Source of the DNA: Phycisphaerae bacterium
GTDB lineage: Bacteria > Planctomycetota > Phycisphaerae > UBA1845 > UTPLA1
DNA: 64,000 nucleotides
Reading direction: 5' to 3'
Assembly: GCA_019636475.1 (NCBI GenBank)
Contig: JAHBXN010000001.1
Span: 310,001-374,000 of the forward strand
Below, in pieces: positions 1 through 64,000 of this stretch (its first letter is position 1; each line of letters opens with the position of its first letter). Below the pieces are notes generated by a model that was given only the letters and a program-made list of their open reading frames with translations, did not search any database and was not told the DNA's origin. The position numbers were made by a program, and so were the translations under genes.

Positions 1-813
1 AATCCGTACAAACTCGTGAGCCGGGAAGTAAAGCCTGAACCGACGGTTGTGAGCGTCGGAGGCGAGAAGATCGGCGACGGTCGCTTACAAATCATTGCGG
101 GTCCGTGCTCCGTTGAATCACGAGACCAGATTTTTCGGGCAGCCGAGGCGGTCGCAAAGAGCGGCGCCAAGTTCCTCCGGGGCGGCGCGTTCAAGCCTCG
201 CACTTCGCCTTACGCGTTTCAAGGTATGAAGCAGGAAGGGCTCCGGCTGCTGGAGGAGGTTCGGCAGGCATTCGGCCTGCGCATCGTGACGGAAGCAAAA
301 GATTCCGAGACGCTCCCCGAAATCGCAGCGGTCGCGGACGTGATCCAGATCGGCGCGCGCAACATGCAGAACTTTTCACTGCTGGAGGCGTGCGGTCGGC
401 TTCGCAAACCGGTTCTGCTCAAGCGGGGCATGATGGCCACGCTGAAAGAACTGTTTATGGCGGCCGAGTATCTCCTGTCGCTGGGCAACTACGAAGTCAT
501 CCTGTGCGAGCGCGGCATCCGTTCGTTCGAGACCATGACGCGAAACACATTTGACATCTCGGCCATTCCGCTGATTAAACGGCATACGCATCTGCCAGTG
601 GTTGCCGATCCGTCGCACGGAGTGGGCATCGCATGGGCCGTACCGGCACTCGCCAAGGCAGCGGTCGTCGCAGGCGCGGATGCGGTCATGATCGAGGTAC
701 ACCCGCAGCCGGACGAGGCCTTGTCTGATGGCCACCAGTCGCTGAATTTCCAAGTCTATGAGAAGCTGATTCGCGAGATGGCGTCGCTCGCGAAATGGCG
801 CAACGATCAATAA
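1..813 (+). CDS. aroF: 3-deoxy-7-phosphoheptulonate (DAHP) synthase, 5'-truncated by the window edge
   Basis: This enzyme condenses phosphoenolpyruvate with erythrose 4-phosphate, the first step of the shikimate pathway in the cytoplasm. The visible part is the (beta/alpha)8 catalytic barrel with family motifs [48 protein letters not shown] and DPSHGVG. The reading frame is open to base 1 and reads [11 protein letters not shown] before the first possible start (GTG at 16). This resembles the linker that follows the small N-terminal ferredoxin-like regulatory domain of AroF-type enzymes of about 340 residues, so I treat the gene as incomplete at its 5' end instead of starting at 16. It converges with the sulfatase gene, and the two stop codons are about 20 bases apart. 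Confidence 0.95.
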
Positions 814-831
814 CTCCCGTCGTCATCGGCG

Positions 832-3258
832 CTACTGACTGCGAAACGGTTTTCGAGCCTCGTAAAGTTTCGCGCGAAATCCGATCCTGGCGGTCAGGTC
901 TTTGTCACCCATCGCTTCCGCAGCGGATAGAGCCTGCCTCGCCGTGGCCAATGCATCCTCGAATCGCCCCACGGCCGCATAAATCGCGGCGAGGGCGTCC
1001 AGCGTCCGCGCATCACCCGGATTGGCCTGGGCCTGGGACTCGCCGAGCTTCACGCATTCGTGCAGTGTCTGGGCATCGACACCTTCGGTGGTCGCGGCCA
1101 TCCAAACGAGCGGAGTCTTCATCGAATTCTCGCCCGGGTTCGCTGCGAGTGCGCCCTTCATCGCGGTAATCGCGTCGAGCTTCCGGCCGCTACCGATCAG
1201 TGCCTGGATATAGGCCTGCCTGGCCATCAGATTCGCCGGATCGATGACGAGACTCTTCTCGTATGCGGAGATCGCTTCGCTGGTCCGGCCGAGAGCTGCG
1301 CACACGTTGCCCAGATCGATCCATCCGGCAGCAGCCTGAGGCTTCAATTCGGTGTAGCGACGGAACGGCTCGTATGCCGCTGCAAAATCTCGCCGCTTCC
1401 AATGCACCATTGCAATGCTTCGCTGCGCATCGGCCATTTCCGGAAGCAACTCGGCCGTCCGCGAAAAGCACTTGAGCGCCGCTTCCAGCTTGTCCTGACG
1501 CTGAAGCGCTTCACCGAGCATCCACAACTTGTACGGGTCATCGGCACGGGTGCGAAGACTCATCGCCAGCGCACGTTCGGCATCGGCCGGTCGCCCCAAC
1601 GTCAGGTAGGATGAACCGAGTGAGACATAGAGTTCGTCTGACTCGGGCGAGTCCTTTACGACTGACTCGAGGATCGGCATTGCCTCATTGATGCGGCCGG
1701 ATTTCAGCATTTTCTGGGCAGTGACGTAGCGCAAGTAGGTTTCAAGCATCTGCTTGGGATCCCGCTCGCGGCCGGTCGGATCACTCGCGGTCGCCGATGC
1801 CCCAACGTAACCGAGGCTTTCAAGCATGCCGCGCGATGTCGCATCGGGTAAAACCGCGTTCGTTTCAATCGCGACAAACCGCGACGTCATCTGCACGAGC
1901 AACTCGCGAAATTCATCCGCGAGATCGGCGCGCTTCGAAGCGAGATTCACTGTTTCGCCCGGATCGGTTTCGCGATCGTACAATTCGCGAATCGGCGCTT
2001 CGACATATCGCCAATTGCCTCGCACCAGCGAGGTCATCGGCGCCCAACCATACGATCGCCACGGGTATTGGGTCTCTGAATAGATCAGGCGATCGCTCCA
2101 TGATTCATCGGTCTCCCAGGTCGAACGCAGACTTCGGCCACTGCACCGCTCAAGCGGCTCCATTCCGATGAAGTCGGCCACCGTCGGGAAAATGTCAACA
2201 AGCTCGACCGACGCATCGATCACGCGACCCTTCGGCACGCGCCTCGGCCATCGAACGATGAGCGGCACGCGGAGGGTCGAATCGTGCAAAAGCAGACCGT
2301 GGGTCGGCTCGCCATGCTCCATGAGCGATTCGCCATGATCGCCGATGATCACGACCAGCGAATTGTCCCAATGCTCCGCGCGAGACAGTGCTTCGACCAC
2401 GCGGGCCACCTGCGAATCCGCAAACGCAATTTCCCCATCGTAGGCATCGCTCATCTCATTAAACGGCGGCGGCGCGGCATAGGGCTCATGCGGATCAAAA
2501 AGATGCAGCCAGATGAAGAACGGTCCCGGTTTGCGATTTGACAGCCACTTAATCGCGGCGTCACAAGTGAGGTCGCCGCGCCGTTCGCCGTGGGAGCCGA
2601 AATCGTGCGATTCATTCAAGCCATCGTCATATACGTCGAATCCACGGTTAAGTCCAAATCGATGGTGCAGCACGAATGCAGAGACAAATGCCGCGGTCGC
2701 GTAGCCGCGCGCCCGGAGCGCGTCGGTCAAGAGCGGAATGGAATCTCTGATGGAATCGGTCGCATTGACCCGGCAGCCATGTACCGGCGGATGCACGCCG
2801 GAGAAGAGCGATGCATGAGATGGAAACGTCAAAGGCGCTGAGGAAATCGCTCTGCTGAATCGTGCACCCTCGAGCGCCAGGGCATCCAGCGCCGGCGTCA
2901 TGGCACCGGCATGACCATAACAACCAATTCGATCGGCTCGTGTTGTATCAAGCGTGATCAGGACGATGTTGCTCGGCGCATCGGGCGGAAGCGATATCGG
3001 TTCGGAGGACTGTGACGAAGCAACAGGCGCGGATTGAGTTGTGACACGCGTCGGCGTCCCAGACGTCGACGTTCCGGTTGAGGATGGTGAGACGGCATTC
3101 GTGCCTTGGGAGGCGTCGCCGCCGGAGTTACCCGACTTACGGTCGCAACCTGCGGAGGCCATCAGCAGGATCATGCCTGTGATCACCATCACTGGTTGAA
3201 CGGCAAGCCGAAACCTCCGAGGGTTTCTGTCGCAGGCGACTTTGTGGGATCTCTTCAT
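832..3258 (-). CDS. Sulfatase/phosphatase-superfamily lipoprotein with C-terminal TPR repeats
   Basis: The protein has 808 residues from the preferred ATG at 3258. GGAG lies nine bases upstream of that ATG, whereas the in-frame ATG at 3273 has no ribosome site. The N-terminus has a basic region, a hydrophobic stretch and ASAGC, consistent with a lipoprotein signal. A linker rich in Ser, Thr, Gly and Asn follows. The catalytic fold starts at NIVLITLDTTRADRIGCYG (metal-binding Asp) and continues with HLFDPHEPY and GDHGESLMEHGE. At the nucleophile position, where sulfatases carry Cys or Ser in C/S-x-P-x-R (modified to formylglycine), this protein reads TFPSH. It may therefore use Thr, like other alkaline-phosphatase-superfamily hydrolases, or be inactive. 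From about residue 440 onward there are several TPR units (for example SDELYVSLGSSYLTLGRP). The substrate is unknown. Confidence 0.85.
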   Translation of the reverse strand: MKRSHKVACDRNPRRFRLAVQPVMVITGMILLMASAGCDRKSGNSGGDASQGTNAVSPSSTGTSTSGTPTRVTTQSAPVASSQSSEPISLPPDAPSNIVLITLDTTRADRIGCYGHAGAMTPALDALALEGARFSRAISSAPLTFPSHASLFSGVHPPVHGCRVNATDSIRDSIPLLTDALRARGYATAAFVSAFVLHHRFGLNRGFDVYDDGLNESHDFGSHGERRGDLTCDAAIKWLSNRKPGPFFIWLHLFDPHEPYAAPPPFNEMSDAYDGEIAFADSQVARVVEALSRAEHWDNSLVVIIGDHGESLMEHGEPTHGLLLHDSTLRVPLIVRWPRRVPKGRVIDASVELVDIFPTVADFIGMEPLERCSGRSLRSTWETDESWSDRLIYSETQYPWRSYGWAPMTSLVRGNWRYVEAPIRELYDRETDPGETVNLASKRADLADEFRELLVQMTSRFVAIETNAVLPDATSRGMLESLGYVGASATASDPTGRERDPKQMLETYLRYVTAQKMLKSGRINEAMPILESVVKDSPESDELYVSLGSSYLTLGRPADAERALAMSLRTRADDPYKLWMLGEALQRQDKLEAALKCFSRTAELLPEMADAQRSIAMVHWKRRDFAAAYEPFRRYTELKPQAAAGWIDLGNVCAALGRTSEAISAYEKSLVIDPANLMARQAYIQALIGSGRKLDAITAMKGALAANPGENSMKTPLVWMAATTEGVDAQTLHECVKLGESQAQANPGDARTLDALAAIYAAVGRFEDALATARQALSAAEAMGDKDLTARIGFRAKLYEARKPFRSQ

Positions 3259-3368
3259 CAACCGTTGCTCCATGCTGAAACAGGAACCCGATCCGCGATT
3301 TCATGGTATACAAATCGCTAATCGTCGACAAACCAATCCTGCCTGAATCGTACGCATTCCAGAAATGA

Positions 3369-3405
3369 CATCGGCCCCCGAGACGTGTCGTCGCGGAGGC
3401 CGATG
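3369..3405 (-). terminator. Weak hairpin after the large secreted-protein gene
   Basis: CATCGGCC (3369-3376) pairs with GGCCGATG (3398-3405), an 8-bp perfect stem around a GC-rich loop, about 60 bases past the stop codon at 3465. No clear U-run follows on the minus strand, so it may only be a mRNA 3'-end stabiliser. The terminator reading is weak. Confidence 0.3.
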
Positions 3406-3464
3406 CTTGATTCCAAACCACGATGTTCGGATGCCGTTTCAGGCCATCCGATGTTGGCCGCTTA

Positions 3465-6400
3465 TCACGGGCTCGTCAGCGTCAGGGTGAACGTGCCCGG
3501 ATTGGTCGGCGTCGTGTTTCCGGTGTTGCCCATCTGCAGGAGATAGACCTGTCCCGGCGTCAACGTCGTCGAAGAAACGCGCGAGTAGTACGGCGGCGCA
3601 TCTCCGCAGCCGTCGTCGTCGCACGCGACTTCCGTCAGCGCTCCGCAGGCACCGGAATAGATCGCCAGGGTCGAATCGAGCAGCGAACCGGTGCTGCCAC
3701 AAATCGAGGCCGTGATGCGTCCGTTGGCCGGCGCGGTGAACTTGTACCAGATGGTGAACTCGGCCGGCGTCGGGGTGCCAGACCAGTGACAGCTATGCGG
3801 AAGATCACCGGCTTCGGTGCTGGCATCGCTATTATCCGCCTGAATGGGTGCGCCGTTGATATTCGCGGTCACGTCGATCGCGTTCACACAGAGGTCGTTC
3901 GGCGAGGACGGACACGGCGTTTCGCACGCGACGGTCACGCGATAGCGATTTCGCGTCTCACAGAGGTGAGGCGTGAAGGTTTCGGAACCAAGCACAACCA
4001 GCAGGTACTGACCGGCCGGCAGACATGCCGAACGCTGAACCTCCTGACAGGTGTTCGGGAACAACTGCACGTCGAGCAGGATCGGCAGATTGTCGCAGTT
4101 CGGGTCCAGCCGCGTGAGAACGACTCGCCCGTCATACCTCGTCGCCTGCATTGAAACCGTGATCTTGCTCAGCGTCGACGTCGTGAACCGGAACCAGTCC
4201 GTATCGCGGACCGCGCCGTCACTCCACGTCTCGCCGCAGATCGACTTCGGCTGGCCGCAGGTCAACGCGCCGAGTTCCTGCACGGCAGGGAAGACCGAGT
4301 CAAGGAAACAACCGCCATTGACATCGAACCCGCAGAACTCGTTTTCGATGATGTCACCTGGCTGGCATGTCACGGTACATGGGGCGGCCGGACAGGGATC
4401 AACGCCGCATACGCCATCGAAGTCGAAAGCGTAGCCGTCGTACTGAACGATGCAGGTGTCGATGTCGGTCTGCACACAGAGGGTGTTACCACCGCTGACA
4501 TAGCAGCACTTGCCATCATCCAGAATATCCGAGCAACCGAATCCACCCAGCTTCAGGTTGAGGCAGAACGCCAGATCGGTGCCGAGGTAATCATCCGGGC
4601 AGGTGTAGGGCGCGGCATCCGGATCGGCCAGGCAGATTCCGTCACCGGAATCAGAACCTTCCCAGACCCAGAGGCAACCCGTGCCGGCGACGTTGTTCTG
4701 GATTTCAATCCAGTAGCACTGGTCGCGCACAACGGACACGGGATTGCTCAGCGTGGCCTGGTAGCGATACTCGTTCCAGAGACCGGCGATCTGACTGCCG
4801 GTTGCCGTTCTGGTCGCCGTGACACTCTGCGTGGCGATGAGGCTGCCCGCACAGAGGCTGGCATCGTTATAGATCGCAATGGTGAAGGCATCGCCACCGC
4901 CCGGACCGCAATCCGGCAAAGAAGCCGATGTGACGTCGATATAGGCACCCCACCAGCAAACACTCGTGATCTGCCCGCTGCGTCGCGGTGTGAAGTTGTC
5001 GGCCGAGCGGAAGTCCTCCGTATCGGCTGCGACGACGTTTGTCTGGTTCGGCAACTGGCAGGCATCCGGATCGGTGCACGGCGGAATCGGCGGGCACGGC
5101 GCCTTGCTGAGCAGAGCCGAAACAAACGGACCGACATCGTTCAGATTGACGGCGCCGTCGTTGTTGACATCGGCTCGGCAGAACTTCTGGCCGAAGCAGG
5201 GGCCGAAGCCGAATGCATCCACAACGCCTTCCGTCAGATACTGTACGAACAGATCCACATCTTCGCCGTCGAGGACGCCGCTGCCGTCCACGTCGCCCTT
5301 GCAGCAGTCCGTACTCGGTGATGCCGCGGTCACGCTGACCTTGAAGAGGTAGGCGGCGCCGCAGGGCACGTCGTTGGGCGCTTCAGCCCGGACGCGGACA
5401 AAATATCGTCCAGCGCACAGGTCGACCGTGAAGAGGTCCTCGGTGTCAACGCAACTGACAAAGGTCGTCAAGGTGGAAGCCGCCTCGGCCTGGCACGGAT
5501 CGACTTCGCCGGCGCGGAACACCGTGAATCGAGCCGGGAATTCAGCGGCCACGAGGCGGAACTCCGCGGTTACGTTGCCGGCAAAATTCAATTCGTACCA
5601 GTCGTTATCCGGCCGATGACCGTGAACGCTATCGATATATACGCCGGCCGTTCCCCGAACGTAAATCGGATTGCCCGGAGTGGGCGGAGTCAGCAACTGG
5701 AAGTTCGGCGTTCCGGGGAGACTGCAGCCATCGTTGGTGCGATTTGAGGTGTTGTTACCGCAAACCGGCTCATTCTCGAGGATGGGCGTCACGGGGTTGC
5801 CATCCACTACATTCGTGACGTTGCAGACGAAGCACTGGGGAATGAGCGTGGCGGTCAGATTCAGCGTGGCCGCCGGTGAAAACGGATTCAGAACCGGATC
5901 GATCGATGCCACGTTCGTGTCGGCTCGGAACGGATTGAACGCGCCAATGGCAATGTAGACGCGGCCGTTCACTCCGCCGGCCTGATCGACTTCGTCGCGG
6001 CTGACACACAGACAGGAATCGAGCTGTCCGGCTGCCGCATAGCATGACGCAGTCTGGCTGGCACCTTCGGATGTTCCATCAGGATCGCCGAAGGAGCAGT
6101 CGTCGTTGACTTTGATCAGATTCTGGCAGTCGCCGTTCGAGAGGCCGCTCTGATCGCCGAATCCGGCGTACACTTCGATCACGGTGTCGAATGACGAACC
6201 GCAGGTGTCGAGGACAAGCGTTTGTCCGACACCGATGTTGTATTTGAAGAAGATCTTGTCCGTGATGCTGCGGGCGACCGTGCCTTCGTTGCCGCCGATC
6301 GCATTCTGGAGGCTGATCGCGTTGTAACACGCGCCGCCGAGCGTCGGGCACGGAAGCGTCCGGCAACCGATGGGGAACGTCTCAGGGAACTGGGCCTGGA

Positions 6401-7988
6401 TCGCGGCACTCGCGCCTTCGACGTATCGCGTTCCGGCTTGCCAGAATCGTCCAAGGGCTTCGCAGTCTGAGCGGCCAATGATCGTGCAGACCGAGCCGTC
6501 CTCGCTGCAGCACCGACCGGCGTCAAGGTAGTTCACGCCGTTGAAATAAGGCACGAAGTCCACGTTGATCACGCCGTTGCCGCTGACCGAGTCAAAGGGC
6601 GTTCCGACGCGAATCCGATAGCGCTCGCCTTGCTGAACGCTCGGGACGCTGAGGAAGGAGAGCAGATTCTCGGCGCGGATGTCGTCATCGCATCCGACCT
6701 CGCCAACGTTGCCGAGGGTGATATCCTGGCAGATCTGCGCTGCGGTCCCGCTGACGGGTCCATAGACGACCACGACGGTGTCGTGATCGGAACCGAGCGT
6801 ACTAATGACCAGATCGCCACCATTCGTCGCCGACGGGGAAAGCGTCGGAACGGTGTAGTCAAACCAGCGGTCGTGGTGCAGTGTGCCGGGCCCATTCGGG
6901 ACGCAGGAAGCATCCGGCCCACCAGTCAGCGCATCCGAAGTGGTGAAGTTCGCCGTCGCACCCTGGCCGCTGAGCGTCAGGGCGTTGGTGCAGAGGTCGC
7001 CCGGCGTGGTGGAACCGCATGCCGGAGTGAAGACGGCCGATGCACATGTGGTGAAGGGAACAAAGCGATCGTTCGGACCGCTGCAATTGGCGATGGGCAC
7101 GTTGTCCTGGCAGGGGAGCGTATTGTTCGCGCAGCAGGCTCCGGTAACCGTCAGAGGATTCACGGTGAGATTATCGAAATGGGCATTCTCATTCACATTC
7201 TGCCAGTTGTCGCTGATGATTCCGACCTGGTCGATTCGGGTGCCGGCTCCGTTGAGCATCTGGCCGGTGTAGATGAGCACATTGTTATAGAAGTAGCGGA
7301 TCTGATTGGCACTGGGAATCAACTCGACGCGGAGGTGTCGATACTGTCCGACGGTGTATTCGACGCCTGTCGCGACGAAGGCCAGGCCACCGCCGGTTGC
7401 GTTGTCCAGAAAGGCCAATTCTCCCGGCGTGGTGTCGGGATCGCCGGTGTCACCGAAGTAGAACTTGATTCTCGCCGTGATGAAACCCTCGGCGACCGAC
7501 TGCAGGACGATATCGTAGTCCGCCCCGTTATTTCCGCTGATGCGGACATCGCACTCAAAAACGCTCGGGCCCGCGGCGGGCGGCGGCAGCACCGGCGTCA
7601 ATGCGATGATCTCCGTTCCATTGGTGAGCGAGGTGTTGTCCACAATCCGCAAGCTTCGCAGACCGGTGAAGGGAGTAACGGTCGAAACTGTAGCCCACGT
7701 CGTTCCGGAACCCACGGAGGTTACCCATCCGACCTGCCCGGCAATGTTGCCGTTTGCGTAGCCTTCACCGGTCTCGAATCCGGCAAAGTAGGTCCCGGGA
7801 CCGCGCGGCGTACCGTCATCAAAAGGGTCCAATGCAGACGGATCCGCAATGATTGCCTCCGCAGAGACCGGCTGCCAGGATTTTTCGGGCACCGGCGGTT
7901 CATCGGCTGAGACGACGTTCGCGGACGCAAGCAGCGCCGCGATACAGAGGGAGAGTGGGCTCTTCCATTTTCCCGGACGACCAAACAT
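3465..7988 (-). CDS. Giant secreted modular protein with internal dockerin-type EF-hands
   Basis: The protein has 1507 residues from the ATG at 7988, which sits six bases after a perfect AGGAGGT. Upstream in-frame starts (7994, 8048) are less well placed. A Sec signal peptide ends near SANVVSA. Visible modules in order: a concanavalin/LamG-like beta domain (about 45-270), a cysteine module beginning GACC, PPC-like beta domains beginning GDLCTNAL and GGACYNAI, a dockerin-type pair of calcium loops (DVDGSGVLDGED and DVNNDGAVNLND) near the middle, a module with VCWWGAY and CYWIEI, and two more PPC-like domains. The last of these ends at the C-terminus LTLTLTSP. There are many cysteines and low lysine. 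It is probably an extracellular or cell-surface scaffold or adhesin; no catalytic site was recognised. A shared module links it to the neighbour at 8732-12082. Confidence 0.85.
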   Translation of the reverse strand: MFGRPGKWKSPLSLCIAALLASANVVSADEPPVPEKSWQPVSAEAIIADPSALDPFDDGTPRGPGTYFAGFETGEGYANGNIAGQVGWVTSVGSGTTWATVSTVTPFTGLRSLRIVDNTSLTNGTEIIALTPVLPPPAAGPSVFECDVRISGNNGADYDIVLQSVAEGFITARIKFYFGDTGDPDTTPGELAFLDNATGGGLAFVATGVEYTVGQYRHLRVELIPSANQIRYFYNNVLIYTGQMLNGAGTRIDQVGIISDNWQNVNENAHFDNLTVNPLTVTGACCANNTLPCQDNVPIANCSGPNDRFVPFTTCASAVFTPACGSTTPGDLCTNALTLSGQGATANFTTSDALTGGPDASCVPNGPGTLHHDRWFDYTVPTLSPSATNGGDLVISTLGSDHDTVVVVYGPVSGTAAQICQDITLGNVGEVGCDDDIRAENLLSFLSVPSVQQGERYRIRVGTPFDSVSGNGVINVDFVPYFNGVNYLDAGRCCSEDGSVCTIIGRSDCEALGRFWQAGTRYVEGASAAIQAQFPETFPIGCRTLPCPTLGGACYNAISLQNAIGGNEGTVARSITDKIFFKYNIGVGQTLVLDTCGSSFDTVIEVYAGFGDQSGLSNGDCQNLIKVNDDCSFGDPDGTSEGASQTASCYAAAGQLDSCLCVSRDEVDQAGGVNGRVYIAIGAFNPFRADTNVASIDPVLNPFSPAATLNLTATLIPQCFVCNVTNVVDGNPVTPILENEPVCGNNTSNRTNDGCSLPGTPNFQLLTPPTPGNPIYVRGTAGVYIDSVHGHRPDNDWYELNFAGNVTAEFRLVAAEFPARFTVFRAGEVDPCQAEAASTLTTFVSCVDTEDLFTVDLCAGRYFVRVRAEAPNDVPCGAAYLFKVSVTAASPSTDCCKGDVDGSGVLDGEDVDLFVQYLTEGVVDAFGFGPCFGQKFCRADVNNDGAVNLNDVGPFVSALLSKAPCPPIPPCTDPDACQLPNQTNVVAADTEDFRSADNFTPRRSGQITSVCWWGAYIDVTSASLPDCGPGGGDAFTIAIYNDASLCAGSLIATQSVTATRTATGSQIAGLWNEYRYQATLSNPVSVVRDQCYWIEIQNNVAGTGCLWVWEGSDSGDGICLADPDAAPYTCPDDYLGTDLAFCLNLKLGGFGCSDILDDGKCCYVSGGNTLCVQTDIDTCIVQYDGYAFDFDGVCGVDPCPAAPCTVTCQPGDIIENEFCGFDVNGGCFLDSVFPAVQELGALTCGQPKSICGETWSDGAVRDTDWFRFTTSTLSKITVSMQATRYDGRVVLTRLDPNCDNLPILLDVQLFPNTCQEVQRSACLPAGQYLLVVLGSETFTPHLCETRNRYRVTVACETPCPSSPNDLCVNAIDVTANINGAPIQADNSDASTEAGDLPHSCHWSGTPTPAEFTIWYKFTAPANGRITASICGSTGSLLDSTLAIYSGACGALTEVACDDDGCGDAPPYYSRVSSTTLTPGQVYLLQMGNTGNTTPTNPGTFTLTLTSP

Positions 7989-8598
7989 TTTCATACCTCC
8001 TGGGTGGATCCGTGGTCGCGATTCATCGCGGACACTTTTTTTCAGCACTTAACGATCGAAACGCCGCGCCCGATGGCCACCATCAAGGCACACGCCGATT
8101 GGTAACTGATTCTGCCAGCGAATTCTCCACTCACGGGCGCGCATCAGATCTCTCATATGGGAAGGTCCGACAATTCAGGGTACGACTGACTGCCGTCAGA
8201 TTGGCACTCGTGCGGGAGGTGAGGTCAGCTGTGTTCGTTATTCGACGTTCCCGCATCCCAAAATACGAGAACCCCCTGCTGCCCGAACCGCTGACAACCC
8301 CGCCAATCCTGAGACGCCGGGTCGCGTCTCTACTCCAGACGACCGACCGCTGCATGGTAACAAAACTCTCGGACCTTAGTCAATTATTCCGCCAACAACG
8401 CGAAACGATACCGGCAACCACCCTATGTGCTTTGCCAGCCTAACGTTACATTAATTTCTCTCACACGCGACACGACCAGACTACGCCGCGCATGGACTTC
8501 ATCGTCCATCCGAGCCTCCGGGTCACGCTAACTTTGCGGCCCTGAGGCGACGCGACGAGGACTTCGACTTCAGACCCGGTAGCCTCTCGGTTGATCCA
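7989..8598. other. Non-coding stretch between the two giant secreted-protein genes
   Basis: About 610 bases separate the start of the 3465-7988 gene from the terminator of the upstream gene. The ribosome site AGGAGGT (minus strand, 7995-8001) lies at its left end. Only short, unconvincing open frames are present. I see no RNA gene or repeat in it. A promoter for the secreted-protein gene must lie here, but I cannot pick one confidently. Confidence 0.6.
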
Positions 8599-8642
8599 AA
8601 AAAAAGGCCGCGGCGCGAGAGATTCCTCTCGCACCGCGGCCG
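8599..8642 (-). terminator. Strong rho-independent terminator
   Basis: GGCCGCGG-CG-CGAGAG (8607-8622) pairs with CTCTCG-CA-CCGCGGCC (8627-8642) around the loop ATTC, a 16-bp stem with one mismatch. On the minus strand it is followed by eight uridines (A-run 8599-8606). It lies about 90 bases past the stop of the 8732-12082 gene and separates it from the next gene. Confidence 0.92.
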
Positions 8643-8731
8643 TTTGAGACTTTATTTGCGCCGGAACCCCGTCACCCGAACAATGCCCGGCTGGCGGTTA
8701 TTCCGACGGGATGAACGGCGTCAGACCGTCA

Positions 8732-11700
8732 TCACGGGCAGCTCGGTCCGCTGAGCAGGAACTCAACGAACTTCGCAATGTCGCCGTTCGCGCCGAAGAT
8801 ATCAGTGAGATCGCCGTTCTCGCTGGCGTCGGCACAATCGCAATTGGTGCCGGTGCCGAGCAGACAGCGGACGAACTCCTGAACATCAAGGCCGTTGCGG
8901 AGACCATCACTGACCGCACCCGCCGGACCACCGACGTCACCCGGGCAGGCGCAGGCCACCGGGCACGGCGAATTGAGGTTCAGCGTGATCAGCCCAACGC
9001 TCGCCGCATCGAACGACGTGACCTGGACATAGTAGACCTGTCCATTGACGGTCGTCTCGAGGCAGATTCGCGACTGGAGCGGATCGGCGCAGGCATCGTC
9101 GTCCTCACTGCAACCGACTTCGTTGGCGAGCGTGAGCAATGTCGGGCAACCTTGTTCCGGACCATAGGTGTAGACCGCGAGCACGGTATCCGACACGACG
9201 CTGTTGCAGGTGCTGACCTCGACGCTGTTGCCGGTGCCGGTGAAGGCCACCCAGAAGTTACCAACGCCGTCGCCGTTGCCGGTGCCGCCGAAGCAGCTCG
9301 GGTCCGGATTATCCGGGAAGCTCGGGACGGGGATGCTGAACTCCTGCGAGAACTGCGCCGTGTTGTTGAACACATACGGCGAATTGGCAAAGCTGAGGAG
9401 CGGCACGCCGCCCGGCTGGCCAAGGCCGTCCGGATCGCACTGGTCATAGGTAGCGCAGATCGAGGTGGCACAGGTTGCGCCAGCGAGCCACGAACCGGCA
9501 TAGTCGATCAGACCGGTCGATTCGCAGGTGACGGCATTGATGGAGCTGTCGAGGCCGTTGTCGACGCAAGCGCCGTCAGCCAGACAGCACGCACCGAAGC
9601 ACAGACCTTCGCCGCAGGTGGAACCGACGCCGAAGAATGTGCCGAACTGGGCATCGCAATCCGCTTCCGTCACGACTTCGCATGTACCGCTGACGCAGCA
9701 TGCACCCTGACAGATCGGACTCGTCGGGAACTGTTGCGGCGGCGGACAAGCCTGTCCGACCGTCGTGAACTCACCACCGAGGTTCGCACAATCGGTCGGT
9801 CCGACCGAGGTGCAGAACGGATCGGCTGACAAACAGCAGGCACCCGGAAGCTCAATCGCGCTGTCGCAACCGTCGGCGTTGATCGAGACGTCAACGCAGA
9901 TGGCCATGTCGTGCGGGATGAGGTCATCGGAGATCCACGCGGAAGTGGTGTCGCCGACGTGCTGAGCCGCACTGGAGTCACCCGCCGGGCCGGAGAGCCA
10001 CAGCCACTGGCAGTTGCCGCCGGTCGTGTTGTTGACGATCTCGATCCAGTAGCAGATGTCCGCCTGGACCGGGAAGTTCAGACCGGTGAACGTGTACTGA
10101 TAGACACGTCGTCGACCGCTTGTCAGGTTCAAATCGAGACCGGTGTCGACCTTGACGGCCGACGCACCGACGTTGTAGGTGGCCAGGATCTGGTACGGGA
10201 GATTCAACGCCTCGTTCCAGATTCGGATGCGGAAGTTATCGGGAACATCACCGTTCTGCGGATTGCAGGGCACGTTGCCTGCGCCGAAGTTTCGGTAAGC
10301 GCCCCACCAGCGGACCGAGTTGATCGTTCCGTTGGCGACCGGAGTGACGTTGTCAGCCACGAGGAAGCCGGCGAACGTCGGGCTCAGGTCAGATGTTCGA
10401 CCGACCGTATTCTCGACGCCGTTGCCGGCATAGTTCGGAAGCTGTCCATCACCGCCATCCATGCACGACGGCGGGCAGATGATGTCATCGCAACCCCGAC
10501 CGAGTGCAAAGTGTTTGCCAGCGCCCGTGCAGTCACCGGGCAGAACACCTTCGGTGCAGGTGTCGGTGTTGAGATCGCAGCAAGCGCCAATCAGAGCAAC
10601 ACACGTGTAGTTCGGATTGTTGCAATCGCCGCCGAATCCGCCGTAGGTGAAGCGTTCCGTGGGGCCGTCGCAATCCGGCTGGCCGCCGGCGACGTTGGTG
10701 CAGGTGCCGTCGGAGATATCGCAGCAGGCACCCGGCTCAAGAATCGGCTTGGCGAAGACGACGAACGGGACGTTCGCGACGCCACCGATGACCCAGCCGC
10801 AACCGGAATTTCCGGCCAAGCAGAGGGCGATCGAGCTGGCACGCTGACCAACAATCGCCTCCGTGCCGTCCACGAGGAACGCGGTGTTCGCAAGCACCGG
10901 CTCGACCGTCACGAAGATCTGATTCGGAACCGGAACGTTCGGCAGATTGAACGTCGCAACGAGGAATCCGCCCGGGGTCGGGTCGGAGAGCAGCGGGGCA
11001 TCCATCAGGCCCGTGTAGAGCAGCGTCGCCGAGGAGCCGCAAGCCGTAACCGGCGGGCTCTGGGTCGACGGGCAGGCCGTCCAGACATTAACACGAAGGT
11101 TGTACGGCGTGCCGGCGGGGGCAGTCGTATTGCGAACCAGGGTATCGATGCGGCAGAGCGCACGATTGCCGGCCGCGAGATTCATGCCGTTACCGACGTT
11201 GTTTCCAACGCCGACGAAGGTGTAGAAGAATCCGCCGGTGTAAGGATTCGAATAAACAACCTGGCCGCAGGGGCAGGTCGTTTCGGCGCAGGTGGTGTCA
11301 TAGCCGTTCCACAGACCGCCGAGCGATGCGCAATCGACATCGGTCGCGACTTCCTGGCAGGTGCCGTCGCCGAGGCAGCAAGCGCCGCTGGGATTGCCGT
11401 TGCAGGAGATGAACAGCGAGCCGGTGCCGATTTCGAACGCATCGAAGCCGCCCACACTGATCCGATAGGTCGTGCCCGAGGTGACAAGGGCTTGAACCGT
11501 TGAGTGAAAGTTCGGGGCACCGCCGCAAGCATTGAATTCGTCGTCGTCATTGCAGCCGACGAGCGTCAGCGCGCCACACGAGCCGGAATAGATGGCCACG
11601 CGGGTGTCATAGTCGGCGCTGCCGCCGAGCTGCTCGCAGGTCGTGACCGTCAACAGGCCCGTGCAGGTCGCCTGATAGGTGAACCACACGTTGTTGTTGA

Positions 11701-12082
11701 GCGTGCCGGCGATCTGGCACTCCGCAGCCGTATGAGTCGGGCCGTCGGGCAAAGCTGAAGTGGTATCGAACGCATTCGCGCCGTCGTTGGCGGCCGTGGC
11801 ATTCGCGCACTCGTCGGCACCCGGACCGCGCGGCGCGGCGGGGTCGAGGTCGGTTCGCGGCCCACGAGAGACCTTCGCCTGAATGGAGTCGTCCGGTGTC
11901 CCGGGGAGAATCCCGTCCGTTCCGATCACTTCGCCGTCCGAAACGGGCTGAAGGTCGGAAATCGTCGCTTCATTGGTCGGCGGACCTTCCGTCGGACCAT
12001 CCGCAAAGACGCGAACGGACATCGACGCGATGCCGATCGCAAACAGTGCTGCAAGACAACTACACAACCTGAACTTACCCAT
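8732..12082 (-). CDS. Large secreted cysteine-rich modular protein with degenerate C-terminal dockerin
   Basis: The protein has 1116 residues from the ATG at 12082, preceded by AAGGAG nine bases upstream. The signal peptide ends near SVRVFA. The first domain (about 70-230) is PPC-like: DECANATAAND, AIYSGSCGALTLVGCNDDDE. It is followed by a series of GACC modules (GACCLGDGTC, GACCDISDGTC, GACCDLNTDTC, GACCLSADPFC, GACCVSGTC, GACCLADGAC). Between them lies a beta module with VRWWGAY and CYWIEIVNN that closely resembles one in the 3465-7988 protein. A second PPC-like domain precedes the C-terminus. The end (CPGDVGGPAG... to ...LLSGPSCP) has the spacing of a dockerin pair but only partial calcium loops. 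It is likely surface-displayed or released. The ligand is unknown. Confidence 0.82.
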   Translation of the reverse strand: MGKFRLCSCLAALFAIGIASMSVRVFADGPTEGPPTNEATISDLQPVSDGEVIGTDGILPGTPDDSIQAKVSRGPRTDLDPAAPRGPGADECANATAANDGANAFDTTSALPDGPTHTAAECQIAGTLNNNVWFTYQATCTGLLTVTTCEQLGGSADYDTRVAIYSGSCGALTLVGCNDDDEFNACGGAPNFHSTVQALVTSGTTYRISVGGFDAFEIGTGSLFISCNGNPSGACCLGDGTCQEVATDVDCASLGGLWNGYDTTCAETTCPCGQVVYSNPYTGGFFYTFVGVGNNVGNGMNLAAGNRALCRIDTLVRNTTAPAGTPYNLRVNVWTACPSTQSPPVTACGSSATLLYTGLMDAPLLSDPTPGGFLVATFNLPNVPVPNQIFVTVEPVLANTAFLVDGTEAIVGQRASSIALCLAGNSGCGWVIGGVANVPFVVFAKPILEPGACCDISDGTCTNVAGGQPDCDGPTERFTYGGFGGDCNNPNYTCVALIGACCDLNTDTCTEGVLPGDCTGAGKHFALGRGCDDIICPPSCMDGGDGQLPNYAGNGVENTVGRTSDLSPTFAGFLVADNVTPVANGTINSVRWWGAYRNFGAGNVPCNPQNGDVPDNFRIRIWNEALNLPYQILATYNVGASAVKVDTGLDLNLTSGRRRVYQYTFTGLNFPVQADICYWIEIVNNTTGGNCQWLWLSGPAGDSSAAQHVGDTTSAWISDDLIPHDMAICVDVSINADGCDSAIELPGACCLSADPFCTSVGPTDCANLGGEFTTVGQACPPPQQFPTSPICQGACCVSGTCEVVTEADCDAQFGTFFGVGSTCGEGLCFGACCLADGACVDNGLDSSINAVTCESTGLIDYAGSWLAGATCATSICATYDQCDPDGLGQPGGVPLLSFANSPYVFNNTAQFSQEFSIPVPSFPDNPDPSCFGGTGNGDGVGNFWVAFTGTGNSVEVSTCNSVVSDTVLAVYTYGPEQGCPTLLTLANEVGCSEDDDACADPLQSRICLETTVNGQVYYVQVTSFDAASVGLITLNLNSPCPVACACPGDVGGPAGAVSDGLRNGLDVQEFVRCLLGTGTNCDCADASENGDLTDIFGANGDIAKFVEFLLSGPSCP

Positions 12083-12698
12083 CTCCACACACTCCTTCCG
12101 TCCGGCAGTCCGGACACGTACAAGTACCACGCCTCCGAAGAATGCAGATCAATCCACGATTCAGCCGCGCACACGGCGTGCGCGAGAATCGACGGAGCAC
12201 AAAGCGCGGACCGACCTAATTTAAAACAAGTCTTACAGTGTTAATCGCGGGTCAATTGACCCCGCCAGCGGCCTGCAATCGCGAATGCGAGTCGAGACTG
12301 GCCGAACTGCGGGAATCCCCTCTTGGATTGACCCCACTCCTACCGTTACGTCGCTGCCCAGGCGGCCCCTAACCTACCGCCTAAATTGCAAACCCCATAC
12401 GATGTTGACTTATTCCGTTTCCGGGCACTTCCCCGAAACGAATGAACACCATCGTCCACTATCTTCATCGTACCTGTTTCAATCCTTCGCAGTCAAGGCT
12501 TTGCGAATGTTGTGAGGCGATTTTGCGCAATGCCCAGATTCAGCCATAAACTTTTTGCTTGCATAGCTTTATGGACGCAAGCAAATCATCAAACCGCCGA
12601 GTCCGGGCCGATTTTGCGATCGGTCTGGTTGGTTCGATTCGCGTCGGTAACCCGCGATTTGCACGGAAACTCGGCCAAACCGAACGGGACCGCCCCGT
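12083..12698. other. Non-coding stretch upstream of the secreted-protein gene
   Basis: There are about 616 bases without a supportable gene. It contains the perfect 14-bp palindrome at 12249-12262 and a 9-bp inverted repeat TTTGCTTGC/GCAAGCAAA (12554-12562 and 12577-12585, 14-base loop). That inverted repeat is not followed by a U-run on either strand. The left part is the leader and promoter zone of the minus-strand gene starting at 12082. Confidence 0.5.
12249..12262. promoter_or_regulatory. Perfect 14-bp palindrome, possible operator
   Basis: GGGTCAATTGACCC is a perfect inverted repeat about 170 bases upstream of the start of the 8732-12082 gene, next to an AT-rich patch (12216-12246). 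The position suits a dimeric regulator binding near the promoter of that gene. No regulator gene is adjacent, and chance is possible. Confidence 0.3.
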
Positions 12699-13892
12699 TC
12701 AGACCGAGCGCCCGGTTGCGATGTCCGATCCTGTTCGCGAGCCGGAGTCGGCGGATGCGGATAGGGACCGGTTCATGTAATCGTGCAGGCGGCGATGAAA
12801 CTGCTGCTCGCCCGCTTCACGGCGCACTGACAGCCGACCCGTGTCATAGGCTCGTGATGTTAGCCCACGCTGTACGGATTCACAGACATCGATGTCCTCC
12901 TGCTGCACGCGCTCGCCCACCATGACGCTGCGCTGATTGCGGTCGAGTGCCGCCGGCTCGACATTATCAAAGTAGAAATCAAAAATTACCCGGCATCGAT
13001 TCACCGCAAGCGGCATGACGAGATTCGTGTCCATGACTCCTTCATACCAGTTCAGCATGAAATTGGGATATACCCAGTAATAATACGCGCGATTACCACG
13101 GCGAACGGACGCGGTGTCGGCATCGCTCCCGGCCGTCAACGGACTTGATTGCAGGCAATAGTTGCCACATGTCTCGATTGTGTACTCACCATAATCAAGG
13201 ACCGTATTCAGGCTCTTGTGAAGGTGAGGGACGTGGTAGCCGCCGTCGAGGTAGTTGTCGACATAAACCTTCCAATTGCATTTCAAGTCGTAGGATCGCC
13301 GTTCAAAAAACCGCAGACTGGTCAGATTCAGGGATTCGACGCGCGTCGGCATGTCTCCGAGAAAGGCGGCCAACGACTCCGAACCTTTGGCGAGGGCATC
13401 CGCGGGCGCCCCGCCGGCTCCGAGTTTCACGAAGACGAAGTTCTCCCATGTCTCGACACGGATGGGAACCAGGCCATTGTCCCGCTTTCTGAAGTCTTGC
13501 ACGCCGTCCCAGTCGGGCATGCCCTTGAGCGAGCCGTCGAGCGCGTAGGTCCATGCGTGGTAAGGGCATTGCATGACATGACAGCGTCCCTGCGGCTGGG
13601 TCATGACGGCAGCGGCATGATGCCGACATACGTTGTAGAATGCGCGAAGCTGGTGATCCTCGCCGCGAACCACGACCACCGGTTCGCCGGCCACATCGGT
13701 CGTTACATAGTCGCCCGCATTCTTCAGTTGATCGGCTCGCGCGGCGAACTGCCATGTGCCGCTGAAGACCGCGGATCGTTCGAGCTCGGCGATTCGCGCA
13801 TCCGTGTACCATGATGAAGGGATGGTCGAAGCACGATCGAGTTTCAGTCCCGGCTGATATGCTTCGATCAATCGCCTGAGTTCCGCTGACAT
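12699..13892 (-). CDS. Rieske non-haem iron oxygenase, alpha subunit (choline monooxygenase/GbcA-like)
   Basis: The protein has 397 residues. The ATG at 13892 has GGAGGG seven bases upstream; the longer in-frame start would run into the preceding gene. The Rieske [2Fe-2S] ligands are visible as NVCRHH and, 17 residues on, CPYHAW. The catalytic mononuclear iron site is DNYLDGGYHVPHLH, with the two His ligands and a later Asp/Glu in EDIDVCESVQRGL. This C-terminal signature is typical of quaternary-amine oxygenases (choline monooxygenase, glycine betaine demethylase), but the actual substrate cannot be read from sequence. A reductase partner is not in the window. The gene starts two bases after the stop of the TauE/SafE gene, so the two form an operon. 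Confidence 0.88.
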   Translation of the reverse strand: MSAELRRLIEAYQPGLKLDRASTIPSSWYTDARIAELERSAVFSGTWQFAARADQLKNAGDYVTTDVAGEPVVVVRGEDHQLRAFYNVCRHHAAAVMTQPQGRCHVMQCPYHAWTYALDGSLKGMPDWDGVQDFRKRDNGLVPIRVETWENFVFVKLGAGGAPADALAKGSESLAAFLGDMPTRVESLNLTSLRFFERRSYDLKCNWKVYVDNYLDGGYHVPHLHKSLNTVLDYGEYTIETCGNYCLQSSPLTAGSDADTASVRRGNRAYYYWVYPNFMLNWYEGVMDTNLVMPLAVNRCRVIFDFYFDNVEPAALDRNQRSVMVGERVQQEDIDVCESVQRGLTSRAYDTGRLSVRREAGEQQFHRRLHDYMNRSLSASADSGSRTGSDIATGRSV

Positions 13893-13893
13893 A

Positions 13894-14727
13894 TCAAGAC
13901 CCTCCGTAAATCTGCGCCCAACCTGTCGTTGCGAGCCGGATAATCGCATAGATGAGCAGCAGACTGAACGCCAGGCGAGTAACTCGGACCGGCCACACGT
14001 GAACCTTCGCGGCTGAATACCATGATCCGATCATGGCAGGCGGCGCCATCACGATCGCCATCCAGATCGCGTCGGTCCAGTCATGTCCGTGGCCTGACAA
14101 TTTCGCCGACTTGAATGCCGCGCCGACGACACTGGTCCACAGTATCGCCGAAGCGGAATTCGCAATTGCATTGCGAAGGGGAATCCGAAGGAGCAATTGT
14201 TGCGCCGGCACGGCGAAAAGTCCGCCTCCGATGCCGAGCAATCCGCCCGTCACCCCGGTGGGCACGCCGACTCCGGCGAATGCGACGAAGCCGGACCGTT
14301 CCGCAGCCTGAGACTCTGAAATCCGCGGCATGCGGATTGCCGATGTGAGCCTTCGAAGATTGTAGATCAGCACATAGGCGAGAAATATGGCGAATGCGAT
14401 CTGCAGATAGCCCTGTCCTGCCCCTCGAAACACCGGCAGTTCGCTTAGATAGACTCCCGCGACGACTCCGATCAACGCGCCCGGAATCATCCATCGGGTA
14501 ATCGGGCGAAGCGTGGCCCGGGCCTGAAAGTGCCGAATGACCGACGGAACGACGACAAAGAAGTTCACGATCATCGCGGCCGCCTGATAGAGATGCTGCT
14601 GCCGGCCACCGAAGAAAATGATGAGGGCCGGGATAATGACGACCGAGCCACCGATGCCGAGCAGACCTCCGCAGAATCCGGCGAGTAGACCGATCGGCAG
14701 GAGCGTCAACAGTTCGTCGCTATTCAT
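13894..14727 (-). CDS. TauE/SafE-family membrane permease (sulfite/organosulfur anion exporter type)
   Basis: The protein has 277 residues and about eight membrane segments. The two family half-repeats are visible: GLLAGFCGGLLGIGGSVVIIP near the N-terminus and GGLLGIGGGLFAVPAQ in the second half. The start chosen is the ATG at 14727 (MNSDELL). The open frame extends further upstream, but that part lacks membrane-protein character and would overlap the divergent CorC gene. It is translationally close to the Rieske oxygenase (one-base gap), suggesting that the permease moves a substrate or product of that enzyme. This link is inference. Confidence 0.87.
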   Translation of the reverse strand: MNSDELLTLLPIGLLAGFCGGLLGIGGSVVIIPALIIFFGGRQQHLYQAAAMIVNFFVVVPSVIRHFQARATLRPITRWMIPGALIGVVAGVYLSELPVFRGAGQGYLQIAFAIFLAYVLIYNLRRLTSAIRMPRISESQAAERSGFVAFAGVGVPTGVTGGLLGIGGGLFAVPAQQLLLRIPLRNAIANSASAILWTSVVGAAFKSAKLSGHGHDWTDAIWMAIVMAPPAMIGSWYSAAKVHVWPVRVTRLAFSLLLIYAIIRLATTGWAQIYGGS

Positions 14728-14985
14728 GGGTTTGTCCGCGAGATCGTATCGATCAAACCAGAGGCCACAAGCTTCGTTGGCCCGATGATACCGTATCGCC
14801 CATTCGGCGCCCGGATCAATCCAGACTGACTTGAGCCCGATTGATATGAAAGACCGATCCGCCGTTCGAACGTGCGGTTGATGGAACTGTTCGCCGAAGC
14901 GCGTGCCTGCCATGGAAAGAGACGGGGCCGCATCTTCGGGCGTTGGACTTTTTCTGCTATCATCGCGTAAGGCAGGGAGCCGCAC

Positions 14986-16335
14986 ATGACGCTTGAGGTG
15001 CTTGTCCACAACATCCCCGAATTGGTCACGCTGGTCATTCTCACAGGCGTGAGCGGGATGGTTTCCGCCAGCGAGACCGCCCTATTCGCGCTTAACAGGC
15101 AGCAGATTAACCGGTATCGCAGCATGAAATCCGCGACGGCGGCGACCATCGTTCGACTGCGCGAGAATCCGTCGGAGTTGTTGGCGTCGGTCCTTCTATC
15201 AAACACGACCATCAACATCCTGTTGTATTCGATACTTGGCGTGACCGTCGGGGCCTTGGCGAATGGCTCGGCGGTCTGGACGGGTGCGCTCGGCGTGGCG
15301 GGCTTCATCATGGTTCTGCTGTTCGCGGAGATTCTGCCCAAGCTGATCGCTCTGACGCTCAGTGAACGGCTTGCGCCGATGGTGGCGCGGCCGATGCGTG
15401 CAATTGAAATTCTGACGCATCCAGTTCGTCGCGTGATGGACGCCACGCTGATTGAACCACTGACTCGCGTTCTCACACCGGCTCCGCCGGCGTCGATCGA
15501 CGAGGACGACCTGCAACGCCTCGTGAGCATCAGCCGCAACGAAGGACTTCTCGACGACGCTGAAAATGTGCTGCTTCATCAGCTTCTGGACCTGAAGCAT
15601 CTTCGGGTGAGCGCGCTGATGACGCCGCGCGTGGATGTGGCCGCATTCGACCTCAATGACTCGCGAGAACATCTCATTCGGCTGTTCAAGTCCCATCGCC
15701 TGATGAGACTGCCGGTGTTTGAGGATGACATCGACCACATTACGGGCTACGTCTCGTCGCGCGATGTGCTCCTGAGTCCGACCACACCCATCAGGCAGCT
15801 TGTGCGGCCGGTCCATTTCTTCCCTGAGCAGGCCGGCAGCGAGATGCTCTTGAAGCACTTTCGCGAAACTCAGACCCAGTTCGCCGTGGTGGTGGACGAG
15901 TACGGTGGACTGGCGGGCGTGGTGGCGCTGGAGGATGTGGTTGAGGCAATCGTGGGCGACCTTCGTGCCCCGGAGGAGAAATCCGACCTTCCGATGATCG
16001 AAAAGTCGGACGATCTGCACTACCTCGTGGATGCCGGGCTGGATGTCGGCGATTTCTGCCAGGCCTTCGAACTGCCGGAGGAGGAGACCCGCATCCACAC
16101 CGTCGGCGGGCTGATCAGCGAGCGACTCGATCGACTGCCCGAACCGAGAGACGAAGTCGTCATCGGGCACGCCAAGCTCACGGTGCTTGGCATGCGGCGG
16201 CGCCGGGTGGTGCGCGTGCTTGTGACACTTGACCGGCCGATTCGAGACAATCCGGATCTGATGATTCTGCTGAAACAATCGGAGGGATCGACCGAGCAAA
16301 TGAGGTCCAGCGCGGACGGCGGAGGGGTGTCATGA
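14986..16335 (+). CDS. CNNM/CBS-domain transporter, HlyC/CorC family
   Basis: The protein has 449 residues. The N-terminal CNNM (DUF21) membrane domain (about 10-175) includes ASETALFALNRQQ. It is followed by a CBS pair (about 205-330: MTPRVDVAAFDL, FAVVVDEYGGLAGVVALEDVVE) and a C-terminal CorC_HlyC domain (about 350-430: GLDVGDFCQAFEL, TVGGLISERLDRLPEP). Family members are linked to magnesium or cobalt export and resistance. GGGAG lies upstream of the ATG. The stop overlaps the start of the next paralogue (ATGA at 16332). Confidence 0.9.
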   Translation: MTLEVLVHNIPELVTLVILTGVSGMVSASETALFALNRQQINRYRSMKSATAATIVRLRENPSELLASVLLSNTTINILLYSILGVTVGALANGSAVWTGALGVAGFIMVLLFAEILPKLIALTLSERLAPMVARPMRAIEILTHPVRRVMDATLIEPLTRVLTPAPPASIDEDDLQRLVSISRNEGLLDDAENVLLHQLLDLKHLRVSALMTPRVDVAAFDLNDSREHLIRLFKSHRLMRLPVFEDDIDHITGYVSSRDVLLSPTTPIRQLVRPVHFFPEQAGSEMLLKHFRETQTQFAVVVDEYGGLAGVVALEDVVEAIVGDLRAPEEKSDLPMIEKSDDLHYLVDAGLDVGDFCQAFELPEEETRIHTVGGLISERLDRLPEPRDEVVIGHAKLTVLGMRRRRVVRVLVTLDRPIRDNPDLMILLKQSEGSTEQMRSSADGGGVS

Positions 16336-17372
16336 CGCCGACAGCGATCATGGCCGATATGGCCCTGCCGGAAATGATGTGCTGGATTGGATTGTGCGCG
16401 GTGTGTGTCTTTTTCTCCGGCCTGTTCAGCGGGGCTGAGACGGGCATGTACTGTATCAATACCACGCGCGTGCGACTCGCGGCGCATCAGAAGAGTGCGG
16501 CGGCGATTCGGATGCAGCTTTTGTTGCGCGATCGCGGCGGGCTGCTCTTCACGACCCTTTTCGGGACCAACCTGGCGAATTACCTTGCGCCGGCCTGCCT
16601 GACGATCATTTTTCTCAGCACGATCGCAGATCACACGCGAGAGGAGACCGAGAGTCTGGCCGAGCTCTACACCACGCTGATCCTCACACCGATTGTGTTC
16701 GTTCTGGGCGAAGTCGTGCCGAAGAACGTATTCAATCGCAATGCCGAAGCGCTCATGCTGCGATTCTCCGGGATCATCTTTCTGGCGCATCGCATCTGCG
16801 AGAAGCTGGGCATCATCTGGCTTCAGCGAAAATTCTCAGAGATCGCCTTTCGAGGAATGAACCCAAACGCGCGCGATACGGCAGGCGTGAAATCGCGGCT
16901 TGATGTCTTTCAGATGCTCCGCGAGGGCGCGGCGGAAGGGACAATGAGCCTCACCCAAATGTCGATTCTCGAACGCATCGATCGACTGCGGTCGTTGCAG
17001 GTATCGGCGGTGATGGTTCCGCATTATCAGGTTGTGATGCTCGCGGCGGACGACACACGCAAGTCGGCCGAGCCGCTGCTTCGGTTGTCGCGCGTCTCGC
17101 GGCTGCCGGTCTACGGTGACGACAAACGGAACGTCGTCGGCGTCGTGCATGTGCTCGATCTTCTCACGGCCGGCGGCGATCGGACGGCCCGAAACCTGAT
17201 GCGTCCACCGATCGAAATCTCTCCGCAGACGCGTGTGGTCGATGCCCTTTCGCGTCTTCAGCGTGAATTTCGCAGAATGGCGATTGTGGTGGACAGCAAA
17301 CGGCGCTGTCTTGGAATCGTCACGGTCAAAGACCTTGTGGAGGAAATTGTCGGCGAGTTGAAAGCGTGGTGA
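16332..17372 (+). CDS. Second CNNM/CBS-domain protein lacking the CorC_HlyC domain
   Basis: The protein has 346 residues and overlaps the previous gene by four bases, with GGAGGGG before its ATG. A DUF21/CNNM membrane domain (SGLFSGAETGMYCINTTRVRL, LGEVVPKNVFNRNAEAL) is followed by a CBS pair ending VVDSKRRCLGIVTVKDLVEEIVG. The protein stops there, without the C-terminal FAD-binding-like CorC_HlyC domain of its neighbour. The tandem arrangement of a full-length and a short paralogue suggests a heteromeric transporter. This is common in bacteria and is inferred here. Confidence 0.88.
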   Translation: MTPTAIMADMALPEMMCWIGLCAVCVFFSGLFSGAETGMYCINTTRVRLAAHQKSAAAIRMQLLLRDRGGLLFTTLFGTNLANYLAPACLTIIFLSTIADHTREETESLAELYTTLILTPIVFVLGEVVPKNVFNRNAEALMLRFSGIIFLAHRICEKLGIIWLQRKFSEIAFRGMNPNARDTAGVKSRLDVFQMLREGAAEGTMSLTQMSILERIDRLRSLQVSAVMVPHYQVVMLAADDTRKSAEPLLRLSRVSRLPVYGDDKRNVVGVVHVLDLLTAGGDRTARNLMRPPIEISPQTRVVDALSRLQREFRRMAIVVDSKRRCLGIVTVKDLVEEIVGELKAW

Positions 17373-17465
17373 GCCGCGACGACGCGAGAACCGAGGAGGC
17401 CGTGCGTCCGATGCCGAAACTCACGCCGCGTTCACGCCGGCAAACCGGAACGCTATAATTCGGCC

Positions 17466-18122
17466 ATGTCGCTGATTATTCCCAATCGGTTCCTGTTTAA
17501 GTTCGAGTTTCAGCTCAATTGGTGCGCGACCGCACCCTCCATTGACGGCCGACTGGAAAACTGGGACCCCTCATGGCGGCTGCCCGCCCTTCATCAGCTG
17601 GACGAAGAGCCGGGCTTTGCGGAAGTGTTCGCGACATGTGACGAAGACGGGCTCTATATTGCCGCGCGCGTCTCCGGTAAGAGCAGACCTCCGATTTGTG
17701 ATCCGGAACGATTCTGGAAATCCGATCATGTTCGGGTCATGACCGACATGCGCGACACACGGAGCATCCGCCGAGCGACGCGCTTCTGCCAGCACTTTCA
17801 CCTCCTCCCAACCGGTGGCGGACGGGACGGCCGAGCGGCCATCGCCGGCGCGGACAAAGTTCAACGGGCCACGGAGGACGCCCCCCTTCCCAAGCCCGGT
17901 GAGATCCCGATCAAGTCCACGCTCAGTCGTGGCGGCTATACGCTAACCGCTCAACTGCCCGGCGCGATTCTGAACGGGTTTGACCCGATTGAGAATCCTC
18001 GCATCGGCCTGTTCGTGATGGTCGAAGATACCGAACTGGGCCGTCAATCGATCACCATCGGTGACGAGCTGAACTGGTTCATCGATCCCAGTACGTGGCC
18101 CACGGCGGTCCTGAGTAAGTGA
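17466..18122 (+). CDS. CBM9/DOMON-like beta-sandwich protein of unknown function
   Basis: The protein has 218 residues, no signal peptide and no membrane segment. The pattern PSIDGRLENWD, then VFATCDEDGLYIAARVSGK and WKSDHVRVMTDMRDT, matches the start of carbohydrate-binding module 9-like domains, where an opening strand with D-G-x-x-x-x-W is followed by the ligand-facing strands. The rest (LTAQLPGAILNGFDP, IGLFVMVEDTELG) fits the end of the same fold. No enzyme domain is attached, and absence of an export signal is odd for a sugar-binding module. Function is not known. Confidence 0.65.
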   Translation: MSLIIPNRFLFKFEFQLNWCATAPSIDGRLENWDPSWRLPALHQLDEEPGFAEVFATCDEDGLYIAARVSGKSRPPICDPERFWKSDHVRVMTDMRDTRSIRRATRFCQHFHLLPTGGGRDGRAAIAGADKVQRATEDAPLPKPGEIPIKSTLSRGGYTLTAQLPGAILNGFDPIENPRIGLFVMVEDTELGRQSITIGDELNWFIDPSTWPTAVLSK

Positions 18123-18188
18123 CACGAATTTGGCACCTCGGCGGCGAGATCGAAAGGCTTGCAGCCGTTCTACCAGTCTGATACCGGG

Positions 18189-19997
18189 TTAGTGCTTAAA
18201 GTGCCGCGTTCCGGTGAAAATCATCGCCACGCCTCGTTCATTGCATGCAGCGATGACTTCGTCGTCCCGCTTGCTTCCGCCGGGCTGTATCATCGCCGTC
18301 ACGCCGGCATCGATGAGGATGTCCGGACCATCGCGAAAAGGGAAGAACGCATCGCTTGCGGCGGCCGCGCCGGCCAGCTTCAGGGAATGACCATTTTCAC
18401 GAGCGAGCCAGGTCGCAATTCGACAACTCATCACGCGGCTCATCTGGCCCGCACCATTTCCGATGAGCATGCCGCCTTTGCAGAGACTGATGGCGTTGCT
18501 CCGCGTATGTTTCGCAATCAGCCATGCGAGCCGCAAGTCCGACCATTCCGCCTCACTCGGCGGGCGCGCGGTCACCACGCGCCACTGATCCTCGTTGAGA
18601 CAGACGACGTCGCGATCCTGAACGAGCATGCCGCCGGCAATGCGCTTGTAATCGAAGGTAGCCGCTGAAGGCGTCATGTTCATGTCGCCCACGGCGAGCA
18701 GCCGGACACTCTCACCCCACTTCTTTCTCGGTGGATGCGGCAAGTCGGCGGCCGGCTCAGCCGTTCCCCGTATCAACTTGACTGCGTCGGGGGTAAAATG
18801 CGGAGCAACCCACACCTCGACGAAGAAACCGCCGGGAGCGGCCGGATGACCCGCGGCTTTCAACGGCCGACCGAAGCGATCGTATGTTTCCATCACCGCA
18901 ACGGCAAACGCGGCATCGATGCCAAAGTTACAAGCGAGGATACCGCCCATCGCGGCGTTCGGATCACCAAGGTAGGCTTTTTGAAAGGCATCGATCGGAT
19001 CGTGGGCAAATCCGACGCCGCACGCATTGGTGTGTTTAATGAAAACACACGCTGTATGTGGCCGCGATGCGGTTTCATCGACAAAGGTGTCTACATGGCC
19101 GACATGAATCCGTGCTCTTGCAAGTTCGGAACAAATTGCCAAGGCTGCGTCCGCATCTAGCAGGTTGTTAAACGACAAATCCTGCCCTGCGTCGCCATGC
19201 TCATCCAAGAGCCGGACTCCGGGTTCCCTCTCATTCAGAGCGGCACGAAATCCGCGCTGATGCGGGTTCTCCCCGTAGCGCAGCGGAGATACGTCCCCCA
19301 ATTCGAGCGAGTGTGGCGGATCCGTTTTCGGATGCGCCTCGCAGGGATGTTCGCCGGCCGCTTCGAGTGCCGAGGATAACAGATTATCCAATTTGTCGGA
19401 GACCGACTTCGCGAGATACGCCTCGACAGCCGCGTCATAGTCGGAGGTCAGTTGGAACGCTCGCGTGGCCAACGCGGTCCGCACCGCTTCCAAGTTCCGC
19501 CCTCCCGACCGCATCTCATTCAGAATCAATTGCTGCGCGGTTGAATTGCAGATCACCAACACGTGCCGGTGATTCTTTGCAGCCGCCCGGATCAGGCAGG
19601 GGCCACCAATGTCGATCATCTCAATCGCCTGCTCTATGGCGCAGTTCGGATCCGCCACGGTGGCGCTGAACGGATAAAGGTTGACCACGACCATGTCGAT
19701 CGGTTCGATGCGATGCTCGGCCAGTTGTCGCATGTGATCGGGGTTGTCGCGGTCGGCCAGAATGGCCGCGTGAATCTTCGGGTGCAAGGTCTTGACGCGG
19801 CCATCGAGCATTTCGGGGAAGCCGGTGATCCGCTCAACCATCGTGACGGGAATTCCGGCGTCGCTCAGATGCCTTGCAGTGCCGCCGGTGGAGAGAATTT
19901 CAATACCGAATTCGTCCACAAGCGCGCGGGCGAACTCGACGATTCCGGCCTTGTCGTAGACAGCAATCAGCGCACGTCGGATATTGGATTGGGGCAT
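18189..19997 (-). CDS. purH: Bifunctional AICAR transformylase/IMP cyclohydrolase
   Basis: This enzyme catalyses the last two steps of purine synthesis: formyl transfer from 10-formyl-THF to AICAR, then ring closure to IMP. The protein has 602 residues. The N-terminal MGS-like cyclohydrolase domain (about 1-200) shows ALIAVYDKAGI, ILSTGGTARHL and GRVKTLHPKIHAAIL. The transformylase part shows RYGENPHQRG and the catalytic Lys-His in IKHTNACGVGFAHDP. It ends IFTGTRHFKH, as expected for the family. It is longer than the usual 510-530 residues; the extra length lies in loops, such as the stretch around EHPCEAHPKTDPPHSLE. It converges with the CBM9-like gene. Confidence 0.96.
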   Translation of the reverse strand: MPQSNIRRALIAVYDKAGIVEFARALVDEFGIEILSTGGTARHLSDAGIPVTMVERITGFPEMLDGRVKTLHPKIHAAILADRDNPDHMRQLAEHRIEPIDMVVVNLYPFSATVADPNCAIEQAIEMIDIGGPCLIRAAAKNHRHVLVICNSTAQQLILNEMRSGGRNLEAVRTALATRAFQLTSDYDAAVEAYLAKSVSDKLDNLLSSALEAAGEHPCEAHPKTDPPHSLELGDVSPLRYGENPHQRGFRAALNEREPGVRLLDEHGDAGQDLSFNNLLDADAALAICSELARARIHVGHVDTFVDETASRPHTACVFIKHTNACGVGFAHDPIDAFQKAYLGDPNAAMGGILACNFGIDAAFAVAVMETYDRFGRPLKAAGHPAAPGGFFVEVWVAPHFTPDAVKLIRGTAEPAADLPHPPRKKWGESVRLLAVGDMNMTPSAATFDYKRIAGGMLVQDRDVVCLNEDQWRVVTARPPSEAEWSDLRLAWLIAKHTRSNAISLCKGGMLIGNGAGQMSRVMSCRIATWLARENGHSLKLAGAAAASDAFFPFRDGPDILIDAGVTAMIQPGGSKRDDEVIAACNERGVAMIFTGTRHFKH

Positions 19998-20092
19998 GAC
20001 CGGCAGTGTAGCGTAACCGGCGAAAGGGAGAAATGCGCCTGGTGCTACTCAATGCCGAATCACGATTCAAACATCACAAGCCGGGCAGAATC

Positions 20093-21925
20093 TCAGTCGT
20101 CTTCATCGTCCGAATCGTCATCAGAATCGTCATCAGAATCGTCATCAGAATCGTCGTCGGAATCGTCGTCCGAATCGTCGTCGGAATTGGAGTCATCTTC
20201 ATCATCCGAATCGTCGTCGGAATCGGCTTCATCACCGTCATCCGAATCGGATTCATCCTCGGTCTCTTCCTCGGCTTCAGTCTCTTTTGCCGGTGCCTCC
20301 GGCGCCTTTGTGCGGCCATTTGACGGCTTCTCGCCAACATCAACCAAGTCTCGGCCACCCGCCGGTTTTGCAGTGCTGCGGCTCCCGAGGAAATCGTCGT
20401 CCTCGATGAATTTGATGTCCGGGCGCCGTATCGACTCATCCGACGACTTTGCCTCCGCAAGGGCGCGCTGCTCCGCAGACATCCGCGCAAGTTCCTTCGC
20501 TCTGGCATCGTTCTGCAAGACGATTGCGAGCTCCGCCGGCTTCAGGGGGGGCGCCGACTTCGGTCGCAGGCAAACGAGATCGCCGCACGAATTTCCAATA
20601 ACGATCAACTGATCAGCATGGCTGGAGACCGCGATATCCGCCGATGTGGATTGCCGGCTCTTGATCTTCCCGGTCACCTCGTCAATTCGAATAATGGAGG
20701 AGGTCGTCGGCGAATGCACGTATGCGTCGTTTTCGAACCGGGCGAGATAACGTGCCTGTTCCGGCAGATGCCACTGCCGTTTTCCGGTTCGGGAATCGAG
20801 ACAATTCAGTCCGTGATCGACGATCGACAGGTAAACCCGTCCATCGGCCAGCACAGGGGGTGAATCCGGCGGATTCTCGAAGCGCTCGGTCCAGACCTGG
20901 CGGCCGTTCTTGCGATAGAGAGCGTATAGCTGCCGATCACTTGATGCGACGTACACCTTCTCCGCATCGACGGCCAGCGAATTGAAGATCGGTCCTTCAG
21001 TGACAAACTCCCACTTGCGGCGGGCTTCGTCGCGCCGAGCACTGCCCAGGATCAATGCCGTCACGCGGCCGCCCTGCGATCCGTAATACAGTTCATCTCC
21101 GACAAGCACCGGCGTGCCGGTCACCGTACCCGAAACCGATGCCTCCCAATTGCGGAAGGTCTCGAAGATATCGAGCGAATAGACGCGTTCGTTCGCCGAG
21201 CCGACGAAAATATGAAACGCGTCACCCACGGCAGCGGTTGTCGCCGAGAACGGCAGATTGATCGACTTGAGCGGAAGGTTGACGTTGGCTCCCACTCGCA
21301 TTCCAGGTTCGATGACGGTCGTCCGCGAGGTACGAATCACCTCCCCTTTCGAATGGCGTTCGCCGACGACGGTCACACGAAGCCTCGCGAGGGTTTTGGA
21401 TGAATCGTCCGGCTCGTCGCCGACTCGAACGATGCTCAGCACATCATCCTGTCGGATGCCGTTGGCCCGGCCGATCGAGATCGTGGCGACGTCGTGAGAG
21501 ATTTCGATGATTGCGCCGCGGAGCTTTCGAGGCTCGCTGGCCAATTGACCGGTCACGCGATCGATCGCTTTGACTGAGGCGGGGGTCGTGAAGAGCGCAT
21601 ACTGGGGAGTGTGCGTCGGGCCGCGAAGCGACTGGCCCGGTTCGGCGGCCTGGGCTGTCCATCGAATCACACCGGTCTTGGCGTGAACCGCGTAGACCAG
21701 ATTCTGAGCGGTAATCAGATAGAGATTATCGTCGAGCAACTCGGCGCGGACAATGCGATCGTTCGCCATGAGTGGAATGCTGACCCGCCACAACTTTCGC
21801 GCGGCAAGCTGGTCAATCGACTCGACCGAGATCAAATCCGATGCAATCGCGCCCGAAGAAATCGAGGACGCAATCGCCATCGAAGCGACCCACGAAGGAA
21901 GGGCGGCACGAACGCAGAAATTCAT
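20093..21925 (-). CDS. PQQ-type beta-propeller (BamB-like) secreted protein with Ser/Asp acidic tail
   Basis: The protein has 610 residues. The ATG at 21925 has GAGGAGAT upstream, which decides against the frame's earlier start. A signal peptide covers about 1-30 (ends SSGAIAS). The propeller carries repeated PQQ-like blades: DNLYLITAQNLVYAVHAKTG, VGDELYYGSQGGRVTALILG, EKVYVASSDRQLYALYRKNG, DGRVYLSIVDHGLNCLDSRTG. A basic, Ala/Arg-rich linker follows. The last ~55 residues are almost entirely Asp, Ser and Glu in D-S-D-D units, encoded by 12-bp tandem repeats at about 20100-20235. It is probably periplasmic or surface-exposed. The tail could bind calcium or cationic polymer; this is inference. 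Confidence 0.8.
   Translation of the reverse strand: MNFCVRAALPSWVASMAIASSISSGAIASDLISVESIDQLAARKLWRVSIPLMANDRIVRAELLDDNLYLITAQNLVYAVHAKTGVIRWTAQAAEPGQSLRGPTHTPQYALFTTPASVKAIDRVTGQLASEPRKLRGAIIEISHDVATISIGRANGIRQDDVLSIVRVGDEPDDSSKTLARLRVTVVGERHSKGEVIRTSRTTVIEPGMRVGANVNLPLKSINLPFSATTAAVGDAFHIFVGSANERVYSLDIFETFRNWEASVSGTVTGTPVLVGDELYYGSQGGRVTALILGSARRDEARRKWEFVTEGPIFNSLAVDAEKVYVASSDRQLYALYRKNGRQVWTERFENPPDSPPVLADGRVYLSIVDHGLNCLDSRTGKRQWHLPEQARYLARFENDAYVHSPTTSSIIRIDEVTGKIKSRQSTSADIAVSSHADQLIVIGNSCGDLVCLRPKSAPPLKPAELAIVLQNDARAKELARMSAEQRALAEAKSSDESIRRPDIKFIEDDDFLGSRSTAKPAGGRDLVDVGEKPSNGRTKAPEAPAKETEAEEETEDESDSDDGDEADSDDDSDDEDDSNSDDDSDDDSDDDSDDDSDDDSDDDSDDEDD
20100..20235 (-). repeat. 12-bp tandem repeats encoding a D-S-D-D tail
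   Basis: On the + strand, units related to GAATCGTCATCA recur about ten times, with third-base variation (TCATCA, TCGTCG, TCGTCC) that preserves Ser-Asp-Asp-Asp coding on the minus strand. The variation pattern, synonymous in most units, suggests that the acidic protein tail is kept by selection and is not fresh slippage alone. Confidence 0.8.
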
Positions 21926-22606
21926 CGACAATCTCCTCAGTCGAACGGAAGGCTTCTGGCGGGATGATCGGCTCAGGTACTGAAATCGGCGCAGCGGGTC
22001 AATCGGTCTCACCAACCATTTGATCTGCTGGAATGACGCTTCACCCCGGGGCTCAGGACGCGCGCGGCAGGCTGGAAAATAGCGGCTATCCTGCTTCTAA
22101 CTGTAATCGTTCTGACGCTGCCGGGTCAAGACGTGGACCCGTGCCAATCAGATGATTACGCTGATTGGGACGTTGATCCCGGCGCGAATCCCGGTCCCGA
22201 ACCATCGGCCTGACCCGGTTCCGCCTTCAGACCCTTCATGCGGATTCTCGGTCCCCTCGTCTTTCAGACCATTCGATCGTCACCGCTCGATCCGAGGCGT
22301 TCGCGCGTTCGCGGACGTCGCAAGGTCCGCCGATCGGAGATTGCGACTTCAAGGTGATGAGGGGCTTGCAAATCGCCGTCAGAGAGGGGATAATCCAATG
22401 ATTCCAGTGAAAGCGCCGGACGCCGCAACCGGCTCGGCGCGACTTCAACGGAACCACGCCTCAACGCACAGAATTAGCGAAAAGGCTTACAAGAGTACGA
22501 ATCGCCACACCGCCCGACGGGGGGCAACCAAAGAAAGAACCGCATGAAGCGGCTCGCCGCCGATTCGACTCGCAAACCTACTTACTCCGTTTGAGGAGGA
22601 ATCGAA
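21926..22606. other. Divergent intergenic region
   Basis: About 680 bases lie between divergently transcribed genes. I see one clear inverted repeat, CCAATCAG/CTGATTGG (22144-22151 and 22161-22168), not followed by a U-run. A strong ribosome site (GAGGAGGAA) lies just before the GTG at 22607. Open frames here are short and have no recognisable content. Confidence 0.5.
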
Positions 22607-23500
22607 GTGAGCGTCCTCACGAAGGTCTTTGTCATCGTTGTTGTCGTTCTATCCGTGTTTCTATCTGCCCACACCGTGGCGACCTTCTCGCAGCAGGAGA
22701 AGTGGAAGGCGTCGGCGGCCGACTGGAAAGAGGTCGCATTGGCCGAGCAAGCCAAGTCTCGAACCATCGCAGCCAACGCGGCGCTCGAAGCACAGAACGC
22801 GCTGGCTCGGCACCTTTCCGACTTGGACTCGATCAACCGCCTGAAGGCGGAAGTGTCGGACAAGGAGCGTGAACTCGCCAAGCTGGAGAGCGACTACGCC
22901 GCGGAGCAGAACCGAATGACCGTCGCCCAAGGCGCTTTGGCCAGCACATCGGAGCACAACAAGCTCCTCGAAACAGCCCGCAATCGCGATGGTGAATTCA
23001 TTGCCAAATTGAGTCGTCGCAATAGCGAGCTGGAGCGGCTGAATGTCGATCTGAACGATCGGGTGAAGGAACTCACGTCGAGTGTGGCGATGGCCCAGTC
23101 ACAGATTCGGGCACTTCGCGAGCAGATTGAGACGATCTCAACCAGCCAGGTCGCCGGCGTCACCCAGATTCCCGGCGGTCCCGGCATCGTGCAGGCCGGC
23201 ATACCCAGTGTCTCGACCGCCGCCCGCCCGGTAGTGACCGCTCCGATCCGGGGTGAGGTCACTGACGTCAAGGACGGACTCGCCAGCATTTCGGTGGGCT
23301 CATCCGACGGCGTCGTCGAGGGCATGACCTTTCTGCTCTACCGACCGGGCGTGGCCGGTTCGAAGCCGATGTATCTCGGAACCCTCCGTGTGACGCGGGT
23401 GGAGGCGAACGCCTGTGCCGGTTCAGTGGAAACGACCGAAGGGCAGATTCGTCCGGGTGACCTCGCTCGGGACGAAGCCAGCTTTGCCCTCCGCGGATAA
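22607..23500 (+). CDS. Membrane-anchored coiled-coil protein with C-terminal beta domain
   Basis: The protein has 297 residues and a GTG start eight bases after GAGGAGG. One N-terminal membrane segment (VFVIVVVVLSVFLSAHTVA) is followed by a long coiled coil (about 30-190, heptad-like: LKAEVSDKERELAKLESDY, LERLNVDLNDRVKELTS), a Gly/Pro hinge (QIPGGPGIVQAGIP), and a small beta domain (about 215-290: GEVTDVKDGLASISVGSSDG, YLGTLRVTRVEANACAGSVE). This order (TM, coiled coil, beta barrel) resembles MreC in outline, and mreB lies about 600 bases downstream. I did not recognise a named family, so an MreC-like role is a hypothesis. Confidence 0.7.
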   Translation: MSVLTKVFVIVVVVLSVFLSAHTVATFSQQEKWKASAADWKEVALAEQAKSRTIAANAALEAQNALARHLSDLDSINRLKAEVSDKERELAKLESDYAAEQNRMTVAQGALASTSEHNKLLETARNRDGEFIAKLSRRNSELERLNVDLNDRVKELTSSVAMAQSQIRALREQIETISTSQVAGVTQIPGGPGIVQAGIPSVSTAARPVVTAPIRGEVTDVKDGLASISVGSSDGVVEGMTFLLYRPGVAGSKPMYLGTLRVTRVEANACAGSVETTEGQIRPGDLARDEASFALRG

Positions 23501-23593
23501 TCGCAAACGGAACGAGGCTTGGGCCGTCGCCTCGCAAGCATAGACGGCAGCCTGACTCATGCCGGTTGGAATCGAAACAAGGAGTTAGCGATC

Positions 23594-23755
23594 ATGGCAG
23601 CGCCCGGTGGATATGGCTCACGACCCGCTCCTGAGAACGACATTTACACGGTGCTCCTGGGGATCGCGCTCGCGTTGGTGGCGGGTACTTTCACCTTCGC
23701 GATCATACGAGCGAACGAACTTCTGGGTGTCCCGTTTCCCAGCTTCGCAAGTTGA
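23594..23755 (+). CDS. Small single-pass membrane protein (53 aa)
   Basis: Its ATG at 23594 follows AAGGAG by nine bases. The protein has a short polar N-terminus (GGYGSRPAPEND) and one hydrophobic helix (IYTVLLGIALALVAGTFTFA). It sits between the coiled-coil membrane protein and a rho-independent terminator, so it is probably the last gene of that transcript. Its function is unknown, but membership in a cell-envelope complex with the upstream protein is plausible. Confidence 0.7.
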   Translation: MAAPGGYGSRPAPENDIYTVLLGIALALVAGTFTFAIIRANELLGVPFPSFAS

Positions 23756-24085
23756 AGATCGACGGGCGGCATCGGTGGCTCCGGCGGCCGACGTCGTCCT
23801 TTCAGTTTTCCTTTCAACGCGGTTCCAATCGGAGCCGCTTTTTTTTATAACGCATCGCATTCAGGGTTGGGCGGCGCGCGACCGGACCGTGACCGACCGG
23901 TTTCCGGCTCGCATACGATTTTGAATCATTTCACAGCCCCGACTGAAATTTCATCTCCCAGGGCGAACGTCTCTATGACGAGATGACGTATATCTGTAGA
24001 ATGCCCGTCGAGCGCGGTCGCTTTGGAAGGATGCCATCGCTCGCGCGCTCTTATCTCGCTTGGCCGAACGTTCGAGGAACCCGGT
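23756..24085. other. Intergenic region between the envelope genes and mreB
   Basis: About 330 bases. The only clear feature is the terminator at 23819-23846. The remainder should hold the mreB promoter, which I cannot place with confidence. Confidence 0.5.
23819..23846 (+). terminator. Rho-independent terminator after the small membrane protein
   Basis: GCGGTTCC (23819-23826), loop AATC, GGAGCCGC (23831-23838): an 8-bp stem with one G-U pair, followed by eight T. It closes the 22607-23755 transcription unit and separates it from mreB. Confidence 0.92.
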
Positions 24086-25141
24086 TTGTTATTCGATTCT
24101 CTACTAGGAATGTTCAGCGTCGACATGGGGATCGACCTGGGCACCTGCAATACGCTTGTCTGCGTGCGCGGCGAAGGCATCGTTCTGAACGAGCCGAGTG
24201 TCGTCGCGGTGCGCAAGGGAACCAATCAAGTACTTCAGGGAGGGAACGCCGTCGGCTTGATTGCGAAAGAAATGCTCGGCAAGACCCCCGGCTCCATCAC
24301 CGCGATTCGCCCCATGAAGGACGGCGTGATCGCGGACTTCGATATCACGGAAGCGATGCTCGGCTATTTCATCCGCAAGGTCCACGGCGGTCGCAGCCGC
24401 TTCATTCGCCCGCGCGTCGTCATTGCGGTACCGTCGGGCATCACCGCCGTCGAGAAGCGAGCCGTCTATGGCAGCGCGGAGCGCGCCGGCGCCCGTCGTG
24501 TCTATCTCGTCGAAGAGCCGATGGCGGCCGGCATCGGGTCGGGCCTGCCGATTTCTGAGGCACGCGCCAGCATGATCGTCGACATCGGCGGCGGGACGAC
24601 TGAAGTCGCGATCATGTCGCTCGCGGATATTTCGGTCAGTACGTCGCTGCGAACGGCCGGAGACGACATGGACGAAGCCATTCAGGCGCACATGAAACGC
24701 ACATACAACCTGCAAATCGGCCCTCAAACGGCTGAATGGTTGAAGATCGAGATCGGGTCGGCGTCTCCGCTCGATCAGGAAGTGGCTGTCGAAGTGCGTG
24801 GGCGCGACATGATTTCCGGCCTGCCGCGCAAGACCGTTGTCACCAGCCAGGAAATTCGCGAAGCGCTTCGCGAACCCATCAGCCAGATACTGGATTCCGT
24901 CACCCATACGCTTGAGGCATGCGAGCCGGAACTCGCCGCCGACCTGGTTGATTCCGGCATCCACCTCTGTGGCGGCGGCGCTCTTCTGCGAGGTCTCGAC
25001 CGCGTCATCAGCGACGGCACCGGCCTGCAATGCAAGGTCGTGGACGACCCGCTCTCATGCGTCGCGCGCGGAACAGCCGTCTATCTCGAGAATCTTGCGG
25101 AATGGAAAGACATGCTCGATTCCGATCATCATAATCTCTGA
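24086..25141 (+). CDS. mreB: Rod-shape actin homologue MreB
   Basis: MreB polymerises under the inner membrane and directs side-wall peptidoglycan synthesis. Actin-fold ATP motifs are visible: DMGIDLGTCNTLV (phosphate 1), IVDIGGGTTEVAIMSL (phosphate 2) and CGGGALLRGLDRVI (adenosine). I prefer a TTG start at 24086, eight bases after GAGGA. It gives an N-terminus reading LFDSLLGMFSVDMGIDLGT, like the amphipathic membrane-binding start of other MreB proteins, and a length of 351 residues. An ATG start at 24110 is the alternative and would remove that helix. mreC, mreD and pbp2 do not follow directly, but a coiled-coil membrane protein lies upstream. Confidence 0.93.
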   Translation: MLFDSLLGMFSVDMGIDLGTCNTLVCVRGEGIVLNEPSVVAVRKGTNQVLQGGNAVGLIAKEMLGKTPGSITAIRPMKDGVIADFDITEAMLGYFIRKVHGGRSRFIRPRVVIAVPSGITAVEKRAVYGSAERAGARRVYLVEEPMAAGIGSGLPISEARASMIVDIGGGTTEVAIMSLADISVSTSLRTAGDDMDEAIQAHMKRTYNLQIGPQTAEWLKIEIGSASPLDQEVAVEVRGRDMISGLPRKTVVTSQEIREALREPISQILDSVTHTLEACEPELAADLVDSGIHLCGGGALLRGLDRVISDGTGLQCKVVDDPLSCVARGTAVYLENLAEWKDMLDSDHHNL

Positions 25142-25192
25142 CGTCGTGGATCGAGCCGGCGGCGCCTCGCTTCCGGTCTCCGTGTGGCAGCG

Positions 25193-25879
25193 TCAATTAC
25201 AGGAATCGGTCGGCGGCCACGGCCTGGCGCGGCGCGTAGCGGCGGCCTGAGCCAGTTGCTCCGAAAGCACCGTCAAAGCCGAACAGATGCATCGCGCGCG
25301 TCGCTCAACGCACAATTCCTCCAGAAAACACTGGCGATCTTCCGGCCGCTTGACCAGCGATGATGCAATCACATCAACCACATCCGAAAGCGAGTAGGCG
25401 CTACAGGCAAAAAGTTCGTTCCAGTTCGCTTCCTTTGCCCAGGATGCCAACGACGAGGAATTCAGAAGCTCTCGCAACCTTCGCCGGACGGCGCATTCCT
25501 GCTCTGGCTGCGGTGCGATCGGTTCAATCACTTCAAGACGTCCTTGCCGATAGACTCGATCTTTTCGTTCTTCAATGATCCTGGTCCGATAGTGTCCTTG
25601 TAGCAGCAGATTAAACCGGCCGTCCGGCAGGCGCTCGTCCCGAAGGACACGGCCGACACCGACGATTTCGCAGACTTTTGCATCCAGCGTGTGGTAGGCG
25701 GCTTCGTAACCTGGCTTCAACAGCGCGATGGCCATAAACCGCCGCCCCGACAGCACGTCCTCGGTCATTTCTCGATAACGCGGTTCATAGATATGCAGCG
25801 GCAGAATTGTCCGAGGCAAAAGGACCGCGTTGGGCAGTGGGAAGATCGGAATCCAGTGTGGAAGCACTTTCTTTATCAT
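25193..25879 (-). CDS. Stand-alone LON substrate-binding (N-terminal) domain protein
   Basis: The protein has 228 residues and no ATPase or protease domain. The family start IFPLPNAVLLPRTILPLHIYEPRYREM is characteristic of the Lon N domain, followed by IALLKPGYE and VGVGRVLRDERLPDGRFNLLLQG. Such single-domain proteins occur widely in bacteria; a substrate-recognition or adaptor role is assumed but not proven. It converges with mreB, with only about 50 bases between the stops. Confidence 0.9.
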   Translation of the reverse strand: MIKKVLPHWIPIFPLPNAVLLPRTILPLHIYEPRYREMTEDVLSGRRFMAIALLKPGYEAAYHTLDAKVCEIVGVGRVLRDERLPDGRFNLLLQGHYRTRIIEERKDRVYRQGRLEVIEPIAPQPEQECAVRRRLRELLNSSSLASWAKEANWNELFACSAYSLSDVVDVIASSLVKRPEDRQCFLEELCVERRARCICSALTVLSEQLAQAAATRRARPWPPTDSCN

Positions 25880-26092
25880 GCAGACTGCTCGTCCAACGTC
25901 TCGTGCACCAGACTCGGTGCAGGGCCGGCTCCTCGATTAGTGTAGCAGCCTGTCCGACAATTATCATCGCCCAGATAAAAGCACGGCTGTCTTTTTACCC
26001 GCCGAAAGAGGTCGGGATGAACTAAAGGCGTGCCGGCGCGCCATTCCGGCTTTTGCTGGCATCCAAGGCCTGTCTCGCGCATGATTCCGAAC

Positions 26093-27073
26093 ATGTCCGG
26101 CTGGTCGAAACATGTCGTGATTGTCGGAATCGATGAAGCAGGCTATGGGCCGATTCTCGGTCCATTGGTCGTCAGCGCCGCTGCATTTGAAGTGCCCCGC
26201 GTTGATTGGCATCGATGCCTGTGGCAATCTCTGACTCAAAGCGTCTCGAATGGGACGTCGACACGCGACGGTCGGATCGCCATCCAGGACAGCAAAAAGC
26301 TCTTCCATCGAAAACACGGTCTGGCCAGGCTGGAGCGCTCCGTTCTCTCGGTCTTCGGCGGCGCGAATGAACCCCCGAAGGACCTATCCGGATTTCTGAC
26401 AGCCGTCGCTCCCGACGTCATTCCGCTTCTGAAGGAGTATGCATGGTACAGCCATTCCGATCTGCCGCTACCTTGCGCGGCCGACGCCGGAGCGATACGC
26501 ATTGCCGCGGCGCGGTTCGCGCGGGATCTCGCCGCGAAATCGGTGCGACAGTCCGGCATGTGGTCTGAAGTGCTTCCTGAAGGGCACTTCAATCGTCTGG
26601 TGGGTGTGACACAAAACAAGGCGTCCGCATTGTTCGGTCTGGTTCTGCGGCTGATACAGCGCGCCGCCGCCGCTCATCCCGATCGTGACGTCCTCTTTCT
26701 GATTGACAAGCAAGGCGGCCGTGGGCGCTACGGGCCGCTCCTTTTGCGCGCCTTCGAAGACCGACAATTGCGAATACTGAAAGAGGAAGACGAAGAGAGT
26801 GAATACGAGTTGCAAGGTCGCCTGACAAAATGGCGCGTCCGGTTCAGTCAGAGCGGCGAGTCGAAGTATCTGCCCATCGCGCTGGCCAGCATGCTTAGCA
26901 AGTACCTCCGCGAACTGTTCATGGAGAGATTCAATGCCTATTGGCGGCAACATGCAGCCGACCTTGTCCCGACTGCCGGTTACTACGAAGACGGCATACG
27001 ATTTCTCAAAGACATCGAACCACACGCGCGACGCCTCGGCATTCGGCGCGAGCAGCTCGTCAGGGAGCGATAA
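26093..27073 (+). CDS. Divergent RNase HII-like protein
   Basis: The protein has 326 residues from the ATG at 26093; 26030 and 26081 are alternative starts, and no good ribosome site decides. Type-2 RNase H landmarks occur in the right order: GIDEAGYGPILGPLVVSA (catalytic Asp-Glu, residues 14-15), QDSKKL (66-70), FLIDKQGGRGRYG (later catalytic Asp) and LASMLSKYLRELFM in place of the ASI(L/V)AKxxRD motif, with Glu replacing Asp. It is longer than standard RNase HII (about 200-220 aa), with an insertion between the second and third motifs. It may cut RNA-DNA hybrids or have a new substrate. The next gene starts four bases after its stop. Confidence 0.7.
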   Translation: MSGWSKHVVIVGIDEAGYGPILGPLVVSAAAFEVPRVDWHRCLWQSLTQSVSNGTSTRDGRIAIQDSKKLFHRKHGLARLERSVLSVFGGANEPPKDLSGFLTAVAPDVIPLLKEYAWYSHSDLPLPCAADAGAIRIAAARFARDLAAKSVRQSGMWSEVLPEGHFNRLVGVTQNKASALFGLVLRLIQRAAAAHPDRDVLFLIDKQGGRGRYGPLLLRAFEDRQLRILKEEDEESEYELQGRLTKWRVRFSQSGESKYLPIALASMLSKYLRELFMERFNAYWRQHAADLVPTAGYYEDGIRFLKDIEPHARRLGIRREQLVRER

Positions 27074-27076
27074 TCG

Positions 27077-27472
27077 TTGACTCGCAATCAGGAATCAAAT
27101 CTCGTCACGGCACCTCGGAGCGCATCCGCCTCACACACGGACGGCCGCGCAACATCCTCCCGAAAACCGGCGTGGCTTCGAAACTGGCTCGAGCGGCATC
27201 AGAATCCGGTGTCATTTTGGTTGCACATGATCGGCATTCCGATGACGATCGCGGCGATTCCCCTGGCCATTGTGCAGCTTACCCGTGATGAATGGTCGCT
27301 GTGGTGGCGGCCGACCGCGCTGTTTGCCGGCGGCTATCTGCTGCAGTGGATCGGGCACCTGGTCGAAGGCAACGACATGGGCGAGCTGATTCTGGTCAAG
27401 AAACTGCGAGGCAAGCCCTATGTGGCCGTCTCGCCGCGATACGGTCCAACGGCAAAACCCGAGAGCGACTGA
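27077..27472 (+). CDS. DUF962/Mpo1-like membrane protein
   Basis: The protein has 131 residues. The TTG start lies after GGGAG and three bases beyond the previous stop. The family core is visible: WLERHQNPVSFWLHMIGIP with two conserved His, then membrane helices (MTIAAIPLAIVQL, WRPTALFAGGYLLQW) and IGHLVEGNDMGE with another His. In yeast, Mpo1 is an iron-dependent dioxygenase of fatty-acid alpha-oxidation; whether bacterial members share this activity is not known. The protein before WLERH may be shorter than annotated. Confidence 0.75.
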   Translation: MTRNQESNLVTAPRSASASHTDGRATSSRKPAWLRNWLERHQNPVSFWLHMIGIPMTIAAIPLAIVQLTRDEWSLWWRPTALFAGGYLLQWIGHLVEGNDMGELILVKKLRGKPYVAVSPRYGPTAKPESD

Positions 27473-27675
27473 CAGCCTTGGAGGCTTGTTCACCGAAGCC
27501 TTGCGGAATTGTCCGCGACGAATTGCCGATTCTTGAGCATTCATGCCAAAAATTCAGGCTGAACCGGGCTGAAACCTCCTTCCGAGCGACTGGCACCTCC
27601 CTTGCAGCAAGTTTGATGGCGCTCCATAGATTTTCCAACGCAGCCGACGCGATCGGGAGCGCCGGAGGCAATCTC

Positions 27676-28308
27676 ATGTTCCACGGACTTCGAGCCAAAT
27701 CGCTGATTATCCCTGCAATCATCGTCACGTCGTTGCTCGTCGTTCTCCTACTTCCGTCGTGCAGCCAGTCGAGCGGCGAGGCCCACAGGAAATCGAATTG
27801 CGGCTGCAACACAGCAACCCCCGCGGCCCAGGAGACGCCGGACCCTCCAGCGCGATCAGACGTCGCCGCGTCGGACGAAACTCATGGCCTTCATGTGCTC
27901 GATAACGATCGGCTGCGCACGATCATGCGCCGGTTGTCTCAGATGAACTTCGATGAAATGGAAATCGAAATAGAGAAGACCGGAGCACTGAATCGGGACA
28001 TTCGCGATATCGCGTCGTATGCCACTGATCTGGCATCCGATGCGGCGGTGGTTCCAATCATCTTTCGGAACACGGAAATGAACGATGAGGCGCGACGGGT
28101 TCTCGACGAAATGTCGCGAAGACTGCACGCAGATGCGATCGCTTTGCATGACGCGGCGGTTGAAGGCAGCATCAGCCTCGTGAAAGAGCGGCTCGATCAG
28201 ATGATCAAAACCTGCAACAACTGCCATGCCACGTTTCGAGCGCCGGCCGTTGCGACTGCCGGTCGTCCGAGGATTTCCGCGCGGATTTCTGAATTGGAGG
28301 TGCCGTGA
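27676..28308 (+). CDS. Cytochrome c'-like lipoprotein with one haem site
   Basis: The protein has 210 residues. The ATG at 27676 lies seven bases after GGAGG. A lipoprotein signal (IIPAIIVTSLLVVLLLPSC) is followed by a linker with a second Cys cluster (SNCGCN), then a four-helix-like region. Near the C-terminus CNNCHATF gives the covalent haem motif C-x-x-C-H, as in cytochrome c' and c556, where the haem site is at the end of helix 4. It is probably an electron carrier or gas-binding protein on the outer face of the inner membrane. It overlaps the next small membrane-protein gene at TGATG. Confidence 0.8.
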   Translation: MFHGLRAKSLIIPAIIVTSLLVVLLLPSCSQSSGEAHRKSNCGCNTATPAAQETPDPPARSDVAASDETHGLHVLDNDRLRTIMRRLSQMNFDEMEIEIEKTGALNRDIRDIASYATDLASDAAVVPIIFRNTEMNDEARRVLDEMSRRLHADAIALHDAAVEGSISLVKERLDQMIKTCNNCHATFRAPAVATAGRPRISARISELEVP

Positions 28309-28514
28309 TGTCCCTGAAAGCATTCCATCTGATCTTCGTCATGATTGTAATCATGGGGGCTGATCTCTTCGGCGGCTGGGCCATTCATGAATTTCGCACG
28401 GATGGCGATCAGCTGACTCTCTGGATGGGGATCGTCAGCATGGTCGGCGGACTGGGCTTGGCCGGTTATCTCATCTGGTTTATCGAGAAGATCCGGCTGG
28501 CCCACCTGGAGTAG
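28308..28514 (+). CDS. Small two-helix membrane protein (68 aa)
   Basis: The ATG at 28308 shares its A with the stop of the cytochrome gene (TGATG), and GGAGG lies seven bases upstream. A GTG three bases earlier is also possible. There are two hydrophobic helices: AFHLIFVMIVIMGADLF and MGIVSMVGGLGLAGYLIWF. Tight coupling with the haem lipoprotein suggests it anchors or partners that cytochrome. The family is unknown to me. Confidence 0.7.
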   Translation: MSLKAFHLIFVMIVIMGADLFGGWAIHEFRTDGDQLTLWMGIVSMVGGLGLAGYLIWFIEKIRLAHLE

Positions 28515-28643
28515 TGCGGCCGCGATGCGCTCTTGCCTTCGCCGGCGCCGGACACCGTGCTTGTGGCGTGCCAACCTTTCAGTCGTGGCAGCGGTTCCGC
28601 CCCACCGTGCGACATGCGCGGAGCCTGAAGGGACGTTCGGAAA

Positions 28644-29939
28644 TTACTCCTCCTCCAGGCCTTCTTCCATGTACTGCTTGCAGATTTCACCGAGTATCAG
28701 CGTGGCGTAACAGCCCGACGGCAGGATGAATCGCAGCTCAATGAACGGCCCGTGCTCGTCTTCGCCGGGCTCAATCGACAGCCCCTCGGGCCGGAAACGA
28801 AAGGGCCGCCGCGCGCCGTGAATTTTCATCCGCGCCAACGAACGGAAAGTGTCCTTCGAAATGTTCTCTGTTTGGAGAATCTCATTCTCAATCTCCGCCG
28901 GAACTCCGGTCGGCTCGGTCATCTTGTATCCAAAGATGGGACCGGTCGCCGAGATTTCGAAGGCGGCCGCCCGAGGCGCCTCCGCCGCGGCATCCTCGAC
29001 CCGGAACACCGCGCCGTTCTCATGCTTGAAAGCCAGGTCTCCCTCCCTGATTTCGTCGAGGGTCGTAATGCGCCGCGCTAGAACGAGATTGAAAAGATAG
29101 GACTGGTACGCGTTGACATAGAATTTTTTCAACCGCATGTCGATGGCGTGGAATGCCCTCGCATGTTTGCCGCGGGTGCGATCAAGCTCCCGGCACATTC
29201 GGACATTGTCACGAAAGCCGTAGGGCCACGCCTTCGCCGCTCCGGCGAAATCGCCCGCCTCATAGAGCTGACGGGCCCGAAGCACTTCTCCGGAGTCAGC
29301 AGGCCCCGGCCGTCCGAGGATCAGATCGACAACCTGCTTCTTATCATCCAGGAGGACCGAACGCCCTATGCGCCAGGTGTCTCCGCGTGAACCGAATCGC
29401 TGTCGCCCGAAGTAGTTGGGTACGCCGCGTGCCATGAGCGTGTCGCAAACTGCCCGGATATCGTCGAGTCGATCGCCCGCTACTTCGCGCATGCGGATCA
29501 CGAATCGGTTTCCCCGAAGGTGCCCGATGCGCAGTTTGTTGGTGTGCCGCGAGACATTCAGAATCTTGATCCGCGGAATCTCCATGGATCGAACCCGATC
29601 GGAGTCGATATGCTCAATGCTTAACATCTGGGTGGTGACAGCTCGGGCATCCTTCAGCCCGGCAAGACCAATGTCACGCGGATTGACATCGAGGTAGCGC
29701 CCGATGTCGTTTACCGCCCGCATCGTCGCAAGCCCGGACTTCTCGATCGTGAAATACACGTGATCGCCCCTGCCGCACGGTTCGTAGGCCGGGATCTCTT
29801 CAACGCGAAAATCCTCGTACCGACGCTTGATGGCGGCTGGTATTGGCGCAATATCGGTCGTGAGGTGAGGCAATGAATCGAAATGATCCGGTTCGATTTT
29901 GGAAGATTGATGCATGGACTCGTTCAGTTGACTGGTCAT
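28644..29939 (-). CDS. truD: tRNA pseudouridine(13) synthase
   Basis: The protein has 431 residues and converts U13 of tRNA-Glu and related species to pseudouridine. The catalytic Asp lies in GLAGLKDARAVTTQ. NYFGRQRFGSRGD and FYVNAYQSYLFN are also TruD hallmarks. The C-terminal TRUD domain ends with a basic cluster and an acidic tail (EEGLEEE). The start could be at the listed ATG or at a Met eight residues on; the core begins around AAIKRRYEDF. It is divergent from rnc. Confidence 0.93.
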   Translation of the reverse strand: MTSQLNESMHQSSKIEPDHFDSLPHLTTDIAPIPAAIKRRYEDFRVEEIPAYEPCGRGDHVYFTIEKSGLATMRAVNDIGRYLDVNPRDIGLAGLKDARAVTTQMLSIEHIDSDRVRSMEIPRIKILNVSRHTNKLRIGHLRGNRFVIRMREVAGDRLDDIRAVCDTLMARGVPNYFGRQRFGSRGDTWRIGRSVLLDDKKQVVDLILGRPGPADSGEVLRARQLYEAGDFAGAAKAWPYGFRDNVRMCRELDRTRGKHARAFHAIDMRLKKFYVNAYQSYLFNLVLARRITTLDEIREGDLAFKHENGAVFRVEDAAAEAPRAAAFEISATGPIFGYKMTEPTGVPAEIENEILQTENISKDTFRSLARMKIHGARRPFRFRPEGLSIEPGEDEHGPFIELRFILPSGCYATLILGEICKQYMEEGLEEE

Positions 29940-30095
29940 ACGTGCGATACTATAGTGGAATCGTCGAAAGGTGAATTCGCGTCCCGTGTACCGAGACCGG
30001 CCTTTCGACCGGGCTTATGCCGAAAACCGCTTGGGTATCGCCGAGAGCGGCTTTCGTCATCCGCCTGATCGCTCGAATCGAGGATCAGAACATCT

Positions 30096-30800
30096 ATGCG
30101 TGACGAAGCGCTTGCCCGCTGTCAGGCGGCGATCGGGATTCAATTCAAGAACCCGGCCCTCCTTGCTTCAGCACTCACACACGCCTCCATCGCGAACAAT
30201 CGCCTTGAAAGTAACGAACGCCTTGAATTTCTCGGTGACTCCATTCTCGGCATGATCGTCTGCCAGTACCTCTTCGAGAACTACCCTGATTTTCTCGAAG
30301 GCGAATTGACCAAGATCAAATCGACCGTCGTCTCCGGAAAGACCTGTGCCAAAATCTCCGAGGAGCTTGGACTGGCTGAATGCCTGTTCCTCGGCAACGG
30401 CATATCGACGCGAGCCAAGCTCCCGACATCCGTGCTCGCCGCCGTGCTGGAGTCGATAATCGCCGCGATGTATATTGACGCCGGCTGGGACACCACGCGG
30501 GAGTTTGTCCTGACGCATGTCGAACCGTTCATTCAGCGCGCCGCGGTCAGCGAGCACCACCAGAACTTCAAATCCCAGTTGCAGCAACACGCACAACGTG
30601 ACATGTCTGCGACACCTGTTTACCAGATGCTTGACGAAAAAGGGCCCGATCACAGCAAGTGCTTTGAAGTGGCCGTCCGAATCGGGTCACGGCAGTTTGC
30701 TCCGGCATGGGGGCCGAGCAAGAAAGAAGCCGAACAGAAGGCGGCCTACAACGCGCTTGTCGAGTTGAATCTTGTCGCACAGGAAGCGCATGCAGGCTGA
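30096..30800 (+). CDS. rnc: Ribonuclease III
   Basis: The protein has 234 residues and cuts double-stranded RNA in rRNA and mRNA processing. The signature ERLEFLGDSILG is followed by the second acidic cluster (LESIIAAMYIDAGWD). The C-terminal double-stranded-RNA-binding domain (about 160-230) reads NFKSQLQQHAQ, PVYQMLDEKGPDH and GPSKKEAEQKAAYNAL. Length and domain order are standard. It converges with the PaaK-like ligase gene. Confidence 0.96.
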   Translation: MRDEALARCQAAIGIQFKNPALLASALTHASIANNRLESNERLEFLGDSILGMIVCQYLFENYPDFLEGELTKIKSTVVSGKTCAKISEELGLAECLFLGNGISTRAKLPTSVLAAVLESIIAAMYIDAGWDTTREFVLTHVEPFIQRAAVSEHHQNFKSQLQQHAQRDMSATPVYQMLDEKGPDHSKCFEVAVRIGSRQFAPAWGPSKKEAEQKAAYNALVELNLVAQEAHAG

Positions 30801-30906
30801 TCCGCCCGCGTTTCCCGCATATTGCACTGCGTTGATTCCTGAACCTCACCGGGCAGACGCCGCGCACGGGTTTAATGCGCAAACGGATATCGGTGCAATT
30901 GCGCAC

Positions 30907-32412
30907 TTATGCGGCGCCGGCCAGACCCTGCAAGCCTCGATCGGATTGCACATAGCGGCATTTGCCGAACTCGGTGCGTTCGAGGCCGTCGACCTGCCGA
31001 AGGCTCACCGCCGCCCGCTGCCCCATCAGTGATTCCAATGCCTCGCGAACACGAGACGCGCGTCCCGTGGAGGTCGTGCCGTCGTTCACGACCGAAATCT
31101 CGATTGAACCGACATCGGTCTGCCTGACCTGAAAACGCCCCTCTCCGAGTATCGGCGAAAGCGCCTCGACGGTCCTCGCCGGCTCAATCCACTCACTTTC
31201 GTCCGTCACAAGGAAATCCCGCGTACGCCCCAGCACCCTCGGCATAACCGGCCGACCGCTGCCACAGTCGCAATCCAATTCGCCAACGCGAACGACATCG
31301 CCGGTGCAGTAGCGAATCAGCGGCATCGCAAAACTCTCCAGCCCCGTCACCACCACTTCCGCCAACTCTCCCGGCCGCGCTGATCGCCCCCCTCGAACAA
31401 ACTCGACAAACGCTGATTCCGAGCACACATGCCATCGCCCGCGCGCGCACTCGTATGCGATTGCCCCGGCCTCCTGCACGCCATAGCTCTCCACGCATCG
31501 CGCGTGCAATGATCGCGAGATGAGACGTCTCTGCCACTTATGCGTCACCTCGCCGGTGAGAAACACCGTTCGCAGTGTTCGACGCGCACAGGCCTGCGCA
31601 CCTTTGGGGTCCGTCTGTATCATCATCGACAACGCCGACGGAAACGCACTAAGTCGCGACGGCCCGGACCGCAATACCTTCTGCCAGAACGACGCCGCCA
31701 TGTCGCGCGTTAGCTCTTTCGTTCCGCCCGGCCAATCAACCTGCAATTCGCCGAGCGCAAAGTCTCGCAGCCGCCGCAATCCATGCCGAACACGACCGCT
31801 GAAGTCAACCGGCGGATCAATCGGCCATAAGTGCAATTCGCGGTCGCCGATCGCGAATCCGAGATCATGATGCCCGCGAATTCGTTGGGCCTTGTCCCAC
31901 GCCTGCCGGTTCCGATCCCAATAATAAGCCAGCCGCTCGTCCGTCGACCCCCGTGTGTGGTCGATCAGCACGCGCCCGGGGCCGCTGTCCCACCGCATCT
32001 CCCGGGCATGCGATCGGAGCTCCGCCCTCGGAAGAAGGGGAACGCCGGCAAGCAGATCAGCCGCCGAAACAGCCTGACGATCTCGCGATGCCGCAAGCGC
32101 ATCCTCCATGCTCCGATAGCGACCGTCCTTGTAGTAAACACACGTCCGCCGGGCGTGCTCCAGAATGGCGATCAACTTGCCTCGCTGCATCGCAACCACT
32201 GCCGACGGCGGCTGCCGTTCGTCCGAGATCAGGCGTCTCGCAAGACGCACGGTTCCTCGGCGCATCACCGCTTCATGCGCATGAAACAGGCCCGTTCGGA
32301 AGGATCGCGCCAACGCCGACATCGCGCGCGCTGATCGCGGTGCATTGGACGAGGGTAAGCCATGGCCGGCCCCGTCGGCCGGTTCCAGCCGAGCAAGCGG
32401 AAGCGATGTCAT
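30907..32412 (-). CDS. PaaK/CapK-family adenylate-forming enzyme
   Basis: This is a member of the phenylacetate-CoA ligase-like adenylating family. The phosphate loop reads IDHTRGSTDERLAYYW (usual T-S-G-S-T-G-x replaced by T-R-G-S-T-D). Adenine/acyl-site motifs follow: YGVQEAGAIAYEC and LIRYCTGDVVRVG, then GRTRDFLVTDESEW leading into the C-terminal lid. The substrate could be an aromatic or acyl acid; some relatives act in polysaccharide or lipid synthesis. The start is uncertain (GTG 32469, ATG 32412, ATG 32322) and no ribosome site stands out. It lies downstream of and co-directional with the PhoD-like gene. Confidence 0.75.
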   Translation of the reverse strand: MTSLPLARLEPADGAGHGLPSSNAPRSARAMSALARSFRTGLFHAHEAVMRRGTVRLARRLISDERQPPSAVVAMQRGKLIAILEHARRTCVYYKDGRYRSMEDALAASRDRQAVSAADLLAGVPLLPRAELRSHAREMRWDSGPGRVLIDHTRGSTDERLAYYWDRNRQAWDKAQRIRGHHDLGFAIGDRELHLWPIDPPVDFSGRVRHGLRRLRDFALGELQVDWPGGTKELTRDMAASFWQKVLRSGPSRLSAFPSALSMMIQTDPKGAQACARRTLRTVFLTGEVTHKWQRRLISRSLHARCVESYGVQEAGAIAYECARGRWHVCSESAFVEFVRGGRSARPGELAEVVVTGLESFAMPLIRYCTGDVVRVGELDCDCGSGRPVMPRVLGRTRDFLVTDESEWIEPARTVEALSPILGEGRFQVRQTDVGSIEISVVNDGTTSTGRASRVREALESLMGQRAAVSLRQVDGLERTEFGKCRYVQSDRGLQGLAGAA

Positions 32413-32482
32413 ACCTATGAATCGGCAATTCCGGCCTGCTCCCGACAGCGATACGATGCGGCCGCACACGGCTTATGGCGTG

Positions 32483-33841
32483 TCAGGGAGAGTCGGCCCG
32501 ACGAATCGAACGCACTTCCTGCTGAAACATGGTTTTACCTGTCTCACTCTTCAATTTCAGCATAACGGACGGCGGATTCGCGACGGTATCAAACTCAAGC
32601 ACTCCGTAGTTCGGCCCCGTCGTATAGGCCGCAACTCGATCCGCATTGGGAATCTGGTCGCCCGATTTGAACGTGTCGTTGGCGAGCGGCGAACTCGTCA
32701 ACTCCCAGAGATCCGCAGCCTTTTTCGATGGATCCTTCTTGTGAACCAATTCCGCAAAGTGTCGATCGCCCGCCAGGAAAATGACGCCACCGATCCGGTT
32801 GTTCCACAGCCACTGAAGAAACTCATCGCGTTCGGCGCGGAAGCACGTGCCCCAGCCCTCATGCGGGTGCGTGTCGGACAGAATCTGGTTGCCACAGACG
32901 ATGATCCTGAACGTCGCCCTCGAAGCGGACAATCCTTCCTTCAACCAGGCGAGTTGCTTCTCACCGAGGAATGTCCTGCGGTCCGGCGCAGTGTTCGGGT
33001 CGCGAAACGTTCGATCATCGAGCATGAAGATATCCACGTCGCCCCAAGCGAACTTCCGAAAACAACCGCGCGCGTCCGGCAATCCATACTCCCCCGGGAA
33101 ATAGAGCATGAACGCTTCCAACGCCACGTCCTTCCATTGCCAGGTTCTGTCAGAGTTGTTTGGGCCGTAGTCATGATCGTCCCACAGGCCGAAGCAATAT
33201 GTTGATCGCAAAAGCGACTGCAACTCCGGCATCCGCCGCTGTCTGTCGTAGGTATCGCAGTAGAGTTTGAGCACCTCTGCTCGCGTCGCCGGATACTGAA
33301 TTGAATCGTTGGGCAGATAGATGTTGTCGCCGATGAAGAGAAAAAGATCCGGCTTGTCGGCAGCAACTGCGCTCCAGACCGGCTGAGAGGCCGGATGCTT
33401 CTCCTGGTGTGAGCAGGAGCCGAAAGCCAAATTGAACCGACCTGCGGCGCCAACCAAGGGCGGGGTCGTTCCACGCCATTCGACTCCGTCCACCAAGGTC
33501 CACTTCACTTGCTCGCCGGCCGGCTGAGTCGCCCATGCGAATTGGATGCGCACCGCCGACGAGGCATCCGTACTTAATTGCAGGCGATGAAGATAACGCG
33601 AACACAGTAGGCGCTTTGCCGCGACAAAGTCGCCCGCGCCGCCGCTACCAGCGCGACCGCTGACAAGACGCGCGCCAATCATGGATTCCTTATCCGTCTC
33701 TAGCCAGATTTCAATCCTATTGGGTTCGCTTTTCGAAACCATTGGCCCTGCGATGATCTTCGGCTCACCTGCGACGGCCGACGACCACACGAACGTCCCG
33801 ACCAGAATCGACGCGCCCGCAACCAAGGGCCTAAACAACAT
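32483..33841 (-). CDS. PhoD-like alkaline phosphatase-family secreted protein
   Basis: The protein has 452 residues. The ATG at 33841 follows GGAGGA by seven bases. The signal peptide ends SSAVAG. PhoD metallophosphatase landmarks: FGSCSHQEK, FLFIGDNIYLPND (metal-binding D-N; the family commonly has GDYIY), GLWDDHDYGPNNSD and FLAGDRHFAEL. It is likely periplasmic or secreted, hydrolysing phosphate diesters or monoesters. It is divergent from mutL, with only about 100 bases between the starts. Confidence 0.88.
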   Translation of the reverse strand: MLFRPLVAGASILVGTFVWSSAVAGEPKIIAGPMVSKSEPNRIEIWLETDKESMIGARLVSGRAGSGGAGDFVAAKRLLCSRYLHRLQLSTDASSAVRIQFAWATQPAGEQVKWTLVDGVEWRGTTPPLVGAAGRFNLAFGSCSHQEKHPASQPVWSAVAADKPDLFLFIGDNIYLPNDSIQYPATRAEVLKLYCDTYDRQRRMPELQSLLRSTYCFGLWDDHDYGPNNSDRTWQWKDVALEAFMLYFPGEYGLPDARGCFRKFAWGDVDIFMLDDRTFRDPNTAPDRRTFLGEKQLAWLKEGLSASRATFRIIVCGNQILSDTHPHEGWGTCFRAERDEFLQWLWNNRIGGVIFLAGDRHFAELVHKKDPSKKAADLWELTSSPLANDTFKSGDQIPNADRVAAYTTGPNYGVLEFDTVANPPSVMLKLKSETGKTMFQQEVRSIRRADSP

Positions 33842-33940
33842 GTGAATTCCTCCATCTGCATTGCTCATCGACTATCGCGGTTCTATACTTGGTGGATTGT
33901 AGATATTCATCAACCGCTTTCGCGACAACCCTCGACGACG

Positions 33941-36043
33941 ATGCGCATTCACCGGCTTGACCCCTCCCTTGTCAACAAGATCGCCGCGGGCGAGGTCATC
34001 GAACGTCCCGCTTCGGTCGTCAAGGAACTCGTCGAGAATGCCATCGATGCAGGAGCGTCCCGCATCGACGTCGCTCTTGAGGGCGGCGGCAGCGACCTCA
34101 TTCGCGTAATCGACGACGGATGCGGCATCGGCCACGACGACCTGCCTCTTGCAATCGCCTCTCACGCCACCAGCAAGCTCAGCTCGGCCGACGATCTGTT
34201 CAATATCCGCACACTGGGTTTTCGTGGTGAAGCCCTCGCATCGATTGCTTCGGTGAGCCATCTACGAATCGTGAGCCGGCCATCCGACCAGCTCGAAGGC
34301 TATGAGATTCAATCCAACAAGGATTCAGAGGAGTTATCCCCCGAAAGGGCAGACCACCGCAACGCCCGCCTCGCCACCGACGATCCACATCGGAGAATTG
34401 TGCCACGTCCACTCGCGGCCCCGCAGGGCACCTGCATCGAGGTCCGCAACTTGTTCTTTAATGTGCCGGCGCGGCGCAAGTTTCTAAAGCAACCGCAAAC
34501 GGAGTGCAGCCACGTCACCGAACAGATCGCCCGACTTTCACTCGCGCATCCCGGAATCGCTTTCACATTGACGCACCAAGGCCGCGCGTTGCGCAATTTG
34601 CCGGCAACGGTCGACCGCCGCACACGAATCGCTGATTTCTATGGAGCGGAACTGGCGGATTGCCTACTGCCCGTGCGGAGTCAGGAACGCGAACTACTCA
34701 TCGAAGGCCTGATCGCCCCACCCGCGCAATCGCGCGCATCGACGAAGTGGCAATACCTGTTTTTAAACGGCCGATACATTACTGATCGCCGGATCGCCTT
34801 TGCCGTACGCGAAGCGTTTCGCGGCCTCGTCGAGCACGATCGATTTCCCGTGGTGTTCCTGTTTCTCCTGGCTGATCCGCGCGATTTCGACGTGAATGTG
34901 CACCCCACAAAGATTGAGGTTCGCTGGAAGGATGCGGGTCTGGTTCAGTCGCAGGTGCTGGCCGTTCTGCGCGAGGCGCTTTTGTCGCACGATCTGACGC
35001 CCGCGATGAATATGAATCGCGCTCGCGGCGGTTGGAATTCCGGTGATGCGGTCGCGCGGCTCGGTTCGGTTGATCCTGGCCCGCGGCGCGACTTCGGCAA
35101 TCAGCAGCGCGCCCGGCAGGCGCTGGCCGATTACCTTAAGCGCGTCGATCCGACGCAATCGCGGCTGACCTTCTCGCCACCACCGTTCCGCTCAGATTCG
35201 CTGCGACCGTCGATCGCGCGAACGCTGCGAACGCCGCCAATGGATGATTCCCAATCGCACGACGCCGCGCTGGGCCCGCCGTCGCCCTTCGGCCCGGCAA
35301 CTCTGAATGGAGCGGGCTCGGATTCCGGAGAAGCGACTCCGACATTACCAGGCCAACTGAACAGCTCCGCTCGTCCGGAGCCGTTCATCGCCGCGTCAGC
35401 GGCGACAGACGCACCGGCGATGGCTTCCCAATCCTTGCCGGCCGGCGTGCCCGAAGGTATCGTCGCACCCGGCCCCAGCGGCGTGATGCAAATCCACAAT
35501 ACCTATCTCGTCGCGCAGACTCAGGACGGCGTGATCATCGTTGATCAGCACGCGCTGCACGAGCGGATCCTCTACGAGCGATTCCGCGAGAGAATACTAC
35601 AAGGCCCGCTGGAATCGCAGCGATTGCTGCTTCCGGAGACAATCGCGACTTCCCCCACGCGGTCCGAAACGATCGAACATCACGCATCGTTGCTGAATCG
35701 GCTCGGCATCGTGGTCGAACCCTTCGGCCCCGGCGCGCTGGCGGTCCAGGCATTCCCCACGCTTCTACAGGGCGTTGAAATCGGCGAATTCGTTTCCGAC
35801 CTGCTCGACAAACTCCCGGATACCGATGGCGCCCCCTCCGAGGAAACCGCCATTCACGCGGCACTCGACATGATGGCGTGCAAGGCGGCGGTCAAAGCCG
35901 GTGACCCGTTGACCCAGGACGAAATGTTAGCGCTACTGGAAATGCGGCATCTGACCGAGCGGTCAAGTAATTGCCCGCACGGACGCCCAACCACGCTCGA
36001 ACTCACTACGCAAGACCTGGAGAGGCAATTCAGGCGAATCTGA
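33941..36043 (+). CDS. mutL: DNA mismatch repair protein MutL (endonuclease type)
   Basis: The protein has 700 residues from MRIHRLDP; the frame opens earlier but the family start is clear. GHKL ATPase motifs: VKELVENAIDAGA, DDGCGI, TSKL and LGFRGEAL. In the C-terminal domain the zinc-dependent nuclease motif DQHALHERILYE fits DQHA(x)2E(x)4E, and ACKAAVKAG and CPHGRPT supply the other site residues. It therefore nicks DNA itself, as in bacteria without MutH. A Pro/Ser-rich linker (about 360-510) joins the domains. Only a short region (about 25 bases) separates it from the methyltransferase gene downstream. Confidence 0.96.
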   Translation: MRIHRLDPSLVNKIAAGEVIERPASVVKELVENAIDAGASRIDVALEGGGSDLIRVIDDGCGIGHDDLPLAIASHATSKLSSADDLFNIRTLGFRGEALASIASVSHLRIVSRPSDQLEGYEIQSNKDSEELSPERADHRNARLATDDPHRRIVPRPLAAPQGTCIEVRNLFFNVPARRKFLKQPQTECSHVTEQIARLSLAHPGIAFTLTHQGRALRNLPATVDRRTRIADFYGAELADCLLPVRSQERELLIEGLIAPPAQSRASTKWQYLFLNGRYITDRRIAFAVREAFRGLVEHDRFPVVFLFLLADPRDFDVNVHPTKIEVRWKDAGLVQSQVLAVLREALLSHDLTPAMNMNRARGGWNSGDAVARLGSVDPGPRRDFGNQQRARQALADYLKRVDPTQSRLTFSPPPFRSDSLRPSIARTLRTPPMDDSQSHDAALGPPSPFGPATLNGAGSDSGEATPTLPGQLNSSARPEPFIAASAATDAPAMASQSLPAGVPEGIVAPGPSGVMQIHNTYLVAQTQDGVIIVDQHALHERILYERFRERILQGPLESQRLLLPETIATSPTRSETIEHHASLLNRLGIVVEPFGPGALAVQAFPTLLQGVEIGEFVSDLLDKLPDTDGAPSEETAIHAALDMMACKAAVKAGDPLTQDEMLALLEMRHLTERSSNCPHGRPTTLELTTQDLERQFRRI

Positions 36044-36069
36044 AGGTCCTGCCCATCTGATCGGAGAAT

Positions 36070-37272
36070 ATGGATTTCACCAGCCAAGCCGCGATCCGCC
36101 TCACCTGCCCACGTGGAGCGGCGGAACTTTTGCGCGCCGAGATCGAACAACTCGGCTTCAGGGTGGACACCGTCGGCCACTCCGTCGTTGAAACATCTGG
36201 AACACTGATCGACGCCATGCGGATGAATCTCCACCTGCGGACGGCTGTCAACGTACTCTATCAGCTTGCGCAGTTTCCTTGTGACGGCCCCGATGAGCTT
36301 TACCGCGCCGTTCGCGACGTACCGTGGGAAAACTGGCTCTCCCCCGATACCTATTTCACTGTTGTCTCACGCGGAAATCACCCGAGCATCGACAACTTCA
36401 TGTATGTCAATCAGCGCGTAAAGGACGCGGTCGTTGATCGGATGATCGAACACTTCGGCCGCCGCCCGGATACCGGCTCTGAACGCGACGGCTTCGTCCT
36501 CAATGTCATCTGGTTCGGCGAGACCGCCGAATTGTTCGTCAACACTTCCGGGCGCAAGCTCTCGGACCGCGGCTACAGGAAACTGCCGCATGATGCTCCC
36601 ATGTCGGAATCTCTGGCCGCTGCGGTGATTCTCGCCACCGGCTACGACGGATCCGTGTCACTGACCAATCCGATGTGCGGCAGCGGCACGCTCGCCATTG
36701 AGGCCGCGCTGATTGCCACGGGAAGGCCGCCGGGGCTCTTCCGCACGCATTACGGCTTTCAGCACATTCGCGGTTTCGATGAAGACGCCTGGCGGGAAAT
36801 GCGAATCGCCGCAAAGAAGATGCGCAACCGGGTGGAGCCCAAACCCATCGTCGCGACTGATATGGACCCCCGCGCGATCGACGCCGCGCGGAGAAATGCC
36901 GAGACCGCCGGCGTGCACCATATGATCGAATTTCACCAGTGCGATTTCACCAATACCCCCCTGCCAAGCGACAAAGGCGTGGTGGTGCTCAATCCAGAAT
37001 ACGGCATGCGGATGGGCGAAATCAAAGCGCTCGAGTCAACCTACGCACGAATCGGCGACTTCTTCAAACAAAAATGCAGAGGCCATTCAGGCTACGTATT
37101 CTCCGGGAACCTCGAACTTGCGAAGAAAATCGGGCTGACGGCCAAACGCCGCATCATCTTCTTCAATGCCCGGATCGAATGCAGGCTACTTATGTACGAG
37201 TTGTACGAGGGATCTCGCCGAAAGCCGAAGCCCGGCGCGGAAAGTGCCGCTGATTCCGCCCAACACGGATAG
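36070..37272 (+). CDS. THUMP-domain class I RNA methyltransferase (RlmL-like)
   Basis: The protein has 400 residues and starts at an ATG preceded by GGAG. An N-terminal ferredoxin-like/THUMP region (about 1-160) precedes a UPF0020 methyltransferase domain: NPMCGSGTLAIEAALIA (SAM-binding), VATDMDPRAIDAARRN, and at motif IV VVVLNPEYGMRMG. That motif is usually N-P-P-Y-G; here the second Pro is Glu. It matches the N-terminal half of RlmL, which makes m2G2445 in 23S rRNA. The exact target is inferred. Confidence 0.88.
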   Translation: MDFTSQAAIRLTCPRGAAELLRAEIEQLGFRVDTVGHSVVETSGTLIDAMRMNLHLRTAVNVLYQLAQFPCDGPDELYRAVRDVPWENWLSPDTYFTVVSRGNHPSIDNFMYVNQRVKDAVVDRMIEHFGRRPDTGSERDGFVLNVIWFGETAELFVNTSGRKLSDRGYRKLPHDAPMSESLAAAVILATGYDGSVSLTNPMCGSGTLAIEAALIATGRPPGLFRTHYGFQHIRGFDEDAWREMRIAAKKMRNRVEPKPIVATDMDPRAIDAARRNAETAGVHHMIEFHQCDFTNTPLPSDKGVVVLNPEYGMRMGEIKALESTYARIGDFFKQKCRGHSGYVFSGNLELAKKIGLTAKRRIIFFNARIECRLLMYELYEGSRRKPKPGAESAADSAQHG

Positions 37273-37290
37273 CGATCAGAGCATTGCCGC

Positions 37291-38658
37291 GTGTTCCCCG
37301 ATCAGCCCGATTCCATGATGCCGGATGCGACCGTGAATAGCAGACTGGATCCTCCAGCCAAGCCGCCGGTTCAGCGGGTGTCGTACATTCGGCACATTTT
37401 TGCACTGCTCCTGGTCTTCGGCACGATCGAAGCGGCGCAGCAGCGGGGCATTGCATGGTTCGACTGGACCGCTTCCACCGGATTGAATCCCGCGTTTCAG
37501 GAAGCATGGGCCTGGCGAATCGGCCGGCTCGACCTGCGCTATCGCCTGCTCGACGCCGCGTATCTGCCTGAGGTGCAGCGAGTCTACAACGTCTATCCGC
37601 CGCTCATCACGCTCATTACATACCTCGCCGTGTGGATGGTTCCCGTCGAAACAGCGATGCCTACGCCTGAATCGATGCCGGCATTTCACATCCTGCCGCT
37701 GATCGTATTCGGAATTTCAGTGCCGCTGACAGCATACGCCGTGTTCTTCAGACGGACTCGAAGCGTGGCCGCAGCCGCTTTGCTCACACTGGCACTTGTT
37801 GGCGGCTCAGCGGTCATGCCCTGCATTGCGGCCGCCCGGCAGGACTACATCTATCACCAGAATCACTTGCTCTCGCAAGTCGGGCTGCTACTGTTGGCAG
37901 GAGAATTGTTCGGGAGACGCCGCGCATGGGTCTTGTTGGTCGGTCTATTGATCGCCGCGTGGACGAGGCAACTCACCATTTTCTTCGCACTGCCGATCTT
38001 GTATGTCCTCGCCACTTCAATCGCGCGGCTTCAGCACGGGGACCAACCTGCGATGGCCGACGTCAGTTCCCTCCGATTCGGTAAGCTCGCATCACTCGCG
38101 ATCGGAATCGCGTTTATCGTGTGCGTCCCTTTGGCGATGAATCAAGCGAAATTCGGAAATGCGTTCGACAGCGGCTATCAGCACCTTTACCACGATCGGA
38201 CCACCCCAGCCGCCATCAATGCGCGCCAGTATGGCCTTTTCTCACCTCACTTCGTCGGCATGAATGCTTATTATATGAATACGGCGCTCCCGTTCAGCTT
38301 CGACGACGACAACCGGATTCGTTTCGATCCGTCTCCGCACGGTACCGCCCTCTGGTTCACGACGCCGATCGCGTTGCTTGCAGTCATCGGCATTTGCCGA
38401 AAGCCTCGAGATCAGGTTGCCTTCGCACTGTGTGTTGGCTCCATGCCGATCGTGCTTGCGCACCTGTTTTATCACAACACTGGCTATGTTCAGCATGGCT
38501 ACTACCGGTTTGCACTCGATTACCTGCCGGTCTGGCTCGTTGCTGCGGCTCCGTGGCTTATGAGAGGGCGACAGCGCTGGCTTTCCACCGCATGCATCCT
38601 GTGGAGTGTGGCGTATTTCGCCTACCTGCGGCACGCCTTGCCATCAACGGCGCTATAG
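37291..38658 (+). CDS. Polytopic membrane protein, first of three paralogues
   Basis: The protein has 455 residues and about ten membrane helices. The GTG at 37291 or the ATG at 37315 could start it. No catalytic motif is recognisable. It shares landmarks in the same order with the genes at 39420 and 40739: WRIGRLDLRYR near the N-terminus, RVYNVYPPLITLIT, MNQAKFGNAFDSGYQHLY in a loop after the middle helices, and FYHNTGYVQHGYYRFALDY near the end. The general look (periplasmic loop after helix 1, many helices) is reminiscent of GT-C glycosyltransferases, but I cannot show it. It precedes nuoE. Confidence 0.75.
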   Translation: MFPDQPDSMMPDATVNSRLDPPAKPPVQRVSYIRHIFALLLVFGTIEAAQQRGIAWFDWTASTGLNPAFQEAWAWRIGRLDLRYRLLDAAYLPEVQRVYNVYPPLITLITYLAVWMVPVETAMPTPESMPAFHILPLIVFGISVPLTAYAVFFRRTRSVAAAALLTLALVGGSAVMPCIAAARQDYIYHQNHLLSQVGLLLLAGELFGRRRAWVLLVGLLIAAWTRQLTIFFALPILYVLATSIARLQHGDQPAMADVSSLRFGKLASLAIGIAFIVCVPLAMNQAKFGNAFDSGYQHLYHDRTTPAAINARQYGLFSPHFVGMNAYYMNTALPFSFDDDNRIRFDPSPHGTALWFTTPIALLAVIGICRKPRDQVAFALCVGSMPIVLAHLFYHNTGYVQHGYYRFALDYLPVWLVAAAPWLMRGRQRWLSTACILWSVAYFAYLRHALPSTAL

Positions 38659-38773
38659 CGAAGCAAGTCGCCCGCCCCCGTAAGGACGTGCGTTCCTGCC
38701 GTCGATCGGTTAGACTTCGGCCCGTGTCGCGAGCCTTCGAATCATCGCGATCGATCGAGATTTGAGGTGTTAC

Positions 38774-39418
38774 ATGGCTTGGCAGGCAATTGACCGCCGC
38801 ACCCCCGTGTTCGACTCCGAAGCGCCCCCGTCGCTCAGCGAAACCGTGCGTGAGAAGATTCGTTCGTTCCTTCCCCGCTACGAGACCAAGCGCGCCGCCC
38901 TGCTGCCGGCGCTTCATGTGGTACAGAACACGCTGGGCCACATCAGTTATCAGGCGATGTCCGAAATTGCGGAGCTCCTCGAGATTCCACCCAGCGCGGT
39001 GCTCGATACGCTCACGTTCTACACCCACTTCTGGGATCACCAAAAAGGCCGGAAGGTCATTGTGGCCTGCCGAAGCCTGTCCTGCCAGGTCATGGGTGGC
39101 GATGCCGTTCTCGCTGCACTCAAGGACGAACTGAAGATCGAGGAGCACGGCACCACAGCCGACGGCAGCTACAGCCTGCTCACGGAAGAGTGCCTCGCCG
39201 CCTGCGATCATGCTCCCTGCATGCTGATCAACGAGAAATTGCACAAGTCCGTAAAGCCGGACGATGTGAAGAAGATTCTCAAAGACCCGAAAAACGATCA
39301 AATCGCGCCGCAAAGGTCCGATCTTTTCGATCCCCCTTCACAAGCCGTCGGCGACGGTGGCGACGCCACGAAGATCATCGAAAAGACGTCCGACATTCAG
39401 GAGATGCGGGAGTCGTGA
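38774..39418 (+). CDS. nuoE: NADH-quinone oxidoreductase subunit E
   Basis: This is the thioredoxin-like [2Fe-2S] subunit of the NADH-oxidising module of complex I. The protein has 214 residues, from the ATG at 38774 with GAGG upstream. Cluster ligands: CRSLSC (C-x4-C) and CLAACDHAPC (C-x3-C). A roughly 45-residue polar C-terminal extension (from DPKNDQIAPQ) is beyond the usual end. nuoF follows only after two membrane-protein genes, which is unusual because nuoE and nuoF are normally adjacent. Confidence 0.94.
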   Translation: MAWQAIDRRTPVFDSEAPPSLSETVREKIRSFLPRYETKRAALLPALHVVQNTLGHISYQAMSEIAELLEIPPSAVLDTLTFYTHFWDHQKGRKVIVACRSLSCQVMGGDAVLAALKDELKIEEHGTTADGSYSLLTEECLAACDHAPCMLINEKLHKSVKPDDVKKILKDPKNDQIAPQRSDLFDPPSQAVGDGGDATKIIEKTSDIQEMRES

Positions 39419-39419
39419 C

Positions 39420-40742
39420 TTGGCAGATCCCGCCGCGAATCAGAATCCGCGGATCGGCTCCGGCAAGCCGCAAGCGAGACATGTCGCCCTGATCTTCGGT
39501 CTCATGGCGGTCGGCGTTTATCTGACGGCGGGGCCTCGCCTACAACTTTCCGAATGGCGTGTGGCGCCGGACGTCAATCCCAATGTCATTGAAGCCATGG
39601 CCTGGCGACACGGCCGCCTCGACCTCCCCGTCCGTTCCGCCCACCCTGAACGCGCCGGCCAGCGACCGCTCGATACGGCCGTGCGAGAGAATAAAGTCTG
39701 GAACGTCTTTCCGCCGCTCTTCACATTCATAACTTACGGCGCACTGACACTTCAAGACTGGCAGGGCGTCGGCTCCGACGGCGACTCCGTCTTCCATCCC
39801 GCATGGTATGTCGCAATCGTGGCACTCCCACTTCCGCTCGTCGCATTCTGGGCCTTTTCGCGGGCCGCATCCTCGGCCGGTCTTCGATCGAACGGCCATT
39901 CCGCCTATATGACCGCCGCTGTTCTTTCAGCCTACCTCATTCTCGGGACGCCCCTGCTATTGATTCTCGAAGGCTGTCGCGACGGGTCCGTGGCAGTGAA
40001 TCAGGTCTTCGCCACGGTCGGTTTACTGCTCGTCGCCGGCGATCTGCTCGGCAATCGAAGGATCTGGCCGGCCGCGATCGGTTGCACCATCGGGCTGTGG
40101 TCGCGTCAACTGACCGTGATTTATCTGGTCGCGGTGGCGTGGACCGCCTGGTCGGCCGCCGCAAGCGCACGATCTCGCCGGATCCGGATGACGGTCGTTG
40201 CACTCGCCGCGTGCATGGGCTTCGGAAGCGTCGCTACGCTGAATGAGTTGAAATTCGGCTCGCCGTTTGAAAGCGGCTACGGTCTGATCTACGAGGGCCG
40301 TGACGACGTTTACGCTCGTCGCTATGCCGAATTCGGCCGCGCGTTCGATCCGAGATTCATTCCGCGCAACGCATGGCACATGTGGGCGGCTCCTCCGATG
40401 GTGGAGCCACGCGGCTCACTCGCAATTCGCGTCACGGGAGATCCGGACGGTGCGGCATTCTGGTATGCATCTCCGCTGCTTCTCTACGTGCTGTTCGACG
40501 CGCGCCGATGGTGGCGCGATTCGGATCGGCGCGGCCTCATGCTCTGTTCAATGGCAGTGATGCTTGCTTTGCTGTGCTATCACAACACCGGTTCCGTTCA
40601 ACGGGGGTTTCACCGTTTCGCGATGGACTTTGTTCCGATCTGGCTGGCAGTAATCGCCCCGGATCTCTTTAACGGCCGGCGAACATGGATTACACTCGGC
40701 CTGCTTGCTTATAGCGCCCTCTACTTCCATCTGATTGCATGA
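39420..40742 (+). CDS. Polytopic membrane protein, second of three paralogues
   Basis: The protein has 440 residues if it starts at TTG 39420, just past the nuoE stop with GGGAG upstream; the frame also opens earlier, inside nuoE. It shares the paralogue landmarks AWRHGRLDLPVRS, KVWNVFPPLFTFIT, LNELKFGSPFESGYGLIY and CYHNTGSVQRGFHRFAMDF. It has about ten hydrophobic helices. It overlaps the third paralogue by four bases (ATGA), so these genes are translationally coupled. No enzyme motif was recognised. Confidence 0.75.
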   Translation: MADPAANQNPRIGSGKPQARHVALIFGLMAVGVYLTAGPRLQLSEWRVAPDVNPNVIEAMAWRHGRLDLPVRSAHPERAGQRPLDTAVRENKVWNVFPPLFTFITYGALTLQDWQGVGSDGDSVFHPAWYVAIVALPLPLVAFWAFSRAASSAGLRSNGHSAYMTAAVLSAYLILGTPLLLILEGCRDGSVAVNQVFATVGLLLVAGDLLGNRRIWPAAIGCTIGLWSRQLTVIYLVAVAWTAWSAAASARSRRIRMTVVALAACMGFGSVATLNELKFGSPFESGYGLIYEGRDDVYARRYAEFGRAFDPRFIPRNAWHMWAAPPMVEPRGSLAIRVTGDPDGAAFWYASPLLLYVLFDARRWWRDSDRRGLMLCSMAVMLALLCYHNTGSVQRGFHRFAMDFVPIWLAVIAPDLFNGRRTWITLGLLAYSALYFHLIA

Positions 40743-42001
40743 GTGCCGCGATTCCGACATCCCCGAAAAACGAATCACGGCTCCGCGCGATGGGCTGCTT
40801 CGTACTCCTCGCAGTTGCACTGAACGTGTCCCTTGGCGACAAGGTGCGACTCTCGCAGTGGCATGTTGACTCGGACGTCAACGCCGCCGTCGCCGAAGGC
40901 GCCGCTTGGCTCAATGGCCGGCTCGACATACCGTTTCGAGGCACAGACGCCTCAAACGCCGATGAACGACCGTGGGACACCGCCGCATTCGACGGAAAAG
41001 TCTATAACGTGTTCCCGCCTCTGGTCGCCTTGCTGACCGTGGTACTGCACCCGCTACATTCGATGCTGCTCGGTCTACCCGATGGTGTCTGGTCGCCTTG
41101 GACGTTCGCCTGGCTGGTCTATTGGCCGTTGCCGATCACTGCTTTCCTCGTCTTCAGGCGGCGCGTGGGTGACTCGGCATGGGGAGCATTACTCGCGTTT
41201 GGATTCATCGGGGCAACAGCCGTTTATCCGAATCTGCAACTCACCGGCCGCGGACTGCTCGGCCAGATGAATCACACCCTCTCAGGCATCGGCCTGCTGA
41301 TTCTTGCGGACGACCTGCTCGGGCCGCGCCGCTTCTGGCCGGGACTCATCGGCCTGTTTATCGCGACCTACACTCGTCAGGTCACCCTTCTTTACGGGCT
41401 GGCATTAATATGGGCGGCATGGCATTTCCGCGGACCGAAGATGGCGGCGGGCTGCCTTGGAGCCATTATCATCATTGTGGCACCGCTTCTGATGCTGAAT
41501 CAGGCGAAGTTCGGCAGTCCGTTCGAATTCGGCTACAAGTACATTTACGTCGGCCGCGATGATGAATTCGCCCGAAACTGCGCACAGTATGGCGTATTCT
41601 CGCCCCACTTCCTGCCTGGCAATGCATGGTTTATGCACCTGGCCTTGCCGGAACTGGCCGAGTTGGACCCCAACAGGCTATTGATCCGCGAAGCCAACCC
41701 GTATGGAACCAGCATCTGGATCACGACGCCGCTCCTTCTGCTCGTCCTTTGGAATGCCGGCACCTGGTGGTCCAGCCTGGCCGGCCGTGCCATGATGCTA
41801 TGCACTTTGCTCATCATGGCGGTGCTCTTATGTTATCATACCCCCGGACACTGGGGGCATGGTTACAGCCGATTCGCGATGGATTTCATCGTGATCTGGT
41901 TGGTTGTAATCGCACCGCTGACGCGCGGATGCCGTCGAACGCCGGCCACGCTGGCCTGCATCGCATGGAGCGCGTGGTATTTTCAGTGTCTCAAGGTGTA
42001 A
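40739..42001 (+). CDS. Polytopic membrane protein, third of three paralogues
   Basis: The protein has 420 residues; its ATG overlaps the previous stop (ATGA). Paralogue landmarks: AWLNGRLDIPFRG, KVYNVFPPLVALLT, LNQAKFGSPFEFGYKYIY and CYHTPGHWGHGYSRFAMDF. About ten membrane helices. About 95 bases separate it from nuoF. The family's role is unknown. Its place inside the nuoE-nuoF run suggests either simple insertion or some link to the membrane energy chain. Confidence 0.75.
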   Translation: MSAAIPTSPKNESRLRAMGCFVLLAVALNVSLGDKVRLSQWHVDSDVNAAVAEGAAWLNGRLDIPFRGTDASNADERPWDTAAFDGKVYNVFPPLVALLTVVLHPLHSMLLGLPDGVWSPWTFAWLVYWPLPITAFLVFRRRVGDSAWGALLAFGFIGATAVYPNLQLTGRGLLGQMNHTLSGIGLLILADDLLGPRRFWPGLIGLFIATYTRQVTLLYGLALIWAAWHFRGPKMAAGCLGAIIIIVAPLLMLNQAKFGSPFEFGYKYIYVGRDDEFARNCAQYGVFSPHFLPGNAWFMHLALPELAELDPNRLLIREANPYGTSIWITTPLLLLVLWNAGTWWSSLAGRAMMLCTLLIMAVLLCYHTPGHWGHGYSRFAMDFIVIWLVVIAPLTRGCRRTPATLACIAWSAWYFQCLKV

Positions 42002-42096
42002 CAAGTGCGATAGGCCGGATGCGAATCGCGAAATTCAACGCACATCGCGGACCGCACGAGTGGTCCTAGGACTTGCTCCGGCAAACCTGCGATTTC

Positions 42097-43455
42097 ATGG
42101 ACAAACCCATGCCAAAATATGAACCCGTCCTGCTCAGGAATCTCGGCGTCGAAAACATCCGGTCTCTCAAGACCTACCAGTCGCGCGGCGGATACGAAAC
42201 CGCCAGGAAAGTCCTCACCACCCTGACGCCCGATGCCGTTATTGAGACAGTCAAGGCGAGCGGCCTGCGCGGCCGTGGCGGCGCCGGTTTTCCCTGCGGC
42301 ATGAAATGGTCATTCCTGCCACCCAACCGCGAAGTGACATACCTCTGTGTCAACGCAGATGAATCGGAACCGGGCACCTTTTGCAATCGCGTGCTGATGG
42401 AGGAAGACCCGCACCAACTGCTCGAGGGCATTCTTATCTCCGGCTATGCGACTCGCACGACCACCGCATATATCTACATGCGAGTCGAATTCCACGAGCA
42501 GTTCCACATCCTCCAGAAAGCCCTCGACGAAGCCTACGCCGCCGGTTTCTTCGGCAAGAACATCTTCGGCACCCCCTTCTCCATGAACTGCTACATCCAT
42601 CGCGGCGCGGGCGCCTACGTCTGCGGCGAGGAGACCGGCCTCATCGAAAGCCTTGAAGGCAAGCGGGGGTGGCCGCGGATCAAGCCGCCCTTCCCAGCCA
42701 TTGAAGGTCTCTTCCGCCGCCCCACCGTCGTCAACAACGTCGAAACCCTCTGCTGCGTCGTTCACATCTTCGAACGCGGCGCGGAATGGTTCAAATCCAT
42801 CGGCACCGAAGGCTCCGCCGGGCCGAAGCTCTACACCCTCAGCGGCCCGGTCAACCGCCCTGGATGTTTTGAAGCGCCCCTCGGTCTTTCATGCCGGGAA
42901 CTTATTTTCGGCGACGACTACGGCCGCGGCATGAAAGACGGCAAGCGCGTGAAAGGCTGTATCCCCGGCGGGCTGTCGGTTGGCGTTCTCACGGAAGCCG
43001 AGCTCGACTGCAAGCTCGACTTCGACGATGTCCGCAAGTACGGCCTGCTCGGTCTCGGCACCGCCGGCGCGATCGTCATTCCCCACGATGCCGACATCCG
43101 CCAGGTGCTGGCCAACATCACGCGGTTCTACAGTTCCGAAAGCTGCGGCCAGTGCACCCAGTGCCGCGAGGGCACCAACTGGGCCTACAAGATCGCGTTG
43201 CGCATCGCCCTTGGCGCCGGCCGCATGACAGACCTGGACCTGCTCGAAGAGATCACGACCAACATGGGCATGATGCCCGGCCTCTCGATCTGCGGCCTGC
43301 CGGACGGCGCCTGCTTCCCCATCCGCACCATCGTCCGGAAGTTCCGCGCCGAATTCGAAGACCACATCCGCAAGCAGGAACCCCACCGGGTGGAGACCGT
43401 CCTCAAACGCCTGAACCCGGCGACGTACGAGTTGCCGATTCTGGGGGCTCGCTGA
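42097..43455 (+). CDS. nuoF: NADH-quinone oxidoreductase subunit F
   Basis: This is the FMN and NADH-binding subunit of complex I. The protein has 452 residues from ATG 42097 (42109 is an alternative; the TTG at 42073 is less likely). The FMN/NADH region has GLRGRGGAGFPCGMKW and VNADESEPGTFCNR. The [4Fe-4S] ligands are in ESCGQCTQCREGT plus a later Cys in SICGLPDGACFP. Its last 135 bases (43321-43455) are repeated at 44140-44274. No nuoG follows; instead an accessory region begins. Confidence 0.95.
   Translation: MDKPMPKYEPVLLRNLGVENIRSLKTYQSRGGYETARKVLTTLTPDAVIETVKASGLRGRGGAGFPCGMKWSFLPPNREVTYLCVNADESEPGTFCNRVLMEEDPHQLLEGILISGYATRTTTAYIYMRVEFHEQFHILQKALDEAYAAGFFGKNIFGTPFSMNCYIHRGAGAYVCGEETGLIESLEGKRGWPRIKPPFPAIEGLFRRPTVVNNVETLCCVVHIFERGAEWFKSIGTEGSAGPKLYTLSGPVNRPGCFEAPLGLSCRELIFGDDYGRGMKDGKRVKGCIPGGLSVGVLTEAELDCKLDFDDVRKYGLLGLGTAGAIVIPHDADIRQVLANITRFYSSESCGQCTQCREGTNWAYKIALRIALGAGRMTDLDLLEEITTNMGMMPGLSICGLPDGACFPIRTIVRKFRAEFEDHIRKQEPHRVETVLKRLNPATYELPILGAR
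43321..43455 (+). repeat. Direct repeat copy A (3' end of nuoF)
   Basis: 135 bases, including the nuoF stop codon, align without gaps to 44140-44274 at an offset of 819 bases. By eye there are 10 mismatches (about 93% identity), half of them within the first 30 bases. Similarity stops at the stop codon. This copy belongs to intact nuoF. Confidence 0.95.
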
Positions 43456-43467
43456 GTCATTTTGCGA

Positions 43468-43500
43468 CTCTCCCTTGAAAGGAGAGGCTGGATGAGGGTG
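43468..43500. repeat. CTCTCCC...GGAGAG...GATGAGGG-type hairpin element
   Basis: CTCTCC (43468-43473) pairs with GGAGAG (43481-43486) around CTTGAAA, followed by GCTGGATGAGGGTG. This outline, a CTCTCCC/GGGAGAG hairpin then CTGGG-TGAGGG, matches a short intergenic element that I know from many bacterial genomes. It begins 13 bases after the nuoF stop, at the junction with the inserted cassette. A second small hairpin, CCCCG/CGGGG, lies at 43510-43525. Confidence 0.6.
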
Positions 43501-43556
43501 ATTCCTGACCCCCGTGCCAGCGGGGCGAGTGTGGTGAAGCGGAGAATGCCTTTCCC

Positions 43557-43838
43557 GTGTTCGATCGAATCTTGAAAAAGATGCGAGAGTTGATCCGTAC
43601 CGGTCAATACATCGCCACAACCCACGCGCTCGACGAGATGGAAGCCGACGGCCTCATCATTTTCGATGTCGAGCATTGCATCCTGGCTGGCCGAATTCTG
43701 GTGCGCCAGAAGGATCGCATGACCGGAGAGTGGAAATACGTGGTGGAAGGGCCGGCGCTCGACCACAAGCTTATTCACGTCGTTGCAAAAATCGGGCCCA
43801 CCGGTAAGCTGATCATTATCACGGTCTATCGGGTGTAA
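43557..43838 (+). CDS. DUF4258 protein, probable toxin of a toxin-antitoxin pair
   Basis: The protein has 93 residues and a GTG start about eleven bases after GGAGA. The DUF4258 pattern is visible: RTGQYIATTHALDEMEADGL, CILAGRILVRQKD and an ending of beta strands LIHVVAKIGPTGKLIIITVY. The family resembles RelE/MqsR-like folds and is often found next to YgiT-type zinc-finger proteins, as here (17 bases to the next start). It is flanked by the duplicated nuoF end, which marks it as recently arrived. Confidence 0.75.
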   Translation: MFDRILKKMRELIRTGQYIATTHALDEMEADGLIIFDVEHCILAGRILVRQKDRMTGEWKYVVEGPALDHKLIHVVAKIGPTGKLIIITVYRV

Positions 43839-43854
43839 TCGTGGGACGGCAGTT

Positions 43855-44091
43855 ATGGTGTGCGACATCTGTGGAAACAAGAAGGCCCGCGTCCGCCGAA
43901 TCACGCGCAGCTTCGGTCGCGGCCGCTCGACGTTTCTGATCGAAAACGTGCCGGTCGTTTCCTGCCCATCCTGCGGCGAAAGCTACCTGACGGCCGCCAC
44001 GCTGAAGGAAATCGAGCGCATCCGCCTCCACTGGCGCGAGCTGGCGGTCGATACCAACATCCCATTGGCGAAGTTCGAGGGCGCGGCCTGA
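43855..44091 (+). CDS. YgiT-type zinc-finger protein, probable antitoxin
   Basis: The protein has 78 residues. Two zinc-binding pairs, CDIC at 3-6 and CPSC further on, bracket the typical YgiT strand RITRSFGRGRSTFLIENVPV. A short helix region follows (TLKEIERIRLHWRELAV). The C-terminal helix-turn-helix of full-length MqsA is absent, as in many short YgiT proteins paired with DUF4258. It probably neutralises the product of the gene just upstream and may autoregulate the pair. Confidence 0.78.
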   Translation: MVCDICGNKKARVRRITRSFGRGRSTFLIENVPVVSCPSCGESYLTAATLKEIERIRLHWRELAVDTNIPLAKFEGAA

Positions 44092-44139
44092 CAGCGGAAA
44101 CAAGGGACCTGCTGCTTGGCCAGTGGGCCGAAGGGCTTC

Positions 44140-44274
44140 ATCCGCACGATCGTCCCGAAGTCCCGCGGAGAATTCGAAGACCACATCCGCAAGCAGGAGC
44201 CCCACCGCGTGGAGACCGTCCTCAAACGCCTGAACCCGGCGACGTACGAGCTGCCGATTCTGGGGGCGCGTTGA
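44140..44274 (+). pseudogene. nuoF: Direct repeat copy B: orphan 3' fragment of nuoF
   Basis: 135 bases, about 93% identical to the end of nuoF and translating in the same phase to the NuoF C-terminus (EFEDHIRKQEPHRVETVLKR, then LNPATYELPILGAR and stop). There is no start or upstream domain, so it is a remnant. Identity is perfect in long blocks (44170-44198 and 44209-44250), arguing for recent duplication or continuing gene conversion. It lies at the far side of the DUF4258/YgiT cassette. Confidence 0.93.
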
Positions 44275-44330
44275 CTTGATCCAAAATCATCGTCCGCAAT
44301 GGTCGCTGTGATCGCAGTGAGGAATTCTGC

Positions 44331-45674
44331 TTGGCTGACTATCGCAAGAACAAGACCACGACCCCGCGCGGAGTCTTGATTGGTGGACAAGATCGCCCAG
44401 GGCTACCTCGGGTCCTTGCCTACGCACTTCCCAAGGTCGCAATAAAATCAGGGGACCGCATCATTCATGACCTAGAGCGCATTACTCTCTATGCTGCTCC
44501 ATTAGGTCATCCGAAGTCATTCCTTGATTTTGACGCAATCGTGTTGTATGCCGGGATCTTCGAACAACGTTCACCGGGTAGTTACGACTATATTGCCTAC
44601 ATTCGCACGGATGTGCGAAACGCGAGCGACCTTAATCGCAGAGATCATGAGCTTAATACTTGCATTGACGAAGATCGGCCCATTATCTTTCTAGTTCCAG
44701 ATCTACCTCGAAATGTGGGCTACCCTGCGACGGACGACAATGACCTCTTTAGGCGATTCCTTAACCGCAACGAGTTTGAATGGTATCACTCAAAGCAGCC
44801 CGAAACTTTCGAGGCAGAGATTCCAGAATTCGAGGAGTATCTTCGCAGGCATGGAGTCGCGCATGTTGGATTTAAATTCGGCGACGAGATAATAGATTCA
44901 ATCGTCCCCATAAATGACAGCAAGAGGCACTGCGTCGCATGGGAGTTTTTGCAACGGATTTTTGTCCTTCCCGCCCGTGAACCATCGGATCAAGAGGACG
45001 CGATTTCCATTGCCGAATCCGCCGTCGAATCTGTACTAAACTACCGCGAGCGTTTGGTCAAACAACTCCCGAAATGGACTGCGGAGTATCGGTCTCAGCG
45101 GGAATCCTTGCTACTCGACAGTATCGCTTCTATTTCTGCCCAACTCGATAAGTCAAAGGAAGAGTTGGCGGATATCGAAGCCCGCAAGAATCTCCTGACG
45201 CAAAAAAGTGATCTCTTAGTTTTTCACGTTGCAAAGCTCCTTGAGGAACAACTTGGCTTCAAGATTCAAAAGGACGACGTCAAGATCCAAGACGCATCGA
45301 TCCTCGACGACAATGGCGGCATTCGCGTGGTGGTCGAGGTAAAAGGCTCTTCTGGCTCCTTTGGCTTGAAAGAAATTGGACAGGTTGATTCCCATCGCAA
45401 ACGCGTCAATCTTGATCCAGGTACTCTTGGCTGGCTAATCATGAATACGAAACTTGGCGCGACCTCGCTTCAAGAAAAGCAAGACGATCGGCCAGTCCCC
45501 GACGTGCAGCAAAGAGCCAGAGACGACAACGTACTTCTGATAAAGACTCTTGACCTTCTAATGTGTGTCGATCTAATTGAGCGAGGAATCTTAGACCGTG
45601 AAGAACTTTCGGCAACTCTCCTTGGTTCCAACGGCTGGCTCCATGTCGAGGACGATCGCATCGTCGTCGAATAA
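44331..45674 (+). CDS. Predicted PD-(D/E)XK nuclease with central coiled coil; unknown N-terminal domain
   Basis: The protein has 447 residues. The TTG start lies seven bases after GAGGA. The N-terminal ~215 residues look alpha/beta (FDAIVLYAGIF, YDYIAYIRTDV, RPIIFLVPDLP) but match no family I know. A coiled coil spans about 240-295 (RESLLLDSIASISAQLDKSK). The C-terminal domain has the order of a Mrr-like nuclease: LLEEQLGF (Glu 305/306), SILDDNGG (Asp 326/327), VVVEVKG (Glu336-x-Lys338) and GQVDSH (Gln351). GC is visibly low (27 of 60 at 45121-45180), which suggests transfer. It lies upstream of and co-directional with the FRG-domain gene. A defence role is a hypothesis. Confidence 0.65.
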   Translation: MADYRKNKTTTPRGVLIGGQDRPGLPRVLAYALPKVAIKSGDRIIHDLERITLYAAPLGHPKSFLDFDAIVLYAGIFEQRSPGSYDYIAYIRTDVRNASDLNRRDHELNTCIDEDRPIIFLVPDLPRNVGYPATDDNDLFRRFLNRNEFEWYHSKQPETFEAEIPEFEEYLRRHGVAHVGFKFGDEIIDSIVPINDSKRHCVAWEFLQRIFVLPAREPSDQEDAISIAESAVESVLNYRERLVKQLPKWTAEYRSQRESLLLDSIASISAQLDKSKEELADIEARKNLLTQKSDLLVFHVAKLLEEQLGFKIQKDDVKIQDASILDDNGGIRVVVEVKGSSGSFGLKEIGQVDSHRKRVNLDPGTLGWLIMNTKLGATSLQEKQDDRPVPDVQQRARDDNVLLIKTLDLLMCVDLIERGILDREELSATLLGSNGWLHVEDDRIVVE

Positions 45675-45780
45675 GCTCGCCCAAGCCGTTTTCGACAGAT
45701 GTCCACCAGACTGCCTCAGATGCAAGAGGCACGAATAAATGCCTGTCCGATTGACCAAAGTTGGGAGAAGCGGCTGACAA

Positions 45781-47139
45781 ATGGATGCGTGGTCTTTATG
45801 GCAACGGTACCGGTCCATACAGATGGACTCATGGGGCCCGCATCGACTTTTTGCAGGTATTCTTTCGTGCCAAAACTCAGTAGGACTTTCGGGCAAAGAA
45901 ATCTCAGACTTCATTGGACAAAACCTTGAACCCGGCGTTGTGCCAGGTTTTCTCACTGCTGGCTCAAGTACTGTAGTGCCCGACGCAGCGAGTGCCGCCC
46001 TCTGCTTACACCTTGACCAGGAAATCTCTCTTCAGGCGTGCGGCTGTCCAAAGGTCTACCGTGGTCAGGCTGACGTGGATGGATGGACAATTCAACCCAG
46101 TATTGATCGCTTCATGAAGTCAGACGTACGGGAGCATCTTAGGCAGTTATATGCAGCTACTATATTCGCTCTCGTGCTGTACGAAATAAATTGGTATGCG
46201 TCAGAAAGGTTCGAGAAGGCATGGCACTTGGACCAAAATACCGCAATGTCGATGGCACGACATCACGGATTCGCGTCGCCGCTAATTGACTTCACCACTG
46301 ACCCTTCCTTAGCGGTTATTATGGCCCACAAGCAGGCGGTGTGCGGAAACGCGGAATTCGCGTGCGTCTACAGCTTCGAAGTCGACAATGATGAATTCAA
46401 GTTTACTTCAACCATTCCTCCGCCCCCCATGCTAAGATCGGCCCGCCAGCACGCCGTTTACTACTCCAGCCAAGTTCCAGGGGACGAGCCGAACATAGGC
46501 GGATCATACAAGATCAGATTTCCTGCCTCGTCGAAGATGCTAGGAGACACGGCGCTTCTTCGAGACAGTAAAGAGACCGATATTTTCCACGCTGACCCAC
46601 TCTTATCGAGGCTTGAGTTAATCGTTCGCGATCTCATGCGTACCATGCCTGTAGCTGCGATCAGCTACGAGTCGGCGGAACTCGCGAACCCCAAAATGGT
46701 CCCTGATTCCCTGAAGCAATTTGCAAAGTCAATACTCTTGACGCTCGTTGATGAGAAACTACTGAGTGATGAAGACGGCAGATTTCGATACTGTTCGCCA
46801 GACGAGGCTACACGGGAGTGGTTCCTCGTAGTTACCGATATCTTGCACTCGCTCTTGGGGGTTCAATGGCATGACGCCGGGAAGTTTTCATTTAGAAGCA
46901 GCATGATTAATCGCTTCGTACGCGATAACTGGATTACCGTGCAGATTTACTTGTATATCTTTATGACCAGATGCCGCGGAACACCCCTCGAATCCCTCAA
47001 AACCATAATAAAGCCGTTGAACACAAGAATCCTCGAGATTTCAGACGGCAGGTGTGGGGTGATCGACCGCGAACTAATCATGGAGGGTGCGACTCTGGAG
47101 ATAGGCAAGGGGATAACCTGGAATAAGGTAGAGCGTTAG
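45781..47139 (+). CDS. FRG-domain protein
   Basis: The protein has 452 residues. The FRG domain is recognisable from VYRGQADVDGWTIQPSIDR (Y-R-G-Q at 93-96) through SMARHHGFASPLIDFTTDPS (His pair 161-162, Asp170) to IMAHKQ. This is the typical F/Y-R-G-Q ... H-x-G-x-x-x-x-x-x-D layout. The N-terminal ~90 and C-terminal ~200 residues have no known domain that I can name. Base composition is low in GC (25 of 60 at 46141-46200), like the gene 106 bases upstream, so both probably arrived together. FRG domains are frequent in prophages and defence neighbourhoods, with unproven activity. Confidence 0.72.
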   Translation: MDAWSLWQRYRSIQMDSWGPHRLFAGILSCQNSVGLSGKEISDFIGQNLEPGVVPGFLTAGSSTVVPDAASAALCLHLDQEISLQACGCPKVYRGQADVDGWTIQPSIDRFMKSDVREHLRQLYAATIFALVLYEINWYASERFEKAWHLDQNTAMSMARHHGFASPLIDFTTDPSLAVIMAHKQAVCGNAEFACVYSFEVDNDEFKFTSTIPPPPMLRSARQHAVYYSSQVPGDEPNIGGSYKIRFPASSKMLGDTALLRDSKETDIFHADPLLSRLELIVRDLMRTMPVAAISYESAELANPKMVPDSLKQFAKSILLTLVDEKLLSDEDGRFRYCSPDEATREWFLVVTDILHSLLGVQWHDAGKFSFRSSMINRFVRDNWITVQIYLYIFMTRCRGTPLESLKTIIKPLNTRILEISDGRCGVIDRELIMEGATLEIGKGITWNKVER

Positions 47140-47303
47140 CTGCTTGAACAGAAGACTCTGATTAGGCTAGCGTCGGGGCGCTTCTACGGCTCATTGGGTA
47201 AGGAGATCAGATCTCAGTGCCTCCGTAGGTGGCTTCTTGTCCTAAGCCGGAATTCCTCAAACACGAGCAGGTTACCGATCGTCCGTAACCCCCTCCGCCC
47301 TGC

Positions 47304-47408
47304 CCGTCACCGGTTCACAGGCACTTGTCGCCGGTTACGAACGATTCGTAACCGGTTACGGGCGGCTCGTCACCGGTTCGAGGCCGCTCGTCACCGGTTC
47401 GCGCGATC
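47304..47408. repeat. 21-bp tandem array I (five units)
   Basis: Units start at 47304, 47325, 47346, 47367 and 47388 with no indels. The common core is TCGTCACCGGTTCG or a variant (GCCGGTTACG, AACCGGTTACG). Units 4 and 5 share their first 14 bases exactly; the others are degenerate. The period is an integer of seven codons. Confidence 0.88.
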
Positions 47409-47445
47409 GGCGAACCGGGTGCCGCCAGGCCGTCACCGGGCGGGG

Positions 47446-47571
47446 ATCATCCCCGCCGCACCTTCTTTCATCCCCGCCGCTCCTTCTTTCGCTCCCACCG
47501 CTCGTTTCTTTGCCCCCGCCGCTCCTTCTGTCATCCCCGCCGCCCGGTTCGTCGCTCCCGCCTCACCCGGC
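47446..47571. repeat. 21-bp tandem array II (six units)
   Basis: Units start at 47446, 47467, 47488, 47509, 47530 and 47551. The core is ATCCCCGCCGCTCCTTCT with variants; the last unit is the most degenerate. The unit sequence differs from array I, yet the period is identical. Confidence 0.88.
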
Positions 47572-47700
47572 GCCCATAATCTCCATCCTCCCAGCCCTGC
47601 CGCCCCTCCGCCGCGCGCCGGCCTGAATCCTCCGCCAATCGAATCGCAAGCCGCCCCAGTCGCCGACCGAAAACAGCGGAAAGGATTCCGCGTCGAAGCG

Positions 47701-47724
47701 GGTGCGAGAACGGATTCTCGCACC
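47701..47724. repeat. Perfect hairpin of the GTGCGAGAA family
   Basis: GGTGCGAGAA (47701-47710), loop CGGA, TTCTCGCACC (47715-47724): a 10-bp perfect stem. Related hairpins occur at 49565-49590 and 49653-49670. No U-run follows, so it looks like a dispersed palindromic (REP-like) element and not a terminator. Confidence 0.6.
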
Positions 47725-47787
47725 AGCGGGCGTCGGCGTATCGAGGTTTTGACGTTCTGGCGTTTTGACTTTTTGGCGTTTCTCACC

Positions 47788-48465
47788 ATGCCCAACATCC
47801 ACACCATGCCGCGGGCCGACGGCGACTTCGACGCCTGGCAGAAGAACTTTGTCGCCTACGCCCTCGCCCACTCGACGGCGCTGGGCCTCTCCCATGCCGA
47901 GGTCGAGGCCCTGGAAGATGCCCAGACCGGCTGGCGGAAGGGTTTGGGTCAGGTGACCGATGCCCGGGCCTATCTCGCCTCGTCGGTCGCCGCCAAGAAC
48001 GATGCCCGCGACGCCTTCGCCGCCATCATCCGCAGCGCCGCCGTCCGCATCCAGGCCAACCCCGAGATCGACGATGCCCAGCGCGCGGCACTCGGCCTCA
48101 ACGCCCCGCGCGCCACCGGCCCGGACTACCCGGCGCCCGATTCCGCCCCGATCGTGATGATCGACGCCGGCGCGCGGCTCGTCCATCGCCTGCGGCTCAT
48201 GGACAGCGAACACCCCACGCGCTTCGCCAAGCCGCGCGGCGTCTTCGCCGCTGCCATCTACGTGGCACTTACCCCGCCGGGCGAAAACGCCCCGGCCGAC
48301 CCGGACGACTACCGCTTCGCCCTCACCGCCACGCGCTTCCCCGCCGCCGTCGAATTCAAGGGGGCCGATGCCGGCCAGACGGCACACTACCTCGCCCGCT
48401 GGCTCAACACACGCTGCCAGCCCGGTCCGTGGAGCGCCACGACGAGCGCGACCGTCGCGGGCTGA
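47788..48465 (+). CDS. Conserved hypothetical protein (helical N-terminus, beta C-terminus)
   Basis: The protein has 225 residues from MPNIHTMPRADGD. The first ~110 residues are Ala-rich and helical (LGLSHAEVEALEDAQ, KNDARDAFAAIIRSAAVRI). The second half reads like a beta-sandwich and ends HYLARWLNTRCQPGPWSATT, which suggests a fibronectin-like fold. I believe similar proteins are scattered in planctomycetes, but I cannot name the family. There is no signal peptide. It is surrounded by 21-bp tandem arrays, and array III overlaps its stop codon. The ribosome site is unclear. Confidence 0.7.
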   Translation: MPNIHTMPRADGDFDAWQKNFVAYALAHSTALGLSHAEVEALEDAQTGWRKGLGQVTDARAYLASSVAAKNDARDAFAAIIRSAAVRIQANPEIDDAQRAALGLNAPRATGPDYPAPDSAPIVMIDAGARLVHRLRLMDSEHPTRFAKPRGVFAAAIYVALTPPGENAPADPDDYRFALTATRFPAAVEFKGADAGQTAHYLARWLNTRCQPGPWSATTSATVAG

Positions 48466-48516
48466 TGCGCGGCCGTCGCGGGCTGATGCGCGGCCGTCGC
48501 GGGGTAACCGGCTCCG
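48454..48516. repeat. 21-bp tandem array III overlapping a stop codon
   Basis: Two identical units, GTCGCGGGCTGATGCGCGGC+C, lie at 48454-48474 and 48475-48495. A degenerate third (GTCGCGGGGTAACCGG) follows from 48496. The TGA inside the first unit is the stop codon of the upstream gene, and the second unit copies it. The period is again 21 bp. Confidence 0.88.
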
Positions 48517-48610
48517 TTCCGAAAGACGCCCGCCCGCCGCAGGGGCGAGAGAAGACGGACGCCGCCCCTCATCTCCATCCCCATCCCCATCCCAAACTCG
48601 GGCGTTCCCC

Positions 48611-49537
48611 TCACGGTCGCGGCCCGATCTTCCGATGCGAGATCACGACATCATCCATGTACAGGTGATGGTCCTTCGCGGCCGTCACCTTGCCCCCGTG
48701 ATACACGTCCAGCCACACCTTCTCGATCTTCAGCTCCGGCACATCGCGAAATCTCAGATCCGTCTTTTCAAACACGGGCACGTCATCGACCCATGCCCGC
48801 AGCACCCCGTCATTCTCTCCCGGCGTATTCATCCGGGCGAATTGCTCGATGCAATACCAGCGATCCAGCGCAAGGCCGCCGCCCTCGACCGCCCAGTAAA
48901 GGCCGTCGCCATACGGTCCGGCCATGTCGGCGTGATAAATGTAATATCCGATCGGAATCCGCCCCTCGGCCGTCCTGGCGCCGAACAGCCCGCGCGCCGA
49001 CCAGCCGTTGCGACCGTCCGACGGCATTCCGCCATAGCCCGCGCGAAAGTACGTGCCCGCCAGACCCGGCAGCTTCCCCGTATGCACCGGATCAAAATCG
49101 CCGGCCAGCCGAAGGTAATATCGAAAGTAAATCTCCTCAGGCTCCTCTCCGGTGTGCCATCGGAAATAGTAGGCGAGATGATAAATACCGTAGTGCTCGC
49201 CCTCGCGCAGTGTCACGCGAAGGGCGCGCCCGTCAAGCGGCTCGAACCCGCGATCGATGTCGTCGGCCACGGGTTGGGCATGAAGCGGCAGGGCAAGCGG
49301 CGCGAAGGGCGCCCGCCAATCCGCCGACTCAAACCCGATTCTGATCATGACACCGTCAGTTGCCGGATCGGTGTCGTTTGTCGTACACGGCGACGGTTCA
49401 AACCCCGATCCATCTGATGCGGAATCATGACATCGCACGGACACCAGAATGAGTCCCAACGCCATGAGACATCTTCGCACGCCGCCGCGACTGAGCCCTC
49501 CGGCGTGTGGGAAAATGTAAGAAACAGGGTCCATCAT
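48611..49537 (-). CDS. Polysaccharide lyase 14-like secreted lipoprotein
   Basis: The protein has 308 residues from the ATG at 49537 (49534 is adjacent; the frame opens slightly earlier). The signal region CLMALGLILVSVRC suggests a lipoprotein. The beta-jelly-roll landmarks EEIYFRYYLRLAGDFDPVHTG, then KLPGLAGTYF, WSARGLFG and GYYIYHADM are typical of PL14-like alginate or glucuronan lyases, where the K-L-P-G-L loop is conserved. It ends LYMDDVVISHRKIG. The polysaccharide substrate is unknown. Confidence 0.72.
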   Translation of the reverse strand: MMDPVSYIFPHAGGLSRGGVRRCLMALGLILVSVRCHDSASDGSGFEPSPCTTNDTDPATDGVMIRIGFESADWRAPFAPLALPLHAQPVADDIDRGFEPLDGRALRVTLREGEHYGIYHLAYYFRWHTGEEPEEIYFRYYLRLAGDFDPVHTGKLPGLAGTYFRAGYGGMPSDGRNGWSARGLFGARTAEGRIPIGYYIYHADMAGPYGDGLYWAVEGGGLALDRWYCIEQFARMNTPGENDGVLRAWVDDVPVFEKTDLRFRDVPELKIEKVWLDVYHGGKVTAAKDHHLYMDDVVISHRKIGPRP

Positions 49538-49564
49538 CGCAGCAATGACACGGTCATGTCGAAC

Positions 49565-49590
49565 GGGTGTGAGAGGCCTTTCTCGCACCC
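49565..49590. repeat. GTGCGAGAA-family hairpin, second copy
   Basis: GGGTGTGAGA (49565-49574), loop GGCCTT, TCTCGCACCC (49581-49590): a 10-bp stem with one G-U pair, sharing the TTCTCGCACC arm with the element at 47701. A shorter third version, TGCGAG/CTCGCA, is at 49653-49670. All three sit outside genes near the tRNA. Confidence 0.55.
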
Positions 49591-49756
49591 ACTCCGTGCG
49601 CCAGCCGATCCCGCACCGGCATCACGTCACCCATCCGACGCCAACCCGGGAATGCGAGGCCCTTCTCGCACGAGAATCCAGACCCGCGCGCAACAGACCC
49701 ATCACGCGAGGTCCAAAACAAAACCAACGAAAAGAAAGACCGCCGGCCGAGCCAAC

Positions 49757-49828
49757 AGCCGACACTGGGATTTGAACCCAGGACCCCAGCTTTACGAAAG
49801 CTGTGCTCTACCGCTGAGCTATGTCGGC
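49757..49828 (-). tRNA. tRNA-Thr (anticodon CGU)
   Basis: The minus strand folds into a full cloverleaf. The acceptor GCCGACA pairs with TGTCGGC; the D arm is GCTC...GAGC; the anticodon stem CAGCT/AGCTG encloses the loop TTCGTAA, so the anticodon is CGT reading ACG. The T arm is CTGGG-TTCAAAT-CCCAG. The 3' CCA is not encoded. The 3' end faces the accessory region at lower coordinates, a usual orientation for tRNA-targeted integration, although I found no second copy of the tRNA end. Confidence 0.95.
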
Positions 49829-49946
49829 AACATGCAACTCCCCTTCATCTTCCGCAGGAATCGGCCGGGCGTCAAGATCTGCCCGTTGTGTTATCATTTC
49901 GAACCGCGAATTGTCGAACCGATACGGGAACATGGGAGGATCCATC

Positions 49947-50747
49947 ATGACGGGGCCGCAAGATCTCTTACTCGTCGGAAAGCAGGCCGTCGTCTGCGGG
50001 AGCACCCAGGGCATCGGCCGCGCCTGCGCACACCGATTCGCCACTCTTGGCGCCTCCGTCACCCTGCTCGCTCGCGACGCCGCCGCGCTGGACCAAGTCC
50101 GCACAGAATTGCCCACGCATGACGGCATCCAGCACCGCACCCTCGTCGCCGATTTCGCTTCACCCCATTCCGTGAAAGAGGCCATCACGCGGCACGTCGA
50201 CGCGACCGGCACGGTTCACATTCTACTGAACAACACGGGCGGGCCCGCTTCAGGCCCGATCATCGAGGCCGCACCAGAAGCATTCCTCCGCGCGATCGAA
50301 ATGCACGTCGTTTGCAATCAGATACTCCTGCAAGCTGTCCTGCCCGGCATGAAAAAGGCAAAATACGGCCGCATCGTCAATATCATCTCCACGTCGGTGA
50401 AGGAGCCGATTCCGGGGCTCGGCGTCTCCAACACCACCCGCTGGGCTGTCGCCGCATGGGCCAAGACCACAGCCGGAGAGGTTGCTCCGTTCGGTATCAC
50501 GGTCAACAACGTTCTTCCAGGATACACGGCAACGGGCCGGCTTGACGCGCTGATCCAGAAAAAGGCCCAGGCCGCCGGAACCGCGACTGACGAAGTTCGA
50601 GACGAGATGATCGGCCGTATCCCGATGAAGCGGCTCGCCACCGCCGATGAGATCGCCGCCGCAGCGGCCTTCCTCGCGTCACCGGCCGCTTCCTACATCA
50701 CGGGCGTCAATCTGCCTGTCGATGGCGGTCGCCTGGGGAGCCTGTAA
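49947..50747 (+). CDS. Short-chain dehydrogenase/reductase-like protein with altered active site
   Basis: The protein has 266 residues. The ATG at 49947 has GGAGG seven bases upstream. The Rossmann start VVCGSTQGIGRACAHRF and LLNNTGGPASG are normal for the family. At the catalytic site, the expected Tyr-x-x-x-Lys aligns with SNTTR (in LGVSNTTRWAVAAWAKT), while ISTSV retains the Ser region. A subgroup of SDRs annotated as FabG-like shares this S-N-x-x-R pattern, so it is conserved and not a mutation. The chemistry is uncertain. The gene ends three bases before the aldehyde dehydrogenase start. Confidence 0.85.
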   Translation: MTGPQDLLLVGKQAVVCGSTQGIGRACAHRFATLGASVTLLARDAAALDQVRTELPTHDGIQHRTLVADFASPHSVKEAITRHVDATGTVHILLNNTGGPASGPIIEAAPEAFLRAIEMHVVCNQILLQAVLPGMKKAKYGRIVNIISTSVKEPIPGLGVSNTTRWAVAAWAKTTAGEVAPFGITVNNVLPGYTATGRLDALIQKKAQAAGTATDEVRDEMIGRIPMKRLATADEIAAAAAFLASPAASYITGVNLPVDGGRLGSL

Positions 50748-50750
50748 CCC

Positions 50751-52196
50751 ATGATTCGCATTGAGCACTACATCAACGGTGAGTTGTCCCCGCCCCGCTC
50801 CGGCGCCTATCTCGATAACATCGATCCGTCCACGGGCCACGTCTATTCCCTCGTGCCCGACGGCGATGCCGCCACGGTGGACGCCGCCGTCCTGGCCGCC
50901 GAATCCGCCTTCCCGGCGTGGTCGCGCACGCCCGCCGACGTTCGCTCCAGCCATCTGCTGCGGATCGCCGACGCCATCGAGCATCGCCTCGAAGAATTCG
51001 CGCTGGCTGAGTGCATCGACAATGGCAAGCCCCTGTCACTGACACGCAGCCTGGACATTCCGCGCGCCGTCAAGAACTTTCGCTTTTTTGCCACGGCGAT
51101 TCTGCACGCCCGCAGCGAGACCCACGTCACGGACGGACTCGCCCTCAACTACACCTTGCGACAGCCGCGCGGCATCTGCGGTCTCATTTCACCCTGGAAT
51201 CTGCCTCTGTATCTCCTGAGCTGGAAAATCGCTCCGGCCATCGCGACGGGCAACACGGCGGTCGCCAAGCCGTCCGAAGTCACGCCCATGACGGCCTACC
51301 TCCTCTCGCAGGTCTGCCGCGATGTCGGACTCCCGCCCGGCGTCCTCAACATCGTGCACGGCCTCGGCGCCAAAGTGGGTGCGGCCATGACGGCACACCC
51401 GGGAATCACCACCCTCTCATTCACCGGCGGCACCGTCACGGGCCGCGAAGTCGCCCGCTCGGCAGCCCCGTTGTTCAAGAAAGTCTCGCTCGAACTGGGC
51501 GGCAAGAATCCGAACATCGTCTTCGCGGACGCCGAAATGGACAAGGCGGTCGCCGAGAGCGTGCGCGCCGCCTTCGCCAATCAGGGCCAGATCTGCCTGT
51601 GCGGATCACGGATTTTCGTCGAGCGCTCCGCGTATGACGAGTTCGTCGAACGATTCGCCGCCGAGGCCGGCCGCCTGCGCGTAGGTGATCCGCTGGAACC
51701 GGGTGTCGATCAAGGCGCGATCGTTTCGAAAGCTCAGTTCGAGAAAGTCAACTACTACGTCAAGCTGGCGAAGGAGGAAGGCGGGAAGATTGTGGTGGGC
51801 GGCTCGCCGCCGCCGCCCGTAAATGACCGCTGCCGCGACGGTTATTTCTTCTCGCCGACCGTCATCACCGGACTCGGGCCGAATTGCCGCGTGAATCAGG
51901 AGGAAATCTTCGGTCCCGTCGCCACGATCATTCCTTTTGATGCCGAGGACGAGGTGGTTGCATATGCCAATGGCACGGCATACGGCCTGGCCGCAACACT
52001 CTGGACCCAGAATCTTACCCGGGCCCACCGTTTGGCCGAGCGGATCAACAGCGGCACGATCTGGGTGAATTGCTGGCTGATTCGCGACTTGCGCGTACCC
52101 TTCGGCGGCATGAAGCAGAGCGGCGTCGGCCGAGAAGGCGGCGACGAAGCCCTGCGATTCTTCACGGAACCGAAGAACGTCTGCATCGCGACATGA
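50751..52196 (+). CDS. Aldehyde dehydrogenase, ALDH8/2-aminomuconate semialdehyde type
   Basis: The protein has 481 residues. Catalytic Glu in LELGGKNPN, catalytic Cys in NQGQICLCGSRIF, NAD-binding SFTGGTVTG, and a C-terminal NCWLIRDLRVPFGGMKQSGVG that closely recalls ALDH8A1 and bacterial hydroxymuconic or aminomuconic semialdehyde dehydrogenases. This suggests a role in aromatic or tryptophan/kynurenine breakdown, but no other pathway gene is in the window apart from the SDR just upstream. The two are likely co-transcribed. Confidence 0.9.
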   Translation: MIRIEHYINGELSPPRSGAYLDNIDPSTGHVYSLVPDGDAATVDAAVLAAESAFPAWSRTPADVRSSHLLRIADAIEHRLEEFALAECIDNGKPLSLTRSLDIPRAVKNFRFFATAILHARSETHVTDGLALNYTLRQPRGICGLISPWNLPLYLLSWKIAPAIATGNTAVAKPSEVTPMTAYLLSQVCRDVGLPPGVLNIVHGLGAKVGAAMTAHPGITTLSFTGGTVTGREVARSAAPLFKKVSLELGGKNPNIVFADAEMDKAVAESVRAAFANQGQICLCGSRIFVERSAYDEFVERFAAEAGRLRVGDPLEPGVDQGAIVSKAQFEKVNYYVKLAKEEGGKIVVGGSPPPPVNDRCRDGYFFSPTVITGLGPNCRVNQEEIFGPVATIIPFDAEDEVVAYANGTAYGLAATLWTQNLTRAHRLAERINSGTIWVNCWLIRDLRVPFGGMKQSGVGREGGDEALRFFTEPKNVCIAT

Positions 52197-52224
52197 TGCG
52201 GCCGGTGGTCAACTCGTTGCCGAT

Positions 52225-53220
52225 TTAACCGCCACGATCGCCGTACCCATGCGGGTGCGAAGCGTGCCATTTCCAGGCGCTGGCGACGATATCCTTGAGT
52301 TCCGTATATCGTGGACGCCAGCCCAGTTCCCGCTGCACCAGCGACGAATCGGCGTACAATACGGGAACATCTCCCGCGCGACGAGGCGATTCCACGATCG
52401 GAATCGCGTGCCCCGTCACCACGCGGGCAGCGTTGATCACCTCGCGCACACTCGCCCCGCGGCCGGTGCCGGTGTTGTAGAACCGCCGATCGCCGGGCGA
52501 GAGCGCGTCCAACGCGAGGGCGTGCGCGTCCGCCAGATCATCCACGTGGACATAATCCCTCACGCAGGTACCGTCGGGAGTTGGGTAATCCGAGCCGAAA
52601 ATGTGCACGGCCTCGCGCTGACCGAGTGCCACTTTCAGGACATTCGGAATCAAATGCGATTCGGGATTGTGATCTTCCCCGATCGACCCATCGTCGCTCG
52701 CACCGGCCGCGTTAAAGTAACGCAATGCCGCGAAACCCAATCCCCATGCCTCGGCGGAATCAGCCAGCATCCACTCGACCGCCAGCTTGTTCCGGGCATA
52801 CGGGCTCGCGGGATTCGGCGTCATGCTTTCAGTAAGAGGCATTCGTTCGGGCGTGCCATAGATCGCGCATGTGGAACTGAACACAAGGCGTTTCACGCTG
52901 TGCTTCTGCATCACTCGTAGTAGGTCAATCGTCTTTGCAACGTTGTTGTGATAGAAGCGCAGTGGCTGTCTGACCGATTCGCCCACTTCAATAAACGCCG
53001 CAAAATGCATGACGGCGTCAAACCGTTCCCCATCGAACAACGCATCAAGTCGGACGCAGTCGTCCAGATCAAAGGCAAACAGGCGCGCGCCCGGCGCCAC
53101 CGCCGCCCGATGACCTGAGCAGAGGTTGTCGAGCACGGCCACTTCATGTCCAGCCGCCATCAGAGAGCGAATGCAATGGCTTCCGACATAACCCGCGCCG
53201 CCCGTAACCAGTACCTTCAT
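52225..53220 (-). CDS. galE: UDP-glucose 4-epimerase
   Basis: The protein has 331 residues. The ATG at 53220 follows GGAG by six bases. NAD-binding TGGAGYVGSHCIRSL, LDNLCSGH, FSSTCAIYG (Ser/Thr) and YARNK (catalytic Tyr-x-x-x-Lys), then RYFNAAGA, match GalE. It interconverts UDP-glucose and UDP-galactose for polysaccharide synthesis. It is co-directional with, and about 35 bases downstream of, the pyruvate/PEP-binding-domain gene. Confidence 0.93.
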   Translation of the reverse strand: MKVLVTGGAGYVGSHCIRSLMAAGHEVAVLDNLCSGHRAAVAPGARLFAFDLDDCVRLDALFDGERFDAVMHFAAFIEVGESVRQPLRFYHNNVAKTIDLLRVMQKHSVKRLVFSSTCAIYGTPERMPLTESMTPNPASPYARNKLAVEWMLADSAEAWGLGFAALRYFNAAGASDDGSIGEDHNPESHLIPNVLKVALGQREAVHIFGSDYPTPDGTCVRDYVHVDDLADAHALALDALSPGDRRFYNTGTGRGASVREVINAARVVTGHAIPIVESPRRAGDVPVLYADSSLVQRELGWRPRYTELKDIVASAWKWHASHPHGYGDRGG

Positions 53221-53256
53221 GCCGATCTCCGCCCGAAACATCCAACGCACGCACCG

Positions 53257-55626
53257 TCACGGTTTCACCAGATAGGCCAGCGCTCGGTCCTCATTGCCGT
53301 TCATATCCACCCGCAAGAATCGCCCGCCCGCGACCGACGGCACATGGATCACGCGTATGACGTTGCCGAGCGTGCCTGCATCGGGGATGAGGTCAGAAAG
53401 GCAGTTTGCCGATCCGCTCAGGAAGGTTTCATTGAATCGATTGCGTCGATCATCCGGATAAAGAGGCAGGTAAACGATTCTGGCCTCGACGAGATCCTGA
53501 AAGAAATGCGTTCCGTATGACACTTCGGGCACATACCCGTCCTTCTCTCGCGCCACCTCGATCAGCATGCTCGCTCGATTGATATCGGCATATGAAACCG
53601 GAACGCCAAGCCGGATGTCATTGCTCCCCCACCGGCCCGGGCCGATCAATATGAACTTCCGGCCCGTCAGTTTCTCGTTCAGACGTCCGATCGCGCGGGC
53701 AATCTCGACGCGGCCTTCCCGTGTCGGCACCATGTCGTAATCACGCGGATCGATATACACGACGTATTCGATTTGAGATACAGCGCCTGAGCGAATGAAC
53801 TTATTGGCACTGAAAACGACGCGCTCGTCGGAGACATCCGTGGGAATCGCCACGGCCTCGGATTCTCCATACTGATTGAGTGTGCGACACTGAAGAATGT
53901 AGAGCCGCTCACCGTCGTGCGCAAACTCGACGTCCACGGCATTTCCGTACGTGTCCTCCAGCTTTCGAAGGATTCGTCGAAGCTGTTCAGGGAGGATGCC
54001 TTCATTCATCAGCTTGTCGAACGTAATGTACAAATCGCGATGCGGCGCGTCGATGTAAGTCCCCATCGGCGGCACGAGCATGCCGTCGCGCCGAATCGAC
54101 ACGCAGCGATCAAGCATCGGAAAATCCGCCGCGTGCTCAAGCAACTGCTCCAGCCTGATCGACTCCAGGCGATTCGTCTCCACGTTTATTACGTCAATCG
54201 TGCGCTGCGCGTTGGATAGAATCTCGTTCGTGCTCGACTCGAAGCGCAATGTCGGCAGACCCAGCGCCGCGAGCCGCGGCGATTCGCCGGCCACCCGATC
54301 GACGGCGCGCGTTCCAAGGCCCATGACGATTCGGACCAGGCCGTCCTCTTTCTTGATCCGCGGACTCCATCGGTACTCGTTTCGGCTGAATGCCACGCCC
54401 GCAAAAGCCGGTGCGAAGTAAGGACCGAATCGTTTCCCGACGACCTTCTGGATCAGAACCGCCATGTCCTCTTCATAGTCGATGAGATCGTGCTCGCGTC
54501 GATAGAGCAACGGATCCGGCCCCAGCGCGCTGGCGTACACTTCGGCAATCGCGCCCAGGAGCGCACTGAGCCGATCGTCCATCGATCCCTGGTTGGCCAC
54601 GAAAAGACTGGCGTATTTCCCGCTGAATGCCGTACCGAAACGATCTTCGAGCAGGCTGCTCGACCGGACGATCAGTGGATGATCGCCAATCTTGACCAGC
54701 ATGTTACGCAACTGATCGACAATGCCGGACGGAAAATCAGCGTTGCGAAACACGGATCGAATCAGTCGATATTCCTTGTGAATCTCGTCAGACGTCTTGT
54801 ATTTCTGATTCTGATATTCACCCAGTCCGTTGAATGCGATGAAATCCTCGATCACATCCGAACGGAGGTAGTACGATTCGGGCATCGAAAGCGCGTAGCT
54901 TTCCGCCGGCGCGCCGGTGGGTGAATAGGTCGAAGTCGCGGCAGGTGTTGCGGAGTCCGGCGTACCGCCATGTCGCCGTGCGCTGAGAATCGTCGCGGCG
55001 AGGTACATTCCGGCGGCTTTGCCGCCGACCCGGCCCATTCCCGCCTCAGGGCCGATCGTGCGCTCGATAATCCCTTCAAAGTCGCGGATGCGCAACCACT
55101 TCTTCGCAATTGCGATGAACTCGAGTTGATCGCTGATCAGATGCCGGATGAGCCCGACGCGAATACCCATCGCCTCGTCGGGAGTCAGTTGCAATTCCCC
55201 TTCGGGCAGTGCGCAAAAACGGCGGACCGTATCGGCCAGAAGTCGAAATGACACCGAACCCAGCGTGACGATCGCGCGAAGCTTGTCCGCCTCTTCCCGC
55301 TTCAATGTCAGGTTGACAATCTCGTCGATTTCGTGCGCCCGAAGATTCTCCACGACGTACCGGCGCGTAATCTGGTTCACGAGGTCGCGTTCGACCAGAT
55401 CTCCACGCGGCGCATTGGCAACATTCGGATTCAACGGATCGACGCCTGCGGTCGTCGTACGACCGGCCGCCGCCCGCGCTTCCTCATAAACCTGATCGAT
55501 TGATACAACACCCTTCTCATGGAGGGTGAAGAGAAGCTGGCGCAGAATTCGATCGGTCAGATGCGGATAAATCGTCAGATGCTCGTCCAGCCGCTCCGCT
55601 GCCCGCGTGTCCGCTCTGCCAGGCAT
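53257..55626 (-). CDS. PEP/pyruvate-binding (PPDK N-terminal) domain protein without the swivelling domain
   Basis: The protein has 789 residues. The ATG at 55626 follows GAGGAG by five bases. A helical N-terminal region (about 1-190) precedes the ATP-grasp-like pyruvate-binding domain: MGRVGGKAAGMYLAA, HPLIVRSSSLLEDRFGTAFSG and VDVEFAHDGERLYILQCRT. The phosphohistidine (swivelling) domain and the PEP-barrel of PEP synthase or PPDK are absent. The tail (FILIGPGRWGSNDIRLGV, SYGTHFFQDLVEARIVYLPL) is a distinct conserved domain. It may be a phosphotransferase with a separate acceptor. The exact reaction is unknown. Confidence 0.82.
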   Translation of the reverse strand: MPGRADTRAAERLDEHLTIYPHLTDRILRQLLFTLHEKGVVSIDQVYEEARAAAGRTTTAGVDPLNPNVANAPRGDLVERDLVNQITRRYVVENLRAHEIDEIVNLTLKREEADKLRAIVTLGSVSFRLLADTVRRFCALPEGELQLTPDEAMGIRVGLIRHLISDQLEFIAIAKKWLRIRDFEGIIERTIGPEAGMGRVGGKAAGMYLAATILSARRHGGTPDSATPAATSTYSPTGAPAESYALSMPESYYLRSDVIEDFIAFNGLGEYQNQKYKTSDEIHKEYRLIRSVFRNADFPSGIVDQLRNMLVKIGDHPLIVRSSSLLEDRFGTAFSGKYASLFVANQGSMDDRLSALLGAIAEVYASALGPDPLLYRREHDLIDYEEDMAVLIQKVVGKRFGPYFAPAFAGVAFSRNEYRWSPRIKKEDGLVRIVMGLGTRAVDRVAGESPRLAALGLPTLRFESSTNEILSNAQRTIDVINVETNRLESIRLEQLLEHAADFPMLDRCVSIRRDGMLVPPMGTYIDAPHRDLYITFDKLMNEGILPEQLRRILRKLEDTYGNAVDVEFAHDGERLYILQCRTLNQYGESEAVAIPTDVSDERVVFSANKFIRSGAVSQIEYVVYIDPRDYDMVPTREGRVEIARAIGRLNEKLTGRKFILIGPGRWGSNDIRLGVPVSYADINRASMLIEVAREKDGYVPEVSYGTHFFQDLVEARIVYLPLYPDDRRNRFNETFLSGSANCLSDLIPDAGTLGNVIRVIHVPSVAGGRFLRVDMNGNEDRALAYLVKP

Positions 55627-56019
55627 CACCGCTCCTCAGATCCATCGCCCAATGGAGATGGCGGGCGCCGGCGTCCGTCCCCACTCCACCGGCCATCGGC
55701 CCCCAACGATTCGCTGTCGGGTATCTTAACTGCGATGCTGTTCAGCCGCCCAACTCGACGGCATTAGTTGCACAACTACTTGCCAAGTATTAGCTTATAT
55801 CGAAAACCACGTCGACGACATTTGCCGTTGGCGTTCCAAAACGCTCCGATTCGCTTCACCGCTCGGCTGAGTACATCCACAGGCAACTCCCCCAGACTAC
55901 TGTCGCATTGCGAAATTGTCGATTGGAGCGTATCATGCCGTGCTCGACCGATCGGGTACGGACCTCCGGTCAGCCAAGTGGAACCCGTAAATCTGCGACA
56001 TTCTGATGCGAAAGGCGAA
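55627..56019. other. Intergenic region upstream of rpsU
   Basis: About 390 bases between divergent genes. An AT-rich patch (TTGCACAACTACTTGCCAAG to TTAGCTTATAT, about 55766-55800) is the likeliest promoter zone for rpsU, but spacing to a -10 box is ambiguous. The remainder shows no gene. Confidence 0.4.
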
Positions 56020-56031
56020 GTGACGTTCAGT

Positions 56032-56223
56032 ATGATCAAAGTCAAACCACGACCCGGTGAACCTGTTCAGCAACTGATGCGGCGGCTCAAGAAGCTCTGT
56101 GAACGCGAAGGTGTCCTTCGCGAGATGAAGCGAACAGCATACTACGAGAAGCCGTCGGATCGAAACCGGCGCAACAGCCGTAAGTCGAAGCGACGCATCC
56201 AGAAGACGCCGGGCAGCTTCTGA
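56032..56223 (+). CDS. rpsU: Small ribosomal subunit protein bS21
   Basis: The protein has 63 residues: IKVKPRPGEPVQQLMRRLKK, then CEREGVLREMKRTAYYEKP and a basic tail. This is the typical bS21 sequence, which sits near the 3' end of 16S rRNA and helps mRNA binding. A GTG at 56020, four bases after AAGGCGAA, is an alternative start and has the better ribosome site. A strong terminator follows about 55 bases after the stop. Confidence 0.95.
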   Translation: MIKVKPRPGEPVQQLMRRLKKLCEREGVLREMKRTAYYEKPSDRNRRNSRKSKRRIQKTPGSF

Positions 56224-56279
56224 TCGGGTCGCGCCTTCGCAGCACAACGATCGCAGAGCAAATTCAGCAGTGCACCTCC

Positions 56280-56309
56280 AGCGGATCCGGTTCGGGTCCG
56301 CTTTTTTTT
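56280..56309 (+). terminator. Rho-independent terminator of rpsU
   Basis: AGCGGATCC (56280-56288), loop GGTTC, GGGTCCGCT (to 56302): a 9-bp stem with one G-U pair, followed by a run of eight T (56302-56309). Confidence 0.93.
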
Positions 56310-56446
56310 GCACAGCGTCAAAAGAGCCGCTTCAATCATCGCCGAGACGATTGAATCAATGATACGTCGGCGCAGTCATTTCACAGCACGGGCCCGACGT
56401 GATGAGCAATCGCGACGGCATCACGATCGGAGGCATCGTCCCACAC

Positions 56447-56923
56447 ATGGCAAATACGCAGTACTGGCTCTTCAAGTCGGAATCGTCGGACTATTCGATC
56501 GACAACCTCCAAAGCGATGGCCGAACGCACTGGGACGGCGTCCGAAACCACCAGGTGCGGAACTACATGCGCGACAACATGAGAGTCGGCGACCGAGTCT
56601 TGTTCTACCATTCGAATTCTAATCCGATCGGCGTTGCGGGCCTCGCGCGTATCTGCCGAACCGCCTATCCGGATCATACGGCGCTCGACCCGACAAACCC
56701 GCATTTCGACGCCCGATCGACAAAGGCAGACCCGATCTGGTTGATGGTGGACATCGAATTTGAGGCGAAGTTCCGCGAGATCGTCACCCTCGATCGTCTC
56801 CGCGCCACAAAAGACCTGGACGGCCTGCTCGTACTCAAACGCGGCCAGCGTCTGTCGATCATGCCGGTCGAACAGCGGCATTTCGCCCGGATTGAGAAAC
56901 TCGGAATGAGCCCTGCCAAGTGA
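56447..56923 (+). CDS. EVE-domain protein
   Basis: The protein has 158 residues from MANTQYWLFKSES. EVE/PUA-like landmarks: YWLFKSESSDYSIDNL, WDGVRNHQVRNYMRDNMRVG and DRVLFYHSNSNP. EVE domains bind modified bases in nucleic acid; the family of short single-domain proteins in bacteria is widespread, with unknown targets. GTG and ATG starts at 56399 and 56402 are possible but add an unconserved segment. GGAGG lies 13 bases upstream of the chosen start. Confidence 0.88.
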   Translation: MANTQYWLFKSESSDYSIDNLQSDGRTHWDGVRNHQVRNYMRDNMRVGDRVLFYHSNSNPIGVAGLARICRTAYPDHTALDPTNPHFDARSTKADPIWLMVDIEFEAKFREIVTLDRLRATKDLDGLLVLKRGQRLSIMPVEQRHFARIEKLGMSPAK

Positions 56924-57131
56924 ACCGTATAGCGACCAGCATTCGCCGAGCCCCGCGCGAAGTGCAGTCCGCAATCCGTATCGTTCTCCAACCCCGCCCG
57001 GGCCGGGGAGACGCGGTGAAGGCCGATTTGCGTCTGTCCGCCTGACGCCGTAAAACTCACGCCATTCGATTCCGATCAGCGACACTGCGCGCTCTTCGAC
57101 ACGACCGCATCTGGACCATAGGAGGATTGCC

Positions 57132-58361
57132 GTGGAAACCCTTCTGGATCGCTTTATTCGTTACGTCAAGGTTGAAACCACCGCGAAGGAGGATTCACCG
57201 ACCTACCCAAGCACACCCGGACAGCTCGATCTAGGCCGGATGCTGGCCGATGAACTCCGCGCATTGAAGCTGGAAAACGTCACGATGGATGAGCACGGCA
57301 TCGTGATGGCGACCGTTCCGGGCAATGTCGCGGGCGCGCCCACGATCGGCTGGTGCTCGCATGTTGACACATCGCCCGAATTCACGGCGAAGGACGTGAA
57401 GCCGCAGATCGTGAAGAATTATGACGGAAAGGATATCACCCTGCCCGGCGATAAGTCGCGCGTCATCAAGGTCGACGAATGCCCCGCATTAACCAATATG
57501 ACGGGCAAGACGCTGATCACCACGGACGGCACCACGCTGCTTGGCGCGGACGACAAGGCCGGGGTCGCAGTCATCATGTCCGCGGCCGCGCACATGATGG
57601 CCAATCCGCAAATCAAACACGGCCCCATCCGAATCATCTATACCTGCGACGAGGAGATTGGGCACGGAACGGACCATCTCGACCTTCAGAAGATAAACTG
57701 CACCTGCTGTTACACCCTCGACGGAGAAGACGAAGGCAATATCGAAAACGAGACATGGTCGGCCAACCTGGCAACCGTCACTATCACCGGGAAAAACATT
57801 CATCCCGGCTTCGCAAAGGGCCGCATGGTCAATGCGATTCGCCTTGCGGGCCAGTTCATCGAGCGCATTCCCTGGCACACGCTTTCGCCGGAAACGACTG
57901 AGGGCCGCGTGGGCTTCCTGCATCCGTACGTCATCGAAGGCGGAGTGCCGGAGGTGAAGCTGAAAGTGCTGCTCCGCTCATTTGTGACGAAGGAACTGGA
58001 AGATCAGGCAAATATCCTGAGAAACATCGCCGCAACGCTGAAAGCCGAACATCCTGCGGCGGAGATCAAGATTGATGTCACCGAGCAATACCGAAATATG
58101 CTGGAATACCTCAAGAAGGAGCCGCGCGCGACGAAGCTTGCGGAGCAGGCCATCCGCAATTCCGGAATCGAACCGAAGTATCAGAGCATCCGCGGCGGTA
58201 CCGACGGATCGCGCATGAGTGAAAAGGGGTTGCCAACTCCGAATCTTTCAACCGGCATGCACAACTTCCACTCGCCACTGGAATTCGCCTGTCTTGAGCA
58301 GATGGAAAATGCGGTCAAAGTGCTCGTCGAACTGGCTCAGTTGTGGGGCAAGGAAAAGTGA
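57132..58361 (+). CDS. pepT: Peptidase T (tripeptide aminopeptidase)
   Basis: The protein has 409 residues and a GTG start after AGGAGG. It removes the N-terminal residue of tripeptides in the cytoplasm. M20 metal-site motifs: CSHVDTSPEF (His, Asp), TLLGADDKAGVAV (bridging Asp), CDEEIGHGTD (Glu-Glu), TLDGEDEG, and the late GGTDGSRMSEKGLPTPNLST with HNFHSPLEF (His). Upstream of a peptide-transporter cluster, it fits a peptide-use role. Confidence 0.95.
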   Translation: METLLDRFIRYVKVETTAKEDSPTYPSTPGQLDLGRMLADELRALKLENVTMDEHGIVMATVPGNVAGAPTIGWCSHVDTSPEFTAKDVKPQIVKNYDGKDITLPGDKSRVIKVDECPALTNMTGKTLITTDGTTLLGADDKAGVAVIMSAAAHMMANPQIKHGPIRIIYTCDEEIGHGTDHLDLQKINCTCCYTLDGEDEGNIENETWSANLATVTITGKNIHPGFAKGRMVNAIRLAGQFIERIPWHTLSPETTEGRVGFLHPYVIEGGVPEVKLKVLLRSFVTKELEDQANILRNIAATLKAEHPAAEIKIDVTEQYRNMLEYLKKEPRATKLAEQAIRNSGIEPKYQSIRGGTDGSRMSEKGLPTPNLSTGMHNFHSPLEFACLEQMENAVKVLVELAQLWGKEK

Positions 58362-58484
58362 TGAAGTAATCGACGCGAGGCGTGCAGCCACCCAGGGCGG
58401 CCGCCGAAGGCCACGACAAGCGCAGGCCCTCCTGATCGCAACTACATTGGTGCCGCCGTCCGGAATTCAACCAAAGGAACATCG

Positions 58485-60842
58485 ATGTCCACTGAACCGA
58501 TTCAAATTCAGACCCAGCTTCCGGAAAACGCCTATCGCGAGTTGAAGCCCGGAGAGGCTTACACGCCGATGGTCCCCGCCGGAGTCACCGTGCCGGAGAT
58601 CACCGGCCGCTCGATCGCATTCGGGATTGTGATGAACATCATCTTCTCGATGGCGGCGACCTACCTGGCGCTGAAAGTCGGTCAGGGTATCGAGACCGCG
58701 ATTCCGATTTCGATTCTGGCAGTTGGCTTCTCCGGATTTATGCTGAGATCGGGCTCCCGCGCCAGCTCATTGCTCGAGAACGTGAACATTCTCGCCATCA
58801 GCACAACCAGCGGCATCGTCGCCGGCGGGACCGTGTTCACAATGCCGGCGATTTATATTCTCAACCTGAACGGCACGCTGAAGATCGACGGGCTTTCGCT
58901 GTTTCTCATGATATTTCTCGTTCCCCTGCTGGGAGCGATACTGGGTGTTCTGTTGCTTGTGCCGTTCCGGCGCTACTTCGTTCGAGACATGCACGGCAAA
59001 CTGCCTTTCCCCGAAGGCACCGCCACGAATGAAATACTCGTCACCGGCGCCAGCGGCGGCTCGCAGGCGATCGTATTGATTTACTCATTTCTACTGGGGA
59101 TGGTCTACAACTGGCTTTCCAGCCCGATGAAGCTCTTCAGCGAGGAATTCACCACGGCTGCAATCCCGAAAATCGAATCCTTCACGCATCGAATCAAGGC
59201 TGTGTTCTCACTCGGAACAGGCGCGGAGTTTCTCGGGCTTGGTTACATCATCGGTGTGCGCTACGCATCAATCATCGTGGCGGGGTCTTTTCTGTCGTGG
59301 TTTGTGATCATCCCGCTGCTTGCACCGCTCAATTACCAGCATGTCCTCCAAATCAATGGTGAAGCCGAGGCCCATCATGGCGAGATCGACTCGACCCGGT
59401 TGCTCACGCTGCCCATGACGATGGCGGCATCCCTCGATCGACTGGCCGACAAGGAGCTGAGCGACCAGGAAAAACTTGATCTGCGCAATGCCGCAATCGC
59501 GGAACTGCGCCCGGCGTTCATGGAGGCGGGTCATCCCCTGACCAAGAAGGACGCAATGATCACGGTCAAATCGGCCGGCAAAGAGTGGAAAATCCGCGAC
59601 GAAAAGCGAACGTACGAGCTCAAGGCCGACGCCGAGTCGGGCGGCATTTCAGTGATGGGGCTGCTTCCCGGTGCGGACGACCTGTTTCTTGCAATTCCAC
59701 GAAGCATCGGCATTGGCTGCATTTTTGCGGCCGGCCTTTTGTCCATTCTCAAAATGAGCAAAGTCATCGCCACGGCGCTTCGACAGGCGCTCGGCGGCCT
59801 GTTCAAATCCAGCGGCGGCTTGCAGGATCGTACCGACACCGACATTAGCTATCCCGTGTTGCTGCTCCTCGGACTGGTGACGGCCGCTGCCATCTGGGCG
59901 TACTTCAGGTTCGTCGCTCTTCACGACATCGCGGGCGTTGAGCGGTTATCTCTCATCGCACTGGTGCTGGCCATTTTTGTCGCGTTCGTGTTTACAACCG
60001 TTTCAGCCTGGGCGATCGCCATGATTTCCGTCACGCCGATTTCCGGCATGACTGTGACAACGATCATCATCACGGCCGTCGCGCTGCTTGCCGCCGGCTT
60101 GCCCAAAAGTGAGGCGGGCATGCTGGCGACGCTGCTGGTCGGCGGTGTCGTCGCTTCGGCGCTGTCAATGGCCGGCACCCTCGTCACTGAATTCAAGATC
60201 GGCTACTGGGTCGGCGCGAGCCCGAGGCGCATCCAATGGAGTGCGATTCTCGCATCCGTCCTGGCGTCCGCGGTCGTCACCGCCACGATCATGATTCTGG
60301 CCAAATCACCGGGATACGATTCCACAACAAGCACCGAAGCGCTCCAGGCCCCACAGGCGAACCTCATGGCAACCGCACTCAAGAGCTTCGTCGGTTCCGG
60401 CGACGTGCCATGGACGGTGTATGGCGTGGGCGTGGTAATCGCCTTGCTATTGCAGATGCTCGGTATTTCGCCGCTGGCGTTCGGACTCGGCATGTATCTG
60501 CCAATGGCTCTGAACACACCCATTCTCATCGGCGCGATTGTCGCGTGGATGGTGCAGAAAAGCTCAAGCGATCCGGCAAAAGTCAAGGGAAGAAACGACA
60601 AGGGCATCCTGCTCGCTTCCGGTCTCATCGCCGGAGCGGCGATCATCGGCGTGGTCAAGAGCGTAATAAAGCTCATCAGCAAGGACGTCCTTGACTCCGT
60701 AGACATCAGCTCCGTCGTGGGCGACGACGCAGCCCAGAACTGGGCCGGCCTCATTGCATTCGGGGTCCTCTGCTTGTTTGTCTATCTGGACTGCCTGCGC
60801 GCCAAGCCCAGCCAATCCACGGGTTCCTCGTTGCAGCATTGA
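58485..60842 (+). CDS. OPT-family oligopeptide transporter
   Basis: The protein has 785 residues and about sixteen membrane helices. The OPT start ELKPGEAYTPMVPAGVTVPE leads into ITGRSIAFGIVMNIIFSMAA and LALKVGQGIETAIPISILAVG. GKLPFPEGTATNEIL is also conserved in the family. A large soluble insertion (about 285-400) lies between helix groups. Substrates could be oligopeptides or metal chelates; the neighbouring pepT favours peptides. About 120 bases follow pepT. Confidence 0.9.
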   Translation: MSTEPIQIQTQLPENAYRELKPGEAYTPMVPAGVTVPEITGRSIAFGIVMNIIFSMAATYLALKVGQGIETAIPISILAVGFSGFMLRSGSRASSLLENVNILAISTTSGIVAGGTVFTMPAIYILNLNGTLKIDGLSLFLMIFLVPLLGAILGVLLLVPFRRYFVRDMHGKLPFPEGTATNEILVTGASGGSQAIVLIYSFLLGMVYNWLSSPMKLFSEEFTTAAIPKIESFTHRIKAVFSLGTGAEFLGLGYIIGVRYASIIVAGSFLSWFVIIPLLAPLNYQHVLQINGEAEAHHGEIDSTRLLTLPMTMAASLDRLADKELSDQEKLDLRNAAIAELRPAFMEAGHPLTKKDAMITVKSAGKEWKIRDEKRTYELKADAESGGISVMGLLPGADDLFLAIPRSIGIGCIFAAGLLSILKMSKVIATALRQALGGLFKSSGGLQDRTDTDISYPVLLLLGLVTAAAIWAYFRFVALHDIAGVERLSLIALVLAIFVAFVFTTVSAWAIAMISVTPISGMTVTTIIITAVALLAAGLPKSEAGMLATLLVGGVVASALSMAGTLVTEFKIGYWVGASPRRIQWSAILASVLASAVVTATIMILAKSPGYDSTTSTEALQAPQANLMATALKSFVGSGDVPWTVYGVGVVIALLLQMLGISPLAFGLGMYLPMALNTPILIGAIVAWMVQKSSSDPAKVKGRNDKGILLASGLIAGAAIIGVVKSVIKLISKDVLDSVDISSVVGDDAAQNWAGLIAFGVLCLFVYLDCLRAKPSQSTGSSLQH

Positions 60843-60896
60843 GAAATCCGATCTTTCCTTCAGCGGTGTTTCCGCGCCTACACACGGGGATAGCAC

Positions 60897-62447
60897 ATGA
60901 ACATGCCCGCGACCGGAACCCACTCCGGCATGTCGCCGATCAGGACGGATGACTCGGAACCCCCGCGGCAGGCGACGCGCGGCTTCCCGTTCAACTTCTG
61001 GCTGCTCAACACGATCGAAGCGGGTGAGCGTCTCGCGTTCTACCTCGTCTGGCCGATCCTGATGATCTACATCGCGCAAGCCGACGATCCCGGCGGATTG
61101 CATCGCTCCCAGGCAGACAAGGGAACGCTCATCTTCTGGTTCTCCCTGGTCCAGATCATCCTGCCGATCATCAGCGGCGGCTATGCAGATCGATACGGAT
61201 TCAAGCTGTCGCTCATGGTTTCGATGCTCATCAGCACCTCCGGATATGCGATAATGGGGATGGAGCATACATTTGCAGCGGCATTCTGGGGCATGATGCT
61301 CGTCGGCGTCGGCGCGGCGTTCTTCAAACCGGCGATTCAAGGCGCCCTTTCCCAGCTTCTGACACGCGAGCAATCGTCGATCGGATGGGGAATCTTTTAC
61401 TGGGTCGTCAATATCGGAGCGATGATCGGACACTGGATCTCGCCAATCATCCTCCTCTCGCCAACAACGCCGGGAACCTACCAGCGACTTTTCTTCATCG
61501 CAGCAGGTTGTTGCGCCTTCAATTTGATCGCCCTGCTGATCGTCTTCAGGGATGTGCCCAGCGGCGCTTCCAAAGAGGTGCATCCACTCAGGGTTCTTTG
61601 GAACACCGCCAGAAACATCGTCGAGCCGCGATTGCTCGCGTGGCTTCTGATCATGTCCTGCTTCTGGATGATGATGTACCAGCTTTGGGATGCTCAGCCG
61701 AATTTCATTCGCGACTGGATCAACAGCGAATCACTGGCCAGCGCGATGCCGGTCGAGCGCTGGCGTGAGTTGGGCGCCGATGGAAAGCTGCGCGTGCCGC
61801 AGCAGGTGTTGCTTTCGCTCAACAGCCTGCTCATTGTCGTGTTTGTTGTGCCGATTTCGTTCCTCGTTCGCAAACTTCGCAGCCTGTCCGCCATGTTGCT
61901 GGGAATGGGAGTTGTCACGCTGGGTGTCTTTGCGGCGGGGACGACCCAGAGCGCGTGGATCGTCCTCGCAGGCATCACGATGTTCTCCCTTGGCGAAATG
62001 CTGGTCGGACCCAAGAAGAGCGAGTACCTCGCCCTGATCGCACCCGCCGGAAAGAAGGCGCTCTACCTGGGCTATGTCGTCATCCCGACAGGCATCGGCC
62101 GCGGCGTCGGCAACAAGCTGTCGGGCTGGCTTTATCAGGAAGTGTGCGAAAAAGCGAACCTCTCGCTGAAGTATCTCGCCGAGCATACGCCGCTACTTGG
62201 CGAGAAGAAATGGGACGGCCGCGCCGCTTCGCTCGAAAAGGTGACTGGCATCAGTCGAACCGACGCGTTCTCAAAGCTGCAGGAGGTGCTGAACGTCAAC
62301 TCGGATCAGGCGACCCAACTCCTGTGGGAAACCTATCACCCGCAGTATTACTTCTGGCTGCCATTCGTGGCGGTGGGTGTGGCCGCGGCAATTGCGCTGT
62401 TCATCTTCGGACAGATGGCGAAAAGGTGGGCGGACATGAACGCGTAA
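60897..62447 (+). CDS. POT/PTR2-like MFS transporter
   Basis: The protein has 516 residues and about twelve membrane helices. A POT-type N-terminus, NTIEAGERLAFYLVWPILMIY, is followed by GYADRYGFKLSLMVSM, FFKPAIQGALSQLL and GWGIFYWVVNIGAMIGHWISP. Family members are proton-coupled di- and tripeptide importers. The canonical ExxER motif (E-R-F/x) appears as EAGERL. It converges with the second POT gene. Confidence 0.85.
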   Translation: MNMPATGTHSGMSPIRTDDSEPPRQATRGFPFNFWLLNTIEAGERLAFYLVWPILMIYIAQADDPGGLHRSQADKGTLIFWFSLVQIILPIISGGYADRYGFKLSLMVSMLISTSGYAIMGMEHTFAAAFWGMMLVGVGAAFFKPAIQGALSQLLTREQSSIGWGIFYWVVNIGAMIGHWISPIILLSPTTPGTYQRLFFIAAGCCAFNLIALLIVFRDVPSGASKEVHPLRVLWNTARNIVEPRLLAWLLIMSCFWMMMYQLWDAQPNFIRDWINSESLASAMPVERWRELGADGKLRVPQQVLLSLNSLLIVVFVVPISFLVRKLRSLSAMLLGMGVVTLGVFAAGTTQSAWIVLAGITMFSLGEMLVGPKKSEYLALIAPAGKKALYLGYVVIPTGIGRGVGNKLSGWLYQEVCEKANLSLKYLAEHTPLLGEKKWDGRAASLEKVTGISRTDAFSKLQEVLNVNSDQATQLLWETYHPQYYFWLPFVAVGVAAAIALFIFGQMAKRWADMNA

Positions 62448-62483
62448 TGGCGCGTTTCATCAGCCCAGCCGACCGCTCGATCG

Positions 62484-63998
62484 TTACTTGACTCCGTGCA
62501 TCATGCGCTTCAGCGGTGCAGCGACGATAGTGAGCAGAAGCGCCGAAGCAGCCGTCACGATGCCGATTCCGAGAAAAACCTTGGCAAACCCAAAATGCTC
62601 GGTCTTGCCGCCGACATAACCGCCGAGCACATTGCCGAGTGCGGAGGAAAGGAACCAGACACCCATTACGGTGCTGACCATCCTGGCCGGCGCCAGCTTC
62701 GTCATCGTCGAAAGCCCGACCGGCGAGAGGCAGAGTTCGCCAGTCGTGTGCAGCATGAATCCAATCACCAGAAACAGGATATTGCAGCGGCCATCGGGTC
62801 CGGCCACGATTGCGCCCCAGTAAAGGACCATGAATCCCGCCGCCAGCTGAATCAAACCCATCGCGAACTTCAGCGGACTGGAGGGTTCCATCTTCCGCTT
62901 GTTTAGCCAGATCCACAGCCAGGCAAATGGCGCCGCAAACAAAATGATGAATGCGGGATTGATCGAGGCGGTCAGCAGCGAGGCCTTCAACTCGCCGAAC
63001 CAAGGCACCGTTCGATTCACGTGCTCGTCAGTGAAGAGCAAAATGGCGCTGCCGGCCAATTCGAAGAAGGCCCAGAAAAGAATCGAAAAACAACACAGGA
63101 TTATCAACACGATCATTCGGTCCCGCTCTTCATGCGAACTTCTGAACGCCTCCCAGAGCAGGTAAATCAGGATTGGAACCGCCACAATGATCGCAAGAGA
63201 CTGAACAAACTTGGGCTGTGAAATCAGATAGGCCGTCGTCGGAATGAAGATCATCACGCCAATGATGAGGCTCATGACGTTCGGCAAGCCTGCGATGCCG
63301 CGTTCCAGCAGAGCTCCCTCGCGCGGCGGGAGTCCTTTTCCTTCGAGACGCCGGCCACCGGCGAAGAAAATAACCTGACCCAACAACATGCCAACGCCGG
63401 CAAGTATGAACCCCCAATGCCAACCCTTGCTTTCGGCAACTTGTCCTGAAATACCCGCGACCCACGCACCGATGTTTATGCCCATGTAGAAGATGGTGAA
63501 TGCTGAATCGCGTCGCGCATCAGCCTTTTCGTAGAGTGACCCGACGATACTGGAAATGTTCGGCTTGAAGAACCCATTCCCTGCGGCCATCAGGCCAAGT
63601 GATAGAAAGAACAACTGGTTGAGGTATACCGGAGCCTCGCCGCCCTCCGCCGGCAATAATAGCGCGTGCGCTGCGAGGCAGAATTGCGCTGCCGCCATCA
63701 TGATTCCGCCGATCACAATGGCCCGCCGCTGCCCAAGAAGCCGATCGGCGAGCATGCCGCCGACAAATGGCGCGGCGTAAACGAATCCCAGGTAACCGCC
63801 ATAGACCTCGTTTCCGGCCTGCTTGGAGAGAGACAGCGCTTTGGTCATGTAAAGCACGAGAAACGCTCGCATACTGTAGAAGCTGAAGCGTTCCCAAAGC
63901 TCAGTCGAAAACAAAACCGCCAATCCGGACGGATGCCCGAAGAATGAACGATCACGGGGGTCTGCCGCCTCGGTTGCGGCGGAGTAGCTGGGTCCAGA
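62484..63998 (-). CDS. POT-family peptide transporter, 5' end beyond the window
   Basis: The frame is open to the right edge and reads AADPRDRSFFGHPSGL before LFSTELWERFSFYSMRAFLV, so the gene is cut by the window edge and does not start at the internal TTG (63923). The ExxER motif is ELWERF, followed by LYMTKAL, GGMLADRLLGQRRAIVIGG and FFKPNISSIVGSLYE. About twelve helices are visible. Proton-driven di-/tripeptide uptake is the family function. It completes a pepT-OPT-POT-POT group. Confidence 0.93.
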   Translation of the reverse strand, partial: SGPSYSAATEAADPRDRSFFGHPSGLAVLFSTELWERFSFYSMRAFLVLYMTKALSLSKQAGNEVYGGYLGFVYAAPFVGGMLADRLLGQRRAIVIGGIMMAAAQFCLAAHALLLPAEGGEAPVYLNQLFFLSLGLMAAGNGFFKPNISSIVGSLYEKADARRDSAFTIFYMGINIGAWVAGISGQVAESKGWHWGFILAGVGMLLGQVIFFAGGRRLEGKGLPPREGALLERGIAGLPNVMSLIIGVMIFIPTTAYLISQPKFVQSLAIIVAVPILIYLLWEAFRSSHEERDRMIVLIILCCFSILFWAFFELAGSAILLFTDEHVNRTVPWFGELKASLLTASINPAFIILFAAPFAWLWIWLNKRKMEPSSPLKFAMGLIQLAAGFMVLYWGAIVAGPDGRCNILFLVIGFMLHTTGELCLSPVGLSTMTKLAPARMVSTVMGVWFLSSALGNVLGGYVGGKTEHFGFAKVFLGIGIVTAASALLLTIVAAPLKRMMHGVK

Positions 63999-64000
63999 CT

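Follow-up and report, generated by a model that had tools for sequence, protein, structure and literature searches.

A candidate Mrr-like nuclease and a divergent FRG protein encoded by a compositionally foreign gene pair behind nuoF in a Phycisphaerae bacterium

In Shedu, as presented in PMC12839542, a single protein (SduA) joins a variable N-terminal part to a C-terminal PD-(D/E)XK nuclease, and the same source describes PD-(D/E)XK nucleases in an auxiliary role next to DUF499 systems. The FRG domain is placed in the ART superfamily in PMC9503650, where it is regarded as a possible NADase effector. We analyzed two adjacent genes, A and B, in a window of 64,000 nucleotides from a Phycisphaerae bacterium. 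Their features and those of the upstream flank are as follows, with gene A residues numbered from the TTG start as residue 1.

43557-43838, + strand: DUF4258 protein, the toxin-like half of a pair (E 5.5e-14)
43855-44091, + strand: MqsA/YokU-like Zn-finger protein, the antitoxin-like half (E 4e-4 to 8e-4, below the Pfam cutoff)
44139-44274, + strand: 136-bp duplicate of the nuoF 3' end, sharing 93% identity and the stop codon with 43320-43455
44331-45674, + strand: gene A, a 447-aa open reading frame (ORF) with a TTG start
45177-45620, + strand: candidate nuclease domain of gene A, aligned with eight relatives
45336-45338, + strand: codon for Glu336, in a stretch translated E-V-K
45342-45344, + strand: codon for Lys338, in the same E-V-K stretch
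45781-47139, + strand: gene B, a 452-aa ORF with an ATG start

Genes A and B lie on the same strand, 106 bp apart, and are compositionally foreign. Over the whole gene, GC is 0.498 for gene A (z -4.1) and 0.509 for gene B (z -3.7). Of the 41 window ORFs of 150 aa or longer called mechanically, these two rank lowest in both GC and GC3; the remaining 39 average 0.598 (standard deviation, 0.024; minimum, 0.543). The original prediction of two adjacent, codirectional, low-GC genes thus holds, and its count of 43/60 GC for nuoF positions 42601 to 42660 was reproduced exactly on recounting; four further 60-base samples gave 24 to 34/60. A promoter scan was uninformative (0 seen versus 2.6 expected by chance), and no integrase was found at the locus.

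The neighboring toxin-antitoxin-like pair had also been predicted, and the DUF4258 match and the subthreshold Zn-finger match bear it out. The second nuoF 3' end, which had been missed, lies just upstream of the low-GC stretch, so that the toxin-antitoxin-like pair sits between two nuoF 3' ends. Compared with relatives, the nuoF-joined 3' copy is the nearer of the two in 7 of 10 cases, equal in 2, and farther in 1. In all 10 family members compared (of the twelve having nuoF), the toxin-antitoxin-like pair and genes A and B are absent from the roughly 12 kb behind nuoF. Because none of the 10 shares the downstream flank of the window, no insertion site can be defined.

The product of gene A comprises an N-terminal region (residues ~1 to 215), a coiled-coil linker (~216 to 284), and a C-terminal candidate PD-(D/E)XK domain of the Mrr-like kind (~285 to 415). 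The PD-(D/E)XK motif, an acid followed by (D/E)-x-K and then Q or K, is present across the relatives: Glu336 and Lys338 are kept in all nine aligned sequences, and Asp294 in the first helix, an acid at column 327 (326/327), and Gln351 are each kept in eight of nine. The motif order had been read as Glu, Asp, Glu-x-Lys, Gln, with correct numbering of Glu336 and Lys338; the Glu336-x-Lys338 and Gln351 part of this reading stands, while the first-helix acid is Asp294 and not a Glu, with residues 305/306 varying among the aligned sequences. Library searches assigned gene A to no family: the best Pfam match was Nuf2-like (E 0.28) and the best match in the 2023 PADLOC set, which was applied to four window ORFs, was PbeC (E 0.011), both within the coiled coil, and NCBIfam and PHROGs gave none. 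No noteworthy sequence relative was found in the PDB. AlphaFold2, run twice on two sequences each time, gave no confident fold (pLDDT 40.5 and 38.4); the order of secondary structure elements in the models fits a restriction nuclease core, an agreement given no weight at a pLDDT near 40.

Profile comparison lends tentative support to the assignment of the C-terminal domain as a candidate Mrr-like nuclease, as originally proposed for the region behind the coiled coil. A nine-sequence profile matched Mrr_cat (PF04471) with a score of 29.7 (P 4.9e-4) in default mode, against a maximum of 19.3 over 150 column shuffles. A comparison with another option set gave 19.9 (P 8.2e-4). The controls scored 13.4 and 12.3 (reversed alignments), 11.6 (FRG alignment), and 13.8 (SduA). 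The match weakened when the Streptomyces member was removed (20.0, P 0.022) and disappeared when only the four closest sequences were used (12.6, P 0.25); the Streptomyces relative itself has a subthreshold match to Mrr_cat (E 0.031). The helix acid, the (E/Q)-x-K strand, and the following Gln helix align in register. However, gene A has Glu before x-Lys where most of the Mrr_cat sequences used have Gln, it lacks a Pfam match, and its N-terminal part differs.

The layout of gene A also follows the logic of Shedu (SduA, DUF4263), with a variable N-terminal part and a C-terminal PD-(D/E)XK domain in a single protein. We nevertheless rejected a Shedu assignment: neither Pfam nor PADLOC gave a match to SduA_C (PF14082) or DUF4263 in gene A at an E value of 1 or less. 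Nor did profile comparison relate the family to SduA_C (P 0.31), although this test, against three sequences after one of four had been dropped from the alignment by length, was weak.

Gene B encodes a true, though divergent, FRG protein. As predicted, it contains an FRG domain (PF08867, residues 92 to 184; 43.2 bits against a cutoff of 25; E 7.9e-11), flanked by long N- and C-terminal extensions. The (F/Y)RG motif is Tyr93-Arg94-Gly95, and Arg94-Gly95, Arg110, His161, and Asp170 are kept. The full set of near-invariant core residues is not: gene B has Pro167 and Asn137 where all 15 other aligned FRG sequences, high-scoring picks from FRG loci, have Arg and Glu. Gene B resembles the PDC-S15/FRG single-gene candidates of PADLOC, matching nine PDC-S15 models at an E value of 0.01 or less (best, 1.1e-12) as well as Pfam FRG, but differs from them in its divergent core and long extensions. 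No homologues of gene B were found in plasmids or viral contigs, and the phylum yielded two weak FRG-domain matches besides gene B itself.

Relatives of gene A are scattered. Three are full length, at 39% (G495), 32% (G586), and 26% (G565) identity, with the nuclease region more conserved (46, 41, and 38%, respectively) than the N-terminal part (40, 29, and 23%). A single-sequence search found gene A in 1 of 392 genomes of the phylum, and a profile search found the family in 4 of 397 genomes of the class; beyond planctomycete genomes, relatives occur in Fusobacterium, Klebsiella, Serratia, Pantoea, Synechocystis, and Streptomyces records. We did not count as relatives 24 other genomes with matches at an E value of 10 or less (best, 0.007) or ten genomes with profile E values of 8e-4 to 0.1, mostly in coiled-coil or short stretches, and a phage match at E 0.9 was disregarded. 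Plasmids, phages, viral contigs, and genome contigs contained no close homologue in the single-sequence search; a two-row profile found in the genome contigs only L055, the same contig as that of G495, and scans of viral sequences found nothing, whether the queries were profiles, a close relative, or two distant ones.

Five of 11 relatives have recognized defense genes next to them or nearby, as would be expected from the original prediction. At the G586 locus, HmaA, HmaB (DUF1156), and HmaC (DUF499) are all present, with DprA-like, TIR, and AbiL-like genes nearby; a DUF1156 ORF and a NucS-like gene are found near the G495 relative, a PADLOC effector-like metallophosphatase near that of G565, a KAP ATPase beside that of Fusobacterium, and PifA beside that on a Klebsiella michiganensis plasmid. 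The setting of one relative is a prophage-like element, and on two plasmids, one phage-like from Pantoea and one from Synechocystis, the copy stands alone. The other six relatives are accompanied by toxin-antitoxin genes, IS1 copies, phage genes, DNA ligase/polymerase genes, or metabolic genes, with no recognized defense neighbor, which counts against a defense reading. The gene A family has no constant partner.

The gene pair had been presented as a candidate two-gene module, and recurrence of such a module is not supported in this sample. None of the 11 relatives of gene A has an FRG gene nearby, and none of the 56 FRG places examined (of 60 others; G316, G020:C170, G324, and G213 were left out) has a full-length match to the gene A profile; the pairing is seen nowhere else in the sample. 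One FRG place, in G198, has a weak match confined to the nuclease domain (E 0.006 to 0.015). A first FRG survey, a single-sequence search over short flanks (only ~1.5 kb in 29 of 39 loci), gave one weak match to an antisense ORF (E 0.013), taken as chance.

On balance, and by a narrow measure, we favor a reading in which the stretch behind nuoF is acquired defense cargo: gene A, from an unnamed and scattered family, would be a self-contained sensor-nuclease, and gene B an FRG effector added beside it and not an obligate partner. The faster-changing N-terminal part of gene A, together with the coiled coil, would probably serve in sensing or scaffolding. Upon infection, the Mrr-like domain would cut DNA, either that of the phage or, as an abortive response, that of the host. 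Gene B would be a second effector, of the ART superfamily, and would most likely either act on NAD+ or transfer ADP-ribose. The antiphage function of the stretch and the independence of its two genes are both inferred.

The strongest competitor, distinctly less probable, is that genes A and B form one functional unit in this lineage, both being needed for full protection, with the FRG protein making or destroying an NAD-derived signal, modifying a target, or backing up the nuclease as an effector. The shared strand, close spacing, and common foreign GC fit this idea, as does the lack of any terminator-like site on the + strand between 43400 and 47900. Elsewhere, 3 of the 56 FRG genes have a nuclease-type gene on the same strand at a distance of 7 to 51 bp: in G198 a helicase/nuclease remnant is found upstream, in G080 the downstream gene encodes what we take, by eye and from known motifs, to be a coiled-coil PD-(D/E)XK protein, and in G359 the upstream gene presumably encodes a type IIG-like methylase-nuclease, on the same grounds. 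Because these three FRG genes adjoin nucleases of other types, a functional link between FRG proteins and nucleases is conceivable, and a theme of FRG plus differing nucleases may recur, a point in favor of the original prediction. However, the three nucleases are of different types, and FRG-adjacent genes carry a loose nuclease motif at a frequency (9/46) not significantly above that of other ORFs (48/394; Fisher P 0.17). The surveys of both families and the altered near-invariant residues of gene B also speak against a joint machine; since the gene A family has other neighbors elsewhere, the two genes probably do not make up a fixed machine.

A more elaborate version, which we regard as a long shot, is that FRG proteins have repeatedly been recruited as partners of unrelated DNA nucleases. 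Here gene B would make or remove an NAD-derived signal that the N-terminal part of gene A senses, releasing the Mrr-like nuclease, so that a nuclease that elsewhere acts by itself would here form part of an NAD-signal-gated restriction system.

Gene A could also be a leftover accessory subunit of an Hma (DUF499/DUF1156, BREX-related) system whose methylase, helicase, and ATPase have been lost, but this is improbable. Two of the three close relatives are in or beside such loci, like the auxiliary nucleases of DUF499 systems, and in both DUF1156 is the next recognizable downstream gene, as an abutting methylase gene in G586 and a short ORF ~500 bp away in G495. In contrast, the window genome (G000) has no DUF1156 gene, and HmaA, HmaB, and HmaC of G586, used as queries, matched nothing in the window or at nine further relatives, their sole match being the DUF1156 ORF of G495. 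Moreover, HmaA of G586 already has a C-terminal NOV_C domain with an E-x-K motif.

A role for gene A in DNA repair or recombination, as a nuclease unconnected with defense, is an equally poor prospect: the PD-(D/E)XK fold class does include repair enzymes, and DNA ligase and dnaE genes are found near the Streptomyces copy and metabolic genes around the Synechocystis copy, but the very patchy occurrence, the foreign GC, and the defense genes at 5 of 11 relatives argue against it.

Returning to the reading of gene A as a self-contained sensor-nuclease, its family is not represented among the models of Pfam, NCBIfam, PHROGs, or the 2023 PADLOC set, and some members are found in or beside defense genes. 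It can now also be asked in concrete, testable terms whether FRG proteins regularly accompany nucleases. If gene A protects alone, a portable sensor-nuclease would be added to the known list, and Hma systems would gain a candidate for an auxiliary effector.

The two genes form a co-directional pair separated by 106 bp:

44331-45674, same strand as gene B: gene A, a candidate coiled-coil Mrr-like PD-(D/E)XK nuclease (447 aa; TTG start, counted as residue 1, with GAGG ahead of it)
45781-47139, same strand as gene A: gene B, an FRG-domain protein (452 aa; ATG start)

The low GC content that the original prediction ascribed to the pair relative to its surroundings was borne out by whole-gene values of 0.498 for gene A and 0.509 for gene B, against 0.598 (standard deviation, 0.024) for the 39 other window open reading frames (ORFs) of at least 150 aa called mechanically. 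Both genes lie below all 39 and have the lowest GC and GC3 among the 41. Degenerate repeats with 21-bp spacing are found just 3' of gene B (47287-47562), where the low-GC stretch ends.

The upstream edge lies shortly 3' of a second copy of the nuoF 3' end. The final 136 bp of nuoF (43320-43455) are duplicated in direct orientation at 44139-44274 with 10 differences (93% identity); both copies end at the stop codon, and a toxin-antitoxin-like pair of DUF4258 and MqsA-like genes sits between them, which suggests, at the level of sequence, that this pair arrived through an event at the 3' end of nuoF. A third copy is absent from the window. In the stretches covered for ten family members, neither the toxin-antitoxin-like pair nor genes A and B lie behind nuoF, and the downstream flanks of nuoF are also unlike that of the window. 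Before nuoF, 37291-41998 holds three mutually similar genes (37291, 39357, and 40739) with a NuoE-like gene interleaved; all three are matched by the same ORFs of relatives.

The proposed nuclease core of gene A, Glu336-x-Lys338, is well conserved: Glu336 and Lys338 are kept in all nine aligned sequences, as are Leu296, Val297, Ile370, Asn372, Ala396, and Thr406, while Asp294, Gln351, and an acid at column 327 are each present in eight of the nine. Identity between gene A and three close relatives is 46, 41, and 38% in the nuclease region, 40, 29, and 23% in the N-terminal part, and 25, 22, and 17% in the linker. Profile comparison of the nine aligned sequences with Mrr_cat, represented by 20 sequences from related genomes, gave a score of 29.7 (P = 4.9e-4), and 150 column shuffles gave a mean of 11.9 and a maximum of 19.3. 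The score was 20.0 (P = 0.022) without the Streptomyces member and 12.6 (P = 0.25) with the four closest sequences alone. Two distant relatives had subthreshold matches to Mrr_cat (E = 0.031) and CoiA_nuc (E = 0.059). PDB sequence searches returned matches at E values near 1 or none, and AlphaFold2 models from two-sequence input were too poor for use (pLDDT of 40.5 for the whole protein and 38.4 for the domain). For gene A itself, the best library matches are to PADLOC PbeC (E = 0.011) and to a coiled-coil model of Pfam (E = 0.28), and both fall within the coiled coil; no match came from NCBIfam or PHROGs.

Relatives of gene A are sparse. A single-sequence search of 392 phylum genomes found nothing beyond gene A itself, and one of 120 related genomes, its own included, found one full-length match (39% identity) in genome G495. 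With a two-row profile, full-length members were detected in 4 of 397 class genomes (that of the window, G495, G586, and G565); a four-row profile applied to 60 genomes around G586 and 57 around G565 matched only the two centers. The G565 protein matched Fusobacterium vincentii by tblastn (E = 5e-6), the Fusobacterium protein as query led to Klebsiella, Serratia, and Streptomyces plasmid proteins, and a Klebsiella protein led to relatives in Pantoea and Synechocystis. That these distant relatives lie on plasmids partly reflects sampling, since the collection behind them consists of plasmids only; the Fusobacterium record, filed as a 2.1-Mb plasmid, is probably a chromosome.

Auxiliary PD-(D/E)XK nucleases have been reported beside or within BREX and DUF499-centered systems, as have Shedu-like nucleases with variable N-terminal parts (PMC12839542), and Hma was named in PMC8565338. 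The neighborhoods of 11 gene A relatives are diverse. In G586, one co-directional run encodes, in order, HmaA (PADLOC, E = 1.7e-191), a phosphoribosyltransferase-like protein (borderline, 26.1 versus 26.3 bits), a DprA-like protein (PsyrA match, E = 1.1e-57), the gene A relative, HmaB (E = 7.9e-129), a TIR protein, an AbiL-like ATPase, and HmaC (E = 3.6e-120); this compound defense-type run spans positions 838-15923 of locus L068. In G495, a NucS/YhcG-like nuclease gene lies upstream of the relative, and a 176-aa DUF1156 ORF about 500 bp downstream (L054, 1046-1573) may be a methylase gene that has been truncated or broken; its C-terminal end is of low complexity. The G565 stretch holds DUF3987, an integrase, and a borderline match to a phage adaptor; an unassigned 328-aa protein is encoded downstream of the relative, and two genes upstream, on the opposite strand, lies a metallophosphatase with a match (E = 1.2e-17) to an effector model of PADLOC. 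The Fusobacterium relative adjoins a divergent gene for a KAP ATPase (PDC-S20, E = 7.1e-53), and on a Klebsiella michiganensis plasmid pifC and PifA (PifA, E = 2.1e-261) directly precede the distant relative (L083, 1538-6762). No recognized defense gene lies alongside the relatives next to a RelE/NadS pair on two Klebsiella plasmids, between IS1 copies in one Klebsiella case, near DNA ligase and dnaE in Streptomyces, among metabolic genes in Synechocystis, or among phage genes on a 92-kb Pantoea plasmid, which we take to be P1-like from its gene names.

The FRG domain predicted in gene B was confirmed by a match above the cutoff, the sole FRG match in its genome; nine PDC-S15 models also matched (E values up to 0.01). 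Aligned with 15 other FRG sequences, gene B keeps Arg94-Gly95, Arg110, His161, and Asp170, but at residues 167 and 137 it carries Pro and Asn, against Arg and Glu in every one of the 15. A published account assigns the domain to the ART superfamily and considers it a possible NADase effector (PMC9503650). Among the papers listed for the FRG domain in one literature collection, no title or abstract opening described a test of FRG chemistry or the pairing of a gene A-type protein with FRG.

The proposal that genes A and B form a recurring two-gene module found no support in this sample. Of 392 phylum genomes, 50 have FRG matches and 1 has gene A, both counts including the genome of the window. 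Fifty-six of the 60 FRG places outside the window were examined, 51 of them with flanks of at most about 6 to 9 kb on either side, frequently shortened where a contig ended, and five as stretches of about 1.5 kb; the full-length gene A profile matched at none of the 56. Conversely, an FRG profile from which gene B had been left out matched gene B alone in the window and none of the loci of 10 gene A relatives, the eleventh, in G586, being covered by a separate FRG check. A nuclease-domain profile gave one weak match at the FRG places, in G198 (12.4 bits; E = 0.006 to 0.015, depending on search size), and none in ten sets of shuffled ORFs. The matched ORF has a PD...ECK core and shares its strand with the FRG ORF, 7 bp away (L119, 1585-3931); it is probably a remnant of a helicase-nuclease, because a helicase-like ORF lies just upstream in a different frame. 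A loose motif and inspection by eye added two neighbors of FRG genes: a 324-aa protein in G080, 51 bp away, with a VEMK core (L135, 5951-7789), which we take to be a coiled-coil PD-(D/E)XK-like protein, and a 1,185-aa candidate in G359, 27 bp away (L039, 7657-12312), presumably a type IIG-like methylase-nuclease. Among same-strand genes no more than 250 bp from FRG, 9 of 46 carried the loose motif, versus 48 of 394 other ORF calls, a difference that was not significant (Fisher P = 0.17). From these sequence comparisons, we conclude that the candidate nuclease family of gene A can do without an FRG partner; a looser recurring association between FRG genes and nucleases of various types is possible.
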